Assembly (NCBI RefSeq): GCF_020035535.1
Contig: NZ_CP083350.1
Coordinates: forward strand, 310,001 to 374,000
Direction: 5' to 3'
Source: Ensifer adhaerens
GTDB taxonomy: Bacteria; Pseudomonadota; Alphaproteobacteria; Rhizobiales; Rhizobiaceae
Length of the DNA: 64,000 nucleotides
Shown here: piece by piece, positions 1-64,000 of the stretch
Layout: every line of letters begins with the position of its first letter
How positions within the stretch are numbered: position 1 is the stretch's first letter
Program-made: the position numbers and the translations under genes
The notes under the pieces: generated by a model
The model's database searches: none
The model's input: only the letters and a program-made list of their open reading frames with translations
Told to the model about the DNA's origin: nothing

Positions 1-503
1 GCAACATCCCTCGCCCAGATGCGCGCTTCGCGGATCGGCCGCACGAGGCTTAATGCCTCAAGCTGCAACCTTGCCTGCATGCCTGCGCCGAAGATGGCGG
101 CAACCATGGCATCCGAGCGCGAAAGGTGCCGAGCCGCGACGGCGCCGGCTGCCGCTGTACGCACATCCGTCAGGTAGCCATTGTCGAGCAGCACGGCCTC
201 TACCAGGCCGGTTTTCGCGGAAAGCAGGACCATCAGACCGTTGGTACTCGGCAGGCCGATCTGCGGATTGCCAAAGAAGCCAGGACTGATCTTGATGGCG
301 AAACCGTCGAGACCGGGCACGTAGGCGGTCTTCACATCCACCTCACCGCGCACTTCGGACATGTCGAGCCTCAGGATCGGCGGCATGACGACCGCCTTTG
401 TGGCGAGTGCGCGAAATGCCTCCTCTACACAGGCGATGGCCGCAAGATCGAGCGGAACGATGTGCCTCAGTTCTGCCTCGGTGAGAATCTTCATCGTCGT
501 CAT
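1..503 (-). CDS. eutC: EutC, ornithine cyclodeaminase-like protein of ectoine catabolism (N-terminal part only)
   Basis: The frame starts at the ATG at 503, which overlaps the eutB stop in an ATGA junction, and stays open to the window edge, so only about the first 167 residues are visible. They begin MTTMKILTEAELRHIVPLD and contain VKTAYVPGLDGFAIKISPGF, typical of the ornithine cyclodeaminase/mu-crystallin family. That family has an NAD-binding Rossmann domain that would lie outside the window. In known ehu-eut loci, EutC acts with EutA and EutB in the proposed conversion of 5-hydroxyectoine to ectoine; its exact reaction is unsettled. Position as the third eut gene, translationally coupled to eutB, supports the name. 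Confidence 0.88.
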   Translation of the reverse strand, partial: MTTMKILTEAELRHIVPLDLAAIACVEEAFRALATKAVVMPPILRLDMSEVRGEVDVKTAYVPGLDGFAIKISPGFFGNPQIGLPSTNGLMVLLSAKTGLVEAVLLDNGYLTDVRTAAAGAVAARHLSRSDAMVAAIFGAGMQARLQLEALSLVRPIREARIWARDV

Positions 504-1501
504 GCCGCTGCCTCCGCAAGCGGACCGACCCCGCCATTGATGACCCGTCTGTGCAAGTCCATGTCGACATTCCGGCCGGAGAGGATGACCGCCACCGGCC
601 CCGTCAGCCCGCCCAGCCGGCCGGAGAGCAGGGCTGCAACGCCGACGGCTGCTGCCCCCTCGATCACCTCACGCTCCGCGGCATAGGCGTGCCTTATGCC
701 GGCGGCGATCTGCTCCTCCGAAAGCAGGATCACATCATCGAGCAGCGCTCGGCACATTTCGAAGGTCACGGCGTTATCGAGGCCGATGCCGCCACCGAGG
801 GAGTCGGCAAGGCTTGCCACTTCCTCGACCTGCACCGGCCGCCCCGCGTCAAGGCTCGCCTTCATTGCAGCCCCTCGATCCATGGTGAGGCCGATGACGC
901 GGGTCTTCGGTGACCGCCCTTTCACGGCCGCGGCGACACCGGCCGCGAGCCCGCCGCCCGAAAGCGGCACAAGAACTGTCGCCACGTCCGGCATCGCGTC
1001 AACGATCTCCAAGCCGAGCGTGCCCTGGCCAGCGACCACGGCGCGGTTGTCGTAGGGTGGCACCATGACGAAACCGTCTTCGGTCACCAGCCGATCCACC
1101 TCGACTTGTGCCTCATCCTGCGACTTGCCGACGATCAGGACATTGGCGCCGAGTCTGCGGATCTCCGACACCTTGTTGTCGGGCACGAGCCTGGACATGC
1201 AAATCGTCGCGACTGATCCTTCGGCCTTGGCGGCATGGGCGAGCGCCCGGCCGTGATTGCCCGTAGAGGCGGCGACGACACCCCTCTCCCGCTCTTCCGA
1301 CGTCAGCGAGAGTACGGCATTCGTGGCGCCACGGAGCTTGAAGCTGCCCGTCGTCTGATGGTGCTCAAGCTTGAGGCCGATGGGCACATCGCAGCGTTCG
1401 GAGAGCGAAGCGGAAAGCACGAGCGGCGTATTCAAGACCCGGCCGTCGATGCACCGAGCCGCCTGTTCGATATCCGCCAATGTAACTTGAAGGTTCGACA
1501 T
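500..1501 (-). CDS. eutB: EutB, PLP-dependent threonine dehydratase-like enzyme of hydroxyectoine utilisation
   Basis: This 333-residue fold-type II PLP enzyme has the lysine motif SFKLRGA (Lys55), which forms the Schiff base, and a glycine-rich phosphate loop SGGGLAAG in the middle. The fold is that of biosynthetic or catabolic threonine/serine dehydratase. It lacks a C-terminal regulatory ACT domain, and the length fits the short catabolic type. Its place between eutA and eutC in an ectoine locus makes removal of the 5-hydroxyl group of hydroxyectoine, or of a derived intermediate, the likely role; this is inferred from family and context. The gene lies 2 bases after eutA and overlaps eutC by 4 bases. 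Ordinary threonine dehydratase is the alternative if context is ignored. Confidence 0.9.
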   Translation of the reverse strand: MSNLQVTLADIEQAARCIDGRVLNTPLVLSASLSERCDVPIGLKLEHHQTTGSFKLRGATNAVLSLTSEERERGVVAASTGNHGRALAHAAKAEGSVATICMSRLVPDNKVSEIRRLGANVLIVGKSQDEAQVEVDRLVTEDGFVMVPPYDNRAVVAGQGTLGLEIVDAMPDVATVLVPLSGGGLAAGVAAAVKGRSPKTRVIGLTMDRGAAMKASLDAGRPVQVEEVASLADSLGGGIGLDNAVTFEMCRALLDDVILLSEEQIAAGIRHAYAAEREVIEGAAAVGVAALLSGRLGGLTGPVAVILSGRNVDMDLHRRVINGGVGPLAEAAA

Positions 1502-1503
1502 CG

Positions 1504-2280
1504 CTACTGGTCCGAATAGGCAAGCGTCATGAGGCGGCCGAGTTCCGGACGCGCCGTGTCATTGCCGCAGAGCCGCAGGCAAGCCCAGGCCGTGGCAAGG
1601 TTGCTGGTGACGACCGGCTTTCCGATGGTGGCCTCGATCTCCGCCGCCACGCCTGCCGCCCGCACAGCCGTGCAGGATATGAAGAGCGCGTCGCTATCGG
1701 GTGCAGTCGCTTGCCTCGCGAAGGCAACGATTTCGTGCGGAGAAATGCGCGCCATCTCCCGGTCGTCGGTGAGGCCGAGGCAGGTGAAGCGGGCGATGTC
1801 GAAGCCGAGCGACACGAAATAATCAGCCATCGGCTTGCTGGTTTCGATCGTATAGGGGGTCAGCACGGAAATGCGCTTCGCGCCCAACGCCTTGAGGCCG
1901 GAGGTAGCTGCCGCAGTGGGCGTAACGACGGCAGCACTCGGTTTGGCTGCGCGCACGGCCATCTTCACTTCCGCATCGCCGATGACGACGGAGGCGGACG
2001 TGCAGGAGTACATGACGACGTCGAGAGGCTCGTCCGGCAGGATCAGCGCGGCCGCCGATGTCAGCGAAGGCTGCATGGCGCGCAGGTTCTCCGGCGTCAC
2101 CGGATTGGCATAGGGAATGCGGGTCGCATAGACACCGATCCGCTCGCTTGCCACCAAGCTCTGGAAGTCTACTTCCGTCGTGTGATCCGTCGCAAGGATG
2201 ATCAGGCCGACGCGTTTGTCCATCGGACGGTCGTCCAGTTTGGGCGCGCGCGAAGCAAGTGCAAGGTCGAACGTCTGCAT
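1504..2280 (-). CDS. eutA: EutA, Asp/Glu racemase/arylmalonate decarboxylase-like protein
   Basis: The 258-residue protein belongs to the Asp/Glu/hydantoin racemase, maleate isomerase and arylmalonate decarboxylase superfamily. The two half-site cysteines are visible in the contexts SCTSASVVIGD and ISCTAVRAAG. The start at 2280 (MQTFDLALASRAPK) is chosen because its ATG overlaps the TAA stop of ehuD (TAATG), a sign of translational coupling; a longer reading in this frame would run through ehuD. In ehu-eut loci EutA is assigned to hydroxyectoine conversion with EutB and EutC. The cytoplasmic location and reaction details are inferred from the family. Confidence 0.9.
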   Translation of the reverse strand: MQTFDLALASRAPKLDDRPMDKRVGLIILATDHTTEVDFQSLVASERIGVYATRIPYANPVTPENLRAMQPSLTSAAALILPDEPLDVVMYSCTSASVVIGDAEVKMAVRAAKPSAAVVTPTAAATSGLKALGAKRISVLTPYTIETSKPMADYFVSLGFDIARFTCLGLTDDREMARISPHEIVAFARQATAPDSDALFISCTAVRAAGVAAEIEATIGKPVVTSNLATAWACLRLCGNDTARPELGRLMTLAYSDQ

Positions 2281-2942
2281 TAGCGTTCCTCCACTCGGGC
2301 GTAACGTTCTTCCAGCCAGCGCAGGAAGACGACGGAGATCAGGCTCATGATCAGGAAGAAGACCCCGACCAGCGTCATCGGCTCGATATAGCGATAGCTG
2401 CTGTTGGCGACGCTTTTCGCCTGGTTCATCAGCTCGAGCACGGTGATGGCGGAGAGCAGCGGCGTCTCCTTGAACATGGCGATGAGATAGTTGGCGAGCG
2501 CCGGGATCATGGGCGGGATCGCCTGCGGCAGGATGACGTGGATCCAGGTCTGGCGGCCGGTCAGGTTCGTCGCCTTTGCCGCCTCCCATTGGCCGCGCGG
2601 TACGTTCTCGATACCGGCACGGTAGACCTCGGCGGCGTAGGTACCATAGTGCAGCCCAAGCCCGATGATGCCGGCGAGCATCGCCGGCAGGCGAATGCCG
2701 ATATCCGGCAGGACAAAGAAGATAAAATAGAGCTGCACGAGCAGCGGCGTGCCGCGAATGAATTCCACGATGAAGGCCACGGCCCGCGCGATCGGTTTCG
2801 GCGCGGTCATGCGCAGGATGGCAAAGACGAGGCCGATGACGGCGGCGAGGGCCGCGCCGAACACAGTCGCCAGAATGGTGATCTTCAGGCCCTCGAGCAG
2901 GGTCGGCATGATCTCCCAGACGAAATTCCAGTCCCATTCCAT
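2280..2942 (-). CDS. ehuD: EhuD, ectoine ABC transporter permease
   Basis: A 220-residue inner-membrane permease of the polar amino acid (HisM/GlnP) family with about five transmembrane segments. The cytoplasmic EAA loop that contacts the ATPase reads GQWEAAKATNLTGRQTWIHV, followed by LPQAIPPMIPAL. The N-terminal FIRGTPLLVQL motif is typical of amino acid permeases of this class. It pairs with EhuC to form the heterodimeric channel for ectoine and 5-hydroxyectoine. The stop overlaps the eutA start by one base, and the gene follows ehuC after 2 bases. The position directly before eutA distinguishes it from general amino acid permeases. Confidence 0.9.
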   Translation of the reverse strand: MEWDWNFVWEIMPTLLEGLKITILATVFGAALAAVIGLVFAILRMTAPKPIARAVAFIVEFIRGTPLLVQLYFIFFVLPDIGIRLPAMLAGIIGLGLHYGTYAAEVYRAGIENVPRGQWEAAKATNLTGRQTWIHVILPQAIPPMIPALANYLIAMFKETPLLSAITVLELMNQAKSVANSSYRYIEPMTLVGVFFLIMSLISVVFLRWLEERYARVEER

Positions 2943-2944
2943 CG

Positions 2945-3604
2945 TCAGGTCCTCACGCCATCAAGGCCGCGCGTTACCCGGCGTTCCAGCCAGCGCATGC
3001 CGTGGGAGATGGCAAGTGCCATCAGGAAGTAGAGCACGAGGATCGTTGCGAACGGAATGAGCGTGCTGCCGGTTTGGGCCCGCACCACCTGCGCCTGGAA
3101 AGTCATGTCGGTCAGCGAGATGAGCGAGACGACGGCCGTGCCCTTCAGGAGCTCGATCGCATTGTTGCAGAAGGTCGGGAGCATCAGCGGCAGGGCCTGC
3201 GGAAGGATCACGTAACGCATCGACTGATAGCGGGAGAGATTGAGCGCAATGCAGGCCTCGCGCTGCTCGCGGCCGATCGCCTTGACCGCGCCGCGCACGA
3301 CTTCAGCCCCATAGGCTCCGACATTCAGACCCAGCGCCAGAACACCGGCTTGAAGCGGCGAGAGCGTGACGCCGGCAAAGGGCAGCACGAAATAGACCCA
3401 GAAGAGTTGAACGAAGATCGACGTGCCGCGGAAGAACTCGATATAGGTGGTGGCAAGCGCGCGAACCGCCAGGAAGCGGCTGACGCGCCCGAGGCCGGCG
3501 ACGAACGCCATGACGACGGCGAGCATCGAGCCGAGCACGGTGAGCTCAAGCGTCACGAGCGCGCCTTGCAGGATCAGCCCTATGTAACCGGACCAGTCGG
3601 TCAT
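2945..3604 (-). CDS. ehuC: EhuC, ectoine ABC transporter permease
   Basis: A permease of the same HisM/GlnP family as EhuD, about 219 residues, with the FFRGTSIFVQLFWVYFVLP motif and the EAA loop EQREACIALNLSRYQSMRYV. I chose the start at 3604 (MTDWSGY) because GGAAGA sits just upstream; an in-frame ATG at 3616 adds four residues but has no ribosome-binding site. It lies 2 bases before ehuD and about 70 bases after ehuB, with a strong hairpin (3633-3657) in that gap. It is the second half of the ectoine channel. Confidence 0.88.
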   Translation of the reverse strand: MTDWSGYIGLILQGALVTLELTVLGSMLAVVMAFVAGLGRVSRFLAVRALATTYIEFFRGTSIFVQLFWVYFVLPFAGVTLSPLQAGVLALGLNVGAYGAEVVRGAVKAIGREQREACIALNLSRYQSMRYVILPQALPLMLPTFCNNAIELLKGTAVVSLISLTDMTFQAQVVRAQTGSTLIPFATILVLYFLMALAISHGMRWLERRVTRGLDGVRT

Positions 3605-3632
3605 CCGTTCTTCCATGTAGCAAGGAGATGGC

Positions 3633-3657
3633 TCCTCTCCCCAATCCGGGGAGAGGA
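3633..3657 (-). terminator. Intercistronic hairpin between ehuB and ehuC
   Basis: A perfect inverted repeat with 10-base arms TCCTCTCCCC (3633-3642) and GGGGAGAGGA (3648-3657) and a 5-base loop. There is no T-run after it on the minus strand. Such hairpins between a binding-protein gene and its permease genes commonly stabilise or attenuate the message so that more binding protein than permease is made; that role is inferred here. Confidence 0.55.
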
Positions 3658-3673
3658 CGATGTACTGCGGCGC

Positions 3674-4522
3674 TTACTTGGCGGCGCAGAGCTTTTCGCG
3701 GGTTGTCGACATAGCGGCCGCGGCCGAGAAGCCATAGGGTTCGATGATCTTGGCAAACTCGCCCGACTGCTTGAGCTTTGCGAGTTCCACGTCGAAGGCA
3801 TCGCGCAAGGCTTCCTCGCCCTTCTTGAAGGCCGCGCCGTCGCAATAGACCGGCGCGCCTTCAACCGGCGCCACGACTTCGACACTGGGGTCGTTCGCCT
3901 TGGCGACAAGAGCGTTGATGGAAAGCACCGGCAGCGAATAGACGTCGATACGGCCGTCCTGCAGCATCTTCAGGCCGCTCTGGCCATCCGGCACGACAAT
4001 GACGCGATCACGCGGAACGCCGGCTTCGAGCGCGAGCTTCTCTTCCGTGCCGCCGCCTGGCGCACCGATCCTGGCATCCGGATTGTCGGCGATATCCTTG
4101 TAGCTCTTGAGCTTGAGCGGGTTGCCCTTCTTCAGCGCGAAGGCTTCGGCGTCGCACAGGATCGGCTCGGAATAGGCGACGGCGTTGCAGCGCTCCGGCT
4201 TCATGAAAAGGCCGGCGGTAATGACATCGTGGCGCCCGGCCTGCAGACCCGGGATCATCGCGCCATATTCCGAAATCGAGGCGACGATGTCTTCGACGCC
4301 GAGGCGCTTGAAGACCTCGCGCGCCACGTCCGGTGCGGCACCGGAAACCTTGCCGTCGGCGGCAACTGCCGTAAAGGGCGGCTCGTTGGCGATGGCGACA
4401 CGCGCGAAACCCTGTTCCTTCAGCTCTTCAAGTTTGCCGTCGGCCCAAGCAGGTGCTGCGGCAACCATTCCCGTCAGGGCGCCTGCGCTGGCGGTCATGG
4501 TCAAAAAGTTTCTCATGCTCAT
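3674..4522 (-). CDS. ehuB: EhuB, periplasmic ectoine-binding protein
   Basis: A 282-residue solute-binding protein of the polar amino acid family (SBP_bac_3). Residues 1 to about 27 (MSMRNFLTMTASAGALTGMV followed by AAAPAWA) form a Sec signal peptide cleaved before DGKLEEL. The mature domain opens with VAIANEPPFTAVAADGKVSGAAPDVA, as in this family. It captures ectoine and 5-hydroxyectoine in the periplasm and delivers them to EhuCD. The start at 4522 has GAGGAG nine bases upstream. Context between ehuA and ehuC gives the substrate; the fold alone would only say amino acid-like ligand. Confidence 0.92.
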   Translation of the reverse strand: MSMRNFLTMTASAGALTGMVAAAPAWADGKLEELKEQGFARVAIANEPPFTAVAADGKVSGAAPDVAREVFKRLGVEDIVASISEYGAMIPGLQAGRHDVITAGLFMKPERCNAVAYSEPILCDAEAFALKKGNPLKLKSYKDIADNPDARIGAPGGGTEEKLALEAGVPRDRVIVVPDGQSGLKMLQDGRIDVYSLPVLSINALVAKANDPSVEVVAPVEGAPVYCDGAAFKKGEEALRDAFDVELAKLKQSGEFAKIIEPYGFSAAAAMSTTREKLCAAK

Positions 4523-4587
4523 AGTTGCGAACTCCTCTGGCTGTCCCTGGTTTTTGTTTGGAGCTTGTTTCCGGGCAGCAAGGCCGC

Positions 4588-5373
4588 TCAGACGCGGTGC
4601 CCTGCCGCGATGATCTTGCGCAGGAAGGTCTGCGTGCGTTCCTGCCTGGGATTGCGGAATATCTCGTCCGGCTTGCCTTCCTCGACGATCTTGCCGCGGT
4701 CGAAGAAGAGGATGCGGTCGGCAAAGTCGTGGGCGAAACCCATCTCATGGGTGACAAGCAACATGGTCATGTCGGTCTCGACGGCGAGCTTGCGCATGAC
4801 GTTCAGCACCTCTTCGACCAGTTCCGGGTCGAGCGCGGAGGTCACCTCGTCAAACAACATGATCTTTGGCGAGAGCGCGAGCGCCCGGGCGATCGCAACG
4901 CGCTGCTTCTGGCCACCGGACAATTGCGCCGGCATGCTCCTGGCCTTGTCGGCCATGCCTACCATGTCGAGAAGCTCCATCGCCCGCTTCTCCGCCGCCG
5001 CTTTCGCGGCGCCTTTCGTCAGCATCGGCGCCAACGTGACATTGTCGAGCACGCATTTGTGCGGGAAGAGGTTGAAGTGCTGGAAGACCATGCCGATCTT
5101 CTCGCGCATCTTGTGCAGATGACGGTCGTCGGCCGGCGCGAGGCTGCCATTCTTCGGCATGTGATAGAGTTGGTCGCCGTCGACCTCGATATGGCCGCCG
5201 TTGATCGCTTCCAATGTCATGAGAATACGCAGGATCGTCGTCTTGCCCGAACCGGAGGGGCCGATGAGCGCCAGCTTTTCTCCGGGCAGCACGTCCATCG
5301 ACAGACCGTCGAGTACGGTCAGCGGACCGTAGCGTTTGGTGATGTTGTCGATGCGGATGATCGGCGCTGCCAT
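4588..5373 (-). CDS. ehuA: EhuA, ectoine ABC transporter ATPase
   Basis: A 261-residue ABC ATPase of the amino acid importer class: Walker A GPSGSGKTT near residue 40, Q-loop in MVFQHFNLFPH, signature LSGGQKQRV, Walker B IMLFDEVTSAL and switch histidine in VTHEMGF. An insertion with charged residues (DGDQLYHMPKNGSLAPADDR) between the Walker A and the Q-loop is a feature of the EhuA branch. It energises uptake through EhuCD. It is the first ehu gene, 122 bases after the enuR stop, so expression from enuR read-through and from an own promoter is possible. Confidence 0.92.
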   Translation of the reverse strand: MAAPIIRIDNITKRYGPLTVLDGLSMDVLPGEKLALIGPSGSGKTTILRILMTLEAINGGHIEVDGDQLYHMPKNGSLAPADDRHLHKMREKIGMVFQHFNLFPHKCVLDNVTLAPMLTKGAAKAAAEKRAMELLDMVGMADKARSMPAQLSGGQKQRVAIARALALSPKIMLFDEVTSALDPELVEEVLNVMRKLAVETDMTMLLVTHEMGFAHDFADRILFFDRGKIVEEGKPDEIFRNPRQERTQTFLRKIIAAGHRV

Positions 5374-5495
5374 GCATGTCTCTCCCTATTGAGACAAGTG
5401 ATGGCGCAACGATGCGCGGCAATCAAAATCATGTCAATCAGAATAATAATATCAGTACAATTATAGTTCGGCTGCCCAATTGGCGGGCATTCCAT

Positions 5496-6881
5496 TCAAA
5501 TCGCGAGCAGCAACGCCTCCGGGTTGCCGCTGGCCAAGGAAGCGAGGATGCCGAGGCCGGTGCGCAGTTCCTGCTCGGTCGTCGAGCCCAAAGATATGCG
5601 CACCGCCGGATGCCAGCCCTGGTCCGCCGTGCGGAAGGAAGAGCCCGGGGCAATCGCAACGCCCCGCAAGCGGGCCTGAGAGACGAACCCTTCTTCCGTA
5701 TGCCCCTCCGGCAACGGCAACCACACATGCAAGCTCTGCGGATGAGCGTAATAGGGCAGACCCGCCAGCGCCTCCTCCGCGATCGCGTGGCGGACACCGA
5801 GCGCCCGGCGCTGCCAGTTGACGAGTTCCATCGCCGTGCCGTCACTGACCCAGAGCGTAGCGATCTCCGCGATCGAGGGCGTCGCCATCCAGTTGGAGAC
5901 CAGATGGCGGTTGGCGACGGCCGCGACGTAACGGTCCGGCGCGGCAAGATAGCCGATGCGCAGACCCGGCACCGTGATCTTGGTGAAACTGGTGACGTAG
6001 AGCGTACGCTCCGGGGCATAGGCCGCGATCGGCGGCGCGCGGCCTTCCACCAGCGGCCCCAGAATGTCGTTCTCGATGATCGCAATATCGTGGCGCCGCG
6101 CGATCTCGGCAAGCGCCTGCCTACGCTCGGGCCCCATCAACGCCGCGGTCGGATTGATCACCGAGGGCTGGAGAAAGACGGCGCGGATGACGCCGGTGCG
6201 ACAAGCTTCATCCAGCGCCTCAGGGATCATGCCTTCGCGATCGATCGGCAAGCCCTCGAGATGAAGGCCAAGGTAGCTGGAAAGCGGCACGAGCGTGTGG
6301 TGGCTGATCGCCTCGGTCGCAACGGTCGAGCCCGGCGGAGCGACGCTCATCAGCGCCACCGTCATGCCCGAAGTTGCGCCATTCGTCAGACTGATATTGA
6401 GGGGCGATACATCGAGACCGCACCGCGACAGCCACTCGGCCGCTACATTGCGATGGCGCGGGAAAACCATGTTCGGCCGGAAGGACAGCGCCGAACTCGA
6501 AGGCAGGTTTTCCGCCAGCCACCCGAAGGCCGCACGCATGCGTTCCAGATGGAGCTGCTCGCACACAGGCTTGAGGATCGAAAGGTCGACCAGCTCGCCA
6601 AGACGCTCGGGCAGGTAGGGGGGCTCGGGCTCCTTCGGCCTTGTCTGCACGAAGGAGCCGCGGCCGATCTCGCCCGATATCAGCCCCCTTCGGATCAGCT
6701 CGTCATAGGCACGGCTGACGGTCTGCACTGATAGTTTCAGGTCGTCGGCGAGCTTGCGATGGGGCAGAAGGCGCGTACCGTTCGGCAAGTGGCCTTCCTG
6801 AATGGCGCGAGCAATCTGCTCGGCGAGGGAGAGATAGGCCGGCCGGCGCAATTGGGATATATCGGGTCGCCAATTTGTCAT
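5496..6881 (-). CDS. enuR: EnuR, MocR/GntR-type PLP-dependent regulator of ectoine utilisation
   Basis: A 461-residue fusion of an N-terminal GntR winged helix-turn-helix (about residues 12-82, with LADDLKLSVQTVSRAYDELI) and an aminotransferase fold-type I domain. The PLP lysine is Lys301 in SFTKITVPGLRIGYL, essentially the position reported as Lys302 in the Ruegeria protein. EnuR is a repressor of ectoine genes; catabolic intermediates such as diaminobutyrate derivatives bind to its PLP and induce. The ATG at 6881 (MTNWRPDIS) starts the conserved region; upstream in-frame ATGs would enter the divergent asnC gene. It is divergent from asnC-doeC-doeD and precedes ehuA on the same strand, so it can control both arms. 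Confidence 0.92.
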   Translation of the reverse strand: MTNWRPDISQLRRPAYLSLAEQIARAIQEGHLPNGTRLLPHRKLADDLKLSVQTVSRAYDELIRRGLISGEIGRGSFVQTRPKEPEPPYLPERLGELVDLSILKPVCEQLHLERMRAAFGWLAENLPSSSALSFRPNMVFPRHRNVAAEWLSRCGLDVSPLNISLTNGATSGMTVALMSVAPPGSTVATEAISHHTLVPLSSYLGLHLEGLPIDREGMIPEALDEACRTGVIRAVFLQPSVINPTAALMGPERRQALAEIARRHDIAIIENDILGPLVEGRAPPIAAYAPERTLYVTSFTKITVPGLRIGYLAAPDRYVAAVANRHLVSNWMATPSIAEIATLWVSDGTAMELVNWQRRALGVRHAIAEEALAGLPYYAHPQSLHVWLPLPEGHTEEGFVSQARLRGVAIAPGSSFRTADQGWHPAVRISLGSTTEQELRTGLGILASLASGNPEALLLAI

Positions 6882-6910
6882 GATTTCAACAGTGCTCAAA
6901 TTCAGTTCAA

Positions 6911-6939
6911 TTGACAACGCCAAAATGCCTAACCATTGT
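6911..6939 (+). promoter_or_regulatory. Possible promoter of asnC-doeC-doeD
   Basis: TTGACA at 6911-6916 is followed after 17 bases by CATTGT at 6934-6939, a weak -10. It lies 44 bases upstream of the asnC start in the enuR-asnC divergent gap. The -35 is perfect and the -10 is poor, as expected for a regulated promoter; assignment is by inspection only. Confidence 0.3.
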
Positions 6940-6983
6940 CTTTTTCTCTGCTTTGACATGACCCCCGCCCGGAGGGCGCCTGA

Positions 6984-7466
6984 ATGAAACTCGACGCCAT
7001 CGACCTGCGCATCCTGGAAGCAATCCAGGAAAACGGGCGCATCACCAAGCTGGCGCTCGCGGAAAAGGCGGGGCTTTCGCCGACGCCCTGCTGGCTGCGC
7101 CTGCGCAAGCTGGAAAAGGCAGGCATCGTGACGGGTTATCATGCCCGCGTCGCGGTCAGGCGCGTTGCGCCGGTCGCCAGCGTGATGATGGAAGTGACGC
7201 TCGCCAACCATCGGCAAACGGATTTCGAGCGATTCGAGCGCGCCGTCGCGGCAACGCCTGAAATCGTCGCCTGCTGGTCGGTCGGCGGCGGCGTCGATTA
7301 CATCCTGAAGATCATGGCGCCCGATATCGACGCCTATCAGCGCCTTGTCGACAGCCTGCTCGACCGCGAACTCGGTATCGATCGCTACTTCACCTACATC
7401 GTCACCAAGACGGTGAAGGAGGAGACCGTGCTTCCGCTAGAGACGCTGCTTCCCGCCTCCGAATAG
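6984..7466 (+). CDS. asnC: Lrp/AsnC-family regulator of the ectoine locus (DoeX/AsnC type)
   Basis: A 160-residue Lrp/AsnC-family protein: an N-terminal helix-turn-helix (KLALAEKAGLSPTPCWLRLR, about residues 25-45) followed by a RAM effector-binding domain. The start has GGAGGGCG upstream. An AsnC-type gene is a regular companion of enuR and the doe genes in ectoine clusters, where it is thought to act as a feedback regulator responding to pathway intermediates. It is the first gene of the rightward unit and precedes doeC by 117 bases; that gap carries a 10-base inverted repeat that may be a binding site. Confidence 0.88.
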   Translation: MKLDAIDLRILEAIQENGRITKLALAEKAGLSPTPCWLRLRKLEKAGIVTGYHARVAVRRVAPVASVMMEVTLANHRQTDFERFERAVAATPEIVACWSVGGGVDYILKIMAPDIDAYQRLVDSLLDRELGIDRYFTYIVTKTVKEETVLPLETLLPASE

Positions 7467-7468
7467 AG

Positions 7469-7535
7469 AGATTGTCTACGGCCGGCCCCACCTTTGGCCA
7501 AAGTCTCTGGCCGCCACCCCGGCAATAGACAATCT
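7469..7535. promoter_or_regulatory. Inverted repeat in the asnC-doeC gap, candidate operator
   Basis: The 10-base arms AGATTGTCTA (7469-7478) and TAGACAATCT (7526-7535) are exact reverse complements, and between them lies a 12-base perfect palindrome CTTTGGCCAAAG (7492-7503). A related ATTGTCTT occurs upstream of asnC at 6935-6942. The arms are 47 bases apart, too far for a simple terminator but suitable for two DNA sites bound by an oligomer such as an Lrp/AsnC protein. No function is proven. Confidence 0.4.
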
Positions 7536-7583
7536 GTCGCTCGCCCTCTGGCAGACTTCCTCTACCAACAGGAGGAGGCCGCC

Positions 7584-9080
7584 ATGACCGCCGTATTTGC
7601 CCGAACGACCTTTCACGACGCTCTCGCCCGCCTTGCCGATCCGCACCTACTCAGGGAGCTTTCCTATGTCGGCGGCCGCTGGATTGCCGGTCACGACGGC
7701 GCCGGCTTCAAGGTGACGGATCCCGCCTCGTCGGCGACACTCGCCTGGGTCGCAGCGCTTGATGCCGAGCAGACCGGAGAGGCCATTTCTGCGGCGAGCG
7801 ATGCGCTGCCAGCCTGGCGCAGCATGTTGCCGCAGCAGCGCGCTGCGATCCTGCGCAAGTGGTACGACCTGATGCTTGGGGCGCGCGAGGATCTTGCCCT
7901 GCTGATGACGCTAGAACAGGGCAAGCCTCTTGCCGAGTCCCGCGGCGAGATCGACTATGCGGCATCCTTCGTCGAATGGTATGCCGAGGAAGGAAAGCGC
8001 CTCAACGCAGAAAGCGTCACCAGCCATCTTCCCGGAGCCGAGATGATCGTTCGCCGCGAGGCGCTCGGCGTGGTCGGCATCGTGACGCCTTGGAATTTCC
8101 CCTCCGCCATGATCACGCGCAAGGCTGCAGCCGCACTTGCGGCCGGCTGCACGGTCGTTGCGCATCCATCCAGCGAAACCCCGCTTTCGGCACTCGCCCT
8201 TGCCGAACTCGGCGAGCGGGCTGGGCTTCCCGCAGGCGTCTTCAATGTGGTGACCGGCGATGCCGCCATCATCGTCGGCCGCATGAATGCCGATCCGCGC
8301 ATTCGCGCCATGAGCTTCACCGGCTCGACGGAAATCGGCAAGCTGATCGCCGGCCAGTGCGCTGAGACCATGAAGCGGCTGGTCATGGAGCTCGGCGGCC
8401 ATGCACCGCTGATCGTCTTCGCCGACGCCGATGTGGAGAAGGCAGCCGATATCGCCATCGCGGCAAAGTTTGCAACCTCCGGCCAGGATTGCCTCGCCGC
8501 CAATCGCATCTATGTCGAAAGGCCGATCCTGAGGGCGTTTGAGGCGGCCTTTGCTGCGCGGATCGCGGACCTGAAGGTCGGTGCAGGCCTTGACCGCGAC
8601 AGCGAGATCGGCCCGCTGATGCACGAACGGGCGATCACCAAAGTCGAGGACCAGGTGGCCGACGCACTTCGGCTTGGCGCCAAGCTTTCGGTCGGCGGAA
8701 GGCGCCATGCGGCCGGACCACTTTTCTTCGAACCCACGCTGCTGACCGACGTGCCCGACGAAGCGCTGATCATGCGCGAGGAAACATTCGGCCCGGTCGC
8801 CGCCGTCACCGCTTTCGACAGCGAGGGCGAAGTGATCGCGCGCGCCAATGCCACCGACTATGGCCTCGTCGCATACGTGGTCACAGAGAACGGCGGACGC
8901 CAGATGCGTCTTGCGCGGGCTTTGGAGTACGGGATGGTCGCGATCAATCGGGTGAAAATCACCGGCGGACCGATCCCCTTCGGCGGCTGGAAGCAGTCAG
9001 GCCTTGGGCGCGAAGGTTCGCGCCACGGCATCGAGGCCTTCACCGAACTCAAATATCTCTGCATCGATACGGCCGCCTGA
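7584..9080 (+). CDS. doeC: DoeC, aspartate-semialdehyde dehydrogenase of ectoine degradation
   Basis: A 498-residue NAD(P)-dependent aldehyde dehydrogenase. Landmarks are PWNFPSAM (oxyanion Asn171), FTGSTEIG, catalytic base Glu269 in MELGGHAPL and nucleophile Cys303 in SGQDCLAANR. DoeC oxidises L-aspartate beta-semialdehyde to aspartate, the last step of ectoine breakdown. The start at 7584 is chosen for its AGGAGGAG ribosome site; the longer in-frame reading from 7494 has no such signal. doeD follows after 37 bases. By sequence alone it resembles succinate-semialdehyde dehydrogenase; the neighbours decide the assignment. Confidence 0.88.
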   Translation: MTAVFARTTFHDALARLADPHLLRELSYVGGRWIAGHDGAGFKVTDPASSATLAWVAALDAEQTGEAISAASDALPAWRSMLPQQRAAILRKWYDLMLGAREDLALLMTLEQGKPLAESRGEIDYAASFVEWYAEEGKRLNAESVTSHLPGAEMIVRREALGVVGIVTPWNFPSAMITRKAAAALAAGCTVVAHPSSETPLSALALAELGERAGLPAGVFNVVTGDAAIIVGRMNADPRIRAMSFTGSTEIGKLIAGQCAETMKRLVMELGGHAPLIVFADADVEKAADIAIAAKFATSGQDCLAANRIYVERPILRAFEAAFAARIADLKVGAGLDRDSEIGPLMHERAITKVEDQVADALRLGAKLSVGGRRHAAGPLFFEPTLLTDVPDEALIMREETFGPVAAVTAFDSEGEVIARANATDYGLVAYVVTENGGRQMRLARALEYGMVAINRVKITGGPIPFGGWKQSGLGREGSRHGIEAFTELKYLCIDTAA

Positions 9081-9117
9081 ACGCGGGCGCCACATTTCAT
9101 ACGCGAAAGGAAAGACC

Positions 9118-10500
9118 ATGCTCGACAGAAGCAACGAACACAGCGCCTGGGACCGTGATCACTTTTTCCACCCGTCCACGCATATGGGCATGCACGCCCG
9201 CGGCGAGACGCCGACCCGCGTCATCGGCGGCGGCGAAGGTGTGTACATTACCGACACCAGCGGCAGGACGAGCCTTGATGCCTTTGCCGGCCTCTACTGC
9301 GTCAATGTCGGCTACGGCCGGCAGAAGATCGCCGACGCAATCGCCGAGCAGGCCAAAAACCTTGCTTATTACCACGCCTATGTCGGCCACGGTACGGAAG
9401 CGTCGATCACGCTTTCCAAGATGATCATCGACCGTGCACCGGAGGGCATGAGCCGGGTTTATTTTGGTCTTTCGGGTTCGGACGCCAACGAGACCAATAT
9501 CAAGCTGATCTGGTACTACAACAACATCCTCGGCCGGCCGGAAAAAAAGAAGATCATCTCACGCTGGCGCGGCTATCACGGCTCCGGCGTCATGACCGGC
9601 TCGTTGACCGGCCTCCATCTCTTCCACAACGCGTTTGATCTGCCGCGCGCGCCGATCCTGCACACGGAAGCGCCCTCCTTCTTCCGCCGCCCGGATCGCT
9701 CGATGGATGAAGAGCAGTTCTCGCAACATTGCGCCGACAAGCTCGAGGAAATGATCCTCGCCGAAGGCCCGGAGACGATCGCCGCCTTTATCGGCGAGCC
9801 GATCCTCGGCACCGGCGGCATCGTGCCGCCGCCGAAGGGCTATTGGCAGAAGATCCAGGCGGTGCTCGAGAAGTACGACATCCTGCTCGTCGCCGACGAA
9901 GTGGTGACCGGCTTCGGCCGTCTCGGCACGATGTTCGGCTCCGATCACTACGGCATGCGGCCTGATCTCATCACCATTGCCAAGGGTCTCACCTCGGCAT
10001 ACGCGCCGCTGTCGGGCACGATCGTCTCGGACAAGATGTGGCAGGTGCTGGTGCAAGGATCCGACGAACTGGGTGCGATCGGCCATGGCTGGACCTATTC
10101 CGCCCATCCGATCTGCGCGGCCGCGGGCGTTGCCAATCTCGAACTGATCGACGAGTTGGGGCTGGTTGAAAACGCCGGTAGCACCGGCGCCTACTTCCGC
10201 TCGGAGCTGACGAAGGCGCTTGCCGGCCACAAGCATGTGGGCGAGGTGCGTGGCGACGGATTGATGGCCGCGATCGAATTTGTCGAGGACAAGGACGACC
10301 GGGTCTTCTTCGATCCGGCGAAGAAGGTGGGCCCGCAAATCGCGGCCGCCCTGCTCGAACGCGGCGTTATCGGCCGCGCCATGCCGCAGGGCGATATCCT
10401 GGGCTTCGCGCCGCCGCTCTGCCTGACAACCGGCGAGGCAGACATCGTCGTGAAAGCGGCCGCCGGCGCGATCACGTCCGTACTCGGTGCTGGAGGCTGA
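9118..10500 (+). CDS. doeD: DoeD, diaminobutyrate aminotransferase of ectoine degradation
   Basis: A 460-residue class III (omega) PLP aminotransferase. It shows the SGSDANETNIKL substrate/PLP loop, Asp260 in LLVADEVVTGFGR and the Schiff-base Lys289 in ITIAKGLTSAYAPL. DoeD transaminates L-2,4-diaminobutyrate to aspartate semialdehyde, the substrate of DoeC. The ATG at 9118 follows GAAAGGAAAG; the longer frame would overlap doeC. It is the last gene seen in this rightward unit. Other omega-transaminase activities cannot be excluded from sequence. Confidence 0.87.
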   Translation: MLDRSNEHSAWDRDHFFHPSTHMGMHARGETPTRVIGGGEGVYITDTSGRTSLDAFAGLYCVNVGYGRQKIADAIAEQAKNLAYYHAYVGHGTEASITLSKMIIDRAPEGMSRVYFGLSGSDANETNIKLIWYYNNILGRPEKKKIISRWRGYHGSGVMTGSLTGLHLFHNAFDLPRAPILHTEAPSFFRRPDRSMDEEQFSQHCADKLEEMILAEGPETIAAFIGEPILGTGGIVPPPKGYWQKIQAVLEKYDILLVADEVVTGFGRLGTMFGSDHYGMRPDLITIAKGLTSAYAPLSGTIVSDKMWQVLVQGSDELGAIGHGWTYSAHPICAAAGVANLELIDELGLVENAGSTGAYFRSELTKALAGHKHVGEVRGDGLMAAIEFVEDKDDRVFFDPAKKVGPQIAAALLERGVIGRAMPQGDILGFAPPLCLTTGEADIVVKAAAGAITSVLGAGG

Positions 10501-10693
10501 AGGTCGGCTGACAGGTCGCTGGCAAGCGTGAACGAGGAGGAAGCGGGTGCGATCGTTTCCACCCTCGCCTGCCCGGCCGCGCCAGCGACCAGGCCAGAAC
10601 GGCCCCGTAGCTATCTGCCCGTTGAAGTCTCTCCAGTGTCGCGGGCCGAAACGGATCGAGTGGCCGCCCGCGGCAGCCACCCCGCGGTGAAGT

Positions 10694-12007
10694 TTACTCC
10701 TGGTTCTCAGCGTTCCGTAGATACTGCGCCGTGGTGAGATAGTAGTTCCGGGCGGTGGCATTGATCTGGCGCTCACCCAACTCGGTCAGTGCCCTCGCCT
10801 TGATCGCCTTGGCCTGCATGTTCTCAGGGTCGGAGGCTAGTACATAGTCGATCAGTTCCGCGCCCCATTGGAATTCCTTGGCCTCGACTGCTTCCCGGGC
10901 GCGGGCGATCATCTTCTCTGTCCCTCCAGCCATTTCGAGCATTTTTTCAGCGCGCTCGGTGGGCGGCAGAGGGTTCAAATTCGTGGCATTTCCATCGAAC
11001 CAGCCGACATAGTCAGCATAGATACCACGCACGGCCCATGCGACTGTGCCGTAGTATTCTTGCAGATGTGGGCTCCTTGCGAGTTCGGAAGAAAGCTTCA
11101 CTTCCTGAACGATGTCGTCCGGCGTTTTTCCCTGTTTGATTCCGGCCAGCGTCTGATCGAGGACCGCCTTGATCCCGTCCCGGTAGTCGGTGAGCGCCTT
11201 GCGGACCTCGTCCTTCCCGAGGATAGGTCGCATATGGCCCTGGATCATGTAGGTAGCATTCAAGGCGAGCATCTTGTCGAGACTTGCGACCCACTTCTCC
11301 GGCGGCCGCAGCTTGAGGCCGCGGATCGGCGAGAGGTTCGGGTAGGATTTCAGGAAATTGTCGCCGGGGATCAGCACGCCCTTTCCGGGGATCCAGACGG
11401 CCGTGTTCTCCGGTGACTCTCCGGGCGTATGGATGAGTTGCATCGAGACACCGGCAAGCTCGATGGTCTCGCACTCGCCGCCGAAAGTGCGGGTCGGCGG
11501 CAGGAAGCCCTCCCGGGTATGCGGTGTAACGCGGCCATATTCGAGCTGCGTGCCCGCGTTGATGAACAGATCGTCGGCCAGCTTCGTTCCGAAGGCATCG
11601 CCGCCATCCCTCGGTCCCCTTCCGAACTCAGGGCCGGCTTCCACCAGCACCTGATGGCTGTAGATTTCGGGATTGTCAGCTCCGGCAAATACCTTCGTGC
11701 GGCCAGAATGATCCGGGTGATTGTGGGTGTAGATGATTGCCCGGACAGGGCGGACGAAACGATCACCGAAGGCGTCCACGATCGCCTTGGCGTCGACAGG
11801 GTTGGCGGATGTGTCGACGATAATCGAACCACCGTCGCCTTGGATCAGCGTGACGTTACTCGCCGAATAGCCGACGGCGGCAAAAACGCCCTCCGTGATT
11901 TCGATGATATCCTTGCGGAATTCGGCGGAACTCGCACGCAGTTGCTCACGCCCGGCGAATTCATCTGCAGAAGCGGGCAACGCCTGCCCAGGAGTTGGTG
12001 TGATCAT
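10694..12007 (-). CDS. Metallo-beta-lactamase-fold alkylsulfatase-like hydrolase
   Basis: The protein has a metallo-beta-lactamase domain with the metal motif THNHPDHSG (family form THxHxDH) and a later histidine in IHTPGESPENT and MIQGHMRP, then a helical dimerisation region (YADYVGWFDGNATNLNPLPP) typical of SdsA/Pseudomonas-type alkylsulfatases. The C-terminal SCP2-like lipid-binding domain of those enzymes is absent; the protein ends at AQYLRNAENQE. The start is uncertain: 12007 has AGGA upstream and gives 437 residues, while in-frame ATGs at 12112 and 12262 add unconserved sequence. Likely substrates are sulfate esters, but the short form leaves this open. No obvious signal peptide is seen with this start. 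Confidence 0.65.
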   Translation of the reverse strand: MITPTPGQALPASADEFAGREQLRASSAEFRKDIIEITEGVFAAVGYSASNVTLIQGDGGSIIVDTSANPVDAKAIVDAFGDRFVRPVRAIIYTHNHPDHSGRTKVFAGADNPEIYSHQVLVEAGPEFGRGPRDGGDAFGTKLADDLFINAGTQLEYGRVTPHTREGFLPPTRTFGGECETIELAGVSMQLIHTPGESPENTAVWIPGKGVLIPGDNFLKSYPNLSPIRGLKLRPPEKWVASLDKMLALNATYMIQGHMRPILGKDEVRKALTDYRDGIKAVLDQTLAGIKQGKTPDDIVQEVKLSSELARSPHLQEYYGTVAWAVRGIYADYVGWFDGNATNLNPLPPTERAEKMLEMAGGTEKMIARAREAVEAKEFQWGAELIDYVLASDPENMQAKAIKARALTELGERQINATARNYYLTTAQYLRNAENQE

Positions 12008-12372
12008 CAAGGCTAATCCTACTTCACGGCTCCCCGAGCCTGGCGTCAGGAGTGACGGCCCTTGGCCGTCAGTCGTTGCGGCTGCGACTGCAGCGGATCT
12101 GGTGGACGTCATATTGGAATAACTGGCCGGTGTCCCGTCCTTCCTTGCGACCAAGGTCCACCTGGTGATCACTACCCCCTTTTTTCGCGCCACGCGCCTC
12201 AGACCTCCCCCGGCCATAGAAAATCGTCTGTCTTTGCGCTGGTTCAAACAGTCCGGTCTCACTTCACCTTAGGTTGACGCCGAGATTGCCGGATCGTCGT
12301 TGCCTGGAAGCGGAAGGTGCTTCGACGCAACGTGGACATGGAACATATGCAATGCGAGCAGCGGACCCAGCG
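12008..12372. other. Non-coding or N-terminal stretch between the alkylsulfatase-like gene and the small gene at 12373
   Basis: This 365-base stretch holds the alternative N-terminal extension of the leftward alkylsulfatase-like gene (to 12112 or 12262) and the promoter region for the divergent small gene. I see no convincing promoter, repeat or RNA in it. Confidence 0.4.
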
Positions 12373-12777
12373 ATGACATCGACATTGGCCCAAACCAAAG
12401 AAGACATCGGCCGTGCGATCGCGCGCATGCACGGCGCGGTCTTGAGCAGCGCGATCGACTGCGAATGCCGAGACCGGGTGGGCGAGGCACTGCGCGACCT
12501 TGAAAGGCTGGAGCGAGAGCGGATCGAGCGGAGCCTGTTGGCAGCGGCCAGCGACCAGCGTCAAAGGATCGAGGCACTTCTGGTGCTGCTCGGTGACTTT
12601 GACCCCAATGAAACAGATGCCCTTGACGATGGCACCATGGCGGAGGCGAGCCTGCTCTTCGCCGATATCGCTGCTGCCGCAGAGTTGGGCTCCTATTTGC
12701 TACGACAATCGCGCCAGGTTCGCCATTCATCCGGCGGAATGCAGGAGGCTGCCAATCATGCCACGCAGAGAGAGTGA
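12373..12777 (+). CDS. Hypothetical helical protein
   Basis: A 134-residue protein that I do not recognise. It is almost wholly alpha-helical by composition, with heptad-like charged stretches (ALRDLERLERERIERSLLAA, then QRQRIEALLVLLGDFDPNE), two close cysteines in DCECRD and an acidic middle. No signal peptide or membrane span is seen. I used the ATG at 12373 (MTSTLAQTK); an in-frame ATG at 12352 is also possible and neither has a clear ribosome site. It overlaps the next small gene by 20 bases in another frame, and that gene has its ribosome site inside this one, so the two are probably made together. Confidence 0.55.
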   Translation: MTSTLAQTKEDIGRAIARMHGAVLSSAIDCECRDRVGEALRDLERLERERIERSLLAAASDQRQRIEALLVLLGDFDPNETDALDDGTMAEASLLFADIAAAAELGSYLLRQSRQVRHSSGGMQEAANHATQRE

Positions 12778-12952
12778 GTTTTATCCGGCGCGCTTTGGAG
12801 GCTTGCAGCGACGCGACGCTTCTCAGCGGAGCCGGTTCAGAGACGCGCTCCTGGACATCGCCATGTCCCAAACCGTCGCGCTCGGGGATATGAGCTTGCT
12901 TCTCGAAACCCTGCAGGACGACAGAACAGCCGGCAGCTCGGACTGGCGTTGA
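12758..12952 (+). CDS. Small basic hypothetical protein, coupled to the upstream gene
   Basis: A 64-residue protein starting MPRRESEFYPARFGG, with AGGAGG at 12743-12748, ten bases before the ATG. It has a basic N-terminal third and a helical C-terminal part (RFRDALLDIAMSQTVALGDM). It overlaps the 3' end of the gene at 12373 by 20 bases. I do not recognise a family. The good ribosome site and overlap argue that it is real. It ends just before a bidirectional hairpin at 12978. Confidence 0.5.
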   Translation: MPRRESEFYPARFGGLQRRDASQRSRFRDALLDIAMSQTVALGDMSLLLETLQDDRTAGSSDWR

Positions 12953-12977
12953 TATCGCCAGCCATTTCGTTCTGGCG

Positions 12978-13001
12978 TTTGCGCCGAAAATCCGGCGCAA
13001 A
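12978..13001. terminator. Bidirectional terminator between convergent genes
   Basis: Perfect 9-base stem TTTGCGCCG (12978-12986) and CGGCGCAAA (12993-13001) with a 6-base loop, placed between the small gene ending at 12952 and the MocR gene ending at 13007. Flanking T-runs are short. Confidence 0.6.
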
Positions 13002-13006
13002 AGCGG

Positions 13007-14497
13007 CTAAGGCTTCGCTACGGCGCCGAATGCGTCCGCCAGCTTCCTGACTGCAGTCTCGATTTCACCCGGCGTGTAGGCCGCAAATCCCATCAGGAAG
13101 CCGGCCATAGGCTCGCCGGTAGCGTAAAGACCGGACAGTCCCATGATGTCGATCCCGGCACGTCGAGCGGCGTCGATGGCTGTGGGCTCCGGCATGTTGC
13201 CGACCAGTACACAGGGCATCTGCAGCCCGCCGATGGGGACCTGCGCTTCGACATAGTTCGACAGATGCTTGCCGACGAGGGTTGCCAGCAGGGCGAGCCG
13301 GTCGGCGTAGACGCTGCGCATGGTGCGGACATGCGCACCAAAATGCCCGCCTTCCATGAAGCGGGCGAGCGTCAATTGCGCCAGCGGGGCGGTGTGCCCG
13401 TCAAGCAGCGTGCGCGCGACCGTCATCGGCTGCACGAGTTGGGGAGGCAGCACCACATAGCCGATCCTCAAGCCCGGAAAGAGCGATTTGGTGAAGGTGC
13501 CGATGTAGATCGTCCGGTCGTGCGGATCGAGACCCTGAACGCAGGCCGTCGGCTTGCCAGCATAATGGAATTCGCTGTCGTAGTCGTCCTCGATGATCCA
13601 GGCATGATGGTGTTTGGCCCACTCGATCAGCGCCAGGCGGCGCTCCAGCGCCAGCGTCGCACCGGTCGGGAACTGATGCGAGGGCGTCAGGAACACGGCC
13701 TTGGCCTTGCGCGGTTCGGCCATGATCTCCTCAACGACGAGGCCCTGGCCATCGACGCGAACGGGAACGCATTCCAGCCCCGCCGCGTCGAAAGCCTTGC
13801 GCGCACCGTAGTAGGCGGGGTCTTCGATGAAGATCCGGTCGCCGGGGTCGAACAGCATGTTTGCGCAAAGTGTCAACGCCTGCTGCGAACTCGTGAGGAC
13901 CAACGCCCGATCGGCCGTGGCGCGCGCGCCACGCTCCAGGTTCATATAGTCGGCGATGGCACGGCGAAGCGATTCGGTCCCTTGCGGATCGCCGTGAAGG
14001 AGCACCTGGGTGCCGTTCTCCCGCAACACCTGGCGTTCCAGGCGTTCCCAAATCCGGAGAGGAAAATTCCGCGTCTCCGGCACACCATGCGCGAACGGTC
14101 GCGGCGCAAGCAGTTCGCGCACACCGCCACTTTGAAACATCGCATCGCCACGTCTGCTGAGGTTCGGCGCGTGGTTGCGCAATAGCGTATCCCGCCGGGA
14201 AAGGCGCCGACCGCTTGCGAATTCCGTCATCTCGGCCACGAAGCTCCCGCTTCCCACCCGGCGCTCGATGAAGCCTTCGGCATGAAGCTGACCATAGGCT
14301 GCTTCGACGGTGTCGCGGGATACGCCGAGCGACTGGGCGAGCGCGCGTGACGCCGGCAGCGGCTTTCGGGGCCCAATCACGCCATCGAGGATCAGTTGCC
14401 GGATTGCGCGTTGTATCCGCGCGTGAAGCGGCATGGCGGCATGCGCCGGATGAACGAGCCAAGCCTTCACGGACTCCAGTTGCGAATGCTTGAACAA
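13007..14497 (-). CDS. MocR/PdxR-type GntR regulator with aminotransferase domain
   Basis: A 496-residue MocR-family regulator: N-terminal GntR winged helix (about residues 22-90, SRALAQSLGVSRDTVEAAYG) joined to a fold-type I aminotransferase-like domain with the PLP lysine Lys337 in GTFTKSLFPGLRIGYV. Proteins of this class sense PLP or amino compounds through the PLP domain. It is divergent from the BenE-type transporter gene with 111 bases between the starts, so it probably controls that transporter and itself. It is distinct from EnuR (low similarity by eye outside the shared motifs). The effector is unknown. Confidence 0.82.
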   Translation of the reverse strand: MFKHSQLESVKAWLVHPAHAAMPLHARIQRAIRQLILDGVIGPRKPLPASRALAQSLGVSRDTVEAAYGQLHAEGFIERRVGSGSFVAEMTEFASGRRLSRRDTLLRNHAPNLSRRGDAMFQSGGVRELLAPRPFAHGVPETRNFPLRIWERLERQVLRENGTQVLLHGDPQGTESLRRAIADYMNLERGARATADRALVLTSSQQALTLCANMLFDPGDRIFIEDPAYYGARKAFDAAGLECVPVRVDGQGLVVEEIMAEPRKAKAVFLTPSHQFPTGATLALERRLALIEWAKHHHAWIIEDDYDSEFHYAGKPTACVQGLDPHDRTIYIGTFTKSLFPGLRIGYVVLPPQLVQPMTVARTLLDGHTAPLAQLTLARFMEGGHFGAHVRTMRSVYADRLALLATLVGKHLSNYVEAQVPIGGLQMPCVLVGNMPEPTAIDAARRAGIDIMGLSGLYATGEPMAGFLMGFAAYTPGEIETAVRKLADAFGAVAKP

Positions 14498-14608
14498 ATG
14501 GTCTGACCCTGCCTGACAAAATGGATGGGAACATCAGTCCATTGGGCGGCTAAATGTCAACGCACTTCGTCGGCCACCCGCCGCAGAATTCAGGAGTTCC
14601 GTCAAGAC

Positions 14609-15841
14609 ATGCCTTCCCATCCATCGCCCACTCCCATCCGCCTGAACGACCTGACGCACCCGATCGTGGCGGGCCTGATCTCAGTCATCGTCAATTACGG
14701 CGGCACATTCATCCTGGTCTTTCAGGCCGCGAAGGTCGCCGGTCTCAGTCCGGAGCTGACCGCGTCGTGGGTATGGTCCGTCTCCGTCGGCGTGGGGCTG
14801 TCAGGGCTCTTCTTGAGTTGGCGATATCGCGAGCCGATTATCACCGCCTGGTCGACACCAGCGGCGGCGTTTCTCGTGACGGCACTGGCAACGACACCCT
14901 ATGCGCAGGCCATTGGTGCCTACATGGTCTCGGCTGCAGCTTTCGTCGCACTTGGCCTTTCCGGCTACTTCGAGAAGGTCATCCGCCTGATCCCGTCGGG
15001 CATTGCCTCCGGCCTATTGGCCGGCATTCTGCTGCAGTTCGGGATCGGTGCGTTTGGCGGCGCCAGCGTCGATCCGCTGCTCGTCGGCTTGCTGATCGCT
15101 GCCTATGTCGTGCTGAAGCGCTTCTCCGCCCGCTATGCGGTGGTCGGCATCCTCATTCTTGGGCTCTCGTTCCTGCTTGCAGAGGGCCGGGTCGACCTGT
15201 CCGGGCTGAAGCTGGAATTCGCGGCACCCGTTTTCACCATGCCGGAATTCTCGCTGAACGCACTGCTTTCCGTCGCATTGCCGTTGTTTCTGATCACGCT
15301 GACCGGCCAATACATGCCGGGTATGCTGGTGCTGCGAAATGACGGCTTCAAGACCAGCGCCAACCCGATCGTCACCGCGACCGGCCTCGGTTCGCTCATC
15401 ATGGCGCCCTTCGGCTCCCACGCTTTCAATATCGCGGCCATCACCGCGGCAATCGCCACCGGAAAGGAAGCGCATGAGGACCCGTCCAAGCGCTGGATCG
15501 CGGGCATCGCGGCAGGCTGCTTCTATGTGCTCGTGGGTGTCTTCGGTGTGACCCTCGCTGCCGTGTTCATGGCATTCCCCGCAACATTCATCACCACGCT
15601 TGCGGGCCTCGCGCTGCTGGGCACGATCGGCGGCAGCCTTGCCGGAGCGATGGCCGATCCGACATCGCGCGAGGCTGCTCTCATCACATTCCTGGCGTCT
15701 GCCGCCAACATCAAGCTTCTCGGCATTGGCGGAGCTTTCTGGGGTCTGGTAATCGGCCTCGTCGCCTATATCGTGCTGAACGGTCGCCTGCCGCAACGCG
15801 ACAGGATCAAGTTGGCCGGGACCGAGGGAGCCGCCAAATGA
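14609..15841 (+). CDS. BenE-family benzoate/H+ symporter-like membrane protein
   Basis: A hydrophobic protein of about 410 residues with some 11-12 membrane segments. It carries the BenE family pattern: LTHPIVAGLISVIVNYGGTF near the N-terminus, TAWSTPAAAFLVT and the SHAFNIAAITAAI helix. The family includes the Acinetobacter benzoate transporter, but many members lie away from benzoate genes, and no aromatic pathway is visible here. The start at 14609 has AGGAG twelve bases upstream; the longer frame begins with sequence unlike the family. The divergent MocR gene suggests control by a PLP-linked or amino effector, so the substrate may not be benzoate. Confidence 0.8.
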   Translation: MPSHPSPTPIRLNDLTHPIVAGLISVIVNYGGTFILVFQAAKVAGLSPELTASWVWSVSVGVGLSGLFLSWRYREPIITAWSTPAAAFLVTALATTPYAQAIGAYMVSAAAFVALGLSGYFEKVIRLIPSGIASGLLAGILLQFGIGAFGGASVDPLLVGLLIAAYVVLKRFSARYAVVGILILGLSFLLAEGRVDLSGLKLEFAAPVFTMPEFSLNALLSVALPLFLITLTGQYMPGMLVLRNDGFKTSANPIVTATGLGSLIMAPFGSHAFNIAAITAAIATGKEAHEDPSKRWIAGIAAGCFYVLVGVFGVTLAAVFMAFPATFITTLAGLALLGTIGGSLAGAMADPTSREAALITFLASAANIKLLGIGGAFWGLVIGLVAYIVLNGRLPQRDRIKLAGTEGAAK

Positions 15842-15879
15842 GCGCCGGCCTTCCGTCATCTTGATCCCTGAGAGCTTTG

Positions 15880-15914
15880 GCAAGGCCGGCCGCCGTGCGG
15901 GCCGCCGGCCTTGC
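15880..15914. terminator. GC-rich hairpin between convergent benE-like gene and exsH
   Basis: Arms GCAAGGCCGGC (15880-15890) and GCCGGCCTTGC (15904-15914) are exact reverse complements with a 13-base loop. It sits between two converging genes, as a bidirectional terminator would. No T-run follows. Confidence 0.6.
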
Positions 15915-15925
15915 CCGCTACCCGA

Positions 15926-17323
15926 TTAAATGTCCCAATCGGAACCCAGCGCGTACGCCTCGATGTGGTCGATCTTCATCTCCGCTCCATCGGCAAAATC
16001 GTCATTCGGCGCTTCGGCCATTCCTCCGACCGCAAGATTGACGAGCATATACATCGGCTCGTGCATATCCGCGGGCGTGTCGGTGCGGGCGATCTCCGTG
16101 TCGTCGAAGTACCAGACGATTTCGTCTTTCGTCCAAAGCACGCCATAGTCGTGAAACCCGTCGGTATCGGCGACCTGCGCCCCGTCTCGGCTCACGGTGT
16201 GCTCACCGCTTTCATTGGAATGGGCGGTGGTGATGACGGTATTCGGGTCCTGCCCGCGCATCTCGACGACGTCGAGTTCGGGCGGCCAGGAGCCGTCGGC
16301 GGGTAGCAGCCAGAAGGCGGGCCAGGCGCCGTGGTCGTCCGGCATGTCGGCCCGCATTTCGAAGTAGCCGTAGGTCTGGGCGAAGGACGAGTAGGTCGTC
16401 AGCATCCCGGACGTGTAATCATAGCCACCGATCTCGGACTGGATTGCTTCCGATGCGCGCTCCGCGGTGATCGTAAGTACGCCGTCCCCGACCGAAAAAG
16501 GATTGGCAGCAGCGGTCGGCTCGTAGCTCGGATTGACATACCACTGCAGTTCGCCGTTTTCAGTGAGCGTCGCCCCCTCTTCCGGCGCCCACCAGTATTT
16601 CGCATCCCAGACACCGCCCGTGTCATCGCGGAGTTGAAGCGTGTCGAAGTCGTCCGAGAAAGTCTGCGTGAAGGCCGACCGGTCCAGGCTCAACTGGAAC
16701 TGGCTTTCCTGCAATTGCTCGGTCGCCGTATCGGCGAGCACCAGGCTTTCGCCATCAGCGAGGCCAAGGCGGAGATCGTCGCCCTCCTGAACGGAGTTGG
16801 CCAGAACCTGGTCGAACGACGTGATGCCATAACCGTCGAGGCGAACAGTGTCGTTGGAGCTGAAATCGGCAATGACGTCGCTGCCATTGCCGCGCTCGAA
16901 CACGAAAATATCGGCTCCACCGCCGCCAATCAGCACGTCATTGCCTGCGCCTCCGTCGATGGTTTGGCTGCCGGAACCGCCGGTGATGATGTTGTCGGCA
17001 CCGTTGCCGAATGCATGTCGACCATCGCCGGTGACGGTCAGGTTCTCGAAATTCTCCGGCAAGGTGTAGCTCATCCACGTATCGATCGTGTCTACACCTT
17101 CGCCGGGCGCCTCTTCGGCCCGGTTCGTCGATGAATAAAGGTAGTAGATATCGTCGCCCGTGCCGCCGACCATCGTTACGTCGACGGAACTGTCGCCCCA
17201 GATGGAATCGTTACCGGCGGTGCCGTAGAGGGTCGGTCCGGATCCGGTCGCGGAAAACCATGCCGTCGAGCTTCCGCTGTAATAGAGCGGTTGTCCTAGG
17301 GCGTTCATGGCAGTTCTGCTCAT
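15926..17323 (-). CDS. exsH: ExsH-type secreted endo-1,3-1,4-beta-glycanase (GH16) with calcium-binding repeats
   Basis: A 465-residue protein with an N-terminal half of RTX-like repeats (GTAGNDSIWGD, GGAGNDVLIGGGGADIFVF) and a C-terminal GH16 domain with the catalytic motif ELDVVEMRG, in which the two glutamates act as nucleophile and acid/base. No Sec signal peptide is seen, as expected for type I secretion by PrsDE. The 465-residue length, the start MSRTAMNALGQPLYYSGSS and the domain order match ExsH of Sinorhizobium meliloti as I recall it, which cleaves succinoglycan to low-molecular-weight forms. The start at 17323 has AGGAGA seven bases upstream. No exo or prs genes are visible nearby. 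Confidence 0.9.
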   Translation of the reverse strand: MSRTAMNALGQPLYYSGSSTAWFSATGSGPTLYGTAGNDSIWGDSSVDVTMVGGTGDDIYYLYSSTNRAEEAPGEGVDTIDTWMSYTLPENFENLTVTGDGRHAFGNGADNIITGGSGSQTIDGGAGNDVLIGGGGADIFVFERGNGSDVIADFSSNDTVRLDGYGITSFDQVLANSVQEGDDLRLGLADGESLVLADTATEQLQESQFQLSLDRSAFTQTFSDDFDTLQLRDDTGGVWDAKYWWAPEEGATLTENGELQWYVNPSYEPTAAANPFSVGDGVLTITAERASEAIQSEIGGYDYTSGMLTTYSSFAQTYGYFEMRADMPDDHGAWPAFWLLPADGSWPPELDVVEMRGQDPNTVITTAHSNESGEHTVSRDGAQVADTDGFHDYGVLWTKDEIVWYFDDTEIARTDTPADMHEPMYMLVNLAVGGMAEAPNDDFADGAEMKIDHIEAYALGSDWDI

Positions 17324-17424
17324 CGAGAAGTCTCCTGCTGGATTGTGCCCCTTCCCGGTGAGCACCCCTAGCATCTCCGACTGTGGCCTGTCGCCCACAC
17401 CTCCAACTCTTTTGCCCGCGGACA

Positions 17425-18483
17425 TCAACGCATCAGTGCGCCGAACAATCGGAAGGCAGCGGATGCGCCCGCGACGACGGTGAGCACGCGAACGACGTGG
17501 TGCAGCACCACAAACGGCACTTCCACGTTGAGCGAAAGGGCAATGAGGCTCATCTCAGCGACGCCACCGGGCGAATAGGCGAGCACATAGGCGATGAGCC
17601 GGTCCCCGCCCATGAACGACAACAGCCCGGCAAACATCAGCGTCGATAGGAGCATCAGCACCGTGGCGCCGGCGGAAAGCACCATTGCCCGCACTACCAT
17701 GCGCGGTGACGCGTTGGCGAAGCGGCATCCGATCGTCGCGCCAATGACGACCTGTGCCGCAGCAAGGGCAATGGCCGGCAGCTCGAAATCGGTCACGCCG
17801 GCCAGATGAAGCACAGCGCTCGCAAGCATCGGCCCGACCAGAAACCGCGCCGGCAATCGCAGGACGGTACCAAGCGCAACGCCGCCGATCACCGCGCCGG
17901 CAAACCACAGCACATCCGCTACCGACACTGCGGTTTCGCCGGCGGACACGACGCCCGTTCTGTCGATCGCGACGCCCGTAAACGTCTGGATCAGAAACGG
18001 CAGCGTCAATACGACCAGGAAAATTCGGGCGGCATGGATGAGCGCGATCATCCGCTCGTCGCCGCCCTTTTCCGCGCCGAGCGTTATCATTTCGACGAGA
18101 CCGCCAGGCATCGCGGAGAAGTAGGCGGTAACGGGATCCAGCTTGGCGAGGTACCGGAAATAGGCAAAGGCCAAGGTGCCGGTGATGGCGATGAAGGCAA
18201 TCAGGCCGCTGAGCGATACGATCCAGGCCGAGAAATGTCCGAATGTTTCCGGCGAAAAGGAGGTGCCGAGCATCGCACCGATCACCGCCGTCATCGGTGG
18301 GCGCGCGTGTTTCGGCAGGGAGACGGGAACGCCTGCAAAGGCGCAGACGGCCGTGGCCAGCATGGCCCCCAACAGCCATGCAAGCGGCATATGCGCCAGC
18401 CACATCAAGAACCCGCCGAACGCACCGATGCAGAGCGTCAGCGCAAACCGGCCGCCCGCCTTGCGAAGTCCGTCGCGGCTCAC
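17425..18483 (-). CDS. AbrB-family integral membrane protein
   Basis: A 352-residue membrane protein of the AbrB/ammonia-monooxygenase-like family (not the AbrB DNA-binding regulator), with two repeats of about five helices. Diagnostic stretches are MPLAWLLGAMLATAV, SAMPGGLVEMITLGAEKGGD and its second copy YSPGGVAEMSLIALSLNVEV. Members are thought to be transporters or regulators of membrane processes, with no fixed substrate. The GTG start at 18483 (VSRDGLRKAGG) overlaps the stop of the ABM-domain gene in GTGA; a longer reading would run into that gene. It is the last gene of an operon led by the aldehyde dehydrogenase. Confidence 0.78.
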   Translation of the reverse strand: MSRDGLRKAGGRFALTLCIGAFGGFLMWLAHMPLAWLLGAMLATAVCAFAGVPVSLPKHARPPMTAVIGAMLGTSFSPETFGHFSAWIVSLSGLIAFIAITGTLAFAYFRYLAKLDPVTAYFSAMPGGLVEMITLGAEKGGDERMIALIHAARIFLVVLTLPFLIQTFTGVAIDRTGVVSAGETAVSVADVLWFAGAVIGGVALGTVLRLPARFLVGPMLASAVLHLAGVTDFELPAIALAAAQVVIGATIGCRFANASPRMVVRAMVLSAGATVLMLLSTLMFAGLLSFMGGDRLIAYVLAYSPGGVAEMSLIALSLNVEVPFVVLHHVVRVLTVVAGASAAFRLFGALMR

Positions 18484-18779
18484 CGAGCGCTCATGACCTG
18501 GCGCGTGTGCGTTACGACGGGCGCCGCCGCGAAGCAGGGACCGACGATCTCGCGCCAGGTCTGAAAATCGGCAGAGCCTCGAAACCCTTCCATGTGATCT
18601 TCGACCGTTTCCCAATCGACGACGAGGCGATAGACCTGCGGCGTCTCGATGACACGGTGGAGGGAAACCCCGTGACATCCCCTGGCACGGAGGAACAGCG
18701 GAACAGCCTTCTCGACGCCTCGCTCGAAATCACCCTCCAGCCCCGGCTTGATGGTCAATTCTGCAACTTCCTGGATCAT
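18480..18779 (-). CDS. Antibiotic biosynthesis monooxygenase (ABM) domain protein
   Basis: A 99-residue single-domain protein of the dimeric alpha+beta barrel superfamily, with the pattern EVAELTIKPGLEGDFERGVE, RVIETPQVYRLVVDWETVED and a final strand VVTHTRQV. ABM proteins include quinone-forming monooxygenases and haem-degrading enzymes, but many only bind or remove reactive products. Its start overlaps the cupin gene stop (ATGA) and its stop overlaps the AbrB gene start (GTGA), so it is translationally coupled on both sides. The actual substrate is unknown. Confidence 0.75.
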   Translation of the reverse strand: MIQEVAELTIKPGLEGDFERGVEKAVPLFLRARGCHGVSLHRVIETPQVYRLVVDWETVEDHMEGFRGSADFQTWREIVGPCFAAAPVVTHTRQVMSAR

Positions 18780-19201
18780 ACCGACGCCCCCGGCTTGTGG
18801 CCATGCTCGGCGTCAATCGTGTGCTCCTCGCCGGTCGCGATCATCGTCCGGGTGGCATCGATCGATGCATAGACCCAAAAGATCCGCATGGGCTCCGTCT
18901 CCGACGCATTGATGAAGCGGTGCGGAACGTTCGCCGGAATCCAGGTCGTGTCATTGGGCCCGAGGGGATAGCGCACGCCATCGATCTCGGCGATCGCCTG
19001 ACCATCGAGGATCATCACGCTTTCCTCGCAATTGTGCTTGTGAAGGCCGATCGCAGCACCTGGATCGAACGCGGTGATGCCGTTGATCATGCTCGCTGAG
19101 CCGCATTTGCGCGTGACCAGCGGCGTGGTGCGTGCGCCGTTGCCACGGTCGTTGGTCTTCAATTCCCTTGGCCGCAGGATGGCCGGCATCACCTTGCTCA
19201 T
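18776..19201 (-). CDS. Cupin-domain protein
   Basis: A 141-residue single cupin. Motif 1 carries the metal ligands in GLHKHNCEESVMILDG (two His, Glu) and motif 2 is PANVPHRFINAS. The surrounding beta strands fit a small dioxygenase or sugar-isomerase-like cupin. The start at 19201 (MSKVMPAILRPRE) overlaps the aldehyde dehydrogenase stop in ATGA, and the stop overlaps the ABM gene. The metal ligands look intact, so it may be an enzyme and not only a binding domain. No substrate can be named. Confidence 0.75.
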   Translation of the reverse strand: MSKVMPAILRPRELKTNDRGNGARTTPLVTRKCGSASMINGITAFDPGAAIGLHKHNCEESVMILDGQAIAEIDGVRYPLGPNDTTWIPANVPHRFINASETEPMRIFWVYASIDATRTMIATGEEHTIDAEHGHKPGASV

Positions 19202-20610
19202 CGTGCTCCTCCCTGTGCGGTCGCCGGCGTCTGGGTGGGGCCAATCCACACGGTCTTGATGTTGACGAATTCGCGGATGCCGTAGACCCCGAGTTCGCGC
19301 CCGTAGCCGGAGCGCTTGATGCCGCCGAAGGGGTAGCGAGGATCGGAAGCGACCATACCGTTGATGAAGACGGCGCCGGCTTCGATCTCACGCGCAAGCG
19401 ATCGGGCGCGTGCAAGATCCCTGGTCCAGAGCGCGGCACCCAGGCCGAACTCCGTCTGGTTGGCGAGCGCCACCGCCTCCCTGGCATCCTTCACGCGGAT
19501 GATCGCCGCAACCGGCCCGAAGGTCTCCTCGCAAAAGGCAGCCATGTCGGGGCGAACGTTGTCGAGGACCGTCGGCGGATAATAGAACCCGTCGCCTTCG
19601 AGCGGCGTGCCGCCGGCCCTCAGCGTCGCGCCGGCCGAAAGGCTACGCTCGACCTGTTTGTGCAGGCCAGTCATCAAGTTCTCCCTGGCCATGGGGCCGA
19701 TATTCGTTTCCCGCTCCATCGGGTCGCCGATCTTCAGCTTCGCCACTTCTTGCAGGAAGAGGTCAACGAACCGCTCTGCGATGGTTTCTTCGACGATGAA
19801 GCGCTTGGCATTGACACAGGATTGGCCGACATTGACGTAGCGCGCCTTGACCGCGATATTCGCCGCCTGTTCGATATCGGCGTCGGCGAGCACGATGAAC
19901 GGATCCGAGCCGCCGAGCTCAAGCACCTGCTTCTTCAACGCCTTGCCGGCCTGCGCGGCGACAATCGCCCCCACCTCCGTCGATCCCGTCAGCGTGACGG
20001 CCGCGATCCGATCGTCGGCGATGATGCCGGCAACCTTCGACGGCTCGATCAGCAGCGTGGCGAAGAGACCTTCAGGGCAGCCGGCTTCCCGCATCACCTC
20101 TTCGATCGCGAGCGCACATTCAGGGACATTGTTGGCGTGCTTCAAGATTGCGCCATTGCCTGCTGCAAAGGCAGGAGCGGCAAAGCGGAAGAACTGCCAG
20201 AACGGATAGTTCCACGGCATGATCGCCAAGACGACACCGAGCGGATCGAAAGCGATTACGCTTTCAGCCGCGTTCGACGCCACCGGTTCATCCGCAAGGT
20301 ACTTCGGCGCATTCTCGGCATAGAAATCGCAGTTGTAGGCGCACTTCTCCACCTCGGCCTCAGCCTCTGTGATCGGCTTGCCCATCTCGCGGGTTATCAT
20401 GGCGGCATAACGGTGTTTTCCGGCCCGCAGCACTCGCGCCATGGCGGAAAGAAGCGTGCAGCGCTCAGCAACTGGTACTCTTCGCCAGGCGGCCTGTGCC
20501 TTCGCTGCCGCGCGCAACGCCTGGTCGACATAGGCATCGCCGTGAAGGTCGTAGCGCGCAAGCTCGCGGCCGTCGGCCGGATTGGTGGAAACGATCATGC
20601 TCTTCTCCAA
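19198..20610 (-). CDS. NAD(P)-dependent aldehyde dehydrogenase, succinate-semialdehyde dehydrogenase-like
   Basis: A 470-residue aldehyde dehydrogenase with PWNYPFWQFFRFAAPA, TLTGSTEVG, the catalytic base in LELGGSDPF and the nucleophile in VGQSCVNAKRF. The LELGGSDPF and YPFGGIKRSGYGREL patterns are those of the YneI/Sad-type succinate-semialdehyde dehydrogenase group. It opens an operon with a cupin, an ABM protein and an AbrB-family protein, each overlapping the next by four bases. The IS110 element begins close upstream, so the native promoter region may be altered. The start could also be the second Met at 20598. Confidence 0.82.
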   Translation of the reverse strand: MEKSMIVSTNPADGRELARYDLHGDAYVDQALRAAAKAQAAWRRVPVAERCTLLSAMARVLRAGKHRYAAMITREMGKPITEAEAEVEKCAYNCDFYAENAPKYLADEPVASNAAESVIAFDPLGVVLAIMPWNYPFWQFFRFAAPAFAAGNGAILKHANNVPECALAIEEVMREAGCPEGLFATLLIEPSKVAGIIADDRIAAVTLTGSTEVGAIVAAQAGKALKKQVLELGGSDPFIVLADADIEQAANIAVKARYVNVGQSCVNAKRFIVEETIAERFVDLFLQEVAKLKIGDPMERETNIGPMARENLMTGLHKQVERSLSAGATLRAGGTPLEGDGFYYPPTVLDNVRPDMAAFCEETFGPVAAIIRVKDAREAVALANQTEFGLGAALWTRDLARARSLAREIEAGAVFINGMVASDPRYPFGGIKRSGYGRELGVYGIREFVNIKTVWIGPTQTPATAQGGAR

Positions 20611-20716
20611 TGAAAGAATGCAAGGGGCAAAACGCCTTGAACTGGCGGCTTTTCCTTGGGTGCGGTTCAGTTTTGACCGGCGTTTTTGCCGATCGGCTAA
20701 AGATGCTCCTTCCGCT

Positions 20717-20788
20717 GGACGGTTGTTTCCGTCCTTCGGTTCTTGAACCAGTCTCCAATGCGTGACCTGATGCCTTGGCTTCGGTCAC
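20717..20788 (-). other. Structured non-coding region downstream of the IS110 transposase, candidate guide-RNA end
   Basis: Three inverted repeats follow one another: GGACGG/CCGTCC with a 6-base loop (20717-20734), GGTTC/GAACC (20738-20749) and GTGACC/GGTCAC with a 15-base loop (20762-20788). They lie 78-149 bases past the transposase stop on its strand. IS1111-subgroup elements of the IS110 family carry a guide (seek/bridge) RNA in the non-coding end downstream of the transposase. Whether this region is inside the element is not proven, as I could not fix the element ends. Confidence 0.35.
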
Positions 20789-20865
20789 AGAGTGGCGTTC
20801 GGCTCCCGGTTTCCCATTCTCCTGAAAGAGCGCAGCCCAGTCCTGCCGGGCTCGCTAGACGAACA

Positions 20866-21930
20866 TCAGGACAACCGGGATATCGTCGACGCGCTTTCCA
20901 TGGGGGTGCCGCGCGGCTCATAGGCGCGCTGGTCACGCAGGATCTGGAAGGCGATCGTCAAAAGCTTGCGCGCAATCGCCACGCGCGCCTTGTTGGTTCC
21001 TCTGATCTTCAGGTGCTCGTAGTGGGCGCGCAGCTCAGGATCACTGGCGACGGCCGGCGTTACCGCCTCGACAAAGGCCCAGCGCAGCCACTTGTTGCCC
21101 TGCTTGATGATCTTGCCGTGGAAGGTCTTGCCGCCAGACGAATAGGTCGACGGCACCAGTCCCGCATAGGCGGCCAGCTTCTTCGGGTTGCGAAAGCGGG
21201 ATATATCGTCGATCTCCGCCTCGATCAGCCGGGCGAAGAATTCGCCGATGCCGGGGATCGTCTTCAACAGCTTGACGTTGGCATTGGCCTTGGTCAGTGC
21301 CCGGATCGTTGTCTCCGACTGCTTGATCCGCCCATCGATGTCGCCGATGAAGGCGAGGCCACGGTCGATCTGGACGCGGTCGATCGCGGAGAGCTCAATC
21401 TGCGCCAGCTGGATGCGGCCGGCCTTGCCAAACAGGTCGCCGAGCTTTTTGAACTGGGCCGTCTGCTCCGGATAACGATCAAACACCGTGACGATGCGGT
21501 TCTTCGTCATTGTGCGCAGCCGCACGTAAAACATCCGCTCGCGCAGCGCGACACGCAACGCGCGGGCCTTGTCGCTCGGTGCCCAAGCCTCCGGCACCAG
21601 ATCGGCGCGCAGCAGATGCGCCAGCACCGTCGCGTCGATCTTGTCGGTCTTGATCTTGGCGTCGGCGATCGCCTTGACCTTCAACGGATGGGCGAGAACG
21701 ACATCATCACAAATGTCGTCGAGCCAGTCGTACATCACCATCCAGTTGCGGGTTGCCTCGACAACCGCATGGCTGTTCTCGCGGTAGCGCTCGAGAAAGC
21801 TGTCCAGCGACTGGCGGTCGTTCTTCACCCGGCCGGATCTGAGCGTCTTACCGCTGCTGTCCTGCACCACCAGGTGGCTATAGGATTTGTGGTAGTCGAC
21901 CCCGATATGGTAATCATAGGACGCAGTCAT
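20866..21930 (-). CDS. IS110-family transposase
   Basis: A 354-residue IS110-family transposase. The N-terminal RuvC-like DEDD domain shows HIGVDYHKSYSHLVV and VVEATRNWM, with DKIDA further on; the C-terminal Transposase_20 domain shows KTIPGIGEFFARLIEAEI and the catalytic-serine region YAGLVPSTYSSGGKTFHG. Length and both domains look complete. The start at 21930 (MTASYDYHIGVD) is chosen because the fold begins there; the longer frame adds unconserved sequence. The gene separates the aldehyde dehydrogenase operon from the otn operon. The short upstream flank has nested hairpins (21931-21992) and the downstream flank several more. Confidence 0.92.
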   Translation of the reverse strand: MTASYDYHIGVDYHKSYSHLVVQDSSGKTLRSGRVKNDRQSLDSFLERYRENSHAVVEATRNWMVMYDWLDDICDDVVLAHPLKVKAIADAKIKTDKIDATVLAHLLRADLVPEAWAPSDKARALRVALRERMFYVRLRTMTKNRIVTVFDRYPEQTAQFKKLGDLFGKAGRIQLAQIELSAIDRVQIDRGLAFIGDIDGRIKQSETTIRALTKANANVKLLKTIPGIGEFFARLIEAEIDDISRFRNPKKLAAYAGLVPSTYSSGGKTFHGKIIKQGNKWLRWAFVEAVTPAVASDPELRAHYEHLKIRGTNKARVAIARKLLTIAFQILRDQRAYEPRGTPMESASTISRLS

Positions 21931-21992
21931 GCTTCCAACTCCCGTGTTGAGATCTGCAAAACCCCAACAGGATAAGCCGAAAGGCTGGAAGC
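21931..21992 (-). other. Hairpin-forming leader upstream of the IS110 transposase
   Basis: GCTTCCA (21931-21937) pairs with TGGAAGC (21986-21992), and inside it AGCC (21975-21978) pairs with GGCT (21983-21986) around a 4-base loop. In the IS110 subgroup the guide RNA comes from the end upstream of the transposase, but only 107 bases lie between this start and the otnI stop, so this flank is short for that role. Confidence 0.3.
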
Positions 21993-22037
21993 GTGACTGT
22001 CCCTCGATCATCATCGCCATCTCAATGATCCGTTCTC

Positions 22038-22865
22038 TCAGCGGGCGTGGCCTCTTTCATGCCACCTCCTGATTTCTGATCTCGCCCGCCAGGCGGCAAG
22101 AAATGTCAAACTCTCGACTGTGTTCGCCGAGGGTGTGAACTCGAAGCCGATGGCACCCTGAAAGCTCTGCGCTTCAAGTGCGGAAAGGACTGGCTCGAAA
22201 TCGATCGTCCCGGTCCCCGGCTCCTGTCGGCCCGGATGGTCGGCGATGTGGATGTGTCCGATCCGATAGGCATTTTCCGCGATCCACTGAGCCGGATCGA
22301 TGCCGGTCGCACGCGCATGGAAGGTGTCAAACAGCAGCGAGAGATTGCCGGGACCGAAGACATCCTGCACGCGGCACGCCTGCTCCAGTGTGGAGAGCGC
22401 GTAGCCCGGCACCGACCGCTCACTGATCGCCTCGATCAGGACCTTCGCCGGCGTGCCGGCCGTTCGCTGGACGGCAAAATGCAGGTTTTCGAGGTAGACA
22501 CTGCCGGCGTCTGCATCGCTTCCTTGAGGTGGAACGCCGGCCATCGGGTGCACGTAGGGCGCATCGACAGCGAGCGCGAATTCAAGGGCGCTGTCGAAGG
22601 TTGCGCGAAACTCGGACTGCCGGCCCGGCAGCGCGGCGAGACCTTTTTCGCCCATTGCCAGGTCGCCGAATGCGCAGGAGAGCTGCGCAAAGCGGAGACG
22701 ATGTTTCTTTAAAAGGCCGCGGATGACCGCGGGTTCGAACGTCTCCAGATAAGGGTGTTCTACTGCATCAAAACCCACAGCAGCAGCCGCTTCGAAGCGT
22801 TCCTCGAAGGGTAGCTCCTTGAAGAGATAGCCGGTGTGGGCCGAGAAAATGGGCTGCGCGGTCAC
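22038..22865 (-). CDS. otnI: OtnI-like 2-oxo-tetronate isomerase (hydroxypyruvate isomerase family)
   Basis: A 275-residue TIM-barrel protein of the xylose isomerase-like/hydroxypyruvate isomerase family. It starts FSAHTGYLFKELPFEERFEAA and carries the metal and catalytic acids in VLIEAISERSVPGY and AIGFEFTPSANTVESL, plus HIHIADHPGRQEPGTG. OtnI interconverts 2-oxo- and 3-oxo-tetronate so that OtnK can phosphorylate the product. It is the last gene of the leftward operon and ends about 100 bases before the IS110 transposase start. Linkage to otnK and otnC supports the name; hydroxypyruvate isomerase is the alternative. Confidence 0.78.
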   Translation of the reverse strand: MTAQPIFSAHTGYLFKELPFEERFEAAAAVGFDAVEHPYLETFEPAVIRGLLKKHRLRFAQLSCAFGDLAMGEKGLAALPGRQSEFRATFDSALEFALAVDAPYVHPMAGVPPQGSDADAGSVYLENLHFAVQRTAGTPAKVLIEAISERSVPGYALSTLEQACRVQDVFGPGNLSLLFDTFHARATGIDPAQWIAENAYRIGHIHIADHPGRQEPGTGTIDFEPVLSALEAQSFQGAIGFEFTPSANTVESLTFLAAWRARSEIRRWHERGHAR

Positions 22866-22877
22866 CGCACTATCCCC

Positions 22878-23366
22878 TCAGCGAAGATCGCGCGCGCTGA
22901 CGAGCACGCCGTCCGCATCCGCATAGAGGTAGGCGCCCGGCGCGAACGTGACGCCGCCAAATTGAACGGGCATGCCCGTCTTGCCGGGACCGTCCTTCGC
23001 GGACTTCTTTGGTGTCACCGAAAGACAGAAAACGCCCACGTCCATCTCGGCGATCTCAGCACTGTCGCGCACGGCGCCGTTGATCACGATGCCGGCCCAG
23101 CCATTGTCGCGAAGGATCATCGCGATCTGGTCGCCGAGCAACGCGACGCGGCTCGAGGCGCCACCATCGACAACTATGACCTTGCCCTCGCCCGGCATCT
23201 GCAGTTCGGCCTTCAACAGAGCATTGTCCTCGAAGCATTTGACGGTCGCGATCGGACCGCTGAAGGACTTCGTCTTCCCGAGTTTCAGAAAGGGAAGATC
23301 GCAGAAGTGCACTTCCTCCCCATGCGCATCGACGAGATCAGCCGTTTTCATCGGTGTTTCCTTCAA
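22878..23366 (-). CDS. RraA/HMG-aldolase family protein
   Basis: A 162-residue protein of the RraA fold, which includes 4-hydroxy-4-methyl-2-oxoglutarate/4-carboxy-4-hydroxy-2-oxoadipate aldolases as well as RNase E inhibitors. The family pattern VVDGGASSRVALLGDQIA and the catalytic GIVINGAVRDSAEI loop (Arg-Asp metal and substrate site) are present. The intact active site and the place between otnC and otnI suggest a metabolic aldolase or decarboxylase and not an RNA regulator. The gene overlaps otnC by four bases. The second in-frame Met (MKTADLVDAHGEE) is a possible start. Confidence 0.78.
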   Translation of the reverse strand: MKETPMKTADLVDAHGEEVHFCDLPFLKLGKTKSFSGPIATVKCFEDNALLKAELQMPGEGKVIVVDGGASSRVALLGDQIAMILRDNGWAGIVINGAVRDSAEIAEMDVGVFCLSVTPKKSAKDGPGKTGMPVQFGGVTFAPGAYLYADADGVLVSARDLR

Positions 23367-24001
23367 TAGCCGCCAAAGACGGCCTTCAATTCCGTGACGT
23401 TTTCAGGGGAAAGCATGCGTTTCGGCGCATCGCGCAACAGCACCAGCAGCTTGGCAGTTTCCTCTAGCTCCTCGGCTGCGTAGACCGCCGATGCAATCTC
23501 CTTGCCGGTGACGACGGGGCCATGATTGGCAAGCAGAACGGCGGCATAGCGACCACCGAGTTCCCTGATCATGTCGCCCATTCGTTCGTCGCCCGGCTTG
23601 ACGTAGGGGAGCAGCTTCACTTGCCCCACGCGCATGACAACGTAAGGGGTGAGCGGCGGAATGCAGTCGTCCGGATCAATGTCGGCAAGACAGGAGAGAG
23701 CCGTGGCGAAGGTCGAATGAAGGTGGACCACCGCGCCCGTCTGCGGCCGTGTTTCGTAGAACGCGCGGTGCAGGAACACTTCCTTCGAGGGCTTGTCGCC
23801 GGATATGTGGTTGCCCTCGCGGTCGAGCTTCGAGATGCGTGCCGGATCGAGAAAGCCGAGGCACGAATTGGTCGGGGTCATCAGGATCCCGTCCTCGACT
23901 GCAGCACTGATGTTGCCGGCGGAGCCGACCGAGAAGCCACGGTCGAACAACGACTTCGAAAGCCGGGCGATCTCCTCACGTATCCTGTTCTCAGCACTCA
24001 T
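23363..24001 (-). CDS. otnC: OtnC-like 3-oxo-tetronate 4-phosphate decarboxylase (class II aldolase family)
   Basis: A 212-residue class II aldolase/adducin-family protein. The zinc ligands are seen in VVHLHSTFA and LANHGPVVTG, and a catalytic-type glutamate in SKEVFLHRAFY. The N-terminus SVGSAGNISAAVEDGILMTP is typical for the family. OtnC decarboxylates 3-oxo-tetronate 4-phosphate to dihydroxyacetone phosphate. It overlaps otnK by four bases upstream and the RraA gene by four bases downstream. Fuculose- or ribulose-phosphate aldolase would be the alternative without the otnK neighbour. Confidence 0.85.
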   Translation of the reverse strand: MSAENRIREEIARLSKSLFDRGFSVGSAGNISAAVEDGILMTPTNSCLGFLDPARISKLDREGNHISGDKPSKEVFLHRAFYETRPQTGAVVHLHSTFATALSCLADIDPDDCIPPLTPYVVMRVGQVKLLPYVKPGDERMGDMIRELGGRYAAVLLANHGPVVTGKEIASAVYAAEELEETAKLLVLLRDAPKRMLSPENVTELKAVFGGY

Positions 24002-25269
24002 CTGCCTGTGAGCCTTTCCAATGCTTTGGCAAAGAAATCGGGGCTGCCGAAATTGCCGGACTTCAGCGCCAACGCCACGGGACTTGCCCCGCCCGACAAC
24101 AGCACCGGCACCCCAGGATCGATTTCCGGCCCAATCGTCAGCGCACCGAGATCGAGTGCCGAGACGACCGCTCCGGACGTTTCGCCACCGGCAACGACGA
24201 GGCGACGGACGCCAACCTTGACCAGTTCCTGCGCCGTTTTGGCGAAGAGATCATCGAGCGCCCCGGCAACCGCTTCCCGGCCGAAGCGCGCCTGGACCGC
24301 CTGGACCTCCTCGGGCGTGCCCGAAGAGTAAACGAGCGGCGCCCTGCCCTCGTTCGCGCGCATGAAGGACGTCAGCTCGGCGGTCGTCACCGAGCCGGCC
24401 ATGACGCCGGCAACGTCGATGGCAAGCGTCGGGTGGTTCTTGCGGTGGATCTCGACCTGTTCGCGGGTCGCACCGGAGCAGCTTCCGGCGAGAATGGCCT
24501 CCGGCCCCTCGACGCCGGCAGTACTGGCGCTGTGGCCGGCAGCAAGGCCTTGCGCGATGAAGTTTGCGGCAAGACCGATCGCGATGCCGGAACCACCCGT
24601 GACAAGGCGATCTCCCGCCGCTGCACGACCGATTGCGACGAGATCCTCATCCGTGATGGCATCGACGATGACGAGCGTGCGATTGCGCTCGCCGTTCTCC
24701 CGCAGTGCTGTTCCGATTTCGGCCGCCCCTTGCCGGACGACGGCGATATCGACATGTCCAACCTCAGTTGTCGACTGGAGCCGCAGCCAGCGCCGGATAT
24801 CCGCGTCGGTCATCGGGTTGAGCGGGTGGCTTTGCAGGCCGGACTCGCTCAGAAGCCGATCCTTCACGAAGAGGTGGCCCTGATAGACCGTTCGGCCGGC
24901 ACCGGGAAAAGCGGGGCAGGAGATCACGCCTTTGACGCCCAAGGCCTCGGCAAGCGCTTCGGCGACGGGGCCGATATTGCCCGCCGGAGTGGAATCGAAG
25001 GTCGAGCAGTACTTGAAGACGATCTGCTGGCACCCCTGATCGAGCAGCCAGCGCAGGCTCGCCAGCGACTGCTCGATGGCCGAAGCTGCCTCGACCGACC
25101 GGCTCTTCAGCGCAATCACGCCAGCCTCCACATCGGGTTCGGCCTTTGCCCGCGGGATTCCAAGGTATTGAACGGTGCGAAGACCACCCTGCCCCGACAG
25201 ACCCTTGGCAAGCGTGTTCGCGATATCGCTTGCCCCTGTAAAATCGTCTGCAATGACGCCAAGCAGCAT
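23998..25269 (-). CDS. otnK: OtnK-like 3-oxo-tetronate kinase (four-carbon acid sugar kinase)
   Basis: A 423-residue four-carbon acid sugar kinase (formerly DUF1537). The N-terminal substrate domain has GVIADDFTGASDIANTLAKG and FKYCSTFDSTPAGNIG; the C-terminal nucleotide-binding domain has RRLVVAGGETSGAVVSAL and LLSGGASPVALALKSGNFG. OtnK phosphorylates 3-oxo-tetronate at C4 for OtnC. The family also holds D-threonate and D-erythronate kinases, but the full length and the otnC-otnI neighbours favour OtnK. It is preceded by a racemase-like gene 20 bases away. Confidence 0.87.
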   Translation of the reverse strand: MLLGVIADDFTGASDIANTLAKGLSGQGGLRTVQYLGIPRAKAEPDVEAGVIALKSRSVEAASAIEQSLASLRWLLDQGCQQIVFKYCSTFDSTPAGNIGPVAEALAEALGVKGVISCPAFPGAGRTVYQGHLFVKDRLLSESGLQSHPLNPMTDADIRRWLRLQSTTEVGHVDIAVVRQGAAEIGTALRENGERNRTLVIVDAITDEDLVAIGRAAAGDRLVTGGSGIAIGLAANFIAQGLAAGHSASTAGVEGPEAILAGSCSGATREQVEIHRKNHPTLAIDVAGVMAGSVTTAELTSFMRANEGRAPLVYSSGTPEEVQAVQARFGREAVAGALDDLFAKTAQELVKVGVRRLVVAGGETSGAVVSALDLGALTIGPEIDPGVPVLLSGGASPVALALKSGNFGSPDFFAKALERLTGR

Positions 25270-25289
25270 TGAAGGTGTACTCCCGAATG

Positions 25290-25955
25290 TCAGGCTGCGC
25301 CGAGAAGGCGCTTGAGTTTGTCGATGGCGGCATCCGGGCTCGACAGGACCGGTATGTTCGTCACCGCCCGCACCGCAGATACGGCGCGTGCCGTGGAAAA
25401 ATGCGCAAGCACGATGCTGTCGAAGCCACGCAACCCCGCCGCAGCTTCGGCGACGAGCCGATTGTGGGTCTCTGCATTACCCGCCCGCACCGCCTCGATC
25501 GCGCCGTGCACCAGAAAGCTCTCCATGGTCGCGGTCGGATCGATCCTTTCGGCCTCCTCCCAAAACTCCGCCTCCATGCCGTCGCGCGCAGGCGGGAAGG
25601 TGTAGAGCATGGCAGTCCTGCCGCCTTTCCGGATCGCAGCCTCAAACATCGCCTCGTTGGGTTTCAGCACCGGGATGTCGACGGTCGTCGCCGCCTGCTC
25701 GATCGCCCGCCCGAAGGCCGAGCAGGTGAAGAGCACGGCCGCACTCCCGATCTGCCGCGCATATCGGGCCAGAGCCTCGATACGCGCCGTCAGGGCTTCG
25801 GTGATGTCGGTGCTTGCGGCACGGTCGGGCGAAAGGCTGTCCTCCAGAAGGTTGACCACATCCGCGTCCGGCCAAGCCGTTGCGAAAGCAAGTTTGATCG
25901 GTTCCATCGCGATCGGCGTCGCGTGGACGAGCGTTATCCGGGGCTGTCTCGACAT
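25290..25955 (-). CDS. Asp/Glu racemase-superfamily protein
   Basis: A 221-residue protein of the Asp/Glu/hydantoin racemase superfamily, different from EutA in this window. The first half has the cysteine motif VLFTCSAFGRAIE; the second half has IVLAHFSTARAV, where a cysteine is usual, so the second catalytic cysteine appears to be missing. The start ITLVHATPIAMEPIKLAF is characteristic of a subgroup found beside catabolic ABC transporters. It lies between the transporter and otnK in the same operon. It may act as a decarboxylase, isomerase or racemase on a carboxylate intermediate; its reaction cannot be given. Confidence 0.72.
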   Translation of the reverse strand: MSRQPRITLVHATPIAMEPIKLAFATAWPDADVVNLLEDSLSPDRAASTDITEALTARIEALARYARQIGSAAVLFTCSAFGRAIEQAATTVDIPVLKPNEAMFEAAIRKGGRTAMLYTFPPARDGMEAEFWEEAERIDPTATMESFLVHGAIEAVRAGNAETHNRLVAEAAAGLRGFDSIVLAHFSTARAVSAVRAVTNIPVLSSPDAAIDKLKRLLGAA

Positions 25956-26011
25956 GAAAATCCCTTTGAATGGAGCGGCCGCCGGGAGGAACGGCGACCG
26001 CCAAGCGCCCG

Positions 26012-27088
26012 CTAGCGCTGGCCCGCCGAAAACACCCAGACGCTCTCAGACGGGATTCGTGCCCAGACAGTGCCGGTCGCCAGCTGCCGTGCGCCGTGTG
26101 CCTTGGCAACGAAATCGCCGCGACGCAGACGGTATTCCCAGCGGTCGCCGAGATAGATGCTGTCGTCGAGGTTCATCTCAAGCCCGCCCGCCTCGGGCTG
26201 GTCGCTGACGCTGATCTGCTCGACCCGGATCACCGCACGCGCGTCGTCGGATGCGTTGACGCCGGATGCCTCGCGCACCGTGCCGTCGAGGCTCCAGTTG
26301 TCGCCGCCGATGACGGCGCTACGGCCGTTGATCGATTTCACCTTCGCCTTGACGATGTTGTTCGCGCCCAGGAAGTCTGCCGAATAGAAGCTGTTCGGAT
26401 TGGAATATATCTCCTGCGGTCCGCCTTGCTGGACGATGCGACCGTCCTGTAGCAGGAGAATGTTATCGGCAGCGGCCAGCGCCTCGCTTTGATCGTGGGT
26501 GACGAGGATCGCGCAGATCTCGAGGTCGAGGATCAGCTTGCGGATCCAGTAGCGCGCCTCTTCTCTGAGCTTCGCATCGAGATTGGAGAGCGGCTCATCG
26601 AGCAACAGCACACGCGGCTCATAAACCAGCGCCCGGCAGATGGCGACGCGCTGCTGCTGGCCGCCCGACAATTGCGAGGGGAAGCGATCGGAAAGATGGC
26701 CAAGGCCCATGCGTTCCAAGATCGCCTGCACACGCTTTTCGATATCGGCCTGCGTCACCCCGCGCAGCTTCAGGCCGTAGCCGACATTCTCCTTGACGGT
26801 GCGATGCGGCCAAAGGGCGTAGGATTGAAACACGAGGCCGATGTTGCGCTGTTCGGGCGGAAGCGCGAGCTTCCTTTCGCCATCGAGCACGGTCTTGCCG
26901 CCGATGACGATCTGGCCGATTTCCGGCTGCTCGAGCCCGGCGACGCAGCGCAACAGCGTGGTCTTGCCGCTGCCCGAGGCACCCAGCAGGGCGACGATGG
27001 AGCCGCGCTGCGCGGTGAAGGACGCGCCTTTCAGGATCTGCAGACCGCCCAGCCACTTCTGGACATTGCTGACAACGAGTTCAGTCAT
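26012..27088 (-). CDS. ABC transporter ATPase (ferric/putrescine-type)
   Basis: A 358-residue ATPase of the FbpC/PotA class: Walker A GASGSGKTT, Q-loop in LVFQSYALWPH, signature LSGGQQQRV, Walker [15 protein letters not shown] and VTHDQSEAL, followed by a C-terminal TOBE-like regulatory domain from about residue 240 (NNIVKAKVKSINGRSAVIGG). Its start lies 8 bases inside the permease gene. With the fused permease and the binding protein it makes a complete importer. Ferric-type transporters also carry small organic anions, so iron is not assumed. Confidence 0.85.
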   Translation of the reverse strand: MTELVVSNVQKWLGGLQILKGASFTAQRGSIVALLGASGSGKTTLLRCVAGLEQPEIGQIVIGGKTVLDGERKLALPPEQRNIGLVFQSYALWPHRTVKENVGYGLKLRGVTQADIEKRVQAILERMGLGHLSDRFPSQLSGGQQQRVAICRALVYEPRVLLLDEPLSNLDAKLREEARYWIRKLILDLEICAILVTHDQSEALAAADNILLLQDGRIVQQGGPQEIYSNPNSFYSADFLGANNIVKAKVKSINGRSAVIGGDNWSLDGTVREASGVNASDDARAVIRVEQISVSDQPEAGGLEMNLDDSIYLGDRWEYRLRRGDFVAKAHGARQLATGTVWARIPSESVWVFSAGQR

Positions 27089-28841
27089 GGATTTTTGCTC
27101 CCAAACGGAGGGCGAGTGCGAGACCTGCGCCCGTCAAGACGATGCTGATGAGGGAAAGAGCGGCGATCGTGTTCATGGCGCCGGTCTGAAGAAGCGAGAC
27201 CATCAGCGAACCGATGACTTCCGTGCCGGCGCCCATGAGGTAGACGCCCGTCGCATATTCGCGAAGGAAGATGATCATGATGAGCGCCCAGGCACCGGCA
27301 AGACCCGGCCGGACGATCGGGATCACCACATCCTTCCAGGTGCGGCCTATCGTTGCGCCCGTGGTACGGGCGGACTCTTCGAGCTCCGGGGCGACCTGGA
27401 TCAGCGTGCCCTGCAGGAGGCGCAGACCATAGGACAGGCCGACGACCAGATAGGCGACGAAGAGGCTGACCAGCGTTGGTCTCAGCGGCGTGAGCAACGG
27501 CACGAACAGGAAGACCCAGAAGAAGGCAAGGCCGACGACGAGGCCCGGAAGCGCACGCGGCAGGAGGACGATATAGTCCAGCACCGTGTTCGACATGCCC
27601 CAGTTGCGGTGACCGGCCAGGCCGACGGCGAGATAGATCGCCACGGCTGCAGCACCACCGACGACCGACAGGATGATCGTATTGACGATGCCATTGTAGA
27701 GGCTCGGCACTTCGAGCATGCGGCTGAAGTTGGAGAGGGTCAGTTGGTCGAAGAGGTTGACGCCCTCGCCCCAGGCATCGACGAACGCGCGCACCGTGAT
27801 GCCGCCGATCGGGAGAGCGACCGAGACAAAGAGCCAGAAACCGATGACCGAAAGGGCAATGACCTGGCCGCTTGTGCCGAGTTTCAAGGTGGCGACGCGG
27901 GCACCCTTGCCGCCGAGTGCGGCATACTTGCGGGCATTGCGCAGCAGCCTGCGCTGCATCCACACAAGCGGCAGCGTGATCAGCACCAGCACGACCGCGA
28001 CGACAGCCATGAGCTGATAGGTCGGTGTGCCGAACAGCGTCGTCAGCTTGTAGATGTAGGTGGTCAGTACCATGATCCCGTTCGGATCCCCTAGCACGAG
28101 CGGAATGCCGAAGGTTTCGAAGCCGAGCAGGATGTTGAGCGCCGCCGCAAAGATCAGCGCCGGCAGCACCATCGGCAGCGTGACGTCGCGCGAGACCTGC
28201 CAGATGGACGCGCCGGTGGTGCGGGCGGCTTCTTCGAGGTCCGACGGCAGATTGCGCATGGCAGAAGAGACATAGAGATAGACGTGCGGAACGTGGCTGA
28301 GGCCGGCAATCAGGATCATGCCCGGCAGGCTGTAGATGTTCCACGGCACGAAGCCGAGAATGTCGCGCACGAAGAGCGACACGAAACCCGTCGGGCCGAC
28401 CGAGACGGTGTAGCCGAAGGCAAGCACGATCGACGAAATGAACATCGGCACGAGCACGAGGATCTCGAGCAGGCGCTTGCCCTTGATGTCGGTGCGCGTA
28501 ATCAGGAAGGCAAGCAGGCCGCCGAGCGGCACCGCGATCGCCACCATGCCGAACGAGAAGATCGCCGTCGTGCCGAGTGCACGATAGAAGTTCTTGTCGG
28601 TGAAGACGTATTTGTACGCATCGAGGCCGAAGTGCGCACGGGGGCTGAAGAACGCGGCCGTCAGGAAACTCTGGTAGATGATCAGGCCGACGGGTGCCAG
28701 GACGGCGACCGCGAGCAGACCAATGACGATGCGCCGATAGAAGTTTGCATTGCCATGCCGCGGCATCTTTGCCGGATACTTCTTTTCGGCTGCGGCTTTC
28801 GTCAGGGGGACTGCAGCCGGTGCTTGGATGTGGGTAGACAT
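27081..28841 (-). CDS. Fused two-domain ABC permease (ferric-type)
   Basis: A 586-residue protein with two permease modules in tandem, about 12 membrane segments. Each half has its own EAA loop: DLEEAARTTGASIWQVSRDVTL in the first and ELEESARTTGATIGRTWKDVVI in the second, both followed by PxVxPxL-type helices. The FbpB-type fusion lets one gene supply the whole channel. It lies between the binding-protein gene, 61 bases upstream, and the ATPase gene, which it overlaps. Confidence 0.87.
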   Translation of the reverse strand: MSTHIQAPAAVPLTKAAAEKKYPAKMPRHGNANFYRRIVIGLLAVAVLAPVGLIIYQSFLTAAFFSPRAHFGLDAYKYVFTDKNFYRALGTTAIFSFGMVAIAVPLGGLLAFLITRTDIKGKRLLEILVLVPMFISSIVLAFGYTVSVGPTGFVSLFVRDILGFVPWNIYSLPGMILIAGLSHVPHVYLYVSSAMRNLPSDLEEAARTTGASIWQVSRDVTLPMVLPALIFAAALNILLGFETFGIPLVLGDPNGIMVLTTYIYKLTTLFGTPTYQLMAVVAVVLVLITLPLVWMQRRLLRNARKYAALGGKGARVATLKLGTSGQVIALSVIGFWLFVSVALPIGGITVRAFVDAWGEGVNLFDQLTLSNFSRMLEVPSLYNGIVNTIILSVVGGAAAVAIYLAVGLAGHRNWGMSNTVLDYIVLLPRALPGLVVGLAFFWVFLFVPLLTPLRPTLVSLFVAYLVVGLSYGLRLLQGTLIQVAPELEESARTTGATIGRTWKDVVIPIVRPGLAGAWALIMIIFLREYATGVYLMGAGTEVIGSLMVSLLQTGAMNTIAALSLISIVLTGAGLALALRLGAKIHD

Positions 28842-28902
28842 TCTATGCCTCTCGCAAACGGTGGCGGAACCGCGGCGCCGGAGCGCCGCGGTCGGCTAAG
28901 CA

Positions 28903-30000
28903 TCAGCGGCCGAGGGCGGCTTTCCAGTCGTTGAGGAACTGAACGCGCTTCATCTGGTCCATGTATTCCAGAACACCCTCGTCGACGGCGATCGGCTTCA
29001 GGCCACCACCGACACGCTCGTTGAGCGTCTTGATGTTGAGGCCGGCGGTCACGTCTTCACGGATCGACGGCAGTCCGCCTTCCGCCAGAAGCGACTGGCC
29101 TTCGGACGACAGCATGAAGTCGACGAAGAGCTTGGCCGCGTTCGAATGCGGAGCATCCTTGGTGATCAGCGCCAGACGCGAGAAGGCGGGCGTATAGTCC
29201 GTTGCGAAGTGCACACCGAGGTTCGGGCTCTCCTTGACCCAGTCGAGCGCGTAGGAGCCGATGATGTTGATGGCGATGACGTTTTCGCCCGAAACGACCG
29301 TTTCCTTCATACCGCCGGAGCTGGAATAGATCTTGGCGCCATCGTCGCCCATGGCCTTGGCAAGATCCCAGAAGTCAGGCCGGTTACGCGCATCGTTGGA
29401 GTGGTGCAGGAAGCCGGAACCGCTCTTTTCAGGATCGAAGGTCGCAACCTTGCCTTGAAGCTCGGTCTTGTTGCCCTTCAGGAACGTGATCATGTCGGCA
29501 TAGGTTTTCGGAAGCTTGTCTTCGGAAAGGGCCTTGGTGTTGTAGATCACGCCGATCGGCTCGACGGTGGTGGCGTAGAGCGTGTTCTTGTAGTTTGCCC
29601 AGCTCGGAAGGTTGCCGGCTTCTGGTGAAGCGTAATCAGCCGCATAACCATCCTGGACCAGCGTCATCTGCAGGTCCATCGCCGAACTCCAGACGATGTC
29701 GGCGGTGGTCTGGCTGGCGGCAGCCTCCGAAATCACCTGGTTATAGGCACCGTTCGTCCCGAGATCGTTGTAGGCGATCTTGATGCCGTATTTTTTGGTG
29801 AAGGCATCCTGCAGCTTCTGCGACTGGGCCGCATCGGTCGAGGTATAGATCGAAACGGTGCCTTCCTGCTTGGCCTTGGCGATCAGGTCCGCATAGTCGG
29901 CAGGGTAGCCCGCGGGCACTTCCTGCGCGTGCGCCGCAAAAGCCGTCATGAACGCGGTGACCGCAACGGCCCCAAGGCGGCCGGAAACATGCTTGTTCAT
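28903..30000 (-). CDS. Periplasmic binding protein of a ferric-type ABC transporter
   Basis: A 365-residue extracellular solute-binding protein of the FbpA/type 2 family. The N-terminus MNKHVSGRLGAVAVTAFMTA then FAAHA is a Sec signal peptide cleaved before QEVPAGYPADYAD. The domain has SIYTSTDAAQSQKLQDAF and IAYNDLGTNGAYNQVISEA, a form common in importers for organic anions. The start at 30000 has AGAAGAGAAG upstream. A 26-base palindrome-like element at 30092-30117 lies in front and a similar element precedes the neighbouring units. The ligand is probably the substrate of the otn-linked pathway. Confidence 0.86.
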   Translation of the reverse strand: MNKHVSGRLGAVAVTAFMTAFAAHAQEVPAGYPADYADLIAKAKQEGTVSIYTSTDAAQSQKLQDAFTKKYGIKIAYNDLGTNGAYNQVISEAAASQTTADIVWSSAMDLQMTLVQDGYAADYASPEAGNLPSWANYKNTLYATTVEPIGVIYNTKALSEDKLPKTYADMITFLKGNKTELQGKVATFDPEKSGSGFLHHSNDARNRPDFWDLAKAMGDDGAKIYSSSGGMKETVVSGENVIAINIIGSYALDWVKESPNLGVHFATDYTPAFSRLALITKDAPHSNAAKLFVDFMLSSEGQSLLAEGGLPSIREDVTAGLNIKTLNERVGGGLKPIAVDEGVLEYMDQMKRVQFLNDWKAALGR

Positions 30001-30091
30001 CTTCTCTTCTCCCAAAAGACGCCCGGCTCCAAATCTCCTCCGGGCAGTTTCGCGAGGGCCGTTGCCGCCCTCGCGCCTCCATGTCCGCACT

Positions 30092-30117
30092 TTGGCTTTT
30101 AAATATCCAAAGTACAA
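30092..30117. promoter_or_regulatory. Candidate GntR operator, copy B (before the ABC/otn operon)
   Basis: A 26-base element beginning TTGGCTTTTA and ending CCAAAGTACAA, inside which CTTTGG and CCAAAG form an inverted repeat (30090-30095 and 30107-30112). It aligns without gaps to the elements at 31278 and 32382. It lies 92 bases before the binding-protein gene and just past the end of the dehydrogenase gene. Confidence 0.6.
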
Positions 30118-30124
30118 ACTCCGA

Positions 30125-31219
30125 TCAGGCGTTTGCAAGCTTCCGCTCGCCCTCACCGCTGCGAACGGCACGCGCCACGAGCGAACCGAATGCATCCGTG
30201 CCGATGCTGCCGCCGAGGTCGCGCGTCCGGGACCCGGGGTTCGCGAGGACCTCGTCGACCGCGCGCTCGATTTCCGCGCCCGCCGCCTCGAATTGCGGCA
30301 GACCGCGCTGCTCGCCCAGCCAGCTAAGCATCATGGCTGCAGACAGGATGAGCGAAGTCGGATTGGCGATGTTCTGGTTCTGGATATCGGGTGCTGAACC
30401 ATGCTGCGCCTGGGCGCAGACAAGGCCGGTCTCGGCATTGGCGTTGATCGAGCCGGCCAGGCCAAGGCTGCCGGAGAGCTCGCTGGCGAGGTCCGAAAGA
30501 ATGTCCGAGTAGAAATTCGTCGCGACGATCACGTCGAAGCGCGAGGGGTCGCGGACCAGATGGGCGGCCATCGCATCGATGATGAATTCGTTGAGCGTGA
30601 CCTCGGGGAATTCGGCGGCAACCTTGCGTACCTGCTGAAGGAACAGGCCGTCCGTGAGGATGAAGTTGTTGGCCTTGTGAACTGCGGTCACCTTCTTGTT
30701 GCGCTTCATGGCCAGCAGGAAGGCTTGGCGCGCGATGCGCTCGCAGGCAGACGCGGTGATTTTTCGCACGGAAAGCGCCACGTCCGGCGTCGGCATGAAC
30801 TCACCCGTACCGGCATACATGTTGCGGTCGGGATAAAAGCCTTCCGTCGCCTCGCGCATGATGACGAGGTCCATTTTCTTGGCGTCGTTCAGGAACGGAC
30901 GAGAGCGCGCCGGACGCACGTTCGCATAGAGGTCGAGCTTGACGCGAAAACCTGCCGAGACGTTCACGCCACCCTTGTCGCGGGCCGGATAATCCATGTG
31001 GGACTGGGGCCCAAGGATGATGCCGTCGAAGGTGCGGGCGCGATCAAGCGTCTCATCTCGCAGCGTCGAGCCGTACTTCTCCAGGCTCGTGAAGCCGGTG
31101 TTTTCGAAATGGTATTCGAGGCCCAGGCCGAAAGCCGCGTCGGCTGCCTTCAGGACCTCCATGGTTGCCGCAGTGATCTCCGGACCGATCCCATCACACG
31201 GCGTCACGAATATTTTCAT
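30125..31219 (-). CDS. Isocitrate/isopropylmalate/tartrate dehydrogenase-family enzyme
   Basis: A 364-residue beta-decarboxylating dehydrogenase. The family's substrate and metal residues are in place: Arg92, Arg102, Arg122 (IMREATEGFYP), Tyr129, Lys182 (VHKANNFILTDG), Asp215, Asp239 and Asp243 (NFYSDILSDLAS). The C-terminal HGSAPDIQNQNIANPTSLIL loop binds NAD(P). The length is that of tartrate/D-malate dehydrogenases, and the substrate loop differs from both leuB and icd, so the 2-hydroxy-acid substrate is open. It stands alone between two copies of the shared operator, beside the GntR regulator. It could supply the keto acid used by the otn enzymes. Confidence 0.82.
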   Translation of the reverse strand: MKIFVTPCDGIGPEITAATMEVLKAADAAFGLGLEYHFENTGFTSLEKYGSTLRDETLDRARTFDGIILGPQSHMDYPARDKGGVNVSAGFRVKLDLYANVRPARSRPFLNDAKKMDLVIMREATEGFYPDRNMYAGTGEFMPTPDVALSVRKITASACERIARQAFLLAMKRNKKVTAVHKANNFILTDGLFLQQVRKVAAEFPEVTLNEFIIDAMAAHLVRDPSRFDVIVATNFYSDILSDLASELSGSLGLAGSINANAETGLVCAQAQHGSAPDIQNQNIANPTSLILSAAMMLSWLGEQRGLPQFEAAGAEIERAVDEVLANPGSRTRDLGGSIGTDAFGSLVARAVRSGEGERKLANA

Positions 31220-31277
31220 CAGCTAATCTCCCATGAGGCGACGAGCGAAGTCGCCGCTCTACGTCACGGGCGGATTA

Positions 31278-31303
31278 TTGGCTTTTTAAATCTGAAAATG
31301 CAA
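31278..31303. promoter_or_regulatory. Candidate GntR operator, copy A (before the dehydrogenase gene)
   Basis: A 26-base element with left half TTGGCTTTTT (31278-31287) and right half GAAAATGCAA (31294-31303) around a 6-base centre. It is 59 bases before the dehydrogenase start and 3 bases past the regulator stop. Its reverse complement shares 19 of 20 half-site bases with the element at 32319. Confidence 0.65.
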
Positions 31304-31306
31304 TCC

Positions 31307-32233
31307 CTATTTTTCGAGATTGTCTTTTTCATGCGCCTGGTGCGACCAGGACCAGGTAATCGGCGACTTCTTGGACAGTGCGCCGCCAAGGTGGCGACGC
31401 ATCGCGTAGGAGGCTTCGACGACCTCGCCGCGCTCAAGAAGATCAAGGATTTCGAGGTGTTCCTGGCATTGCCGTACCGTGCGGCTGCGGTCGACGCGGG
31501 AGCGATATTCGAGGAGGCGTCGCATGCGGTTCACCCGCACCAGCGAAATGTGGAAGAAAGGATTGTTCGACATCTTGATGAGCTCTTCGTGGAAGAGCGC
31601 ACCATTGTGCAGTAGGCGCTCCGCCGGCAGTCGCTCGATGTCCGTCTCCAGCATGCGCATCTGGATGCGCCGCTGCTCATCGATGATCTTTCGATCGAGG
31701 CTGAACTCCGGCTCGAGCATGGCAGCCGGCTCGATCAGCATGCGGAAACGATAAATCTGCTCGAAGGCTTCCGGTGTCTTGGCGACCGGCAGGAATCGCC
31801 AGCCGTAACCCTGCTTGCGCTCAGCCCACCCTTCACGGGTCGCGCGCATCAGCACGTCGTTGAGCTGGGACTTGGTCAGTTCGTAGCGCTCCCGCAGCGT
31901 CTGTTCCGTGACCTCTGCCGGGATGCGGTCGGTCAGCCAGTCCTCGGCAAGGCGCTGGTAGTCGTTCGCAACTTCGAACGGTTCGGCATCTTCACGGACC
32001 CTCTCGGCGATGGCGCCCGGCGGCTCTTTCACGAAGAAGCCGCGGTTCTCCTTCTGCTCCAGCAGCCCCTGCCCGGCGAGAATCTCCATCGCCTCGCGGA
32101 CCGGTGACCGGGAAACGCCGAAACGATCTGCCAATTGTTGCGTCTTCACATGGTCGCCGACATTCAACTCCCCGGATGTCACGAGCAGGCTGATTTCGTT
32201 GGCGATGGTCTGTGCCAATTGGCTGGAACGCAT
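31307..32233 (-). CDS. GntR/FadR-family regulator with two winged-helix-like domains and an FCD domain
   Basis: A 308-residue regulator. Residues 1-70 form a GntR winged helix (TQQLADRFGVSRSPVREAME). Residues about 92-150 look like a second winged helix (LRERYELTKSQLNDVLMRAT, then GYGWRFLPV), which is not part of ordinary GntR proteins. Residues about 155-287 are an FCD effector domain with likely metal histidines in FHEEL (215), CQEHLE (259) and RRHL (281). The start at 32233 excludes an unconserved extension. It is divergent from the aconitase gene and its own upstream region holds two of the shared palindromes, so autoregulation is likely. Confidence 0.82.
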   Translation of the reverse strand: MRSSQLAQTIANEISLLVTSGELNVGDHVKTQQLADRFGVSRSPVREAMEILAGQGLLEQKENRGFFVKEPPGAIAERVREDAEPFEVANDYQRLAEDWLTDRIPAEVTEQTLRERYELTKSQLNDVLMRATREGWAERKQGYGWRFLPVAKTPEAFEQIYRFRMLIEPAAMLEPEFSLDRKIIDEQRRIQMRMLETDIERLPAERLLHNGALFHEELIKMSNNPFFHISLVRVNRMRRLLEYRSRVDRSRTVRQCQEHLEILDLLERGEVVEASYAMRRHLGGALSKKSPITWSWSHQAHEKDNLEK

Positions 32234-32318
32234 GTCGGTAGTCCCCGGATTCGTAAAACTTTGCCGGGTGCCACGATATTTCACAACGCACGCAAAGGGA
32301 ACCGAACTCCCTTATTTT

Positions 32319-32346
32319 TTGCATATTCCGCCGATGAAAAAGCCAA
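32319..32346. promoter_or_regulatory. Candidate GntR operator, copy D (before the regulator gene)
   Basis: Half-sites TTGCATATTC (32319-32328) and AAAAAGCCAA (32337-32346) with an 8-base centre. Compared with the reverse complement of the element at 31278 (TTGCATTTTC and AAAAAGCCAA) only one half-site base differs, but the centre is two bases longer. It is 86 bases upstream of the regulator start. Confidence 0.55.
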
Positions 32347-32381
32347 TGAAAGGGCTTTCGTTGGTTGACTTTGGTACTATT

Positions 32382-32407
32382 TTGGATTTTTAGTTTTAAA
32401 AAAGCAA
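32382..32407. promoter_or_regulatory. Candidate GntR operator, copy C (before the aconitase gene)
   Basis: A 26-base element with left half TTGGATTTTT (32382-32391) and right half AAAAAAGCAA (32398-32407). It ends 16 bases before the aconitase start. TTGACT at 32365-32370 with a 17-base spacer would place a -10 (TTTTAG, 32388-32393) inside the element, so a bound regulator would block transcription. Confidence 0.6.
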
Positions 32408-32423
32408 TATTGGAGTAGTCGAC

Positions 32424-35015
32424 ATGGCGCTGAGCATCCCTTCGGTCCACGGAACGCTGAACGTTGTAGACCTCCGCGCAGATTTCGGACCTGATTTCGA
32501 ACGCCTGCCCTGGGTTCTGCGCATTCTGCTTGAAAACGTCGCACGCAAGGACGCCGCCCAGTTGGCCTCGACCATCGCGGCGCTCAAATCCTGGCTCGAA
32601 GCAGGAACGAGCGAAGCGGAGATCGCATTCCACCCTTCCCGGGTGCTGATGCACGACACGACCTGCGTGCCGGCTCTCGTCGATATTGCCGCCATGCGCG
32701 ATGCGATCGCGGAAGCCGGTGGCGATCCGGACGCGTTGAGCCCGGTTCTTCCGGTCGATGTCTCCATCGACCACAGCGTCGCTGTCGACCGGTACGGCCA
32801 GCCCGACGCTCGCCGCTTCAACATGCAGCGCGAAATGGACAGAAACAGCGAGCGCTATCGCCTGATGAAATGGGCGACCCAGGCCCTGCCAGGTGTCAAG
32901 GTGCACCCCCCGGGAACCGGGATCATGCATACGATCAACCTCGAGCAACTTGCAAAGGTGATTTCCGTCGAGGAACGCGGTGGGGAACAATGGGCCGTGC
33001 CGGATACGCTGATCGGCACCGACAGCCATACACCGATGATCAACGGCATCGGCGTATTGGCCTGGGGCGTCGGCGGCCTCGAGGCCGAGAGTGTCTTCTT
33101 TGGTTTTCCGGTGACGCTGCGCATTCCTGATGTGGTCGGCGTGCGGCTGAAAGGAAGGCTGACGCCAGGCGTTCTGTCTACCGATCTCGCGCTGGAAGTG
33201 ACCCATCTGCTGCGACGTCATGGAATATCAGGCGAATTTGTCGAGTTTTTCGGCGAGGGTGTTTCGACGCTTTCGGCCGGAGATCGCGCGGTCGTTGCCA
33301 ACATGGCGCCGGAATACGGCGCCTCGACGGGTTACTTTCCGATAGACGAACAAGCCCTCGCCTATCTCAGCCGGACGGGTCGGTCTCCGTCCCATTGCCA
33401 ACTCGTCCGCGACTCCGCGAAGGGGCTCGGCCTCTGGTTCGAGCCTGCGGCTTCGCCGCGCTATACCCGCGTGATCGAGCTCGACCTCACGGTGGTCGAA
33501 CCCTTGATGGCCGGTCCACGGCGCCCGCAGGACAAGCTGGCACTGGCCGATGCCTTGGGTGTACTTGAGACCGCATGCGGCCGGCCCTTGGAGCAAGGCA
33601 CCCCCGGCATACCGGACGGCGCAATCGCGATCGCCGCGATCACGAGCTGCACCAACACGTCGGATCAACGACTGCTGGCCGCGGCAGGCCTGGTCGCCCG
33701 CAATGCCAACCGGTTAGGCCTGCGCCCGCCCTACTGGGTCAAGACATCGCTGGCACCCGGCTCGCCATCCGCCGAACTGTTTTTGAGGAGAAGCGGCCTG
33801 CTTGCCGAGCTTGAGGCCGTCGGTTTCGGCATCGTCGGCCACGGATGCACCACCTGCATCGGAAACTCTGGACCCCTTCAAAGCGAGATGGCCGACGCGA
33901 TCGGCGGCGGTACGATCGCGGCAGCCCTGCTTTCGGGAAATCGCAATTTTCCCGGCCGCGTGCATCCAAGTCTCCAGTTCGGTTTCCTGGCATCGCCGCC
34001 GCACGTTCTGGCCCTATCCTTGATTGGAAAGTTCGTTCCGGACCCAATGAACACGGAGATCGCGCGAGCCGCCGACGGAACGCCCATGCGCCTCGGCGAC
34101 TTGATCCCTGCCGACGGGGAGATCGATGCCGTTCTCCAGCAGCACTCCGATCCGCAGGACTACCACCGCGCGTTCCTGGACGCGGAACGAAACGAGGCCT
34201 GGCATGCGTTGGCCGCGCCAACGTCATCGACGTTTCCGTGGGACGAAACCTCAACCTACATCCGACGGCCACCCTTTGCCGTCGCAGGCGCGCCCAGCCG
34301 CCTGGGGACCTACGTGGCGCACCCCTTGCTCGTGCTCGGAGATGACATGACCACGGACCACATCTCGCCGGCCGGCCAGATTGGCGCCACCAGCTATGCC
34401 GGCCGCCACCTCGTTGCCGCCGGTGATCCCGCAAACGATCTCAACGTTTACGCCGCCCGTCGCGGCAACTGGAGGGTGATGGTGCGCGGCCTCTTCGACA
34501 ATCGCTCGGCCGCCAACCACCTCCTCGACGGTAGGCCCGCGTTAACGACCGTGCACGCACCGACAGGGGAAGAGGCTCCGCTATGGGAGGTAGCCGAACG
34601 CTACCGATCGGAGCAGCGCTCCGTCGTCGTCGTTGCAGCAGAACGCTACGGCGCCGGATCATCGCGTGACTGGGCGGCGAAAGGCATCGGGCTGCTCGGG
34701 GTACGGGCAGTGATCGCCTTGAGCTTTGAGCGGATTCACCGCACCAACCTGATCGGCATGGGTGTTCTTCCCATCATTCTCCAGGATCAGAAGGTGCCGC
34801 TGATATCAGCTCTTGACCTCCTGGAGATCGATGCGACGGCCATTTGTCCGCGCGGGCCGGTGCCCTTGGTTCTGAAACGCGCCTCCGGCGAAAACGTAAC
34901 GCTGGTGGCTCGGGCGGCGGTGGAAACGGAGCAAGAGGTGGAGACGCTTCGAGCAGGCGGGATGATCCCTCAGATTCTCGACCGCCACCTCAAGGCGCAC
35001 GGCCTGGTGCCTTGA
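32424..35015 (+). CDS. Aconitase-family [4Fe-4S] hydratase, divergent paralogue of AcnA
   Basis: An 863-residue protein of the AcnA/IRP group with the three cluster cysteines Cys409 (SCTNTSD), Cys475 and Cys478 (GHGCTTCIGNSGPL), the Asp-His pair in VSIDHSV (116-117) and the C-terminal swivel domain with GAGSSRDWAAKG. At residues 75-82 it reads LMHDTTCV where AcnA has a QDFTG-type motif, so a substrate-contacting glutamine is replaced by His77. That points to a substrate other than citrate, though aconitase activity is possible. GGAG precedes the start. It is divergent from the GntR gene and carries its own copy of the shared operator. Confidence 0.85.
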   Translation: MALSIPSVHGTLNVVDLRADFGPDFERLPWVLRILLENVARKDAAQLASTIAALKSWLEAGTSEAEIAFHPSRVLMHDTTCVPALVDIAAMRDAIAEAGGDPDALSPVLPVDVSIDHSVAVDRYGQPDARRFNMQREMDRNSERYRLMKWATQALPGVKVHPPGTGIMHTINLEQLAKVISVEERGGEQWAVPDTLIGTDSHTPMINGIGVLAWGVGGLEAESVFFGFPVTLRIPDVVGVRLKGRLTPGVLSTDLALEVTHLLRRHGISGEFVEFFGEGVSTLSAGDRAVVANMAPEYGASTGYFPIDEQALAYLSRTGRSPSHCQLVRDSAKGLGLWFEPAASPRYTRVIELDLTVVEPLMAGPRRPQDKLALADALGVLETACGRPLEQGTPGIPDGAIAIAAITSCTNTSDQRLLAAAGLVARNANRLGLRPPYWVKTSLAPGSPSAELFLRRSGLLAELEAVGFGIVGHGCTTCIGNSGPLQSEMADAIGGGTIAAALLSGNRNFPGRVHPSLQFGFLASPPHVLALSLIGKFVPDPMNTEIARAADGTPMRLGDLIPADGEIDAVLQQHSDPQDYHRAFLDAERNEAWHALAAPTSSTFPWDETSTYIRRPPFAVAGAPSRLGTYVAHPLLVLGDDMTTDHISPAGQIGATSYAGRHLVAAGDPANDLNVYAARRGNWRVMVRGLFDNRSAANHLLDGRPALTTVHAPTGEEAPLWEVAERYRSEQRSVVVVAAERYGAGSSRDWAAKGIGLLGVRAVIALSFERIHRTNLIGMGVLPIILQDQKVPLISALDLLEIDATAICPRGPVPLVLKRASGENVTLVARAAVETEQEVETLRAGGMIPQILDRHLKAHGLVP

Positions 35016-35183
35016 CGGATGGGCTTCGAGCAACACGGCACCGAAACTGCAAAACACATGAAAGTGGCGCGGCTTCCAATCTCGTCATCGTGAAGAATCC
35101 GCCCGGCGCCCGTTTGCCGATCGGTAGATATGGATTGTCGATAGGCCTGGAGTATGTCAGCTTCCCGTTTGGGAGGCCGATCG

Positions 35184-37055
35184 ATGACAACGCAACTATC
35201 GCATATACGTGAGATAGAGCGTGTCGGCCTGGGCGCTGCGAGCCCGCGCGATGCACCTGTCGTCCAGTCCTGGCTGCGCTGCCTCAACGATTACAAGCTG
35301 GATCCTACGATCGCGCAGGAAGCCTATATCGTTCCGGGATCGAAGCTGCGCGAGCATCGCGAACAGGCGGAAGAACTGATCCGCATCGGTCGTTCGGGCC
35401 TTGAAGGGCTGTTCAACCAAGTCGCCGAGCAGAACTATGTTCTGTTGCTGTCCGATGCACGCGGCGTCACCGTCGATTTCATGGGCGATCCGACCTTCGA
35501 CAATCAGCTTCGCAAGGCGGGGCTCTATCTCGGCTCGGAATGGTCGGAAAACCGCGCGGGCACCTGCGCCGTCGGGGCCTGTATCGTCTCCGGCGAGCCG
35601 GTCATCATTCATCAGGACGATCATTTCGACGCCAGCCATATCGGGCTGACCTGTACGGCGGCGCCTGTGTTCGACACGCTCGGCGATCTGACCGCCGTGC
35701 TCGACATCTCCCAGCTCCGTTCACCCACCGCCAAGACGAGCCAGCAACTGGCCCTGCATCTGGTATCCGCCACTGCGCGGCGGATCGAGCTTGCCAACCT
35801 CATGACCCGCACCCGCAACGACTGGGTCCTGCGGCTTGCGCGCTCCCCGGAATTCCTTGACGTCGACCCGGACGCCGCCATCGCCCTTGATGGCAGCGGG
35901 CGCATCACCGGCATGACCCACGGCGGCTTCGGCGCACTCGCGCGCTCGATGAACATCCGCGGCCTCAGAACACGCGATTTCCTGGGCCTCCCGGTCTCCG
36001 AGGTCTTCGATATCGACGTGGACGACCTGCCAAACTTCATGCGCGGCCGGCCGAACGGCGAACGCCTGCTCCGAGCCAAAAGTGGGCTGGTCCTTTTCGC
36101 CAGTGCCATCGCACCCGTTGTCAGCCACCGCGCGCCCGCCGTGCCCGAACAGCACCTCCCGCGGGCCTTGCGCGATCTCAGCCACGGCGACACCGCAATG
36201 GAGCGGGTGCAGACCCGTGCGGCGAAACTGGCCACCCGCCGCATTCCCATTCTCATTCAAGGGGAAACGGGTAGCGGCAAGGAATATCTCGCTCGCGCGA
36301 TCCATGACAGTTGCGGCGACAACGGCAATTTCGTCGCCGTCAATTGCGCGGCCATCCCGGAGCACCTCATCGAATCCGAACTATTCGGCTACGCTCCCGG
36401 CGCCTTTACCGGCGCCAGCCAGAAGGGCAAGCGCGGCCTGATCGAGGATGCCGACGGCGGAACCCTGTTCCTCGACGAGATCGGCGACATGCCGCTCTCG
36501 CTGCAAAGCCGATTGTTGCGCGTGCTCTCGGAAAACGAGATCCAACCGGTCGGCGCGCTGAAGGCTCGCCCGATCCGCCTGCGCGTGGTATCCGCATCCC
36601 ACCGCGATCTGGCGGAGCTGGTGAAGGAGGGCCGTTTCCGGGAAGACCTCTATTATCGCCTGAATGCCGCAATGCTCGTGCTCCCCGCCTTGCGAGAGCG
36701 TCAGGATCTCGGCTGGCTGATCGACCAGTTGCTCCTTCGCGTCGAGAAGGAAAACAACGAGTCCTATCGCATCGACAAGCCCGCCCGGGCAGTCTTGCTC
36801 GCGCATGAATGGCCGGGAAATCTGCGCGAACTTTCGAACGTTCTGCGGGTGGCTGCCGCCCTTTCCGAGAATGGCCTCATCGACACCGAGTGCCTGCCGG
36901 AGCATCTTTTCTCCGCCGCCCTCCATTCGCTGCCGGGCGAGGATGATGGGCTGCGCCAGGCACTCAGAGACTGCGGCGACAACGTCTCGGCACTTGCGAG
37001 AAAGCTCGGCGTCAACCGTTCCACCATCCACCGTCGCCTGAAGCGTATCAACTGA
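35184..37055 (+). CDS. AcoR-like sigma-54-dependent activator (GAF, AAA+, Fis)
   Basis: A 623-residue enhancer-binding protein. An N-terminal GAF-type sensor region (about residues 60-200, LSDARGVTVDFMGD, ENRAGTCAVGACIVSGEPV) is followed by a central AAA+ domain with Walker A GETGSGKE, the sigma-54 contact loop GAFTGAS and Walker B GGTLFLDEIGD, and a C-terminal Fis helix-turn-helix (ALARKLGVNRSTIHRRLKR). The start at 35184 has GGGAGG upstream. AcoR proteins activate alcohol/acetoin or related catabolic genes in response to a small carbonyl or alcohol. A sigma-54 promoter and symmetric repeats lie directly after this gene and before the alcohol dehydrogenase gene, its probable target. Confidence 0.88.
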   Translation: MTTQLSHIREIERVGLGAASPRDAPVVQSWLRCLNDYKLDPTIAQEAYIVPGSKLREHREQAEELIRIGRSGLEGLFNQVAEQNYVLLLSDARGVTVDFMGDPTFDNQLRKAGLYLGSEWSENRAGTCAVGACIVSGEPVIIHQDDHFDASHIGLTCTAAPVFDTLGDLTAVLDISQLRSPTAKTSQQLALHLVSATARRIELANLMTRTRNDWVLRLARSPEFLDVDPDAAIALDGSGRITGMTHGGFGALARSMNIRGLRTRDFLGLPVSEVFDIDVDDLPNFMRGRPNGERLLRAKSGLVLFASAIAPVVSHRAPAVPEQHLPRALRDLSHGDTAMERVQTRAAKLATRRIPILIQGETGSGKEYLARAIHDSCGDNGNFVAVNCAAIPEHLIESELFGYAPGAFTGASQKGKRGLIEDADGGTLFLDEIGDMPLSLQSRLLRVLSENEIQPVGALKARPIRLRVVSASHRDLAELVKEGRFREDLYYRLNAAMLVLPALRERQDLGWLIDQLLLRVEKENNESYRIDKPARAVLLAHEWPGNLRELSNVLRVAAALSENGLIDTECLPEHLFSAALHSLPGEDDGLRQALRDCGDNVSALARKLGVNRSTIHRRLKRIN

Positions 37056-37056
37056 C

Positions 37057-37093
37057 GCAACGCCTGCAACACCTGTTGCGCAGCGACTGTTGC
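37057..37093 (+). promoter_or_regulatory. Upstream activator repeats (TGTTGC/GCAACA)
   Basis: GCAAC (37057-37061), GCAACA (37066-37071), TGTTGC (37074-37079) and TGTTGC (37088-37093) form one perfect inverted repeat with a 2-base centre flanked by further half-sites. The distance of about 75-110 bases to the -24 element suits an enhancer site. The regulator gene ends 1 base upstream. Confidence 0.6.
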
Positions 37094-37166
37094 ATTCCCC
37101 GAGATTTTAACTCGCTTCCATTCTCAAGCCATTGATATCACGTTCAAAATAGACAGGTCTGCGATC

Positions 37167-37182
37167 TGGCATGCGACTTGCT
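37167..37182 (+). promoter_or_regulatory. Sigma-54 (-24/-12) promoter
   Basis: TGGCATG (37167-37173), four bases, then TTGCT (37178-37182) agrees with the TGGCACR-N4-TTGCW consensus at all but one position. It is 36 bases before the alcohol dehydrogenase start and follows an AcoR-like gene. Confidence 0.78.
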
Positions 37183-37217
37183 GCCTCTCCTGTGCAAGAA
37201 CAACAGGAGGAAACACA

Positions 37218-38291
37218 ATGAAAGCTCTGCGCTTTCACGCTGCCAAGGATCTACGCATTGACGATGTCGAGCCCCCGCCTGCGCCCGGGCCCGGCGAGGT
37301 GTTGGTGGAGAATCGTTTCTGCGGCATCTGCGGGACCGATCTGCACGAATACGCCTACGGCCCGATCTTCATCCCCAAGGAGCCGCATCCCTTTACGGCT
37401 GCTCATGGACCGCAGATCCTCGGCCATGAATTCGGCGGCGTCGTGAAGGCAATCGGCGAAGGGGTTAGCCATGTGAAACCGGGCGACCGCGTCTCGATCC
37501 AGCCGCTGATCATGCCGCGGCGCGGCGACTATTATGCCGATCGCGGTCTGTTTCATCTGAGCGCCAACCTCGCCCTTGCAGGCCTCTCCTGGCACTCCGG
37601 GGGGATGGCGGAAGCGGCCCTTCTCAACGACTACAATGTCCAGCCCATTCCCGATGCGCTGTCCGACGAGGAGGCCGCTCTGATCGAGCCGACCGCGGTC
37701 GCCGTATATGCATGCGATCGCGGCGGCGTTACCGCCGGCAACAGCGTGCTGGTCACGGGCGCAGGACCGATCGGCATTCTCGTCGCCATGGCAGCGCGGG
37801 CCGCCGGCGCATCGAAGATCTTTCTCTCTGATCTCAACGAGACGCGACTTTCCTTGGCGAAGGAAGCACTCGGCGAGGTCCGCACCATCAATCCAAAGAT
37901 GGAAAAGGTCAGCGATGTTGTCCAGGCCGAAACCGAGGGCGGCGTCGGTTGCGACGTCGCCATCGAGTGCGTCGGCAACGAACATGCGCTCAAGAACTGC
38001 GCGAGCGCCGTGCGCAAGCAGGGCGTCGTCGTGCAGACCGGCCTTCATCCCGGTGAGAACCCGCTGAACTGGTTCGACGTGACCTTCAAGGACATCGATA
38101 TTCGTGGTTCGTGGGCCTACCCGACCCACTACTGGCCGCGCGTGGCGCGCCTGATCGCCAGCGGCCAGATACCGGCTCGTCGCATCGTCACGAAATATGT
38201 CTCGCTCAGCGAGGCCGTTTCGGCGGGGTTCGACCAGTTGCTCGATCCCGCCGGCACCCATCTGAAAATAATGGTCGACCTCAAGCGTTAG
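37218..38291 (+). CDS. Zinc-type alcohol dehydrogenase, butanediol dehydrogenase-like
   Basis: A 357-residue medium-chain dehydrogenase with catalytic zinc ligands in RFCGICGTDLHEY and ILGHEFGG and the NAD-binding loop GAGPIGILVAMAA. The four cysteines that hold the structural zinc in most family members are absent: the lobe reads PLIMPRRGDYYADRGLFHLS. Its overall pattern is that of (R,R)-butanediol dehydrogenases. AGGAGG precedes the start. It opens a sigma-54-controlled unit with a flavin monooxygenase and would oxidise a secondary alcohol or acetoin-like compound; the substrate is inferred only. Confidence 0.82.
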   Translation: MKALRFHAAKDLRIDDVEPPPAPGPGEVLVENRFCGICGTDLHEYAYGPIFIPKEPHPFTAAHGPQILGHEFGGVVKAIGEGVSHVKPGDRVSIQPLIMPRRGDYYADRGLFHLSANLALAGLSWHSGGMAEAALLNDYNVQPIPDALSDEEAALIEPTAVAVYACDRGGVTAGNSVLVTGAGPIGILVAMAARAAGASKIFLSDLNETRLSLAKEALGEVRTINPKMEKVSDVVQAETEGGVGCDVAIECVGNEHALKNCASAVRKQGVVVQTGLHPGENPLNWFDVTFKDIDIRGSWAYPTHYWPRVARLIASGQIPARRIVTKYVSLSEAVSAGFDQLLDPAGTHLKIMVDLKR

Positions 38292-38305
38292 GCCGGTCCG
38301 CATTG

Positions 38306-38334
38306 CGGGACGGTTGAGGAGCCGTCCCGTTTTT
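38306..38334 (+). terminator. Rho-independent terminator/attenuator between the dehydrogenase and monooxygenase genes
   Basis: CGGGACGG (38306-38313) pairs with CCGTCCCG (38322-38329) around an 8-base loop, followed by five T. Since the next gene starts 24 bases later without a clear own promoter, partial read-through may set the ratio of the two proteins. Confidence 0.7.
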
Positions 38335-38358
38335 CATCACAGAGCAGGAGGATAAAGG

Positions 38359-40158
38359 ATGCTCGAGAAGACCCCCACCACCCGCGTTCAGGCACAGCTT
38401 GATGCCCTTGGCGCTGCACTCGAAACCGGCCGTATCGGCGATGCGGTCAACCTGTTTGCGGAGGAATGCTACTGGCGTGACCTCGTCGCCTTTACCTGGA
38501 ACCTCAAGACCGTCGAAGGCCGGGATCAGGTGCGCGACATGCTTCAGGCACAGCTTGCCTCTGCAAAGCCCTCCAACTGGCGCGTCGCCACCGGCGAAGA
38601 AGCAACCGAGGCAGATGGCGTACTTGAAAGCTGGATTTCGTTCGAGACGGCAACCGGACGCGGCTACGGCCTCGTGCGCATCAAGAACGGTCTGATCTGG
38701 ACGCTGCTGACGGCACTGGCCGAACTCAAGGGCCACGAGGAGAAATCCGGCTTTACCCGCCCACTTGGTGCAAAACACGGCCAGAATGTCGGCGCGAAAA
38801 CCTGGAAGGAGGAGCGCGAGCACGAGGAGCGCACTCTCGGCTATGAGAAGCAACCCTATGTCGTGATCATCGGCGGCGGACAGGGTGGCATTGCGCTCGG
38901 CGCCCGGCTTCGCCAACTCGGCGTTCCCACCATCATCCTCGAAAAGAACGACCGGCCAGGCGACAGCTGGCGCAAGCGCTACAAGTCGCTCTGCCTGCAT
39001 GACCCCGTCTGGTACGACCATCTGCCCTACATCGACTTCCCAAAGAACTGGCCGGTCTTTGCGCCGAAGGACAAGATCGGCGACTGGCTGGAATTCTACA
39101 CCAAGGTGATGGAGCTGAACTACTGGACACGCTCCACCGCCAAATCGGCAAAATGGGACGAAACCGCGAAGGAATGGACTATCGTCGTCGACCGCGACGG
39201 TGAGGAAGTGGTGTTGCGGCCGAAGCAACTCGTCTTTGCGACAGGCATGTCCGGCAAGGCAAACATTCCGAATTTCAAGGGCCGTGAGCGCTTTGAGGGT
39301 GACCAGCATCATTCCTCGCAGCATCCGGGACCTGATGGCTACAAGGGCAAGAAGGTCGTCGTGATCGGCTCGAACAATTCGGCCCATGACATCTGCGCAG
39401 CACTTTACGAGGCGGGCGTCGAGGTCACGATGATCCAGCGCTCGACGACCCATATCGTCAAGTCCGACACGCTGATGGATATCGGCCTCGGTGGGCTCTA
39501 TTCAGAACAGGCGCTGGCCAATGGCGTGACGACGGGCAAGGCGGACCTCATCTTCGCCTCGCTTCCCTACCGGATCATGCACGAGTTCCAGATCCCGCTT
39601 TACGACAAGATGCGCGAGCGTGACGCCGACTTTTACGCGGCGCTGGAGAAGGCCGGCTTCCAGCTGGATTGGGGCGCGGATGGCTCCGGTCTCTTCATGA
39701 AGTACCTGCGCCGCGGGTCCGGATACTACATCGATATCGGCGCGTCGCAGCTGATCATCGATGGCAAGGTGAAGCTTGCCGCTGGACAGGTGGAAGAGAT
39801 CACCGAAACCTCCATAAAACTCTCTGGCGGCAAGGAGATTCCTGCCGACGTCATCGTCTATGCTACGGGTTACGGCTCGATGAACGGCTGGGTCGCCGAT
39901 CTCATCGACCAGGAGACAGCCGACAAGGTCGGCAAGGTCTGGGGGCTCGGCTCCGATACGCCGAAGGATCCCGGCCCCTGGGAGGGCGAGCAACGCAACA
40001 TGTGGAAGCCGACGCAACAGGATTCCCTGTGGTTCCACGGCGGCAACCTCCACCAGTCGCGCCATTATTCGCAGTATCTCTCACTGCAATTGAAGGCACG
40101 AATGGAGGGCATTGAGACGCCGGTCTATGGCCTGCAGAGCGTTCATCACAAACGCTGA
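38359..40158 (+). CDS. FAD-dependent monooxygenase (FMO/BVMO-like) with SnoaL-like N-terminal domain
   Basis: A 599-residue protein. Residues 1 to about 125 look like a SnoaL/NTF2-type domain (ALETGRIGDAVNLFAEECYW); the rest is a flavin monooxygenase with FAD site VVIIGGGQGGIALGARL and NADPH site KVVVIGSNNSAHDICAALY, and an FxGxxxHxS-type stretch FEGDQHHSSQ. Such enzymes add oxygen to carbonyl compounds (Baeyer-Villiger) or to N and S atoms. Together with the upstream dehydrogenase and an AcoR-like activator it suggests oxidation of an alcohol to a ketone and further oxygenation. Ribosome site AGCAGGAGG is present. Confidence 0.82.
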   Translation: MLEKTPTTRVQAQLDALGAALETGRIGDAVNLFAEECYWRDLVAFTWNLKTVEGRDQVRDMLQAQLASAKPSNWRVATGEEATEADGVLESWISFETATGRGYGLVRIKNGLIWTLLTALAELKGHEEKSGFTRPLGAKHGQNVGAKTWKEEREHEERTLGYEKQPYVVIIGGGQGGIALGARLRQLGVPTIILEKNDRPGDSWRKRYKSLCLHDPVWYDHLPYIDFPKNWPVFAPKDKIGDWLEFYTKVMELNYWTRSTAKSAKWDETAKEWTIVVDRDGEEVVLRPKQLVFATGMSGKANIPNFKGRERFEGDQHHSSQHPGPDGYKGKKVVVIGSNNSAHDICAALYEAGVEVTMIQRSTTHIVKSDTLMDIGLGGLYSEQALANGVTTGKADLIFASLPYRIMHEFQIPLYDKMRERDADFYAALEKAGFQLDWGADGSGLFMKYLRRGSGYYIDIGASQLIIDGKVKLAAGQVEEITETSIKLSGGKEIPADVIVYATGYGSMNGWVADLIDQETADKVGKVWGLGSDTPKDPGPWEGEQRNMWKPTQQDSLWFHGGNLHQSRHYSQYLSLQLKARMEGIETPVYGLQSVHHKR

Positions 40159-40173
40159 CGAAGGTGCAACAAC

Positions 40174-40198
40174 GAGAGGGCGGCTTGCCCGCCCTCTC
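40174..40198. terminator. Bidirectional terminator between convergent genes
   Basis: GAGAGGGCGG (40174-40183) pairs exactly with CCGCCCTCTC (40189-40198) around a 5-base loop, between the monooxygenase gene and the convergent MFS gene. Confidence 0.68.
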
Positions 40199-40212
40199 TC
40201 ACTATCCCTGGC

Positions 40213-41670
40213 CTAGCAGGCGTTGTTGCGAACGGGCGATGGTCGAGTGCGCCGATGGCCCGAGACTTCGGCACCCGCCTCGGGTGACAGCGCGAGAAAG
40301 CGCAGCGCCGAAACGAAGCCAATGGCAGCGATAACGAGGAAGGCCGCGCGGATATCCGGAAGCATGCCGGCATCGCCGCCTCCTCCGCTCAGATAGGATG
40401 CAAAGCGAATGACGGCCGCCGCGACAGCGATGCCGAGCAGTTGCGACAGCTGCTGCAGCATCGCCGAAATGGTCGTCGCCGCGCTTCGTTGGGCGGGCGT
40501 CACGTCCGCAAAGGCGATTGTCGTCAGCGCCGTGAAGTGCATCGATCGGGAAAGGCCGCAGGCAATCAGCAGCGTCCACATGAAGATGCGCGGGGTCTCA
40601 GCGTCGACGAAAGCGAAGGCACCGATCGTCGCAGCGGCGATCAAGCCATTTACGACGAGCAAGGTGCGGAAGCCGAAAAGACGCAGCGCCGGTGTCGTCA
40701 CGCTCTTCATCAGAAGGTTGCCGAGGAAGTAGACGAAGACCAGCGAACCCGTCTCGACCGCATTGAAGCCCAGCCCGACCTGGAACAGCAGTGGCAACAG
40801 GAATGGCGTCGCGTTGACTGCAAGCCGCCCGGCCGTGCCGGCCGAAAGCGTCGCGAAGGAGAAAGTCGGGATCTTCAGCACCGCCATGTCGAGCAGAAGA
40901 TGCGACGCGCGGCGAAGGTGACGGACGGCAAAGAATCCGGAGAAAAGGCCGGCGGCCAGAAGACCAAGCGCGCCGGCGCCCCCGCTCGACGAACTGGAAA
41001 GCTCCAGACCGGCAAGGGTCAGCGCGAGCGCGCCTCCGGTCAGCACGAAACCGGTTAAATCAAAGGGCCGCGCACCCTCGGCCGGCGCGCGCGGCACAAA
41101 GAAGGCGACGAGCACGACACCCAGAATGCCAAGCGGCAGATTGATGAAGAAGTTCCATTCCCAGCCAGCATGGGTGGTGATCCATGCGCCGATCAGAGGG
41201 CCGATCACGGGGGCGATCAGGGCCGGCCAGGTGATGGTGGCGATCGCCCGCACCAGTTCGGCCTTCGGCGCATCGCGCAGCACGAGCTGACGTCCGACCG
41301 GCGTCATCAGCGCGGCGGACGCGCCCTGGAAGAGCCGCGCTGCAGTGAATTCGCCTAGCGATCCTGAAAAGCCGCAAGCAACGGAGGCGAGCGTGAACAG
41401 CGCGATGGCAGCGAGAAAGACTTCCCGCGCGCCAAAACGCTCGGCGAGCCAGCCGGCAGGTGGGATGAACACGGCCATCGCCAGAAGATAGGCGGTAAAG
41501 CCGATGTTAAGCGTCACCACATCGGTCGCGAACGACGCGGCCATGGCCGGCAGCGACGTCGCTATGATCGTGCTGTCGAGCATCTGCATGAAAAAAGCGA
41601 CGGCCACGACGGCCGGGACGATGCGGGTACGGTGAAATGGCAGCGGAGAAGAGGAAATGGAGGACATCAT
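40213..41670 (-). CDS. MFS transporter of the DHA2 (EmrB/QacA) drug efflux type
   Basis: A 485-residue membrane protein with about 14 helices. It has the N-terminal ALPAMAASF-type helix (MLDSTIIATSLPAMAASF), the antiporter motif C in APVIGPLIGAWITTHAGWEW, and the NFFINLPLGILG signature of the DHA2 group. It would export toxic organic compounds by proton antiport. It converges on the monooxygenase gene and is divergent from nothing; it lies 54 bases after the end region of the sulfonate-type operon on the same strand, so it may be expressed by read-through. No regulator gene is attached. Confidence 0.85.
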   Translation of the reverse strand: MMSSISSSPLPFHRTRIVPAVVAVAFFMQMLDSTIIATSLPAMAASFATDVVTLNIGFTAYLLAMAVFIPPAGWLAERFGAREVFLAAIALFTLASVACGFSGSLGEFTAARLFQGASAALMTPVGRQLVLRDAPKAELVRAIATITWPALIAPVIGPLIGAWITTHAGWEWNFFINLPLGILGVVLVAFFVPRAPAEGARPFDLTGFVLTGGALALTLAGLELSSSSSGGAGALGLLAAGLFSGFFAVRHLRRASHLLLDMAVLKIPTFSFATLSAGTAGRLAVNATPFLLPLLFQVGLGFNAVETGSLVFVYFLGNLLMKSVTTPALRLFGFRTLLVVNGLIAAATIGAFAFVDAETPRIFMWTLLIACGLSRSMHFTALTTIAFADVTPAQRSAATTISAMLQQLSQLLGIAVAAAVIRFASYLSGGGGDAGMLPDIRAAFLVIAAIGFVSALRFLALSPEAGAEVSGHRRTRPSPVRNNAC

Positions 41671-41724
41671 TCTAGAAGAAGAGAGGGCGGAGACGCAGCT
41701 GCGCCGCCGCCCGAACCTACAGGA

Positions 41725-42750
41725 TCAGTTGCTGGCAGCAACCTTTTTTAGAGCCGCCTCGTAGAAGGAGCGGTCAATCCAGGTCTCATAGTTGACCTTG
41801 CCCTTCAGCAGTCCGGCCTCAGCCATGAAGGCCTCCTCACCCTGAAGCGCCTTCAGCGCCGCGTCTGTGATTTCCGGGTCCTGGAAGAATTTTCCATCCG
41901 GGTAGGTGGCGCGGACTGCCTTGTCACTACTGCCCGTCTCCTTGACAAAGACCGCGGTCGTCTCCTCCGGGTTGGCGTCGGCCCACCGGGCAGTCTCGAT
42001 ATCGATAGCCAGCAGACGCGTCACGATTTCGGGATGCTTGCGGGCGAATTCACCGTTGACACTGAGGAGATGTGGAACCGCCCAATCGGGGCTGCCCGAC
42101 ACGCCGGCGTCGAAGATCACTCGCGCTCCGCCTTTTTCAACAAGCGTCTGGACCGGGCCGGTGCTTTCCACGATGGCGTCGACGTCACCACGGGCCAGCG
42201 CCGGGCCGGAACTTTCGATACCGAGGTTCAGGCTTTCTATATCCGCGAGGGAAAGACCTGCGGCTTTCAGTGCCTTGGCGAAGGTCGAGTGACGCACCGT
42301 ACCAGAGAGATAAGCGACCTTCTTGCCCTTCAGGTCCTCGATCTTCTGGATCGCGGACTCCGGCTTGACGACGATCTGCGTCTCGTTCGAGCGGTTCCAG
42401 CTCGAAAGGCCGATCAGCTTCACGTCGGCGCCGGTCGCGGCAAGGCGAAGCGACGGGTTGTTGCCGATATAGGTGAAGTCGATCGCCCCTGAACCGAGCG
42501 CAACGGTGGCAGCCGAACCGCCATCGAATGTCGTCAGCTCGATCTTGATGCCATCCTTGGCAAACTCGTCCTCCAGCAGCTTCTTGTTCCGGTAGAGGAT
42601 GAACTTCAGGTGGCCCGGTGCGGTGGAGCCGATGCGGATGACCTCAGGCTTCGCCTCGTCGGCGAGGGCCGGCGCGGCACCGGTGACCGGCAGGAGCGAG
42701 AGTGCGATCGCCAGTTTCAGGAGCGTCCGGCGGAGCGGATTGGATGTCAT
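41725..42750 (-). CDS. SsuA-like aliphatic sulfonate-binding protein
   Basis: A 341-residue periplasmic binding protein of the SsuA/NMT1-TauA family. The N-terminal signal peptide contains LRRTLLKLAIALSLLPVTGA and is cleaved near ALADEA. The mature part has the family's GSAATVALGSGAIDFTYIGNNP and LKGKKVAYLSGTVRHSTFAKAL stretches. It is the last gene of a six-gene operon that ends with an ABC importer. Sulfonates, sulfate esters or nitrate-like anions are family ligands; the flavoprotein and ferredoxin upstream favour an organosulfur compound. Confidence 0.82.
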   Translation of the reverse strand: MTSNPLRRTLLKLAIALSLLPVTGAAPALADEAKPEVIRIGSTAPGHLKFILYRNKKLLEDEFAKDGIKIELTTFDGGSAATVALGSGAIDFTYIGNNPSLRLAATGADVKLIGLSSWNRSNETQIVVKPESAIQKIEDLKGKKVAYLSGTVRHSTFAKALKAAGLSLADIESLNLGIESSGPALARGDVDAIVESTGPVQTLVEKGGARVIFDAGVSGSPDWAVPHLLSVNGEFARKHPEIVTRLLAIDIETARWADANPEETTAVFVKETGSSDKAVRATYPDGKFFQDPEITDAALKALQGEEAFMAEAGLLKGKVNYETWIDRSFYEAALKKVAASN

Positions 42751-42797
42751 GGAAGGATCCTTTCGAATTCGAGAGTTCGTTTGAAGAGAGGCAGGGC

Positions 42798-43661
42798 TCA
42801 GTTCGGTCCGCTTTCAGCGTTGCCACGCCAACGGGTGGCGCGCCGTTCCCCGGCGACGAGCAGGTAGTTCAGGAGAAGGCCGATGATCGTCAGCGTCAGG
42901 ATGCCGGCATACATCCGGTCCGTTTCCAGCATCAGCGAAGAGTTCTGGATGAGGTAACCGATGCCGGATTGGGCCGCGAGCATCTCCGCCGCGATGACGG
43001 AGAAGAGCGAGGTCTTCACGCCAAGCCGAGCGCCCGCGACGATCGAGGGAACGGCCGAGGGCAGAATGACCTTCTTGAAGAGGTCCCAGTCCGATGTCCC
43101 CATGGAACGGGCCGCCTTCACCAGCAGCGGATCCACCGACTTCACGCCGACGATGGTGTTGATCAGCAGGAAGAAGACGGCCGCGTAGAAGGTGATGGCG
43201 ATCTTCGACGCCTCGCCGATGCCAAGCAGCAGGATGAAGACCGGCAACAGGGCGAATTGCGAGGTATTGCGCAGGGTCTGGACCAAAAAGTCTGACGCCT
43301 TTTCGAAGAGCGGATAGCGGCCCATCAGAAAGCCGAGCGGCACGGCGACGACGACCGCAAGCGAAAATCCGATCGCGGCGCGCTGAAGGCTGATGCCAAT
43401 ATGGTCCGCGAGCTGACCGGAGACGATCATTTCCCACAGCACCGAGAGCACCTGGCTCAGAGGCGGGAAGAACAGCGCGTTGATCCAGCCGGCACGCGGT
43501 GCGATCTCCCAGAGGAGAGCGAAGGCGACGAGTGCGGGCAGACCCAACGTGATGGTTGAAAAGGTTTCACCGAGGACTGTCGGCGCTTTCTCGGCCGCGC
43601 GCTTTCGGCGCGATGAAAAAGTGTTGCGGAGCGGCAGGTTGCGGTCGGCGATCAGACTCAT
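42798..43661 (-). CDS. SsuC-like ABC transporter permease
   Basis: A 287-residue permease of the nitrate/sulfonate/bicarbonate class with about six membrane segments. The EAA loop reads LLVKAARSMGTSDWDLFKKV, followed by ILPSAVPSIVAGARLGVKTS. The start at 43661 (MSLIADRNLPL) has GGGAGGATCC upstream; a longer frame adds unconserved residues. It lies 11 bases after the ATPase gene and 47 before the binding-protein gene. Confidence 0.85.
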   Translation of the reverse strand: MSLIADRNLPLRNTFSSRRKRAAEKAPTVLGETFSTITLGLPALVAFALLWEIAPRAGWINALFFPPLSQVLSVLWEMIVSGQLADHIGISLQRAAIGFSLAVVVAVPLGFLMGRYPLFEKASDFLVQTLRNTSQFALLPVFILLLGIGEASKIAITFYAAVFFLLINTIVGVKSVDPLLVKAARSMGTSDWDLFKKVILPSAVPSIVAGARLGVKTSLFSVIAAEMLAAQSGIGYLIQNSSLMLETDRMYAGILTLTIIGLLLNYLLVAGERRATRWRGNAESGPN

Positions 43662-43672
43662 CGGATCCTCCC

Positions 43673-44509
43673 TTAGTTGGCATAGTTGGACGCGAGCGCC
43701 CAATCGCGCTGGGCCTTGACGACCTCGTCACGCAGGCTTTCCCAGACGCGGCCGCGATAGGTATTGAAGGCGGCGCTGTTGCGGATATCGAGGTCGCGCG
43801 GGCGCGGCAGGTCGATCTCGACGATTTCCTTGACGCTCGCCGGGCGCGCGGTCATGACGACCACACGGTCGGCGAGGTAGATCGCCTCGTCGATCGAATG
43901 GGTGACAAAGACGACGGTCGTCTTGATCTGCTCCCAAATGCGCAACAGTTCGCTTTGCAGGATGTCGCGCGTCTGGGCGTCAAGCGCCGCGAAGGGCTCG
44001 TCCATCAGCAGCACCTGCGGATCGGTGGAGAGCGCTCGGGCGATTGCCACACGCTGTTGCATGCCGCCGGAAAGTTGCGAAGGGAAGCGGTCTTCGAAGC
44101 CCTTGAGGCCAAAGAGATGCAGGAAATGACGTGCCTTCTCGCGGCGCTCCGCCGCCGGCACACCGCGCACCTCCAGCGCATATTCGATGTTCTGCAGCGC
44201 CGTTCGCCAGGGGAAGAGCGCATATTGCTGGAAGACATAGGCGGTGCGGGCGTGCGGCTTGGAGACCTCGATGCCGTCGATGCGGGCGACGCCGGAGGTC
44301 GCTTCGGTCAATCCGGCGATGACGTCGAGCAGCACCGACTTGCCGCTGCCGGACGGCCCGACGAGGGTGATGAATTCGCCGCGTTTGATGGTCAGATCGA
44401 CGCCATCCAGTACCGCAATGCGGTTGGAGGCGACGCCGTCGACCGTTACGGTCTGGCCCTGTTTGAGCGTAAAGGTCTTGCGCAGCGCGCTGACGGCTAT
44501 GCGTTCCAT
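43673..44509 (-). CDS. SsuB-like ABC transporter ATPase
   Basis: A 278-residue ATPase of the SsuB/TauB class: Walker A GPSGSGKSV (the last residue is usually Thr or Ser), Q-loop in YVFQQYALFPW, signature LSGGMQQRV, Walker B VLLMDEPFAALDAQT and VTHSIDEAIYL. The start at 44509 (MERIAVSALRK) is chosen because the upstream frame reads through the ferredoxin gene. It lies 13 bases after the ferredoxin gene. It powers the SsuC-like permease. Confidence 0.86.
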   Translation of the reverse strand: MERIAVSALRKTFTLKQGQTVTVDGVASNRIAVLDGVDLTIKRGEFITLVGPSGSGKSVLLDVIAGLTEATSGVARIDGIEVSKPHARTAYVFQQYALFPWRTALQNIEYALEVRGVPAAERREKARHFLHLFGLKGFEDRFPSQLSGGMQQRVAIARALSTDPQVLLMDEPFAALDAQTRDILQSELLRIWEQIKTTVVFVTHSIDEAIYLADRVVVMTARPASVKEIVEIDLPRPRDLDIRNSAAFNTYRGRVWESLRDEVVKAQRDWALASNYAN

Positions 44510-44522
44510 GGTCGAACTCCCT

Positions 44523-44852
44523 TCAAACCTGCGCCACGCGGATGTGACGGGTCGGATCATCTTGCGCGCCGCCGGCGCGGCCGCGGTTCCAGCCGAGCGA
44601 GCGGGCGTAGGCGCCAAAAAGATCGCGTTCCAGCACCTTGGCCTCCGCAATGCCGACCGGTCCGTGCGCCGCCTCGGCGACGTAGAGTGCATCCGTCGGA
44701 CAGTAGATTTCGCAGAGGAAACAGGTCTGGCAGTCGTCTTGCCGGGCAATCACCGGCAGGCCCGTTTCGTCGCGATCGAAGACGAAGGCAGGGCAGACCC
44801 GTTCGCAGATGTCGCAGCGGATGCAGCGGTCGGCGGAGATGACTTCGATCAT
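44523..44852 (-). CDS. 2[4Fe-4S] ferredoxin-like protein
   Basis: A 109-residue protein with two CxxCxxCxxxCP-type clusters: CIRCDICERVCP and CQTCFLCEIYCP. After them is a 40-residue tail with a GAYARSLGWNRG stretch. It resembles the beta subunit of adenylylsulfate reductase-like enzymes. It starts 3 bases after the flavoprotein gene, so it is probably that enzyme's electron-carrying partner. The length excludes a fused larger enzyme. Confidence 0.85.
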   Translation of the reverse strand: MIEVISADRCIRCDICERVCPAFVFDRDETGLPVIARQDDCQTCFLCEIYCPTDALYVAEAAHGPVGIAEAKVLERDLFGAYARSLGWNRGRAGGAQDDPTRHIRVAQV

Positions 44853-44855
44853 CGC

Positions 44856-46484
44856 TCAACCCTCCCTGGCCGTTTCAAGCACGAGATCTTCACGCACGGC
44901 CCTCACCCGATCGAGGCCGGAGACGACGATGCGGCTTGCCTGCCCGTCGTCTTCGGTCGGAAAGTCGCTCCGGCGATGCACACCTCGACTTTCCGTGCGC
45001 AAGAGCGCAGCCGCGACCGTCCAACGGGCGCTCGCCGTAACCGACGCCACCTCGCGTGCGCGAAGACGATCGATGCCGACCGCGGGCTTCGCCTGGTTGA
45101 GGCCGGCCCACACGCCTTCCAGAATGCGGCGGCTCGTCTCCAGCGCAGCGGCCTTGCGCCAATAGCTCCTGTCGAGCGGCACGATCTCGTCGTGCACGGT
45201 GCGGGCGGCCGCGGCAAGACTGACGTCCTCGCGCTGTCCCGCGCCGCGCAAACCCGTTGCACCAAGCGGCCGCAAGCGCGCGATATCACGGTGCTTTCTG
45301 CTGCGTGCGTGGCCGGCAGCGCCATGACCGGCCCACCAGCCGCTGGCGATCGCCCAGGAGGCGTTGATGGCGCCGCCGCCGGAAATCCCGCCTGTCACGT
45401 TTTCGCGGCTCGCGGCGTCACCGGCAGCGTAAAGCCCGGCAATGCCGGTGCCACAATCGGAGGAGACGATGCGGATACCGCCTGTGCCACGCACCGTGCC
45501 CTCGTATTTGAGCTCGACCCTAAACAGCTGCTCGAACGGGTTGATCCCCATGCGGTCGTAGGGCTGGAAACAGTTCGGTTGGCCACGACGCAGCCAGTCC
45601 TGCATGGCGGGTTCGGCGAGATCGAGCCGGGCGTAGACCGGGCCGGACAGCAGCGCCTCGGCCACTTGCCGCTCGCCGCCGCCGATACCGTTTGTCACCG
45701 GCTCGCCGCGCGCGTCGCGCAGCACTTCGCCGTTCTCCCGGTAGAAGGTCGCCCAACGGAAGGGCAGCCCCTTGTTCAGCGAGGAACCGTGCGGTGCGAG
45801 CGTGTATTTGCCCGTGAACTCCATGCCGGAAAGGGAGGCGCCGGCCTCCGCGGCGAAGAGATAGCCGTCACCGGTGAGGCCTGTTCCGCCAAGGATGCGT
45901 TCGAAGAAGGCGCAGCCGCCTGTGGCGAGCACGACTGCGCCGGCCGAAACGGAAAAGCTTGCACCATTGCGGCGCGCGAGCCCAGCCGCCCCGCCGACAT
46001 GATGCTCGTCGCCGAGCAGTTCCAGGATCGGATGGTGGTCGAGGATGGTGACGCCGGCCTGCTGCACGCGCTGGCGCATGAACCGCATGTAGTCCGGGCC
46101 CCGCAAGTTGGCGATGTAGAGGCCGCCATCCTCTTCGCTCGGAAAGGGATACCCCCATTCGACGAGCTTCAGGAGGTTTTCATAGGCTCGGTCCGCCGCT
46201 CGCAACATCCAGCGGCGATCGGCAAGGCCGGCCGTGCGCTTGAAGCGCTGTTCGACCGAGGCCGCCCGCCCCTCTCCCGGTGGCACGCACCAGGTCCCCG
46301 TATTGGACGGAGCGGTTGCGCCGCTGGTGCCATGATAGCCTTTGTCCGCCAATACGACGCGCGCGCCGCTCTCGGCGGCCGAAAGCGCGGCCCAGGCGGC
46401 CGCAGGACCGCCGCCGACGACCAGCACGTCCGTTTCTATGTGTCGCCCCTCTTCGGTGGGCGGTTCCTTGCGACGCGATGCCAT
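44856..46484 (-). CDS. FAD-dependent oxidoreductase, AprA/fumarate reductase-like
   Basis: A 542-residue flavoprotein of the succinate dehydrogenase/fumarate reductase/AprA superfamily. The FAD-binding site is TDVLVVGGGPAAAWAALSAA, and the second flavin contact is GIAGLYAAGDAASRENVTGG. No histidine for covalent flavin is found in the usual place. With the adjacent ferredoxin it forms an AprAB-like pair, but the operon carries sulfonate-type transporter genes and no sulfate activation genes, so the substrate is likely an organic sulfur compound. The start at 46484 (MASRRKEPPTEE) avoids an unconserved extension. The C-terminal part is rich in Arg. Confidence 0.8.
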   Translation of the reverse strand: MASRRKEPPTEEGRHIETDVLVVGGGPAAAWAALSAAESGARVVLADKGYHGTSGATAPSNTGTWCVPPGEGRAASVEQRFKRTAGLADRRWMLRAADRAYENLLKLVEWGYPFPSEEDGGLYIANLRGPDYMRFMRQRVQQAGVTILDHHPILELLGDEHHVGGAAGLARRNGASFSVSAGAVVLATGGCAFFERILGGTGLTGDGYLFAAEAGASLSGMEFTGKYTLAPHGSSLNKGLPFRWATFYRENGEVLRDARGEPVTNGIGGGERQVAEALLSGPVYARLDLAEPAMQDWLRRGQPNCFQPYDRMGINPFEQLFRVELKYEGTVRGTGGIRIVSSDCGTGIAGLYAAGDAASRENVTGGISGGGAINASWAIASGWWAGHGAAGHARSRKHRDIARLRPLGATGLRGAGQREDVSLAAAARTVHDEIVPLDRSYWRKAAALETSRRILEGVWAGLNQAKPAVGIDRLRAREVASVTASARWTVAAALLRTESRGVHRRSDFPTEDDGQASRIVVSGLDRVRAVREDLVLETAREG

Positions 46485-46548
46485 GGTGTACCGGTATAGG
46501 AAAGGAAGGGGCCGGCCGGCGCTACGACCGGCCGTTTGCGAATGCAGA

Positions 46549-47136
46549 TCAGGCGGCGGTCGAGAACCAGGACGGTTCGTTGCCGGCTGTCCACTTGATG
46601 TTGCAGCCGATCGAGGGAACCTGATCTGCGCCGACCACCTCACCCTTCAGTACCGCCTCGACGGCCGCGCGCAGATCCGTGCCCGTCACATCCTTGCCGT
46701 TGCCGGGCCGGGCGTCGTCGAACTGGCCGTGATAGGCAAGCTTGCGATCACGGTCATAGAGGAAGAAATCCGGCGTGCAGGCCGCACCATAAGCCTTGGC
46801 GACACGCTGCGAAGAGTCCTTCAGATAGGGGAAGCCGTATCCGTAGGTCTTCGCCTCAATGCCGATACGTTCCAGTGTCTCTTCCGGATGCGCTTCGGCG
46901 TCGTTGCTGTTGATGGCGACGACCGCAAGCCCCTGCCCGGCACGGTCGCGTGCAAATTGCGCCAGCGCTTCACGGATCAACGCCACGAAGGGGCATCGGT
47001 TGGAGATGAAGGCGACGAGCAGCGCCGGGCTGTCCTTGAACTCGGCCAGCGTGAACAGGTTCCCGTCGGCATCGGGCAAGATAAAGTCCGGGGCGCTGGT
47101 TCCGAGCGTGATGGGATTGGATTCGGTTTTGGGCAT
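46549..47136 (-). CDS. Peroxiredoxin-like thioredoxin-fold protein
   Basis: A 195-residue AhpC/TSA-type protein. The reactive cysteine lies in FISNRCPFVALI (usual form NxCPFV), and a second cysteine in SIGCNIKW near the C-terminus is typical of this subgroup. There is no signal peptide, so it acts in the cytoplasm. The start at 47136 has GGAGG upstream. It leads the operon with the AprA-like flavoprotein and may protect it or handle a sulfur intermediate. Confidence 0.83.
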   Translation of the reverse strand: MPKTESNPITLGTSAPDFILPDADGNLFTLAEFKDSPALLVAFISNRCPFVALIREALAQFARDRAGQGLAVVAINSNDAEAHPEETLERIGIEAKTYGYGFPYLKDSSQRVAKAYGAACTPDFFLYDRDRKLAYHGQFDDARPGNGKDVTGTDLRAAVEAVLKGEVVGADQVPSIGCNIKWTAGNEPSWFSTAA

Positions 47137-47179
47137 GGTATCCTCCTGGCGAGCCAACAGGACTATTAACATATAAACT

Positions 47180-47194
47180 CTATAGCTTTTATAG
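47180..47194. promoter_or_regulatory. AT-rich inverted repeat upstream of the peroxiredoxin-led operon
   Basis: CTATA (47180-47184) and TATAG (47190-47194) with a 5-base centre, 44 bases before the peroxiredoxin start. It fits a LysR-type T-N11-A pattern, as used by CysB-like sulfur regulators. Function is a guess. Confidence 0.35.
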
Positions 47195-47386
47195 ATATCA
47201 GTTTGCTCGAAATTGCGGGCTTCTGAGATAATGTTGCGGCGTACCAGCGCGAAACCGCACGTTCTTTCCGCCTAAGCGACGTCCTGCCCGTGCAGGCTCT
47301 TTTTTGGCGGCGGATCACCGAACAGTGTCCCGCCCTCTTAAACGGGTCGTGCGCCTTCGGCAGGAAGGTGCGCTCGAAATGCGGCC

Positions 47387-48436
47387 TCAGCCGCACCGCT
47401 GGCCGTTCGCATCGAACATGTGCAAAGCATCGGCGCTTGCCCCAACTTTCACCTGGTCGCCGATCGCATTGCGGGCCCGGCCGGAAACGCGAAATATCAG
47501 ATCGCTGCCGTTGTCGAGCCTGCCGTGCAGCAGGCTTTCCGCACCCACCAACTCGATACCATCGATGCGGACCGTCGCCTCGAATGCAGGAGCCGGGGCC
47601 CCAGCCGAGATCGGCGAAAGATCTTCGGGACGGACGCCGAGCGTAAAGTCGTCATCGGAACGAGCCACTTGCGGGGCGAGCGACCATCCCGCCGAGGCGT
47701 CCTTGCCGTTCAGCAGGTTCATCGAGGGAGAGCCGATGAAGGTGGCAACGAAGGTGGTTGCGGGTCTTTCGTACAGTTCCAGAGGCGTGCCGACCTGTTC
47801 GATGCGGCCGGCGCTGACGACGACAAGCCGATCGGCAAGCGTCATCGCTTCCATCTGGTCATGCGTGACATAGACGCTCGTCGTACCAAGGGCGCGCTGG
47901 AGCCGCTTGATCTCGATACGCATCTGGCCACGCAACTTGGCGTCGAGGTTCGAGAGAGGTTCATCGAAGAGGAAGGCGGCGGGTTGGCGAACGATCGCCC
48001 GCCCCATGGCAACGCGCTGGCGCTGGCCGCCCGATAGCTGCCGCGGCTTGCGGTCGAGATAGGGCTCGATCTCAAGCGTCTTAGCCGCAGCGGCGATGCG
48101 CCGCTCGATCTCGGCTGGCGGTGTTTTCCGGTTCTTGAGGCCGTAGGCGAGGTTCTGCCGCACCGTCATGTGCGGATAGAGCGCGTAGTTCTGGAATACC
48201 ATCGCAATGTCGCGCTCTGCCGGCTCGACATCGTTGACCTGGCGCCCGCCGATCAAGATATCCCCGCCGGTGATGCTCTCGAGGCCGGCAATCATGCGCA
48301 GAAGCGTGGACTTGCCACAGCCGGACGGGCCAACCAGAACGACGAACTCACCGTCCAAGATGTCGAGCGAAACGCCCTTGATCGCGTCCACCGGACCGTA
48401 GCTCTTGCGGACGTCTTTCAGCGTAATCTCAGCCAT
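47387..48436 (-). CDS. ugpC: UgpC, glycerol-3-phosphate ABC transporter ATPase
   Basis: A 349-residue CUT1-type ATPase: Walker [11 protein letters not shown]-loop in [11 protein letters not shown], signature LSGGQRQRV, Walker [15 protein letters not shown] and VTHDQMEAM, then a regulatory C-terminal domain with [12 protein letters not shown]. The start at 48436 overlaps the ugpE stop (TAATG). It is the last gene of ugpBAEC and energises uptake of sn-glycerol-3-phosphate and its diesters. Confidence 0.9.
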
Positions 48437-49284
48437 TACTTTTCTGTCTCCACAAGGCCTTTGACGAACCAGCGCTGCATCAGCACCACGACGAGAATAG
48501 GGGGAATGATCGCAAGGATTGCGGTCACCATGACATAGTTCCAAGGCGTAGAAGCGTCGGTGAAATCGATCATTCGCCTGAGCCCGATGATGATCGTATT
48601 CATCTTTGCGTCGTTGGTGACGAGCAGCGGCCAAAGATACTGGGTCCAGCCGTAGATGAACAGAATGACGAAGAGTGCCGCGATGTTCGTTGCCGACAGC
48701 GGCAGCAGGATATCCCGCATGAAGCGGAACGGACCGGCATTGTCGATGCGCGCCGCTTCCACCAGTTCGCCCGGTATCGTCAGGAAGAATTGGCGAAAAA
48801 GGAACGTCGCCGTTGCCGAAGCCATCAGCGGCAGCGTCAGTCCGGCATAGGTGTCGATCAGACCGAGGTCGACGATCACCTTGTAGGTCGGCAAGATGCG
48901 AACCTCGACCGGCAGCATCAGGGTGATGAATATCATCCAGAAGAACAGCATCTTCAGCGGGAAGCGGAAAAAGACAATCGCGAAGGCGGAGAGGAAGGAA
49001 ATCACGATCTTGCCGACGGCAATCGCGATCGCCACCACCGTCGAATTGAACAAGAGGCGCTCGAGACTGACGCCGACTACGCGCTCGACGCCACCGCCCA
49101 CCGCCTCCCGGTAGTTCTCGACGACATGATCCCCGACCGCCAGCGACATGGGAGGGCGCACGATCTCGATCGAAGTGTGCGTGGAGGCGACGAAGGTGTA
49201 GTAGATCGGCAGCGCGACGATGATGATCCCGATCACGAGCACCAGGTGGCTGATCAGGGTTGATATGGGACGGTTCTCGATCAT
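48436..49284 (-). CDS. ugpE: UgpE, glycerol-3-phosphate ABC permease
   Basis: A 282-residue MalG/UgpE-type permease with six membrane segments. The EAA loop is [20 protein letters not shown] followed by [15 protein letters not shown]. It begins with a cytoplasmic N-terminus [16 protein letters not shown]. It lies 7 bases after ugpA and overlaps the ugpC start by one base. With UgpA it forms the channel. Confidence 0.9.
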
Positions 49285-49291
49285 CGGCGTC

Positions 49292-50173
49292 TCACGAATA
49301 GTGGACCCGCTTCTCGACGAAGCGGAACTGGAAGGCAGTCAGCGCGATCACGATGATCATCAGGATCACGGATTGGGCCGCTGAACTGCCGAGGTCAAGA
49401 TTGACGAAACCGTCATTGTAAACCTTGTAGACAAGCGTCTCGGTCGCCTTGGCCGGACCACCACCGGTGACCGCGTGAATGATGCCGAAGGTGTCGAAGA
49501 ACGCGTAGACGGTGTTGACGACGAGGAGAAAGAACGTCGTCGGCGCGAGCAACGGGAAGACGATCGTCCAGAACCGTTTGGTTCCGCGAGCACCGTCGAT
49601 TGCCGCCGCTTCGATCAACGATTTCGGGATTGCCTGCAGGCCGGCAACGAAGAAGAGGAAGTTGTAGCTGATCTGCTTCCAGGCCGCGGCGACGATAACC
49701 AGCAACATCGCCTGGTTGCCGTTGAGCAGCGGATCCCACGCAAAGCCGTTCCGACGCAGAATGTAGGAAAAGGTCCCCATCGCCGGATTGAACATGAACA
49801 GCCACAGCATGCCGGCTACGGCCGGCGCGACCGCATAGGGCCAGATCAGAAGCGTGCGATAGACGTTGCGCCCGCGCACCACACGATCGGCGGCCGTCGC
49901 CAGCAGCAGCGCGAGAGCCATCGACAACAGCGCTGTTGCGAGACTGAAGACCACGGTGACCTTCAGCGAATGCAGATAGTCCGGATTGGCGAGGATCGCC
50001 CGGAAATTGGCAAGGCCGACAAAGCCGGATTTCAGGCCAAACGGATCTTCGCGCAAGACCGATTGGTAGAGCGCCTGGCTGGCGGGCCAAAAGAAGAAGA
50101 TGACCGTCAGGACGATCTGAGGCGCCAGCAGAAGATACGGCAGCACCTTGTTTGGAAACACGACGGACTGCAT
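49292..50173 (-). CDS. ugpA: UgpA, glycerol-3-phosphate ABC permease
   Basis: A 293-residue MalF/UgpA-type permease with six membrane segments. Landmarks are [20 protein letters not shown] at the start, the EAA loop [20 protein letters not shown] and the ITGGGP-type loop ([19 protein letters not shown]). The start at 50173 has GGAGGGGAGG upstream. It follows ugpB by 65 bases. Confidence 0.9.
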
Positions 50174-50238
50174 GAAACCTCCCCTCCAAAGAAAACCAGT
50201 CCGCACCGCGGTGCGGTGCGGACATTTCGTCTAGAGGA

Positions 50239-51543
50239 TCAGTTCCCGATTGCAGTCTTGATCGCTGCGTTTGCCTTTACCACACCTTCGCTCAGCGCCG
50301 TCTTTGCGTCCTTCTGGCCGGCAAGCATCGCCTCGAACTCTTCGTTCAGGATGTCGCGAACCTGCGGCAGATTGACGAGACGAACGCCCTTTGAATTTTC
50401 GGTCGGCGCCTTGCCCATCATCTGCTTGATCGGCGTTTCGCGGCCCGGGTTCTTTTCATAGAAACCGGACTTCTTGGTTTCTTCATAGGCGGCAAGCGTG
50501 ACCGGCAGGTAACCCGAGACCTGGTGAAGCTGAGCCTGGGTTTCCGTTTTCGACAGGAAATGGAAGAACTCGGCTACGCCCTTGTATTCAGCGTCGCTCT
50601 TGCCGGCAAAGACCCAGAGACTTGCACCGCCTGGGATCGTATTCTGCGGGCCATGGCCTTCATAATAGGGAAGCTCGCCGACGCCATAGTTGACGCCCGA
50701 CTTGACGATGTCGCCGAGACCACCGGAGGACTCGGTCAGGATCGCGCACTCGCCCGACATGAAGAGTTGCTTTGCTTCCGAGGTACGGCCGCCGTAGCGG
50801 AAGGTGCCGTCCTTGGCGAGGTCGGCAATCGACTGGAAGTGCTCGACGAAGAGCGGGGCGTCGATCTTCAGTTCGACTTCGAGGCCGGCAAGGCCGTTTT
50901 CGTTCGTGCCGTAGGGCACGTTGTTCCAGGCGGCGAAGTTTTCGGTCTGGATCCAGGTCAGCCAGGTCGAGGTGAAGCCACAATTGGCCGCCCCGCTTGC
51001 CTTGATCTTCTTCGCCGCTTCGAAGACCTCAGGCCATGTGGCCGGCGGCTTGGCCGCATCGATGCCGGCCTTGGTGAAGGCGTCCTTGTTGTAATAGAGG
51101 ATCGGGGAAGACGAATTGAAGGGGAAGGACAGCATGGTGCCGTCCGACTTGGAGTAGTAGGCGACGATACCCGGCAGGTATTGATCCTTGTTGAACTCGT
51201 AGCCACCCTTCTGAAGCACGTCCACCACCGGCACCACGGCGCCTTCGGCGCCCAGCATCACGCCGCTGCCGGCATCAAATACCTGCAGGATGGCCGGAGC
51301 CTGCTTCGAACGGAATGCCGCGATGCCGGCATTCAGCGTTTCAGCATAGGTTCCCTTGAAGACGGGGACGACCTTGTATTCCGACTGGCTTTCGTTGAAC
51401 TCCTTGGCAAGCCGTTCAACGGTTTCGTTGTTGGCGCCCGTCATTGCATGCCACCAGGCGAGTTCTGTCGCCGCGAAGGCGCTCGAGGCGGCAAAGATCG
51501 AAAGCGCAGATGTGGCCGCAAGGGTCCATTTCAAAACTCTCAT
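50239..51543 (-). CDS. ugpB: UgpB, periplasmic glycerol-3-phosphate-binding protein
   Basis: A 434-residue type 1 binding protein. MRVLKWTLAATSALSIFAAS then SAFA is a Sec signal peptide cleaved before ATELAWWHAMTG. The ELAWWHAMTGANNETVERLA and VPVFKGTYAETLNAGIAAF stretches are characteristic of UgpB. It binds glycerol-3-phosphate and glycerophosphodiesters in the periplasm. It leads ugpBAEC. The upstream region lacks a clear Pho box but has a 17-base palindrome and direct repeats. Confidence 0.9.
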   Translation of the reverse strand: MRVLKWTLAATSALSIFAASSAFAATELAWWHAMTGANNETVERLAKEFNESQSEYKVVPVFKGTYAETLNAGIAAFRSKQAPAILQVFDAGSGVMLGAEGAVVPVVDVLQKGGYEFNKDQYLPGIVAYYSKSDGTMLSFPFNSSSPILYYNKDAFTKAGIDAAKPPATWPEVFEAAKKIKASGAANCGFTSTWLTWIQTENFAAWNNVPYGTNENGLAGLEVELKIDAPLFVEHFQSIADLAKDGTFRYGGRTSEAKQLFMSGECAILTESSGGLGDIVKSGVNYGVGELPYYEGHGPQNTIPGGASLWVFAGKSDAEYKGVAEFFHFLSKTETQAQLHQVSGYLPVTLAAYEETKKSGFYEKNPGRETPIKQMMGKAPTENSKGVRLVNLPQVRDILNEEFEAMLAGQKDAKTALSEGVVKANAAIKTAIGN

Positions 51544-51618
51544 GGCGGTTCCTCCCATTGTTAAGACGACAAGTCACAATGTTCAGCCGCGTTGACTCTC
51601 CTCAATCAGACGCGCCTG

Positions 51619-51664
51619 ACTTTCGTAGCGAAAGTGCGCCGATTAAAAACGAACGATAACGAAC
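51619..51664. promoter_or_regulatory. Palindrome and direct repeats upstream of ugpB, candidate GlpR-like operator
   Basis: ACTTTCG-TAG-CGAAAGT (51619-51635) is a perfect palindrome around a 3-base centre, and AACGAAC occurs twice (51648-51654 and 51658-51664) at a 10-base period. TTCGTT-rich repeats are typical for DeoR-family regulators such as GlpR. It lies 76-121 bases before ugpB. Confidence 0.45.
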
Positions 51665-51917
51665 CTGCAAGAGAAAATAGAACGAGGAATCCGCAGATTT
51701 TTCACGTTGGAATATTCGTTCTGTTTCATATACCAATGCGTGGATGAACCGGGCTGACGCCCCAAACGGGCAAGGCCACGCGGATAGAGCCGTCGCAGGC
51801 CCGCCGGCCGCGCCATGCGCAGCCTTCTCGCCCCAGACGTTGCCGAGGAGATCGAGATCCAGCTCGGCCTTGCCAACTGAGCCGCCGCGCCTTGCGGGGT
51901 ACGGCGGCCCTTGGGGT
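51665..51917. other. Non-coding stretch between ugpB upstream region and tdh
   Basis: Apart from the repeats listed before, the 374 bases between ugpB and tdh hold an AT-rich part (about 51665-51740) and, at 51881-51908, a stem GCCGCCG/CGGCGGC with a 14-base loop that could end tdh transcription. Open frames here look like chance products. Confidence 0.4.
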
Positions 51918-52952
51918 TTACCAGTCCATCACGACCTTGCCGGAATTGCCCGAGCGCATCGCCTCGAAGCCGTCGCGGAACTCGTCGATCGTGATGCGGT
52001 GGGTGATGACCGGGGCAAGGTCGAGACCGCCCTGCACGAAGGCGATCATCTTGTACCAGGTCTCGAACATCTCGCGGCCGTAGATGCCCTTGAGGTTGAG
52101 CATCTTGAAGATCACCTTGTTCCAGTCGATCTCGAAGCCGGCCGGTGCAATGCCGAGGATGGCGATCTTGCCGCCATTGTTCATCTTGTCGATCATGTCG
52201 CGGAAGGCGGGAGCCGCCCCCGACATTTCCAGCCCGACGTCAAAACCCTCGGTCATGCCGATCGCCTTCATCACGTCGGCAAGGTTCTCCTTCGACGCGT
52301 CGACGACGTAATCGATGCCGACGCTCTTGGCGAGCGCCAGGCGCGTCGGGTTAATGTCGGTGATCACCACCTTGCGGGCGCCCGAGCGCTTGGCAACGAG
52401 CGCCCCCATGATGCCGATCGGACCGGCGCCGGTGACAAGCACGTCCTCGCCGACGAGATCGAAGGAGAGCGCTGTGTGCACGGCATTGCCGAACGGATCG
52501 AAGATCGCCGCCACTTCATCGGGCACGTCGTCGGGGATCGGCACGACGTTGTATTCCGGCAGGCAGACGAACTCGCCGAACGAGCCCGGCCGGTTGACGC
52601 CGACGCCGAGCGTGTTGCGGCACAGATGCCCGCGGCCGGCGCGGCAGTTGCGGCACTTGCCGCAGACGATATGGCCCTCGCCCGAGACCCGCTCGCCGAC
52701 ATGGTACTTGGTGACGGCCGAGCCGACCTCGGCGATCTCGCCCATGAACTCGTGGCCGACGACCATCGGCACCGGAATGGTCTTCTGCGCCCACTGGTCC
52801 CAGTTCCAGATGTGCACGTCGGTGCCGCAGATCGCCGACTTCTTCACCTTGATCAGCACGTCGTTCGGGCCGATCTCCGGCACCGGCACACGCTCCATCC
52901 ACAAGCCCACTTCGGCCTTCGACTTGACCAGCGCCTTCATCATGTTCGTCAT
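51918..52952 (-). CDS. tdh: L-threonine 3-dehydrogenase
   Basis: A 344-residue zinc medium-chain dehydrogenase. Catalytic zinc ligands lie in [14 protein letters not shown] and VVGHEFMGE, structural zinc cysteines in [15 protein letters not shown], and the NAD site in [13 protein letters not shown]. The threonine-specific [19 protein letters not shown] stretch is diagnostic of Tdh. It oxidises L-threonine to 2-amino-3-oxobutyrate, which Kbl cleaves. It is the last gene of a seven-gene operon, 13 bases after kbl. Confidence 0.95.
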
Positions 52953-52965
52953 TTGATTGCCTCCC

Positions 52966-54153
52966 TCAGATCACGCCGAGATCGCGGCCGACCTCTTCGA
53001 AGGCGGCGATCGCCCGGCGGACGTCCTGTTCGCTGTGTGCTGCCGACATCTGCGTGCGGATGCGCGCCTGGCCCTTCGGCACCACCGGGAAGGAGAAGCC
53101 GATGACATAGACGCCCTTTTTCAGCATGCGCGCCGCCATCTCCTGGGCGAGTGCGGCATCACCGAGCATCACCGGGATGATCGGATGGCCCTCGCCGGCA
53201 AGCGTGAAGCCGAGCTTGGTCATCTCGGTGCGGAACAGTGCCGCATTGGCATAGAGCCGCTCGCGCAAGGCATCGCCGTTGTCGATCAGGTCGAAGACTT
53301 TCAGCGAGGCCGCAGCAATCACCGGCGCCAGCGTGTTGGAAAACAGATAGGGCCGCGAGCGCTGCCTGAGCCAGTCGACGACCTCCGCTCTGGCCGAAGT
53401 GTAACCGCCCGAGGCACCGCCGAGCGCCTTGCCGAGCGTGCCGGTGATGATGTCGATCCGGCCCTCGACGCCGCAATGCTCGGCCGAGCCGCGGCCATTC
53501 TTTCCGACGAAGCCGACCGCATGGCTGTCGTCGACCATGACCATGGCGCCGTACTTGTCGGCGAGATCGCAGACACCACCGAGATTGGCGATGATGCCGT
53601 CCATCGAAAAGACGCCGTCGGTGGCAATCAGCTTGAAGCGGCTGCCCTCGGCCTTCTTCAGCTCTTCTTCCAGCGCCGCCATGTCGTTGTTGGCATAACG
53701 GAAGCGCTTGGCCTTGGACAGCCGCACGCCGTCGATGATCGAGGCGTGGTTGAGCGCATCGGAGATGATCGCGTCCTCTTCGCCAAGCAGCGTCTCGAAC
53801 AGGCCGCCATTGGCATCGAAGCAGGAGGAATAGAGGATCGTGTCTTCCAGGCCGAGGAAGGACGAAATCCGCGCCTCGAGTGCTTTATGCTCCTCCTGCG
53901 TGCCGCAGATGAAGCGCACCGAGGCCATGCCGTAGCCGTAACGGTCGAGCGCCTGTTTGCCGGCCTCCGCCAGCTCTTCGTTGTCGGCAAGGCCGAGATA
54001 GTTGTTGGCGCAGAAGTTGAGCACCCGATCGCCCGAGGCGACCTCGATCTCACCCGCCTGTTTCGAGGTGATCACACGCTCCGACTTGTACAATCCGGCC
54101 GTCTTCAGGCCATCGAGCTCTAAACGGAAATGGGACAGAAAGCGTTCGTTCAT
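52966..54153 (-). CDS. kbl: 2-amino-3-oxobutyrate CoA ligase (glycine C-acetyltransferase)
   Basis: A 395-residue alpha-oxoamine synthase with the PLP lysine in [14 protein letters not shown], the [13 protein letters not shown]-terminal motif and the [15 protein letters not shown] loop. It converts 2-amino-3-oxobutyrate and CoA to glycine and acetyl-CoA. It starts directly after the stop of the opine dehydrogenase-family gene, with no bases between, and tdh follows after 13 bases. With Tdh it forms the standard threonine degradation pair, here tied to a transporter operon. Confidence 0.95.
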
Positions 54154-55263
54154 TCAGATGCGTCCTTCGGCTCGATCGACAGCAGCAACAGGCGGGAAGC
54201 CGCTGCGGCACAGCGCATCGAGACCCTCGAGATCCAGCCGATCGAGGCCCAGTTCCGGAAGGAGGTCGTTCTCGCCTTCGAAGTCCCGGCCGTACATGGC
54301 CGAGAAGATGCGGATGCCGGCCTCGTGCAGGTCTGCCGGGCACCCGGCAAGGCGCGCGAGCTGCGCCGTGACGACCAGGCCGAAGGGGACATCCTCCGTC
54401 ACATAGCGGCTATCGGCCGTCGGGGGACCCGTGCCGTTATGCCCGGCCTGATGCATCTCCTGGTTCATCTGCGAGATGGTGCTGACCGGCACATGGAACG
54501 ACAGGTGGAAGTGCTGGAAAATATCGCGCACCTGCAACTGCAGCTTCTCGGCGACGGCCAGGCGCTCGCGGTCGAGCGTCTCCAGAAGACGGCCGATATT
54601 GGGGGTGACGTTCTGGGCCTGCACCCAGCTCTCGCCACGCTCCATGCGCGACATGTTGCCGAGCGCGATCCCGAGGTGGTTTTGCGGGTTGAGGTTTGAA
54701 AGCGCGATCGCCAGCAGGCTGCCGCGATCAACGAAATGTTCGCCGAAGAGCGCCGTGCAAACCGCATGGCCGCGCGCACTTTCCGATGCCGGAACGGTCG
54801 CCAGGTCGACCTGCTTGCGGATGGTGTTCACCTGCACCAGCGCAGGGCCGAGCTTCCGGCCGCTGACGATCGTCGTGCCCCAGGCAACGATCGGCAAAGT
54901 GATGCCGCGTGCTGCCAGCAGCGACGAGAGATAAAGCGCGCCGAACGAGGTGTGCGAGCTGAAGATCACCACTTGTCCGGCGGTCAGATGCGGCGCGATT
55001 GCGTCCAGCACGAAGCGGTGACCATAGGCCGGCAGAGCGATGAGGATCGCATCGGCATCGTGGACGAGATCTTCCGCACTTTCGGCAACGGCCGGAAGGA
55101 ACGTGCCTTCGATGGCGCCCTCGGCCTTTAGGCTCTCTCCCTCGGCAAGCGCAACGGTCCCCGTGCCGGATGGTGACCAGAGCGTCGCCTTGTGTCCCAG
55201 TTTTTCAAGAAGTGCAGCGGTGCCGAAGGCAATAGAGCCAGCACCTGCGATACCTACGCGCAT
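54154..55263 (-). CDS. NAD/NADP octopine/nopaline dehydrogenase-family enzyme
   Basis: A 369-residue protein with an N-terminal Rossmann domain (VGIAGAGSIAFGTAALLEKL) and a C-terminal octopine dehydrogenase domain in which the catalytic histidine type motif LNPQNHLGIALGN is present. The family oxidises or forms N-(carboxyalkyl) amino acids (opines). The ATG at 55263 is preferred over a GTG 18 bases upstream. It is placed directly before kbl and tdh and after an ABC importer, which suggests that it splits an imported opine-like compound to an amino acid, possibly threonine; this is inferred. Confidence 0.83.
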   Translation of the reverse strand: MRVGIAGAGSIAFGTAALLEKLGHKATLWSPSGTGTVALAEGESLKAEGAIEGTFLPAVAESAEDLVHDADAILIALPAYGHRFVLDAIAPHLTAGQVVIFSSHTSFGALYLSSLLAARGITLPIVAWGTTIVSGRKLGPALVQVNTIRKQVDLATVPASESARGHAVCTALFGEHFVDRGSLLAIALSNLNPQNHLGIALGNMSRMERGESWVQAQNVTPNIGRLLETLDRERLAVAEKLQLQVRDIFQHFHLSFHVPVSTISQMNQEMHQAGHNGTGPPTADSRYVTEDVPFGLVVTAQLARLAGCPADLHEAGIRIFSAMYGRDFEGENDLLPELGLDRLDLEGLDALCRSGFPPVAAVDRAEGRI

Positions 55264-55332
55264 GTCGTTTTCCACTTTCACTGATATCGGGTAACGGGCG
55301 CAGCCGGGGCGCCCGCCGTCGAGATGTTGCGG

Positions 55333-56415
55333 CTAAGCCGCGTTGCGGGCAGGGATGAGCGTGGTCGCTTCGGACGACCAGCCAACCCAGATGTCGTCGC
55401 GGCTGAGGCGTTCCACCTCGCTTGGATGAACGAGCGCGTTGAGCAGATGTCCCTCGCCGATCTCGACCTTGAGCGATGTGTGGTTGCCCTTGAAAACGCG
55501 CTGGCGGATGCGCCCCCGGATCCGGTTGGCGACGCCCGGTTCCTGCGCCGAACATTGGATCGCTTCCGGCCGCAGGACGACATAGATCGCATCGCCTGCC
55601 TTGGGAGACAGCGCGCCGGCCGACGCCTTGATCGTCATGCCGTTCCACCGCACTGCGGCCTCGCCAGCTTCCGTGCCCACGACATCTGAGCGCAACAGAT
55701 TGGTTTCGCCGAGGAAGGTCGCGACGAAGGCGGAACCGGGCCGCTTGTAGAGGCTCGCCGGGTCGCCCATCTGCTCGATCCGGCCATTGTTCATGACCAC
55801 GATCGTATCCGACATGGTGAGCGCCTCTTCCTGATCGTGGGTCACGAACATGAAGGTCTTGCCGGTCTGCTCCTGGATCGCCTTGAGCTCGACCTGCATG
55901 GTCTGGCGCAGCTTCGCATCGAGGGCCGAAAGCGGCTCATCCAGCAGGAGCACGTCAGGATCGGGCGCCAGCGCCCGCATCAGCGCGACGCGCTGGCGCT
56001 GGCCGCCCGAAAGTTCGGACGGAAGGCGGCCTGCGAAATCCTGCAGTTGCACGAGTTCAAGAAGTTCCGATACGCGCTTCTGGATCTGCCTGTTGTCGAC
56101 CCCCTTCAGTTCCAGGCCGAAGGCAATGTTCTTCGCGACCGTCATGTGCGGAAACAGCGCGTAGTCCTGGAATACGATGTTGACGTTGCGCCGGTTCGGC
56201 GGAACCTTTGTCACGTCGCGGCCGGAGAGCAGAATGCGGCCGCTCGTGGGTGTTTCGAACCCGCCGAGCATACGCAGCGTCGTCGACTTGCCGCAGCCGG
56301 ATGGGCCGAGCAGCGTGACGAACTTGCCGCGCTCTATGTTGAGGTTGAGATTGTCGACGGCGACGAAGCTGCCGAAGCTCTTTCTGACATTTTCGAACTG
56401 AACTACCGGTTCCAT
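55333..56415 (-). CDS. ABC transporter ATPase (spermidine/putrescine type)
   Basis: A 360-residue PotA-class ATPase: Walker [11 protein letters not shown]-loop in IVFQDYALFPH, signature LSGGQRQRV, Walker B LLLDEPLSALDAKL and VTHDQEEAL, then a C-terminal TOBE domain from about residue 280. The start at 56415 overlaps the last base of the permease stop. A gap of 69 bases separates it from the opine dehydrogenase gene. It is one of four transporter genes at the head of the operon. Confidence 0.88.
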   Translation of the reverse strand: MEPVVQFENVRKSFGSFVAVDNLNLNIERGKFVTLLGPSGCGKSTTLRMLGGFETPTSGRILLSGRDVTKVPPNRRNVNIVFQDYALFPHMTVAKNIAFGLELKGVDNRQIQKRVSELLELVQLQDFAGRLPSELSGGQRQRVALMRALAPDPDVLLLDEPLSALDAKLRQTMQVELKAIQEQTGKTFMFVTHDQEEALTMSDTIVVMNNGRIEQMGDPASLYKRPGSAFVATFLGETNLLRSDVVGTEAGEAAVRWNGMTIKASAGALSPKAGDAIYVVLRPEAIQCSAQEPGVANRIRGRIRQRVFKGNHTSLKVEIGEGHLLNALVHPSEVERLSRDDIWVGWSSEATTLIPARNAA

Positions 56416-57209
56416 CAGCGGATCCTCGAACGACGTGTGAGATATTCTGCGTAAAGCCCGACCACCGCGGTCACGACCAGGACCAGCGTCGCCATGACGT
56501 TGATCTCCGGCGACATGCCGGACTGCACGCGGGCGAAAATCAGCATCGGCAGCGTCGGGCGATAGCCGCCGAGGAAGAAGGTGCGGACGAAGTCATCGCT
56601 CGACAGCAGGAGGCAGAAGATCATGCCCCCGAAGATGGCCGGCCCGAGGTAAGGAAGCGTCACGCGGAAGAATGTGACGATGCTGTCCGCACCGAGATCG
56701 CGAGCGGCATCAACGAGATTGCCCGGCATGGAGCGCAGTCGCGTCAGCACCATGACGACCACGAAGGGCACGGCGTGGACGACGTGACCGAGAATGATCG
56801 CCACCGTGCCGGTCGGCAGGTCGATGGTGGTGATGAAGATGCGCAACGAAATCGCCGAGATCATGCCCGGCACGACGGCCGGCAGGCAGGCGACCGCGAA
56901 GGCCACGTATTGTGCCGCGCCGCGCAGCGATCCGATCAGCATCGCGATCCAGACGCCGATCACCGTCGCGATGGCGGTCGTCGCCGCGGCGATCATGAAG
57001 GTGTAAAGGCAGGCGTCCAGGAACTGCTTGTCCTGAATGACCTTGGCGTACCAATCGATCGTCAGGTTTCCGAGCGGGAAAGAAATGAAGCTCGCATCCT
57101 TGAAGCTGACCGCAACCATCAGCGACAGCGGCAGAAACAGGTACAAGACAAACAGCCAGTAGAAGGACTTGAGGGCCAGTCCCGGCCAATCGAGTAACAT
57201 GGCGCGCAT
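56415..57209 (-). CDS. ABC transporter permease (PotC type)
   Basis: A 264-residue permease with six membrane segments and the EAA loop NLVDAARDLGADSIVTFFRV followed by TLPYLGPAIFGGM. The PotC-like SLSDDF-type stretch LLSSDDFVRTFFLGG is typical of polyamine permeases. The start at 57209 overlaps the stop of the upstream permease (ATGA). Longer readings would run through that gene. Confidence 0.88.
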   Translation of the reverse strand: MRAMLLDWPGLALKSFYWLFVLYLFLPLSLMVAVSFKDASFISFPLGNLTIDWYAKVIQDKQFLDACLYTFMIAAATTAIATVIGVWIAMLIGSLRGAAQYVAFAVACLPAVVPGMISAISLRIFITTIDLPTGTVAIILGHVVHAVPFVVVMVLTRLRSMPGNLVDAARDLGADSIVTFFRVTLPYLGPAIFGGMIFCLLLSSDDFVRTFFLGGYRPTLPMLIFARVQSGMSPEINVMATLVLVVTAVVGLYAEYLTRRSRIR

Positions 57210-58195
57210 CAGAATGTCCTTTGTTTGGATCCGCCGACGACCCGCATGAACAGGCCGACGGTGACGAGCGATGCCGCAAGCATGATCATTGCGAAGGCGG
57301 CACCCGCCGGCCAGCGGCTGCTGGCGCCGTGGAAGAAGCTGCTGATCGTTTCGGAGAACATGCTGGTGGTCGGCCCGCCCAGAAGAATGGGAGCAGCGAA
57401 GACGCCCATGCAGGTGAGGAAGACCAGCGAGCATCCCGACACGATGCCATCGCGCGAAAGCGGCAGGATGATGCGGCGGAAGCGCGTGAACGGCCCTGCC
57501 CCAAGATCTGCCGAGGCATCGAGCAGCGACTTCGGGATCTTCTCGATCGCCGAATAGAGCGGCAGCAGCATGTAAAGGCAGACCATGTAGACCAGGCCGA
57601 AGCTGATCGAGAACGAGGTGTAGAGCATCTGGATGGGACGATCGGTCAGCCCGATTTCCCGCAACAGCACGTTGACCGCACCACGATTGGCCAGAAGCAT
57701 GATGACGGAGAAGATGCGGATGATTTCGCCGGCCCAGAAGGGCGCCAGCAACAACAGCAACGCCCGCGACCTGTTACCGGTCGTCACCACCTTGGCAACG
57801 TAATAGGCAACCGGATAGACCACGATCAGGGTAACCGCAGTTGCGATCGACGCGTAGATAAAGCTACGCAGCAGCGGCATCCAGTAGAGCTTCTCGCTGA
57901 AGAAGAGCGCGTAGTTGTCGAACGTGAAATTCGCCTCCACACCGGGCTGGGGCGGGTAGCTCGACAGAAGGCTGATGCGCAGCATCTCGTAGATTGGGCC
58001 GATATGCATCATCAGCATCCAGACGACCGGCACGCCGGCCAATAGAAGGATGCGGCCATATCGCCACTCGGCAACGGCGCCCAGCGTATACCGGTAGACC
58101 GGAGAGTGGATCACCCGGGCGATGCCTGTCGAATACTTCATTTGAGCGGCATAGGCGGGAATACCGCCATCCGCTGTACTTGTTCCCACGGCCAT
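57209..58195 (-). CDS. ABC transporter permease (PotB type)
   Basis: A 328-residue permease. It has about six membrane segments after a 50-residue cytoplasmic N-terminus, with the EAA loop SLLDASADLGAGPFTRFRRI followed by LPLSRDGIVSG. The N-terminal part is longer than usual for PotB. It overlaps the next permease gene by four bases and follows the binding-protein gene by 105 bases. The two permeases together form the channel. Confidence 0.87.
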   Translation of the reverse strand: MAVGTSTADGGIPAYAAQMKYSTGIARVIHSPVYRYTLGAVAEWRYGRILLLAGVPVVWMLMMHIGPIYEMLRISLLSSYPPQPGVEANFTFDNYALFFSEKLYWMPLLRSFIYASIATAVTLIVVYPVAYYVAKVVTTGNRSRALLLLLAPFWAGEIIRIFSVIMLLANRGAVNVLLREIGLTDRPIQMLYTSFSISFGLVYMVCLYMLLPLYSAIEKIPKSLLDASADLGAGPFTRFRRIILPLSRDGIVSGCSLVFLTCMGVFAAPILLGGPTTSMFSETISSFFHGASSRWPAGAAFAMIMLAASLVTVGLFMRVVGGSKQRTF

Positions 58196-58300
58196 TGAAT
58201 TGTCCCAAACCTTGACCCGATGGGCGGCGACTGGGCATGCGTCATCGTGCTGACCCCGTCTCTAAAACGGGGCCAGGACCAGTCGCCGCTCTATGGTTGC

Positions 58301-59407
58301 TTAAGCCGCCTTCAGTTCGGCGACGGCACGATCAATGATTTCGTTTTTCAGCGCGCGGTTATGCGTGCTGAAGAAGGTGACGCGCTCGAGTTCTTCCTGC
58401 GGCAGCGTCGATGCCAGCCGCTCCCTGTCGTCGAGCAGCTTGTCGACACCCGAGATCGTCGAGCTGAAGCCGGACGTGCGCGTCATCGCCGCCCCGACTT
58501 CGGGGTTCGCCAGGATCGCGTCGAACAGCTTGTAGGCGTTCTCGGCATTGGGCGCGTTGTTGACGATGTTCAGCGTGTAGCAGAACCCGTAGGTGCCTTC
58601 CTTCGGAACGGACAGCTTGACCGGCACGCCGTCCATGATCAGCTTCGCGGCCGGACCCGACCAGGCCTGCGCCAGGTGGATGTCCTCGTTGATGAACATC
58701 TGCTGCACTTCACTGGCCGCATCGTAATATTTGCGAACCATACCCTTGTGCTTGATCAGGAAGTCACGCGCCTCGCTGGCCGCCTTCTGGGCTTCGTCGG
58801 CCTTGTCGGTGTAGGTGACGAAGTCGCCATCATGGCCGAGATACTTCATGGTGATCGACATGAAATCTCCCGCCATATAGGCCGTCAGGCCCTCGTATTT
58901 CGCGTCGAACATGATGCCCCAGCTATCCGCCTCCGGCACGTAGTCCGTATTGCGGACCAGGCCTTCGTAACCGGCAAGGATCGGCAGCCCCCAGAGATTG
59001 CCTTCGTAGCGCGCCCAGGCCGCCTCCTGATAGGCGGAATTGAGGTTCGACCAATTGCGCAACTTGGCTGTGTCCAGCGCCTGCACCAGCTTCGAGTCGA
59101 TGAACTGGCCATAGCGATGGCCCGCGACCGTCACGATGTCGGTCGTCGGATTTGCACCTTCTGCCGTGAGCAGATTATACTGCTTGCCCTGGTCGTCGGT
59201 CAGACGGATGCGCACCTCGATGCCGCTTTCCTTCTGGAACTGCTCGATGAAGTCCTGCGGCAGGAACTTGTCGTATGTGGTGATGTTGAGAACCGAGCTC
59301 TGCGCGCTTGCCGAGCGGATGATGTACGGCGCTGCGAGCAGTGTTGCGCTGCCGGCTCCCAACAGCTTGAGTGCGTTTCTGCGATTGATCTTTTGCCCGA
59401 TAATCAT
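58301..59407 (-). CDS. Tat-exported periplasmic binding protein (polyamine type)
   Basis: A 368-residue PotD-type binding protein. The N-terminus MIIGQKINRRNALKLLGAGS, then ATLLAAP, carries a twin-arginine motif (RRNALKLL), so Tat export is likely. The mature domain has LNITTYDKFLPQDFIEQFQK and AWSGPAAKLIMDG, as in spermidine/putrescine-binding relatives. The start at 59407 has GAGGAGGAA upstream. It heads the operon and is divergent from a LysR gene. The ligand is unknown. Confidence 0.87.
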   Translation of the reverse strand: MIIGQKINRRNALKLLGAGSATLLAAPYIIRSASAQSSVLNITTYDKFLPQDFIEQFQKESGIEVRIRLTDDQGKQYNLLTAEGANPTTDIVTVAGHRYGQFIDSKLVQALDTAKLRNWSNLNSAYQEAAWARYEGNLWGLPILAGYEGLVRNTDYVPEADSWGIMFDAKYEGLTAYMAGDFMSITMKYLGHDGDFVTYTDKADEAQKAASEARDFLIKHKGMVRKYYDAASEVQQMFINEDIHLAQAWSGPAAKLIMDGVPVKLSVPKEGTYGFCYTLNIVNNAPNAENAYKLFDAILANPEVGAAMTRTSGFSSTISGVDKLLDDRERLASTLPQEELERVTFFSTHNRALKNEIIDRAVAELKAA

Positions 59408-59711
59408 TGTTCCTCCTCGCGCCTCCCAGCGTGACTTGATGAGCGTCGGTCCGTGCGTGGGCGCATTGCCGAGCCGATCGCCTATCGCGCAACCGGATCG
59501 ATCCGGCTGCAGCCTGCACATAGATAGGCGCAGCGATTTTGGCCCGTCCAATTGTTTATGAGCCTGCACCCATTCCAAAAGGTTATAGGCTATCCATGCA
59601 CGTAGCGGCGCCGAACCTCAGGTGCTTTTCAGCATCGCGGGCTGCCAGATTGTCAATATCCGTTGGCGCAGTTAGGGTGATCGGCGACCGGCCCTGTTGA
59701 GAAGTTATGGA
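59408..59711. promoter_or_regulatory. Divergent control region between the transporter operon and the LysR gene
   Basis: This 304-base gap holds a direct repeat AGCCTGCAC (59511-59519 and 59561-59569, 50 bases apart) and a perfect 9-base palindrome ATAGGCTAT (59585-59593) that could be part of a LysR T-N11-A box. No obvious strong promoter is seen; the gap is AT-rich near 59540-59600. Confidence 0.45.
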
Positions 59712-60641
59712 ATGAAGCGCGCACCGAACCTACGACAAATCGAGGCCCTCAAGGCCGTGATCGAATGTGGTACGGTCAGCCGCGCAGCCGAGATATTGCA
59801 TATCTCGCAACCGGCGGTGAGCAAGCTGTTGGCGCATTTGGAAGAGGATACGGAACTGGCGCTGTTCGATCGCGTCAAGGGGCGGCTGATCCCTTCAGAA
59901 CATGGCATGCGGCTCTACAAGGAGATCGACCGTGTCTTCGCCGGCATCAAGCAGATAGAGCGCGCCGTCGACTTGATCCGGCGAGAGGAGCTCGGGCAAA
60001 TTTCCGTTGGCGTGATGCCCGCCCTGTCCGGCCCGTTCATCAGCCACACCAACAAGCGCTTCCTTGCCAGGCATGGTGATGCCTATATTTCCGTGGTGAT
60101 CCGCAGTTCACAATTCATCGTTGAATGGCTGCTGTCCAAACAGGTGGATATCGGCCTGATCAACCGCAATACGGATAATCCTTACATCGAATGCGTTCCC
60201 TTGCGCGGTGGCGACCTTGTCTGCATTGCACCGGCGGGGCATCGCTTCGCCGCCAAGCAAGAGGTCGAGCCCGCCGATATCGACGGCGAGCCCTATATCG
60301 GCTTTGCCGCTGACAACCGCATCCGGCAGAAGATCGAAAGCACGCTTGATGGCTACGGCACCCGCCTGAATTACATCATGGATGCAACACTCGCGCCGGC
60401 CGTTTGTGAAATGGTCGCCAATGGTTTGGGGATCGCCATTGTCGACCCGGTGTTCGCCTATGGCCAGCGCGATCAGATCACGATCAGGCCTTTCCGCCCC
60501 AACATCGCATCTGATCTCAGCCTCTGCTGGCTTCGCGACACAAAAAACCGCCACCTCGTCGATGCCTATGTGGAGGCGACGCGCGCCACCGTGCAGGATA
60601 TGCAACTCAGGATGGGCGTGACCTGTTCTCCATCTTCCTGA
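59712..60641 (+). CDS. LysR-family regulator divergent from the opine-type operon
   Basis: A 309-residue LysR protein: winged helix at residues about 5-65 (LRQIEALKAVIECGTVSRAA, then LHISQPAVSKLLAHLEE), followed by a periplasmic-binding-like effector domain starting QISVGVMPALSGPF. I use the ATG at 59712; a TTG 15 bases earlier could also serve. Octopine and nopaline operons elsewhere are controlled by LysR proteins OccR and NocR, so a divergent LysR here fits an opine-like role. It converges on a YdcZ-type gene. Confidence 0.87.
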   Translation: MKRAPNLRQIEALKAVIECGTVSRAAEILHISQPAVSKLLAHLEEDTELALFDRVKGRLIPSEHGMRLYKEIDRVFAGIKQIERAVDLIRREELGQISVGVMPALSGPFISHTNKRFLARHGDAYISVVIRSSQFIVEWLLSKQVDIGLINRNTDNPYIECVPLRGGDLVCIAPAGHRFAAKQEVEPADIDGEPYIGFAADNRIRQKIESTLDGYGTRLNYIMDATLAPAVCEMVANGLGIAIVDPVFAYGQRDQITIRPFRPNIASDLSLCWLRDTKNRHLVDAYVEATRATVQDMQLRMGVTCSPSS

Positions 60642-60671
60642 TGCCACGCCTGGCGCCGCACCAGTCGTCCT

Positions 60672-61595
60672 TCATACGAGTTTGATGAGCGCGACACCCG
60701 CAAGCAACAGCACCACCCCGGCGAGGCGCAGTCCCGACACCGGCCGCTGCGGGAGACGGAACCAACCGTAGCGATCGACGAAGACACTCGCGACCTGCTG
60801 ACCGGCGACGGTAAAGCCGACCGCTGCGGCCGCGCCGATCACGGGGATTGCGGTAAACACCGTGGTGACATAGGTAGCGCCGGCAAGGCCACCGAGCCAG
60901 CCCCACCAGGGCATGGCCTGCACGCCGCCGATATTCGGGCGGGGTGCCTTCTGTCCGGCGAGCCCGACAAGCATCACCGCTGCCATGGCGAGCGTTGCGA
61001 CGAAGAACGAAACCGCGCCCACGGCAAACGGCGCACCACCGAGATCGTGGCGCAGAAGCGCGTTGACGGCGCCCTGGACCGGGAGGACCGCGCCGGCGGT
61101 CAGCGCCAGGGCGATCCATCCAAGCTTGTCGGCCTTGAGGTTATCCTTTCCGCCTTGGCCGAAAACGATCATGCCGACCCCGATGAGCACGACGAGCGTG
61201 CCGATCGCGGCTCCAGCGCGAAGCCTGATTTGCGTCACACCAAGCAGACCGAAGCTATCGAGCGCAAGGGACGCAAGCATCTGCCCGGCGATAAAGAGCC
61301 CGACGGAAACGACGGCACCTAGTCGGGGAAAGAGAACGATCGTCGAAACGACGTAAACCGCCGAGGCGGTACCTCCGACGAGATGCCACCACTCGGCCTC
61401 TGGAACCGCGGCGAGAACGGCAACTGTTCCGGTAAACAGGGTGACGAAAAACAGAAGGCCGGTGCCGATCGCGAGCTGGAGCGTGGTGGCCGCAAACGGC
61501 GACCCGACAGCCTTTGAAAGTTGTGCGTTGGCGCCCGCCTGAACTGCGAGCAGACCACCGGCAACCAGAGCCAATGGAACGAACAGGGTCTCCAT
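60672..61595 (-). CDS. YdcZ-type DMT transporter with two repeats
   Basis: A 307-residue membrane protein formed by two YdcZ/DUF606 repeats (about 10 membrane segments): GGLLAVQAGANAQLSKAVGS in the first half and LPVQGAVNALLRHDLGGAPF in the second, each followed by SFFVATL/FFVTLF-type helices. Members of the drug/metabolite superfamily export small molecules, but no substrate can be assigned. ATG at 61595 has AGGAGG seven bases upstream. It is divergent from the second LysR gene, with 318 bases between them. Confidence 0.83.
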   Translation of the reverse strand: METLFVPLALVAGGLLAVQAGANAQLSKAVGSPFAATTLQLAIGTGLLFFVTLFTGTVAVLAAVPEAEWWHLVGGTASAVYVVSTIVLFPRLGAVVSVGLFIAGQMLASLALDSFGLLGVTQIRLRAGAAIGTLVVLIGVGMIVFGQGGKDNLKADKLGWIALALTAGAVLPVQGAVNALLRHDLGGAPFAVGAVSFFVATLAMAAVMLVGLAGQKAPRPNIGGVQAMPWWGWLGGLAGATYVTTVFTAIPVIGAAAAVGFTVAGQQVASVFVDRYGWFRLPQRPVSGLRLAGVVLLLAGVALIKLV

Positions 61596-61913
61596 CACGG
61601 GACCTCCTTGATGAGTAGCGCAAAGGGGACATGGACCGGCATTGAGGTTCCCTCACACCGGAAACCGGGCTCGACAGGCGCGTTCGACCGTCCCGTCCGA
61701 ACGTGTTTATCTAGTTAGGCCGTGCCTTCTCGCAGATCGATCTGTCACTTTGCCGTTTCATGCTGCATATTTGCACATCCCCTAAGTTTGGGCCGTCGAA
61801 GCGCCGAGTCGCCTGATCGTGGGGGGTGGTTGTGCCGATCCGACCGAGGATGGCGGAGACGGCGCTGCGACTTGCACGCTCGATCCGCAACGCTGCCGAA
61901 GGTTTGCCCAGAC
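61596..61913. other. Divergent gap between YdcZ-type transporter and LysR genes
   Basis: This 318-base stretch should carry the promoters of both genes. I see no strong consensus promoter or repeat. A LysR protein of this type may act here on the transporter gene. Confidence 0.4.
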
Positions 61914-62864
61914 ATGAACAGCCACCACCGTATCGACTGGGAAGATCTCCGCTTTGTCCTGGCGGTCGCGGAGGCGAACTCCCTCGCCGCTGCGGCCCGC
62001 GCGCTCGGCGTCAATCACACCACCGTGCTCAGGCGCGTTGGATCGTTCGAGCAGAAATTGGGGGTCCGGCTGTTCGATCGCCTCCCGTCCGGCTACACGC
62101 TCACAGCCGGCGGCGAGGAATTGCTCGCGGCGGCCCGACAGATGGCGGAAACGGTCACCGAACTGGAGCGCCGCCTGACCGGGCAGGACCTGCGGCTGGA
62201 AGGCAGCCTGCGGATCACCACCACCGACACACTGATGGCCTCGATCCTGCCGTCGATACTCGCTGCTTTCCGGCAACGCCACCCGGGCGTCCTGCTCGAA
62301 GTGAGCACCTCGAATGCACTCGCAAATCTCTCTCATCGCGACGCTGACGTCGCCATTCGCCCCGCGGTCGATTCACCCGATGCGCTCGTGGGCCGCCGGA
62401 TCGCGAACGTTGCCTTTGCCGTTTATGCGGCGCCCTCATACCTGCAGGAACGCGGCCTGGGATCGTCCGACGAGATCGATTTCGCGGGGGAACGCTGGAT
62501 TGGCCTCGGCGATGCGCTTGCTTCCACAAGCGTCTCACGATGGATGCGCGCGACGCTGCCCGCGCCGGCGGTGCTGCGCTGCGACTCCCTGGTGACCGCG
62601 CGCGAAGCAGCAGCAGCCGGTATCGGCCTTACGGCGCTGCCTTGCTATCTTGGCGATACGACACCGGGCCTGGTGCGCATCGGCTCACCGGTCGCCGCAA
62701 TGACGCGAGAGCTCTGGCTCCTTACCCACGAGGACCTGCGCCGCACCGCCCGTGTCAGCGCCTTTACAGAGTTTGCAGGCCAGGCGCTCGCGAAACATCG
62801 GCCGCTCTTCGAAGGGCGTGATCCCTCCGCGCGCCCACGCTCGGAAAACGCAGCCAGCCCCTAG
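61914..62864 (+). CDS. LysR-family regulator
   Basis: A 316-residue LysR protein with the helix-turn-helix AVAEANSLAAAARALGVNHT and TVLRRVGSFEQKLGVRLFDR and an effector domain from about residue 90 (LEGSLRITTTDTLMASILPS). It lacks the usual SQPAxS motif and has NHTTVLRR in the recognition helix, which is typical of one LysR subgroup. The start at 61914 excludes an upstream unconserved stretch. The effector is unknown; the divergent YdcZ-type gene is a likely target. It overlaps the phosphatase gene end by four bases tail-to-tail. Confidence 0.85.
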   Translation: MNSHHRIDWEDLRFVLAVAEANSLAAAARALGVNHTTVLRRVGSFEQKLGVRLFDRLPSGYTLTAGGEELLAAARQMAETVTELERRLTGQDLRLEGSLRITTTDTLMASILPSILAAFRQRHPGVLLEVSTSNALANLSHRDADVAIRPAVDSPDALVGRRIANVAFAVYAAPSYLQERGLGSSDEIDFAGERWIGLGDALASTSVSRWMRATLPAPAVLRCDSLVTAREAAAAGIGLTALPCYLGDTTPGLVRIGSPVAAMTRELWLLTHEDLRRTARVSAFTEFAGQALAKHRPLFEGRDPSARPRSENAASP

Positions 62865-63670
62865 GGCACTGCAGGGGTTGTCCCGTGCCGCAGCCGCTCG
62901 AGCGCTTCGGCGTGCAGCGTCTCGTTCGCTGCCATGAGGACTGTCCCGTACCGGCTGGTGTTGGCCAACGGTCGACCCTCCCAGTCCGTAACGATGCCAC
63001 CCGCTCCTTCGATGATGGGTACCTGCGGAAGGATGTCGTAGTCGAACACGTCGCTTTCGACCAGGACGTCAACGCAACCAAGCGCCAGCAGGCCGGCAGC
63101 GTAGCAATCATGCGACATCCGCGTGAAACGGGCCCCGGCTGCCAACCGCGAGAAGCGCTCTCTCGCATTGAGATCGAACTGTTCCAGCGCCGATGTATAG
63201 ACGATCGCTTCCTTGAGGCGGGCGATATCGCTCGTTCGGATCGGTACACCGTTGAAAAGCGTCGGGCTCGCCCGCCGGCCGACCCAGCGCTCGTTTGTGA
63301 TCGGCTGGTCAATGATGCCAAGGCACGGTGCGCCCTGATGCAGCAGCGCGATTTGCGTGCCGAAAGCAAGCGAGCCGGAAGCAAAGGACTTGGTGCCGTC
63401 GATCGGATCGAGCACCCAGACCCATTCCGCATCAGCATTGGAAGCACCAAACTCCTCGCCACGAACGCCGTGGTCCGGAAAACGCTTCCCGATCATCTGC
63501 CGCATCGTCATTTCGGCGAGACGATCGGCTTCCGTGACAGGGCTGCTATCCGCCTTGGCGTCGATCTCGAGCCGTTGACGGAAATAGGGACGGATAACGG
63601 TAGCGGCGGCATCAGCCATTTCGTGGGCGAATGCCAGAAACGCAGGCGGGCAGGCATGTTCAACCGTCAT
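62861..63670 (-). CDS. Inositol monophosphatase-family phosphatase (HisN-like)
   Basis: A 269-residue metal-dependent phosphatase. It has the DPIDGTKSF motif, the GEEFG glutamate site and the DSSPVTEADRLAE N-terminal stretch. In the last site the usual WDxAA is replaced by VFDYDILPQVPI, a feature of HisN-like histidinol-phosphatases and related proteins. It could act on histidinol phosphate or an inositol/sugar phosphate; no his genes are visible in the window. It lies 2 bases after an upstream gene cut by the edge. Confidence 0.8.
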   Translation of the reverse strand: MTVEHACPPAFLAFAHEMADAAATVIRPYFRQRLEIDAKADSSPVTEADRLAEMTMRQMIGKRFPDHGVRGEEFGASNADAEWVWVLDPIDGTKSFASGSLAFGTQIALLHQGAPCLGIIDQPITNERWVGRRASPTLFNGVPIRTSDIARLKEAIVYTSALEQFDLNARERFSRLAAGARFTRMSHDCYAAGLLALGCVDVLVESDVFDYDILPQVPIIEGAGGIVTDWEGRPLANTSRYGTVLMAANETLHAEALERLRHGTTPAVP

Positions 63671-63672
63671 TC

Positions 63673-64000
63673 TTAGACCTTCTCAGCTTGCGTTATGATT
63701 TTCTGCAACAGGCTCCGGACCGTCTCGACCTGCTTGTGGGCGGCCGCCACCTCCTGGCGCAGCCGCGCCTCCTGATCGGCGGCTCCAATCGTGGTGAAGC
63801 TTGCCGAGCGGGCGGGGATGAACGGATCGCGTGCCTCGTCGGCAAAGCGAAGCGCGGGCGCGAAATAGCCCTCCTCCTCCTCCAATCCGAAAGCCAGAAC
63901 CTGCGGCCTGTCGCTGCCAAGCAGCAACAGCTCCACCAGCATCGCCAGCATCGGCAAATCGCCGGTTCCCGACAAGCAGGCGAGATGCGCCCATCCGCCG
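63673..64000 (-). CDS. C-terminal part of an unidentified protein
   Basis: The frame is open from the window edge to the TAA at 63673 and gives about 108 residues. A hydrophobic helix (LPMLAMLVELLLLG) is followed by an acidic stretch with FGLEEEEGYFAPAL and a C-terminal coiled coil (ARLRQEVAAAHKQVETVRSL). I do not recognise the family. The phosphatase gene starts 2 bases later, so the two are probably cotranscribed. The start lies outside the window. Confidence 0.5.
   Translation of the reverse strand, partial: GGWAHLACLSGTGDLPMLAMLVELLLLGSDRPQVLAFGLEEEEGYFAPALRFADEARDPFIPARSASFTTIGAADQEARLRQEVAAAHKQVETVRSLLQKIITQAEKV

Follow-up and report, generated by a model that had tools for sequence, protein, structure and literature searches.

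A 64-kb window of Ensifer adhaerens DNA (the whole stretch of 64,000 nucleotides analyzed here) holds a GntR/FCD regulator gene among genes for an aconitase, a dehydrogenase, an ABC transporter, and otn-type enzymes, with four palindrome-like elements in front of these genes. The locus raises the question of whether the elements are operators of the regulator encoded among them, as a first-pass annotation had proposed, and, if so, in what form such an operator would be read and with what effect.

Four matching elements in one locus

The gene neighborhood is as it had first been read: aconitase, GntR/FCD regulator, dehydrogenase, ABC transporter, racemase-family protein, OtnK, and OtnC (Table 1). 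The dehydrogenase, whose gene we call idh, scores below the curated cutoff in all 16 NCBIfam models listed. The OtnI-like and aldehyde dehydrogenase genes are separated by an IS110 element. The letters of the three 26-base elements and of the 28-base element agree with those given in the first-pass annotation. Its statement that every unit of the locus has an element holds for the substrate-binding protein (SBP) gene, idh, gntR, and acnA, and fails for the OtnI-like and aldehyde dehydrogenase genes, which have no site of their own here.

Table 1. Genes, elements, and predicted protein domains of the locus, by position in the window
Feature	Position	Strand	Remarks
Aldehyde dehydrogenase gene	19198-20610		
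OtnI-like gene	22038-22865		209.6 against an OtnI cutoff of 325
3-Oxo-tetronate 4-phosphate decarboxylase (OtnC)	23363..24001	-	NF043034, 326.4 bits, cutoff 250
3-Oxo-tetronate kinase (OtnK)	23998..25269	-	NF043035, 532.1 bits, cutoff 350
Asp/Glu/hydantoin racemase-family protein (rac)	25290..25955	-	PF01177
ABC ATPase (atp)	26012..27088	-	Pfam match
ABC permease (perm)	27081..28841	-	Pfam match
ABC substrate-binding protein (SBP)	28903..30000	-	Pfam match and solved relatives
ABC/otn-operon (SBP) element	30092..30117	none	TTGGCTTTTAAATATCCAAAGTACAA; 26 bases; score 24.8; 7 nt past idh stop codon, 91 nt ahead of SBP start
idh, isocitrate/isopropylmalate-family dehydrogenase	30125..31219	-	PF00180
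idh element	31278..31303	none	TTGGCTTTTTAAATCTGAAAATGCAA; 26 bases; score 34.0; 3 nt past gntR stop codon, 58 nt ahead of idh start
gntR, GntR/FCD regulator, 308 aa	31307..32233	-	PF00392 at 6-68, PF07729 at 159-282; relatives in 38 loci
FCD domain of GntR (predicted)	31355..31780	-	residues about 152-293; Pfam, model, fold search
Second winged HTH of GntR (predicted)	31790..31966	-	residues 90-148; profile matches and model
First winged HTH of GntR (predicted)	32024..32224	-	residues 4-70; Pfam, model, fold search
gntR element	32319..32346	-	TTGGCTTTTTCATCGGCGGAATATGCAA; 28-base span, TTGG...GCAA; score 29.9; second box weaker; 85 nt ahead of gntR start
Predicted acnA -35 box, TTGACT	32365..32370	+	11 nt ahead of acnA operator
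acnA element	32382..32407	none	TTGGATTTTTAGTTTTAAAAAAGCAA; 26 bases; score 31.7; over predicted -10 position, 16 nt ahead of acnA start codon
acnA, AcnA-type aconitase	32424..35015	+	NF009520, 1122.2 bits, cutoff 905
Sigma-54 activator gene adjoining acnA	35154-37055		PF00158

We scanned the window with a symmetric 9-bp half-site matrix at spans of 24 to 28, trained solely on the idh-upstream sites of 11 genomes, all outside the close clade of the window. These were kept from 35 loci; of the rest, 13 were dropped for being closely related to the window, and 11 distant loci because their sites had been picked wrongly or scored low (L016, L022, L023, L026, L029, L031, L032, L034, L037, L038, and L040). 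The half-site scan later recovered idh sites in 9 of these 11 distant loci, the exceptions being L037 and L038. The four elements take the top four places in the window (scores in Table 1), the next nonoverlapping place scores 12.0, and 50 first-order Markov windows run as a control gave a mean maximum of 13.0 and a largest score of 19.2. The idh site of the window is an orthologue of the training sites, and the other three sites are not. The observation of four matching elements is confirmed, and the elements are real.

The elements are also rare in the genome. Over all 8,125,528 bases, the 26-base pattern at zero or one mismatch finds the idh and acnA sites only; at two mismatches the ABC-operon site appears, together with a single place on a different contig, and at up to three the 16 matches per strand fall short of the 25 given by the reversed pattern as a control. 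With a gapped pattern, the idh, gntR, and acnA sites are the sole matches genome-wide (control matches, 0); the ABC-operon site, whose second box is poorer, is missed.

Conservation across related loci

The first-pass annotation had suggested looking for the motif in orthologous loci of relatives, and there it is strongly conserved. We collected 38 loci with relatives of the regulator, including members of Shinella, Sinorhizobium, Mesorhizobium, Rhizobium, Devosia, Aureimonas, Paracoccus, Roseobacter, Granulosicoccus, and Bordetella; some are near-identical (L008/L039 and L019/L020/L022) and many are close relatives, so that the counts below are not independent. At a score of at least 20, 96 sites occur in 768 kb (the 38 loci plus 23 kb of the window), and 87 of them have a span of 26 although 25 to 28 was permitted. 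Randomized loci gave 0.0 sites per round at this threshold in three rounds and 1.7 per set at a score of at least 16. At the latter threshold, the 38 loci hold 112 sites, none of which lies within a mapped gene, the genes having been mapped by tblastn with 12 window proteins to 47% of the sequence, with other genes unmapped. A/T-rich boxes in GC-rich genomes favor intergenic DNA anyway.

Sites scoring at least 16 occur within 300 nt upstream of idh in 33 of 35 loci, of acnA in 22 of 28, of the SBP gene in 20 of 29, and of gntR in 16 of 36, some of the last being divergent acnA sites. The distance from site to start is nearly constant at idh (median, 59 nt). Downstream operon genes (perm, atp, rac, otnK, and otnC) have an upstream site in 0 of 150 cases across the 38 loci. 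At this threshold, no site was found before idh in L037 and L038, whose GntR proteins are 56% and 55% identical, before acnA in 6 of the 28 loci, or before the SBP gene in 9 of the 29. The gntR site spans 27 to 28 bases in many relatives, its second box is mostly poor (TATGCAA or CGTGCAA), and it scores below 16 in many loci; a convincing gntR site was not found in L024 to L027, L031, L032, and L042. In 17 distant genomes, TTGCATTT and AAAAGCCAA are 94 to 100% conserved per column and the center varies, a comparison that is partly circular: the matrix had been trained on 11 of these 17, and possession of a site was the criterion for including any of them, although the center lay outside the model. 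L031, L032, L037, L038, and L040 had been excluded from this set beforehand.

Promoter geometry and direction of control

The position of the acnA element relative to the predicted promoter bears on what a bound regulator would do. Of 29 regions upstream of acnA, 18 have TTGAC 11 nt (10 nt once, in L030) ahead of the operator, among them Mesorhizobium loci where acnA does not adjoin gntR. With a 17-nt spacer, the -10 would lie within the operator's first half. In 19 of 22 loci, 10 to 25 nt separate the end of the operator from the mapped start. The placement over the aconitase -10, read by the first-pass annotation as a sign of repression, thus recurs at a nearly fixed distance from TTGAC. Because the operator covers the -10 and sits just before the start, we favor repression, and GntR is likely to act as a repressor at acnA. 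The idh operator could likewise include a -35 (TTGCAT) and run up to a -10 (AATAAT). At gntR itself the likely promoter, judged by eye, is downstream of the operator, so that either sign of control may apply there.

That same arrangement at gntR would suit an activator, and activating FCD proteins exist, such as CitO. That GntR activates rather than represses at some or all of the sites is nevertheless rather unlikely in our estimation, as the acnA operator, lying over the -10 and ending so close to the start, suits a block of polymerase.

Between the acnA and gntR sites, the center-to-center distance is 61.5 to 62 bp in 13 loci (L011 is misplaced in this count). This spacing suggests binding on the same face of the DNA, and a shared promoter geometry explains it equally well. 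An imperfect 22-bp inverted repeat at 32343-32364 was absent in the relatives inspected by eye and was treated as incidental.

The elements follow the gntR gene

We compared genomes that carry only one of the two neighboring genes. In a set of 289 genomes of the class, an idh homologue at an E value of 1e-80 or better is present in 17, the window's own included, and GntR at 1e-50 or better in 3; only the genome of the window has both. The 16 GntR-less genomes hold 17 idh homologues (45 to 69% identical, some of which may not be orthologues), and none of the 17 has a site in the 400 bp upstream, the best score being 11.8. In contrast, both genomes with GntR and no idh match carry the motif beside the regulator gene: two sites of 23.1 in L061, where GntR is 58% identical, and one site of 17.7 in L062, where it is 38% identical. 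With 0 of 17 on one side and 2 of 2 on the other, the motif tracks the gntR gene and not the dehydrogenase gene. It also stays near gntR amid different neighbors, down to 43% identity in L042, where the site lies before acnA.

The comparison, through conservation and through the motif following gntR, supports the proposal that had been made for these elements. With high probability, they are bound as operators by the GntR/FCD protein whose gene lies among them, and they mark a local regulon of one catabolic locus, a reading drawn from comparative sequence analysis. Were the sites bound instead by a regulator encoded elsewhere, with gntR a mere neighbor, the motif would not be expected to be missing at the GntR-less idh homologues, present in both idh-less genomes, and retained near gntR as its neighbors change; we give this possibility very little credence. 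The sigma-54 activator encoded beside acnA was dropped as a candidate, having no tblastn match at an E value of 1e-15 in the DNA of the 38 loci.

It is just as improbable that the elements are simply A/T-rich -35/-10 promoter sequences of conserved genes: the idh element could hold the -35 hexamer named above and lead into the -10, the acnA element covers a -10, and the model itself imposes part of the twofold symmetry on the sites that it selects, but the idh sites have both arms, TTGCATTTT/TTGGCTTTT, in inverted form, the span of 26 is kept where others were allowed, the pattern at zero or one mismatch occurs nowhere else in 8.1 Mb, and it is absent before idh homologues in genomes that lack gntR. 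Sigma-54 promoters have GG and GC about 10 bp apart, and this reading was dropped, the GG-GC spacing in the elements being about 20 bp.

A regulator with two predicted DNA-binding heads

The usual FadR/FCD form has a single winged helix-turn-helix (HTH) domain per chain, which is not a strict definition. GntR matches PF00392 at its N terminus with 70.7 bits (cutoff, 27) and has a C-terminal FCD domain, PF07729, and Pfam leaves about 90 residues between the two. Segment 76-160 is conserved above the first winged HTH segment (mean column identity, 74% versus 61%). The interdomain segment alone matches PF00392 at an E value of 5.8e-5, below the curated cutoff, and 17 of 19 aligned interdomain segments match it at 0.01 or better; a profile of this segment aligned with that of the first winged HTH in hhalign at 91.6% probability (E value, 8.3e-7).

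An AlphaFold2 model of GntR (mean pLDDT, 78.6; pTM, 0.61) places winged HTHs at residues 5-68 and 91-147, followed by the FCD helices, with pLDDT below 50 in the linker (72-88) and 83 to 91 over residues 91-150. In a fold search, the winged HTH-FCD chains 6ep3, 4p9f, and 6za7 of the PDB align from residue 85 or 90 to 297 at 5.8 to 6.3 Å, and 2di3 and 7xp0 align to the first head plus FCD (4-295) at more than 10 Å; the relative placement of the two heads is not reliable in the model and is not given by the fold search. Either head together with the FCD domain matches a normal FCD regulator chain, so one head is extra. GntR is therefore predicted to depart from the single-head form, with a second winged HTH at about residues 90-148 ahead of its FCD domain. 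A paralogue in the same genome (L078:974-2011) also combines two PF00392 stretches with FCD in a single chain, and the architecture is thus not confined to this GntR; the paralogue lies at another locus and is 26% identical over residues 18-181. The open literature that we searched, accessible in part, yielded no paper on this regulon or on double-winged-HTH FCD regulators.

FCD domains can bind a carboxylate ligand with the assistance of a metal. Three FCD histidines (215, 259, and 281) are invariant in 24 aligned proteins, compatible with such a ligand. We can picture control as follows. The uninduced regulator would repress transcription by covering the acnA -10 and, probably, the idh promoter, its dimer presumably setting the DNA-binding heads over both boxes. 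A pathway-linked carboxylate, perhaps with a metal, would then bind the FCD domain and release the regulator. The 27- to 28-bp gntR site with its poorer second box would serve as a weaker autoregulatory site.

Form of the probable operators, and known systems

The typical operator is 26 bp long, with inverted 9-bp boxes TTG(G/C)(A/C)TTTT (TTGSMTTTT) around an A/T-rich 8-bp center. Over 87 sites, half positions 1 to 3 and 6 to 9 carry 1.1 to 2.0 bits and positions 10 to 13 carry 0.20 to 0.43 bits, values for which the boxes were part of the selection model and the center was not. According to PMC4494728, operators of the FadR subfamily mostly have GT and AC 2 to 3 nt apart in a conserved center, with NanR and BioR as exceptions. 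The elements here do not follow this GT-N2/3-AC form, their central eight positions being weakly conserved. A doubled head, by setting the boxes that are read farther apart, may be a simple explanation of the operator form. The second winged HTH, the departure from the FadR-type operator rule, and the weaker second gntR box all go beyond the first-pass annotation.

With the FadR/FCD subfamily (FadR, PdhR, LldR, and DgoR), the regulator shares an N-terminal GntR winged HTH, a C-terminal FCD domain, palindromic A/T-rich operators, and a link to carboxylate-type metabolism; compared with the common form of the subfamily, this system differs in its 9-bp boxes 8 bp apart, its weak center, and its two winged HTHs per chain. 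SdhR is likewise reported in PMC4494728 to have a 26-bp palindrome, but it belongs to another subfamily, HutC, and its palindrome has another sequence, TCTTATGTCTTATATAAGACATAAGA. CitO of Enterococcus faecalis is described as a citrate-responsive FCD activator for which a metal is implicated; we liken it to GntR by that description and not by operator or domain number. Taken together, the locus is very probably a conserved regulon of a known, local kind, to judge from its sequence features, with an unusual operator and regulator architecture.

Candidate substrates and further members

In erythronate/threonate otn operons, as here, OtnK and OtnC are encoded, and both pass curated cutoffs in this locus; it differs in its isocitrate/isopropylmalate-type dehydrogenase and aconitase. 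The OtnI-like protein falls below the cutoff for OtnI, the 2-oxo-tetronate isomerase, and may have a related function. The nearest solved relatives of the SBP are 7f6e, deposited as an iron ABC-transporter protein, and 3c9h, deposited as an ABC substrate-binding protein. We take 7f6e to be a metal-citrate binder, for which a literature search gave no confirmation. Neighboring genes in related loci encode trans-aconitate 2-methyltransferase (L014 and L025), DctA and a lactonase (L025), an SMP-30-type lactonase (L032), an amidohydrolase (L018), and TctC (L035). From these genes and the SBP relatives, we would guess that the substrate is perhaps an acid, or a lactone, resembling citrate; the candidates considered were hydroxycitrate or its lactone, trans-aconitate, and a hydroxymethyl-tartrate.

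A broader reading is possible, though as a whole doubtful. GntR would represent a distinct FCD branch whose dimers carry two winged HTHs on either side, four in all, and in which the extra HTH pushes the boxes outward to the ends of a 26-bp operator and leaves the center nearly free. This branch would control a route not yet described, in which a citrate-like acid (or its lactone) passes through aconitase and an isocitrate-type oxidative decarboxylation to a 3-oxo-tetronate phosphate and then to dihydroxyacetone phosphate; in some rhizobia, the route would have a chemotaxis receptor of its own and a detoxifying methyltransferase. The two-headed GntR/FCD chains and the non-GT-AC operator to which the locus points would extend the accepted account of how this family reads DNA.

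The regulon offers a testable handle on an uncharacterized organic-acid pathway of rhizobia and relatives, and the motif already points to more members, among them a transporter, a methyltransferase, an aldolase, and a chemotaxis receptor at one Rhizobium locus. There (L025), sites scoring 25 to 35 precede the genes for a DctA-type transporter (dctA; by 27 nt), the trans-aconitate 2-methyltransferase (28 nt), a class II aldolase (34 nt), and a chemotaxis receptor (33 nt), as well as the acnA frame (26 nt). In L014, a site lies between the OtnI-like gene and a methyltransferase gene, and in L013, a site scoring 35 lies 36 nt before an aldehyde dehydrogenase gene.

Spacing of predicted operators and putative regulon content in related loci

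In 13 loci, the window (32319-32407) among them, the centres of the predicted operators of acnA (aconitase) and gntR (the GntR/FCD regulator) are separated by 61.5 to 62 bp, a distance of approximately six helical turns. The same intergenic region of the window carries an imperfect 22-bp inverted repeat at 32343-32364, CCAATGAAAGGGCTTTCGTTGG, which has its CCAA in common with the gntR operator; inspection by eye revealed no such repeat in the relatives.

Operator copies also precede further genes in related loci (see the table). The copies in L013 and L014 both score 35 with the half-site matrix, and their positions suggest that the genes beside them are regulon members there, namely, the aldehyde dehydrogenase gene in L013 and the OtnI-like and methyltransferase genes in L014. 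Besides the trans-aconitate 2-methyltransferase genes of L014 and L025, a methyltransferase gene stands ahead of gntR in the related locus L023.

Since the OtnI-like gene directly adjoins the aldehyde dehydrogenase gene in the related locus L005, the IS110 insertion in the window may have separated the latter from the ABC/otn operon. The sigma-54 activator gene of the window had no match in the DNA covered at the 38 related loci.

Coordinates of features in the window and related loci
Feature	Location	Remark
Operator copy	L013:9636-9661	Score 35; 36 nt upstream of aldehyde dehydrogenase gene
Operator copy	L014:9049-9074	Score 35; between OtnI-like and methyltransferase genes
DctA-type transporter gene	L025:4112-5425	Operator copy 27-34 nt upstream of frame
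Class II aldolase gene	L025:10939-11985	Operator copy 27-34 nt upstream of frame
Chemotaxis receptor gene	L025:12088-13914	Operator copy 27-34 nt upstream of frame
trans-Aconitate 2-methyltransferase gene	L014:9106-9876	Above curated cut-off; near regulator gene
trans-Aconitate 2-methyltransferase gene	L025:8293-9066	Above curated cut-off; near regulator gene
Aldehyde dehydrogenase gene	Window 19198-20610	
IS110-family transposase gene	Window 20866-22020	Between OtnI-like and aldehyde dehydrogenase genes
Sigma-54 activator gene	Window 35154-37055	PF00158; 3' of acnA

Another GntR/FCD protein with two PF00392 stretches is encoded in the same genome as the window (L078:974-2011), and double-headed FCD regulators may therefore form a wider group.
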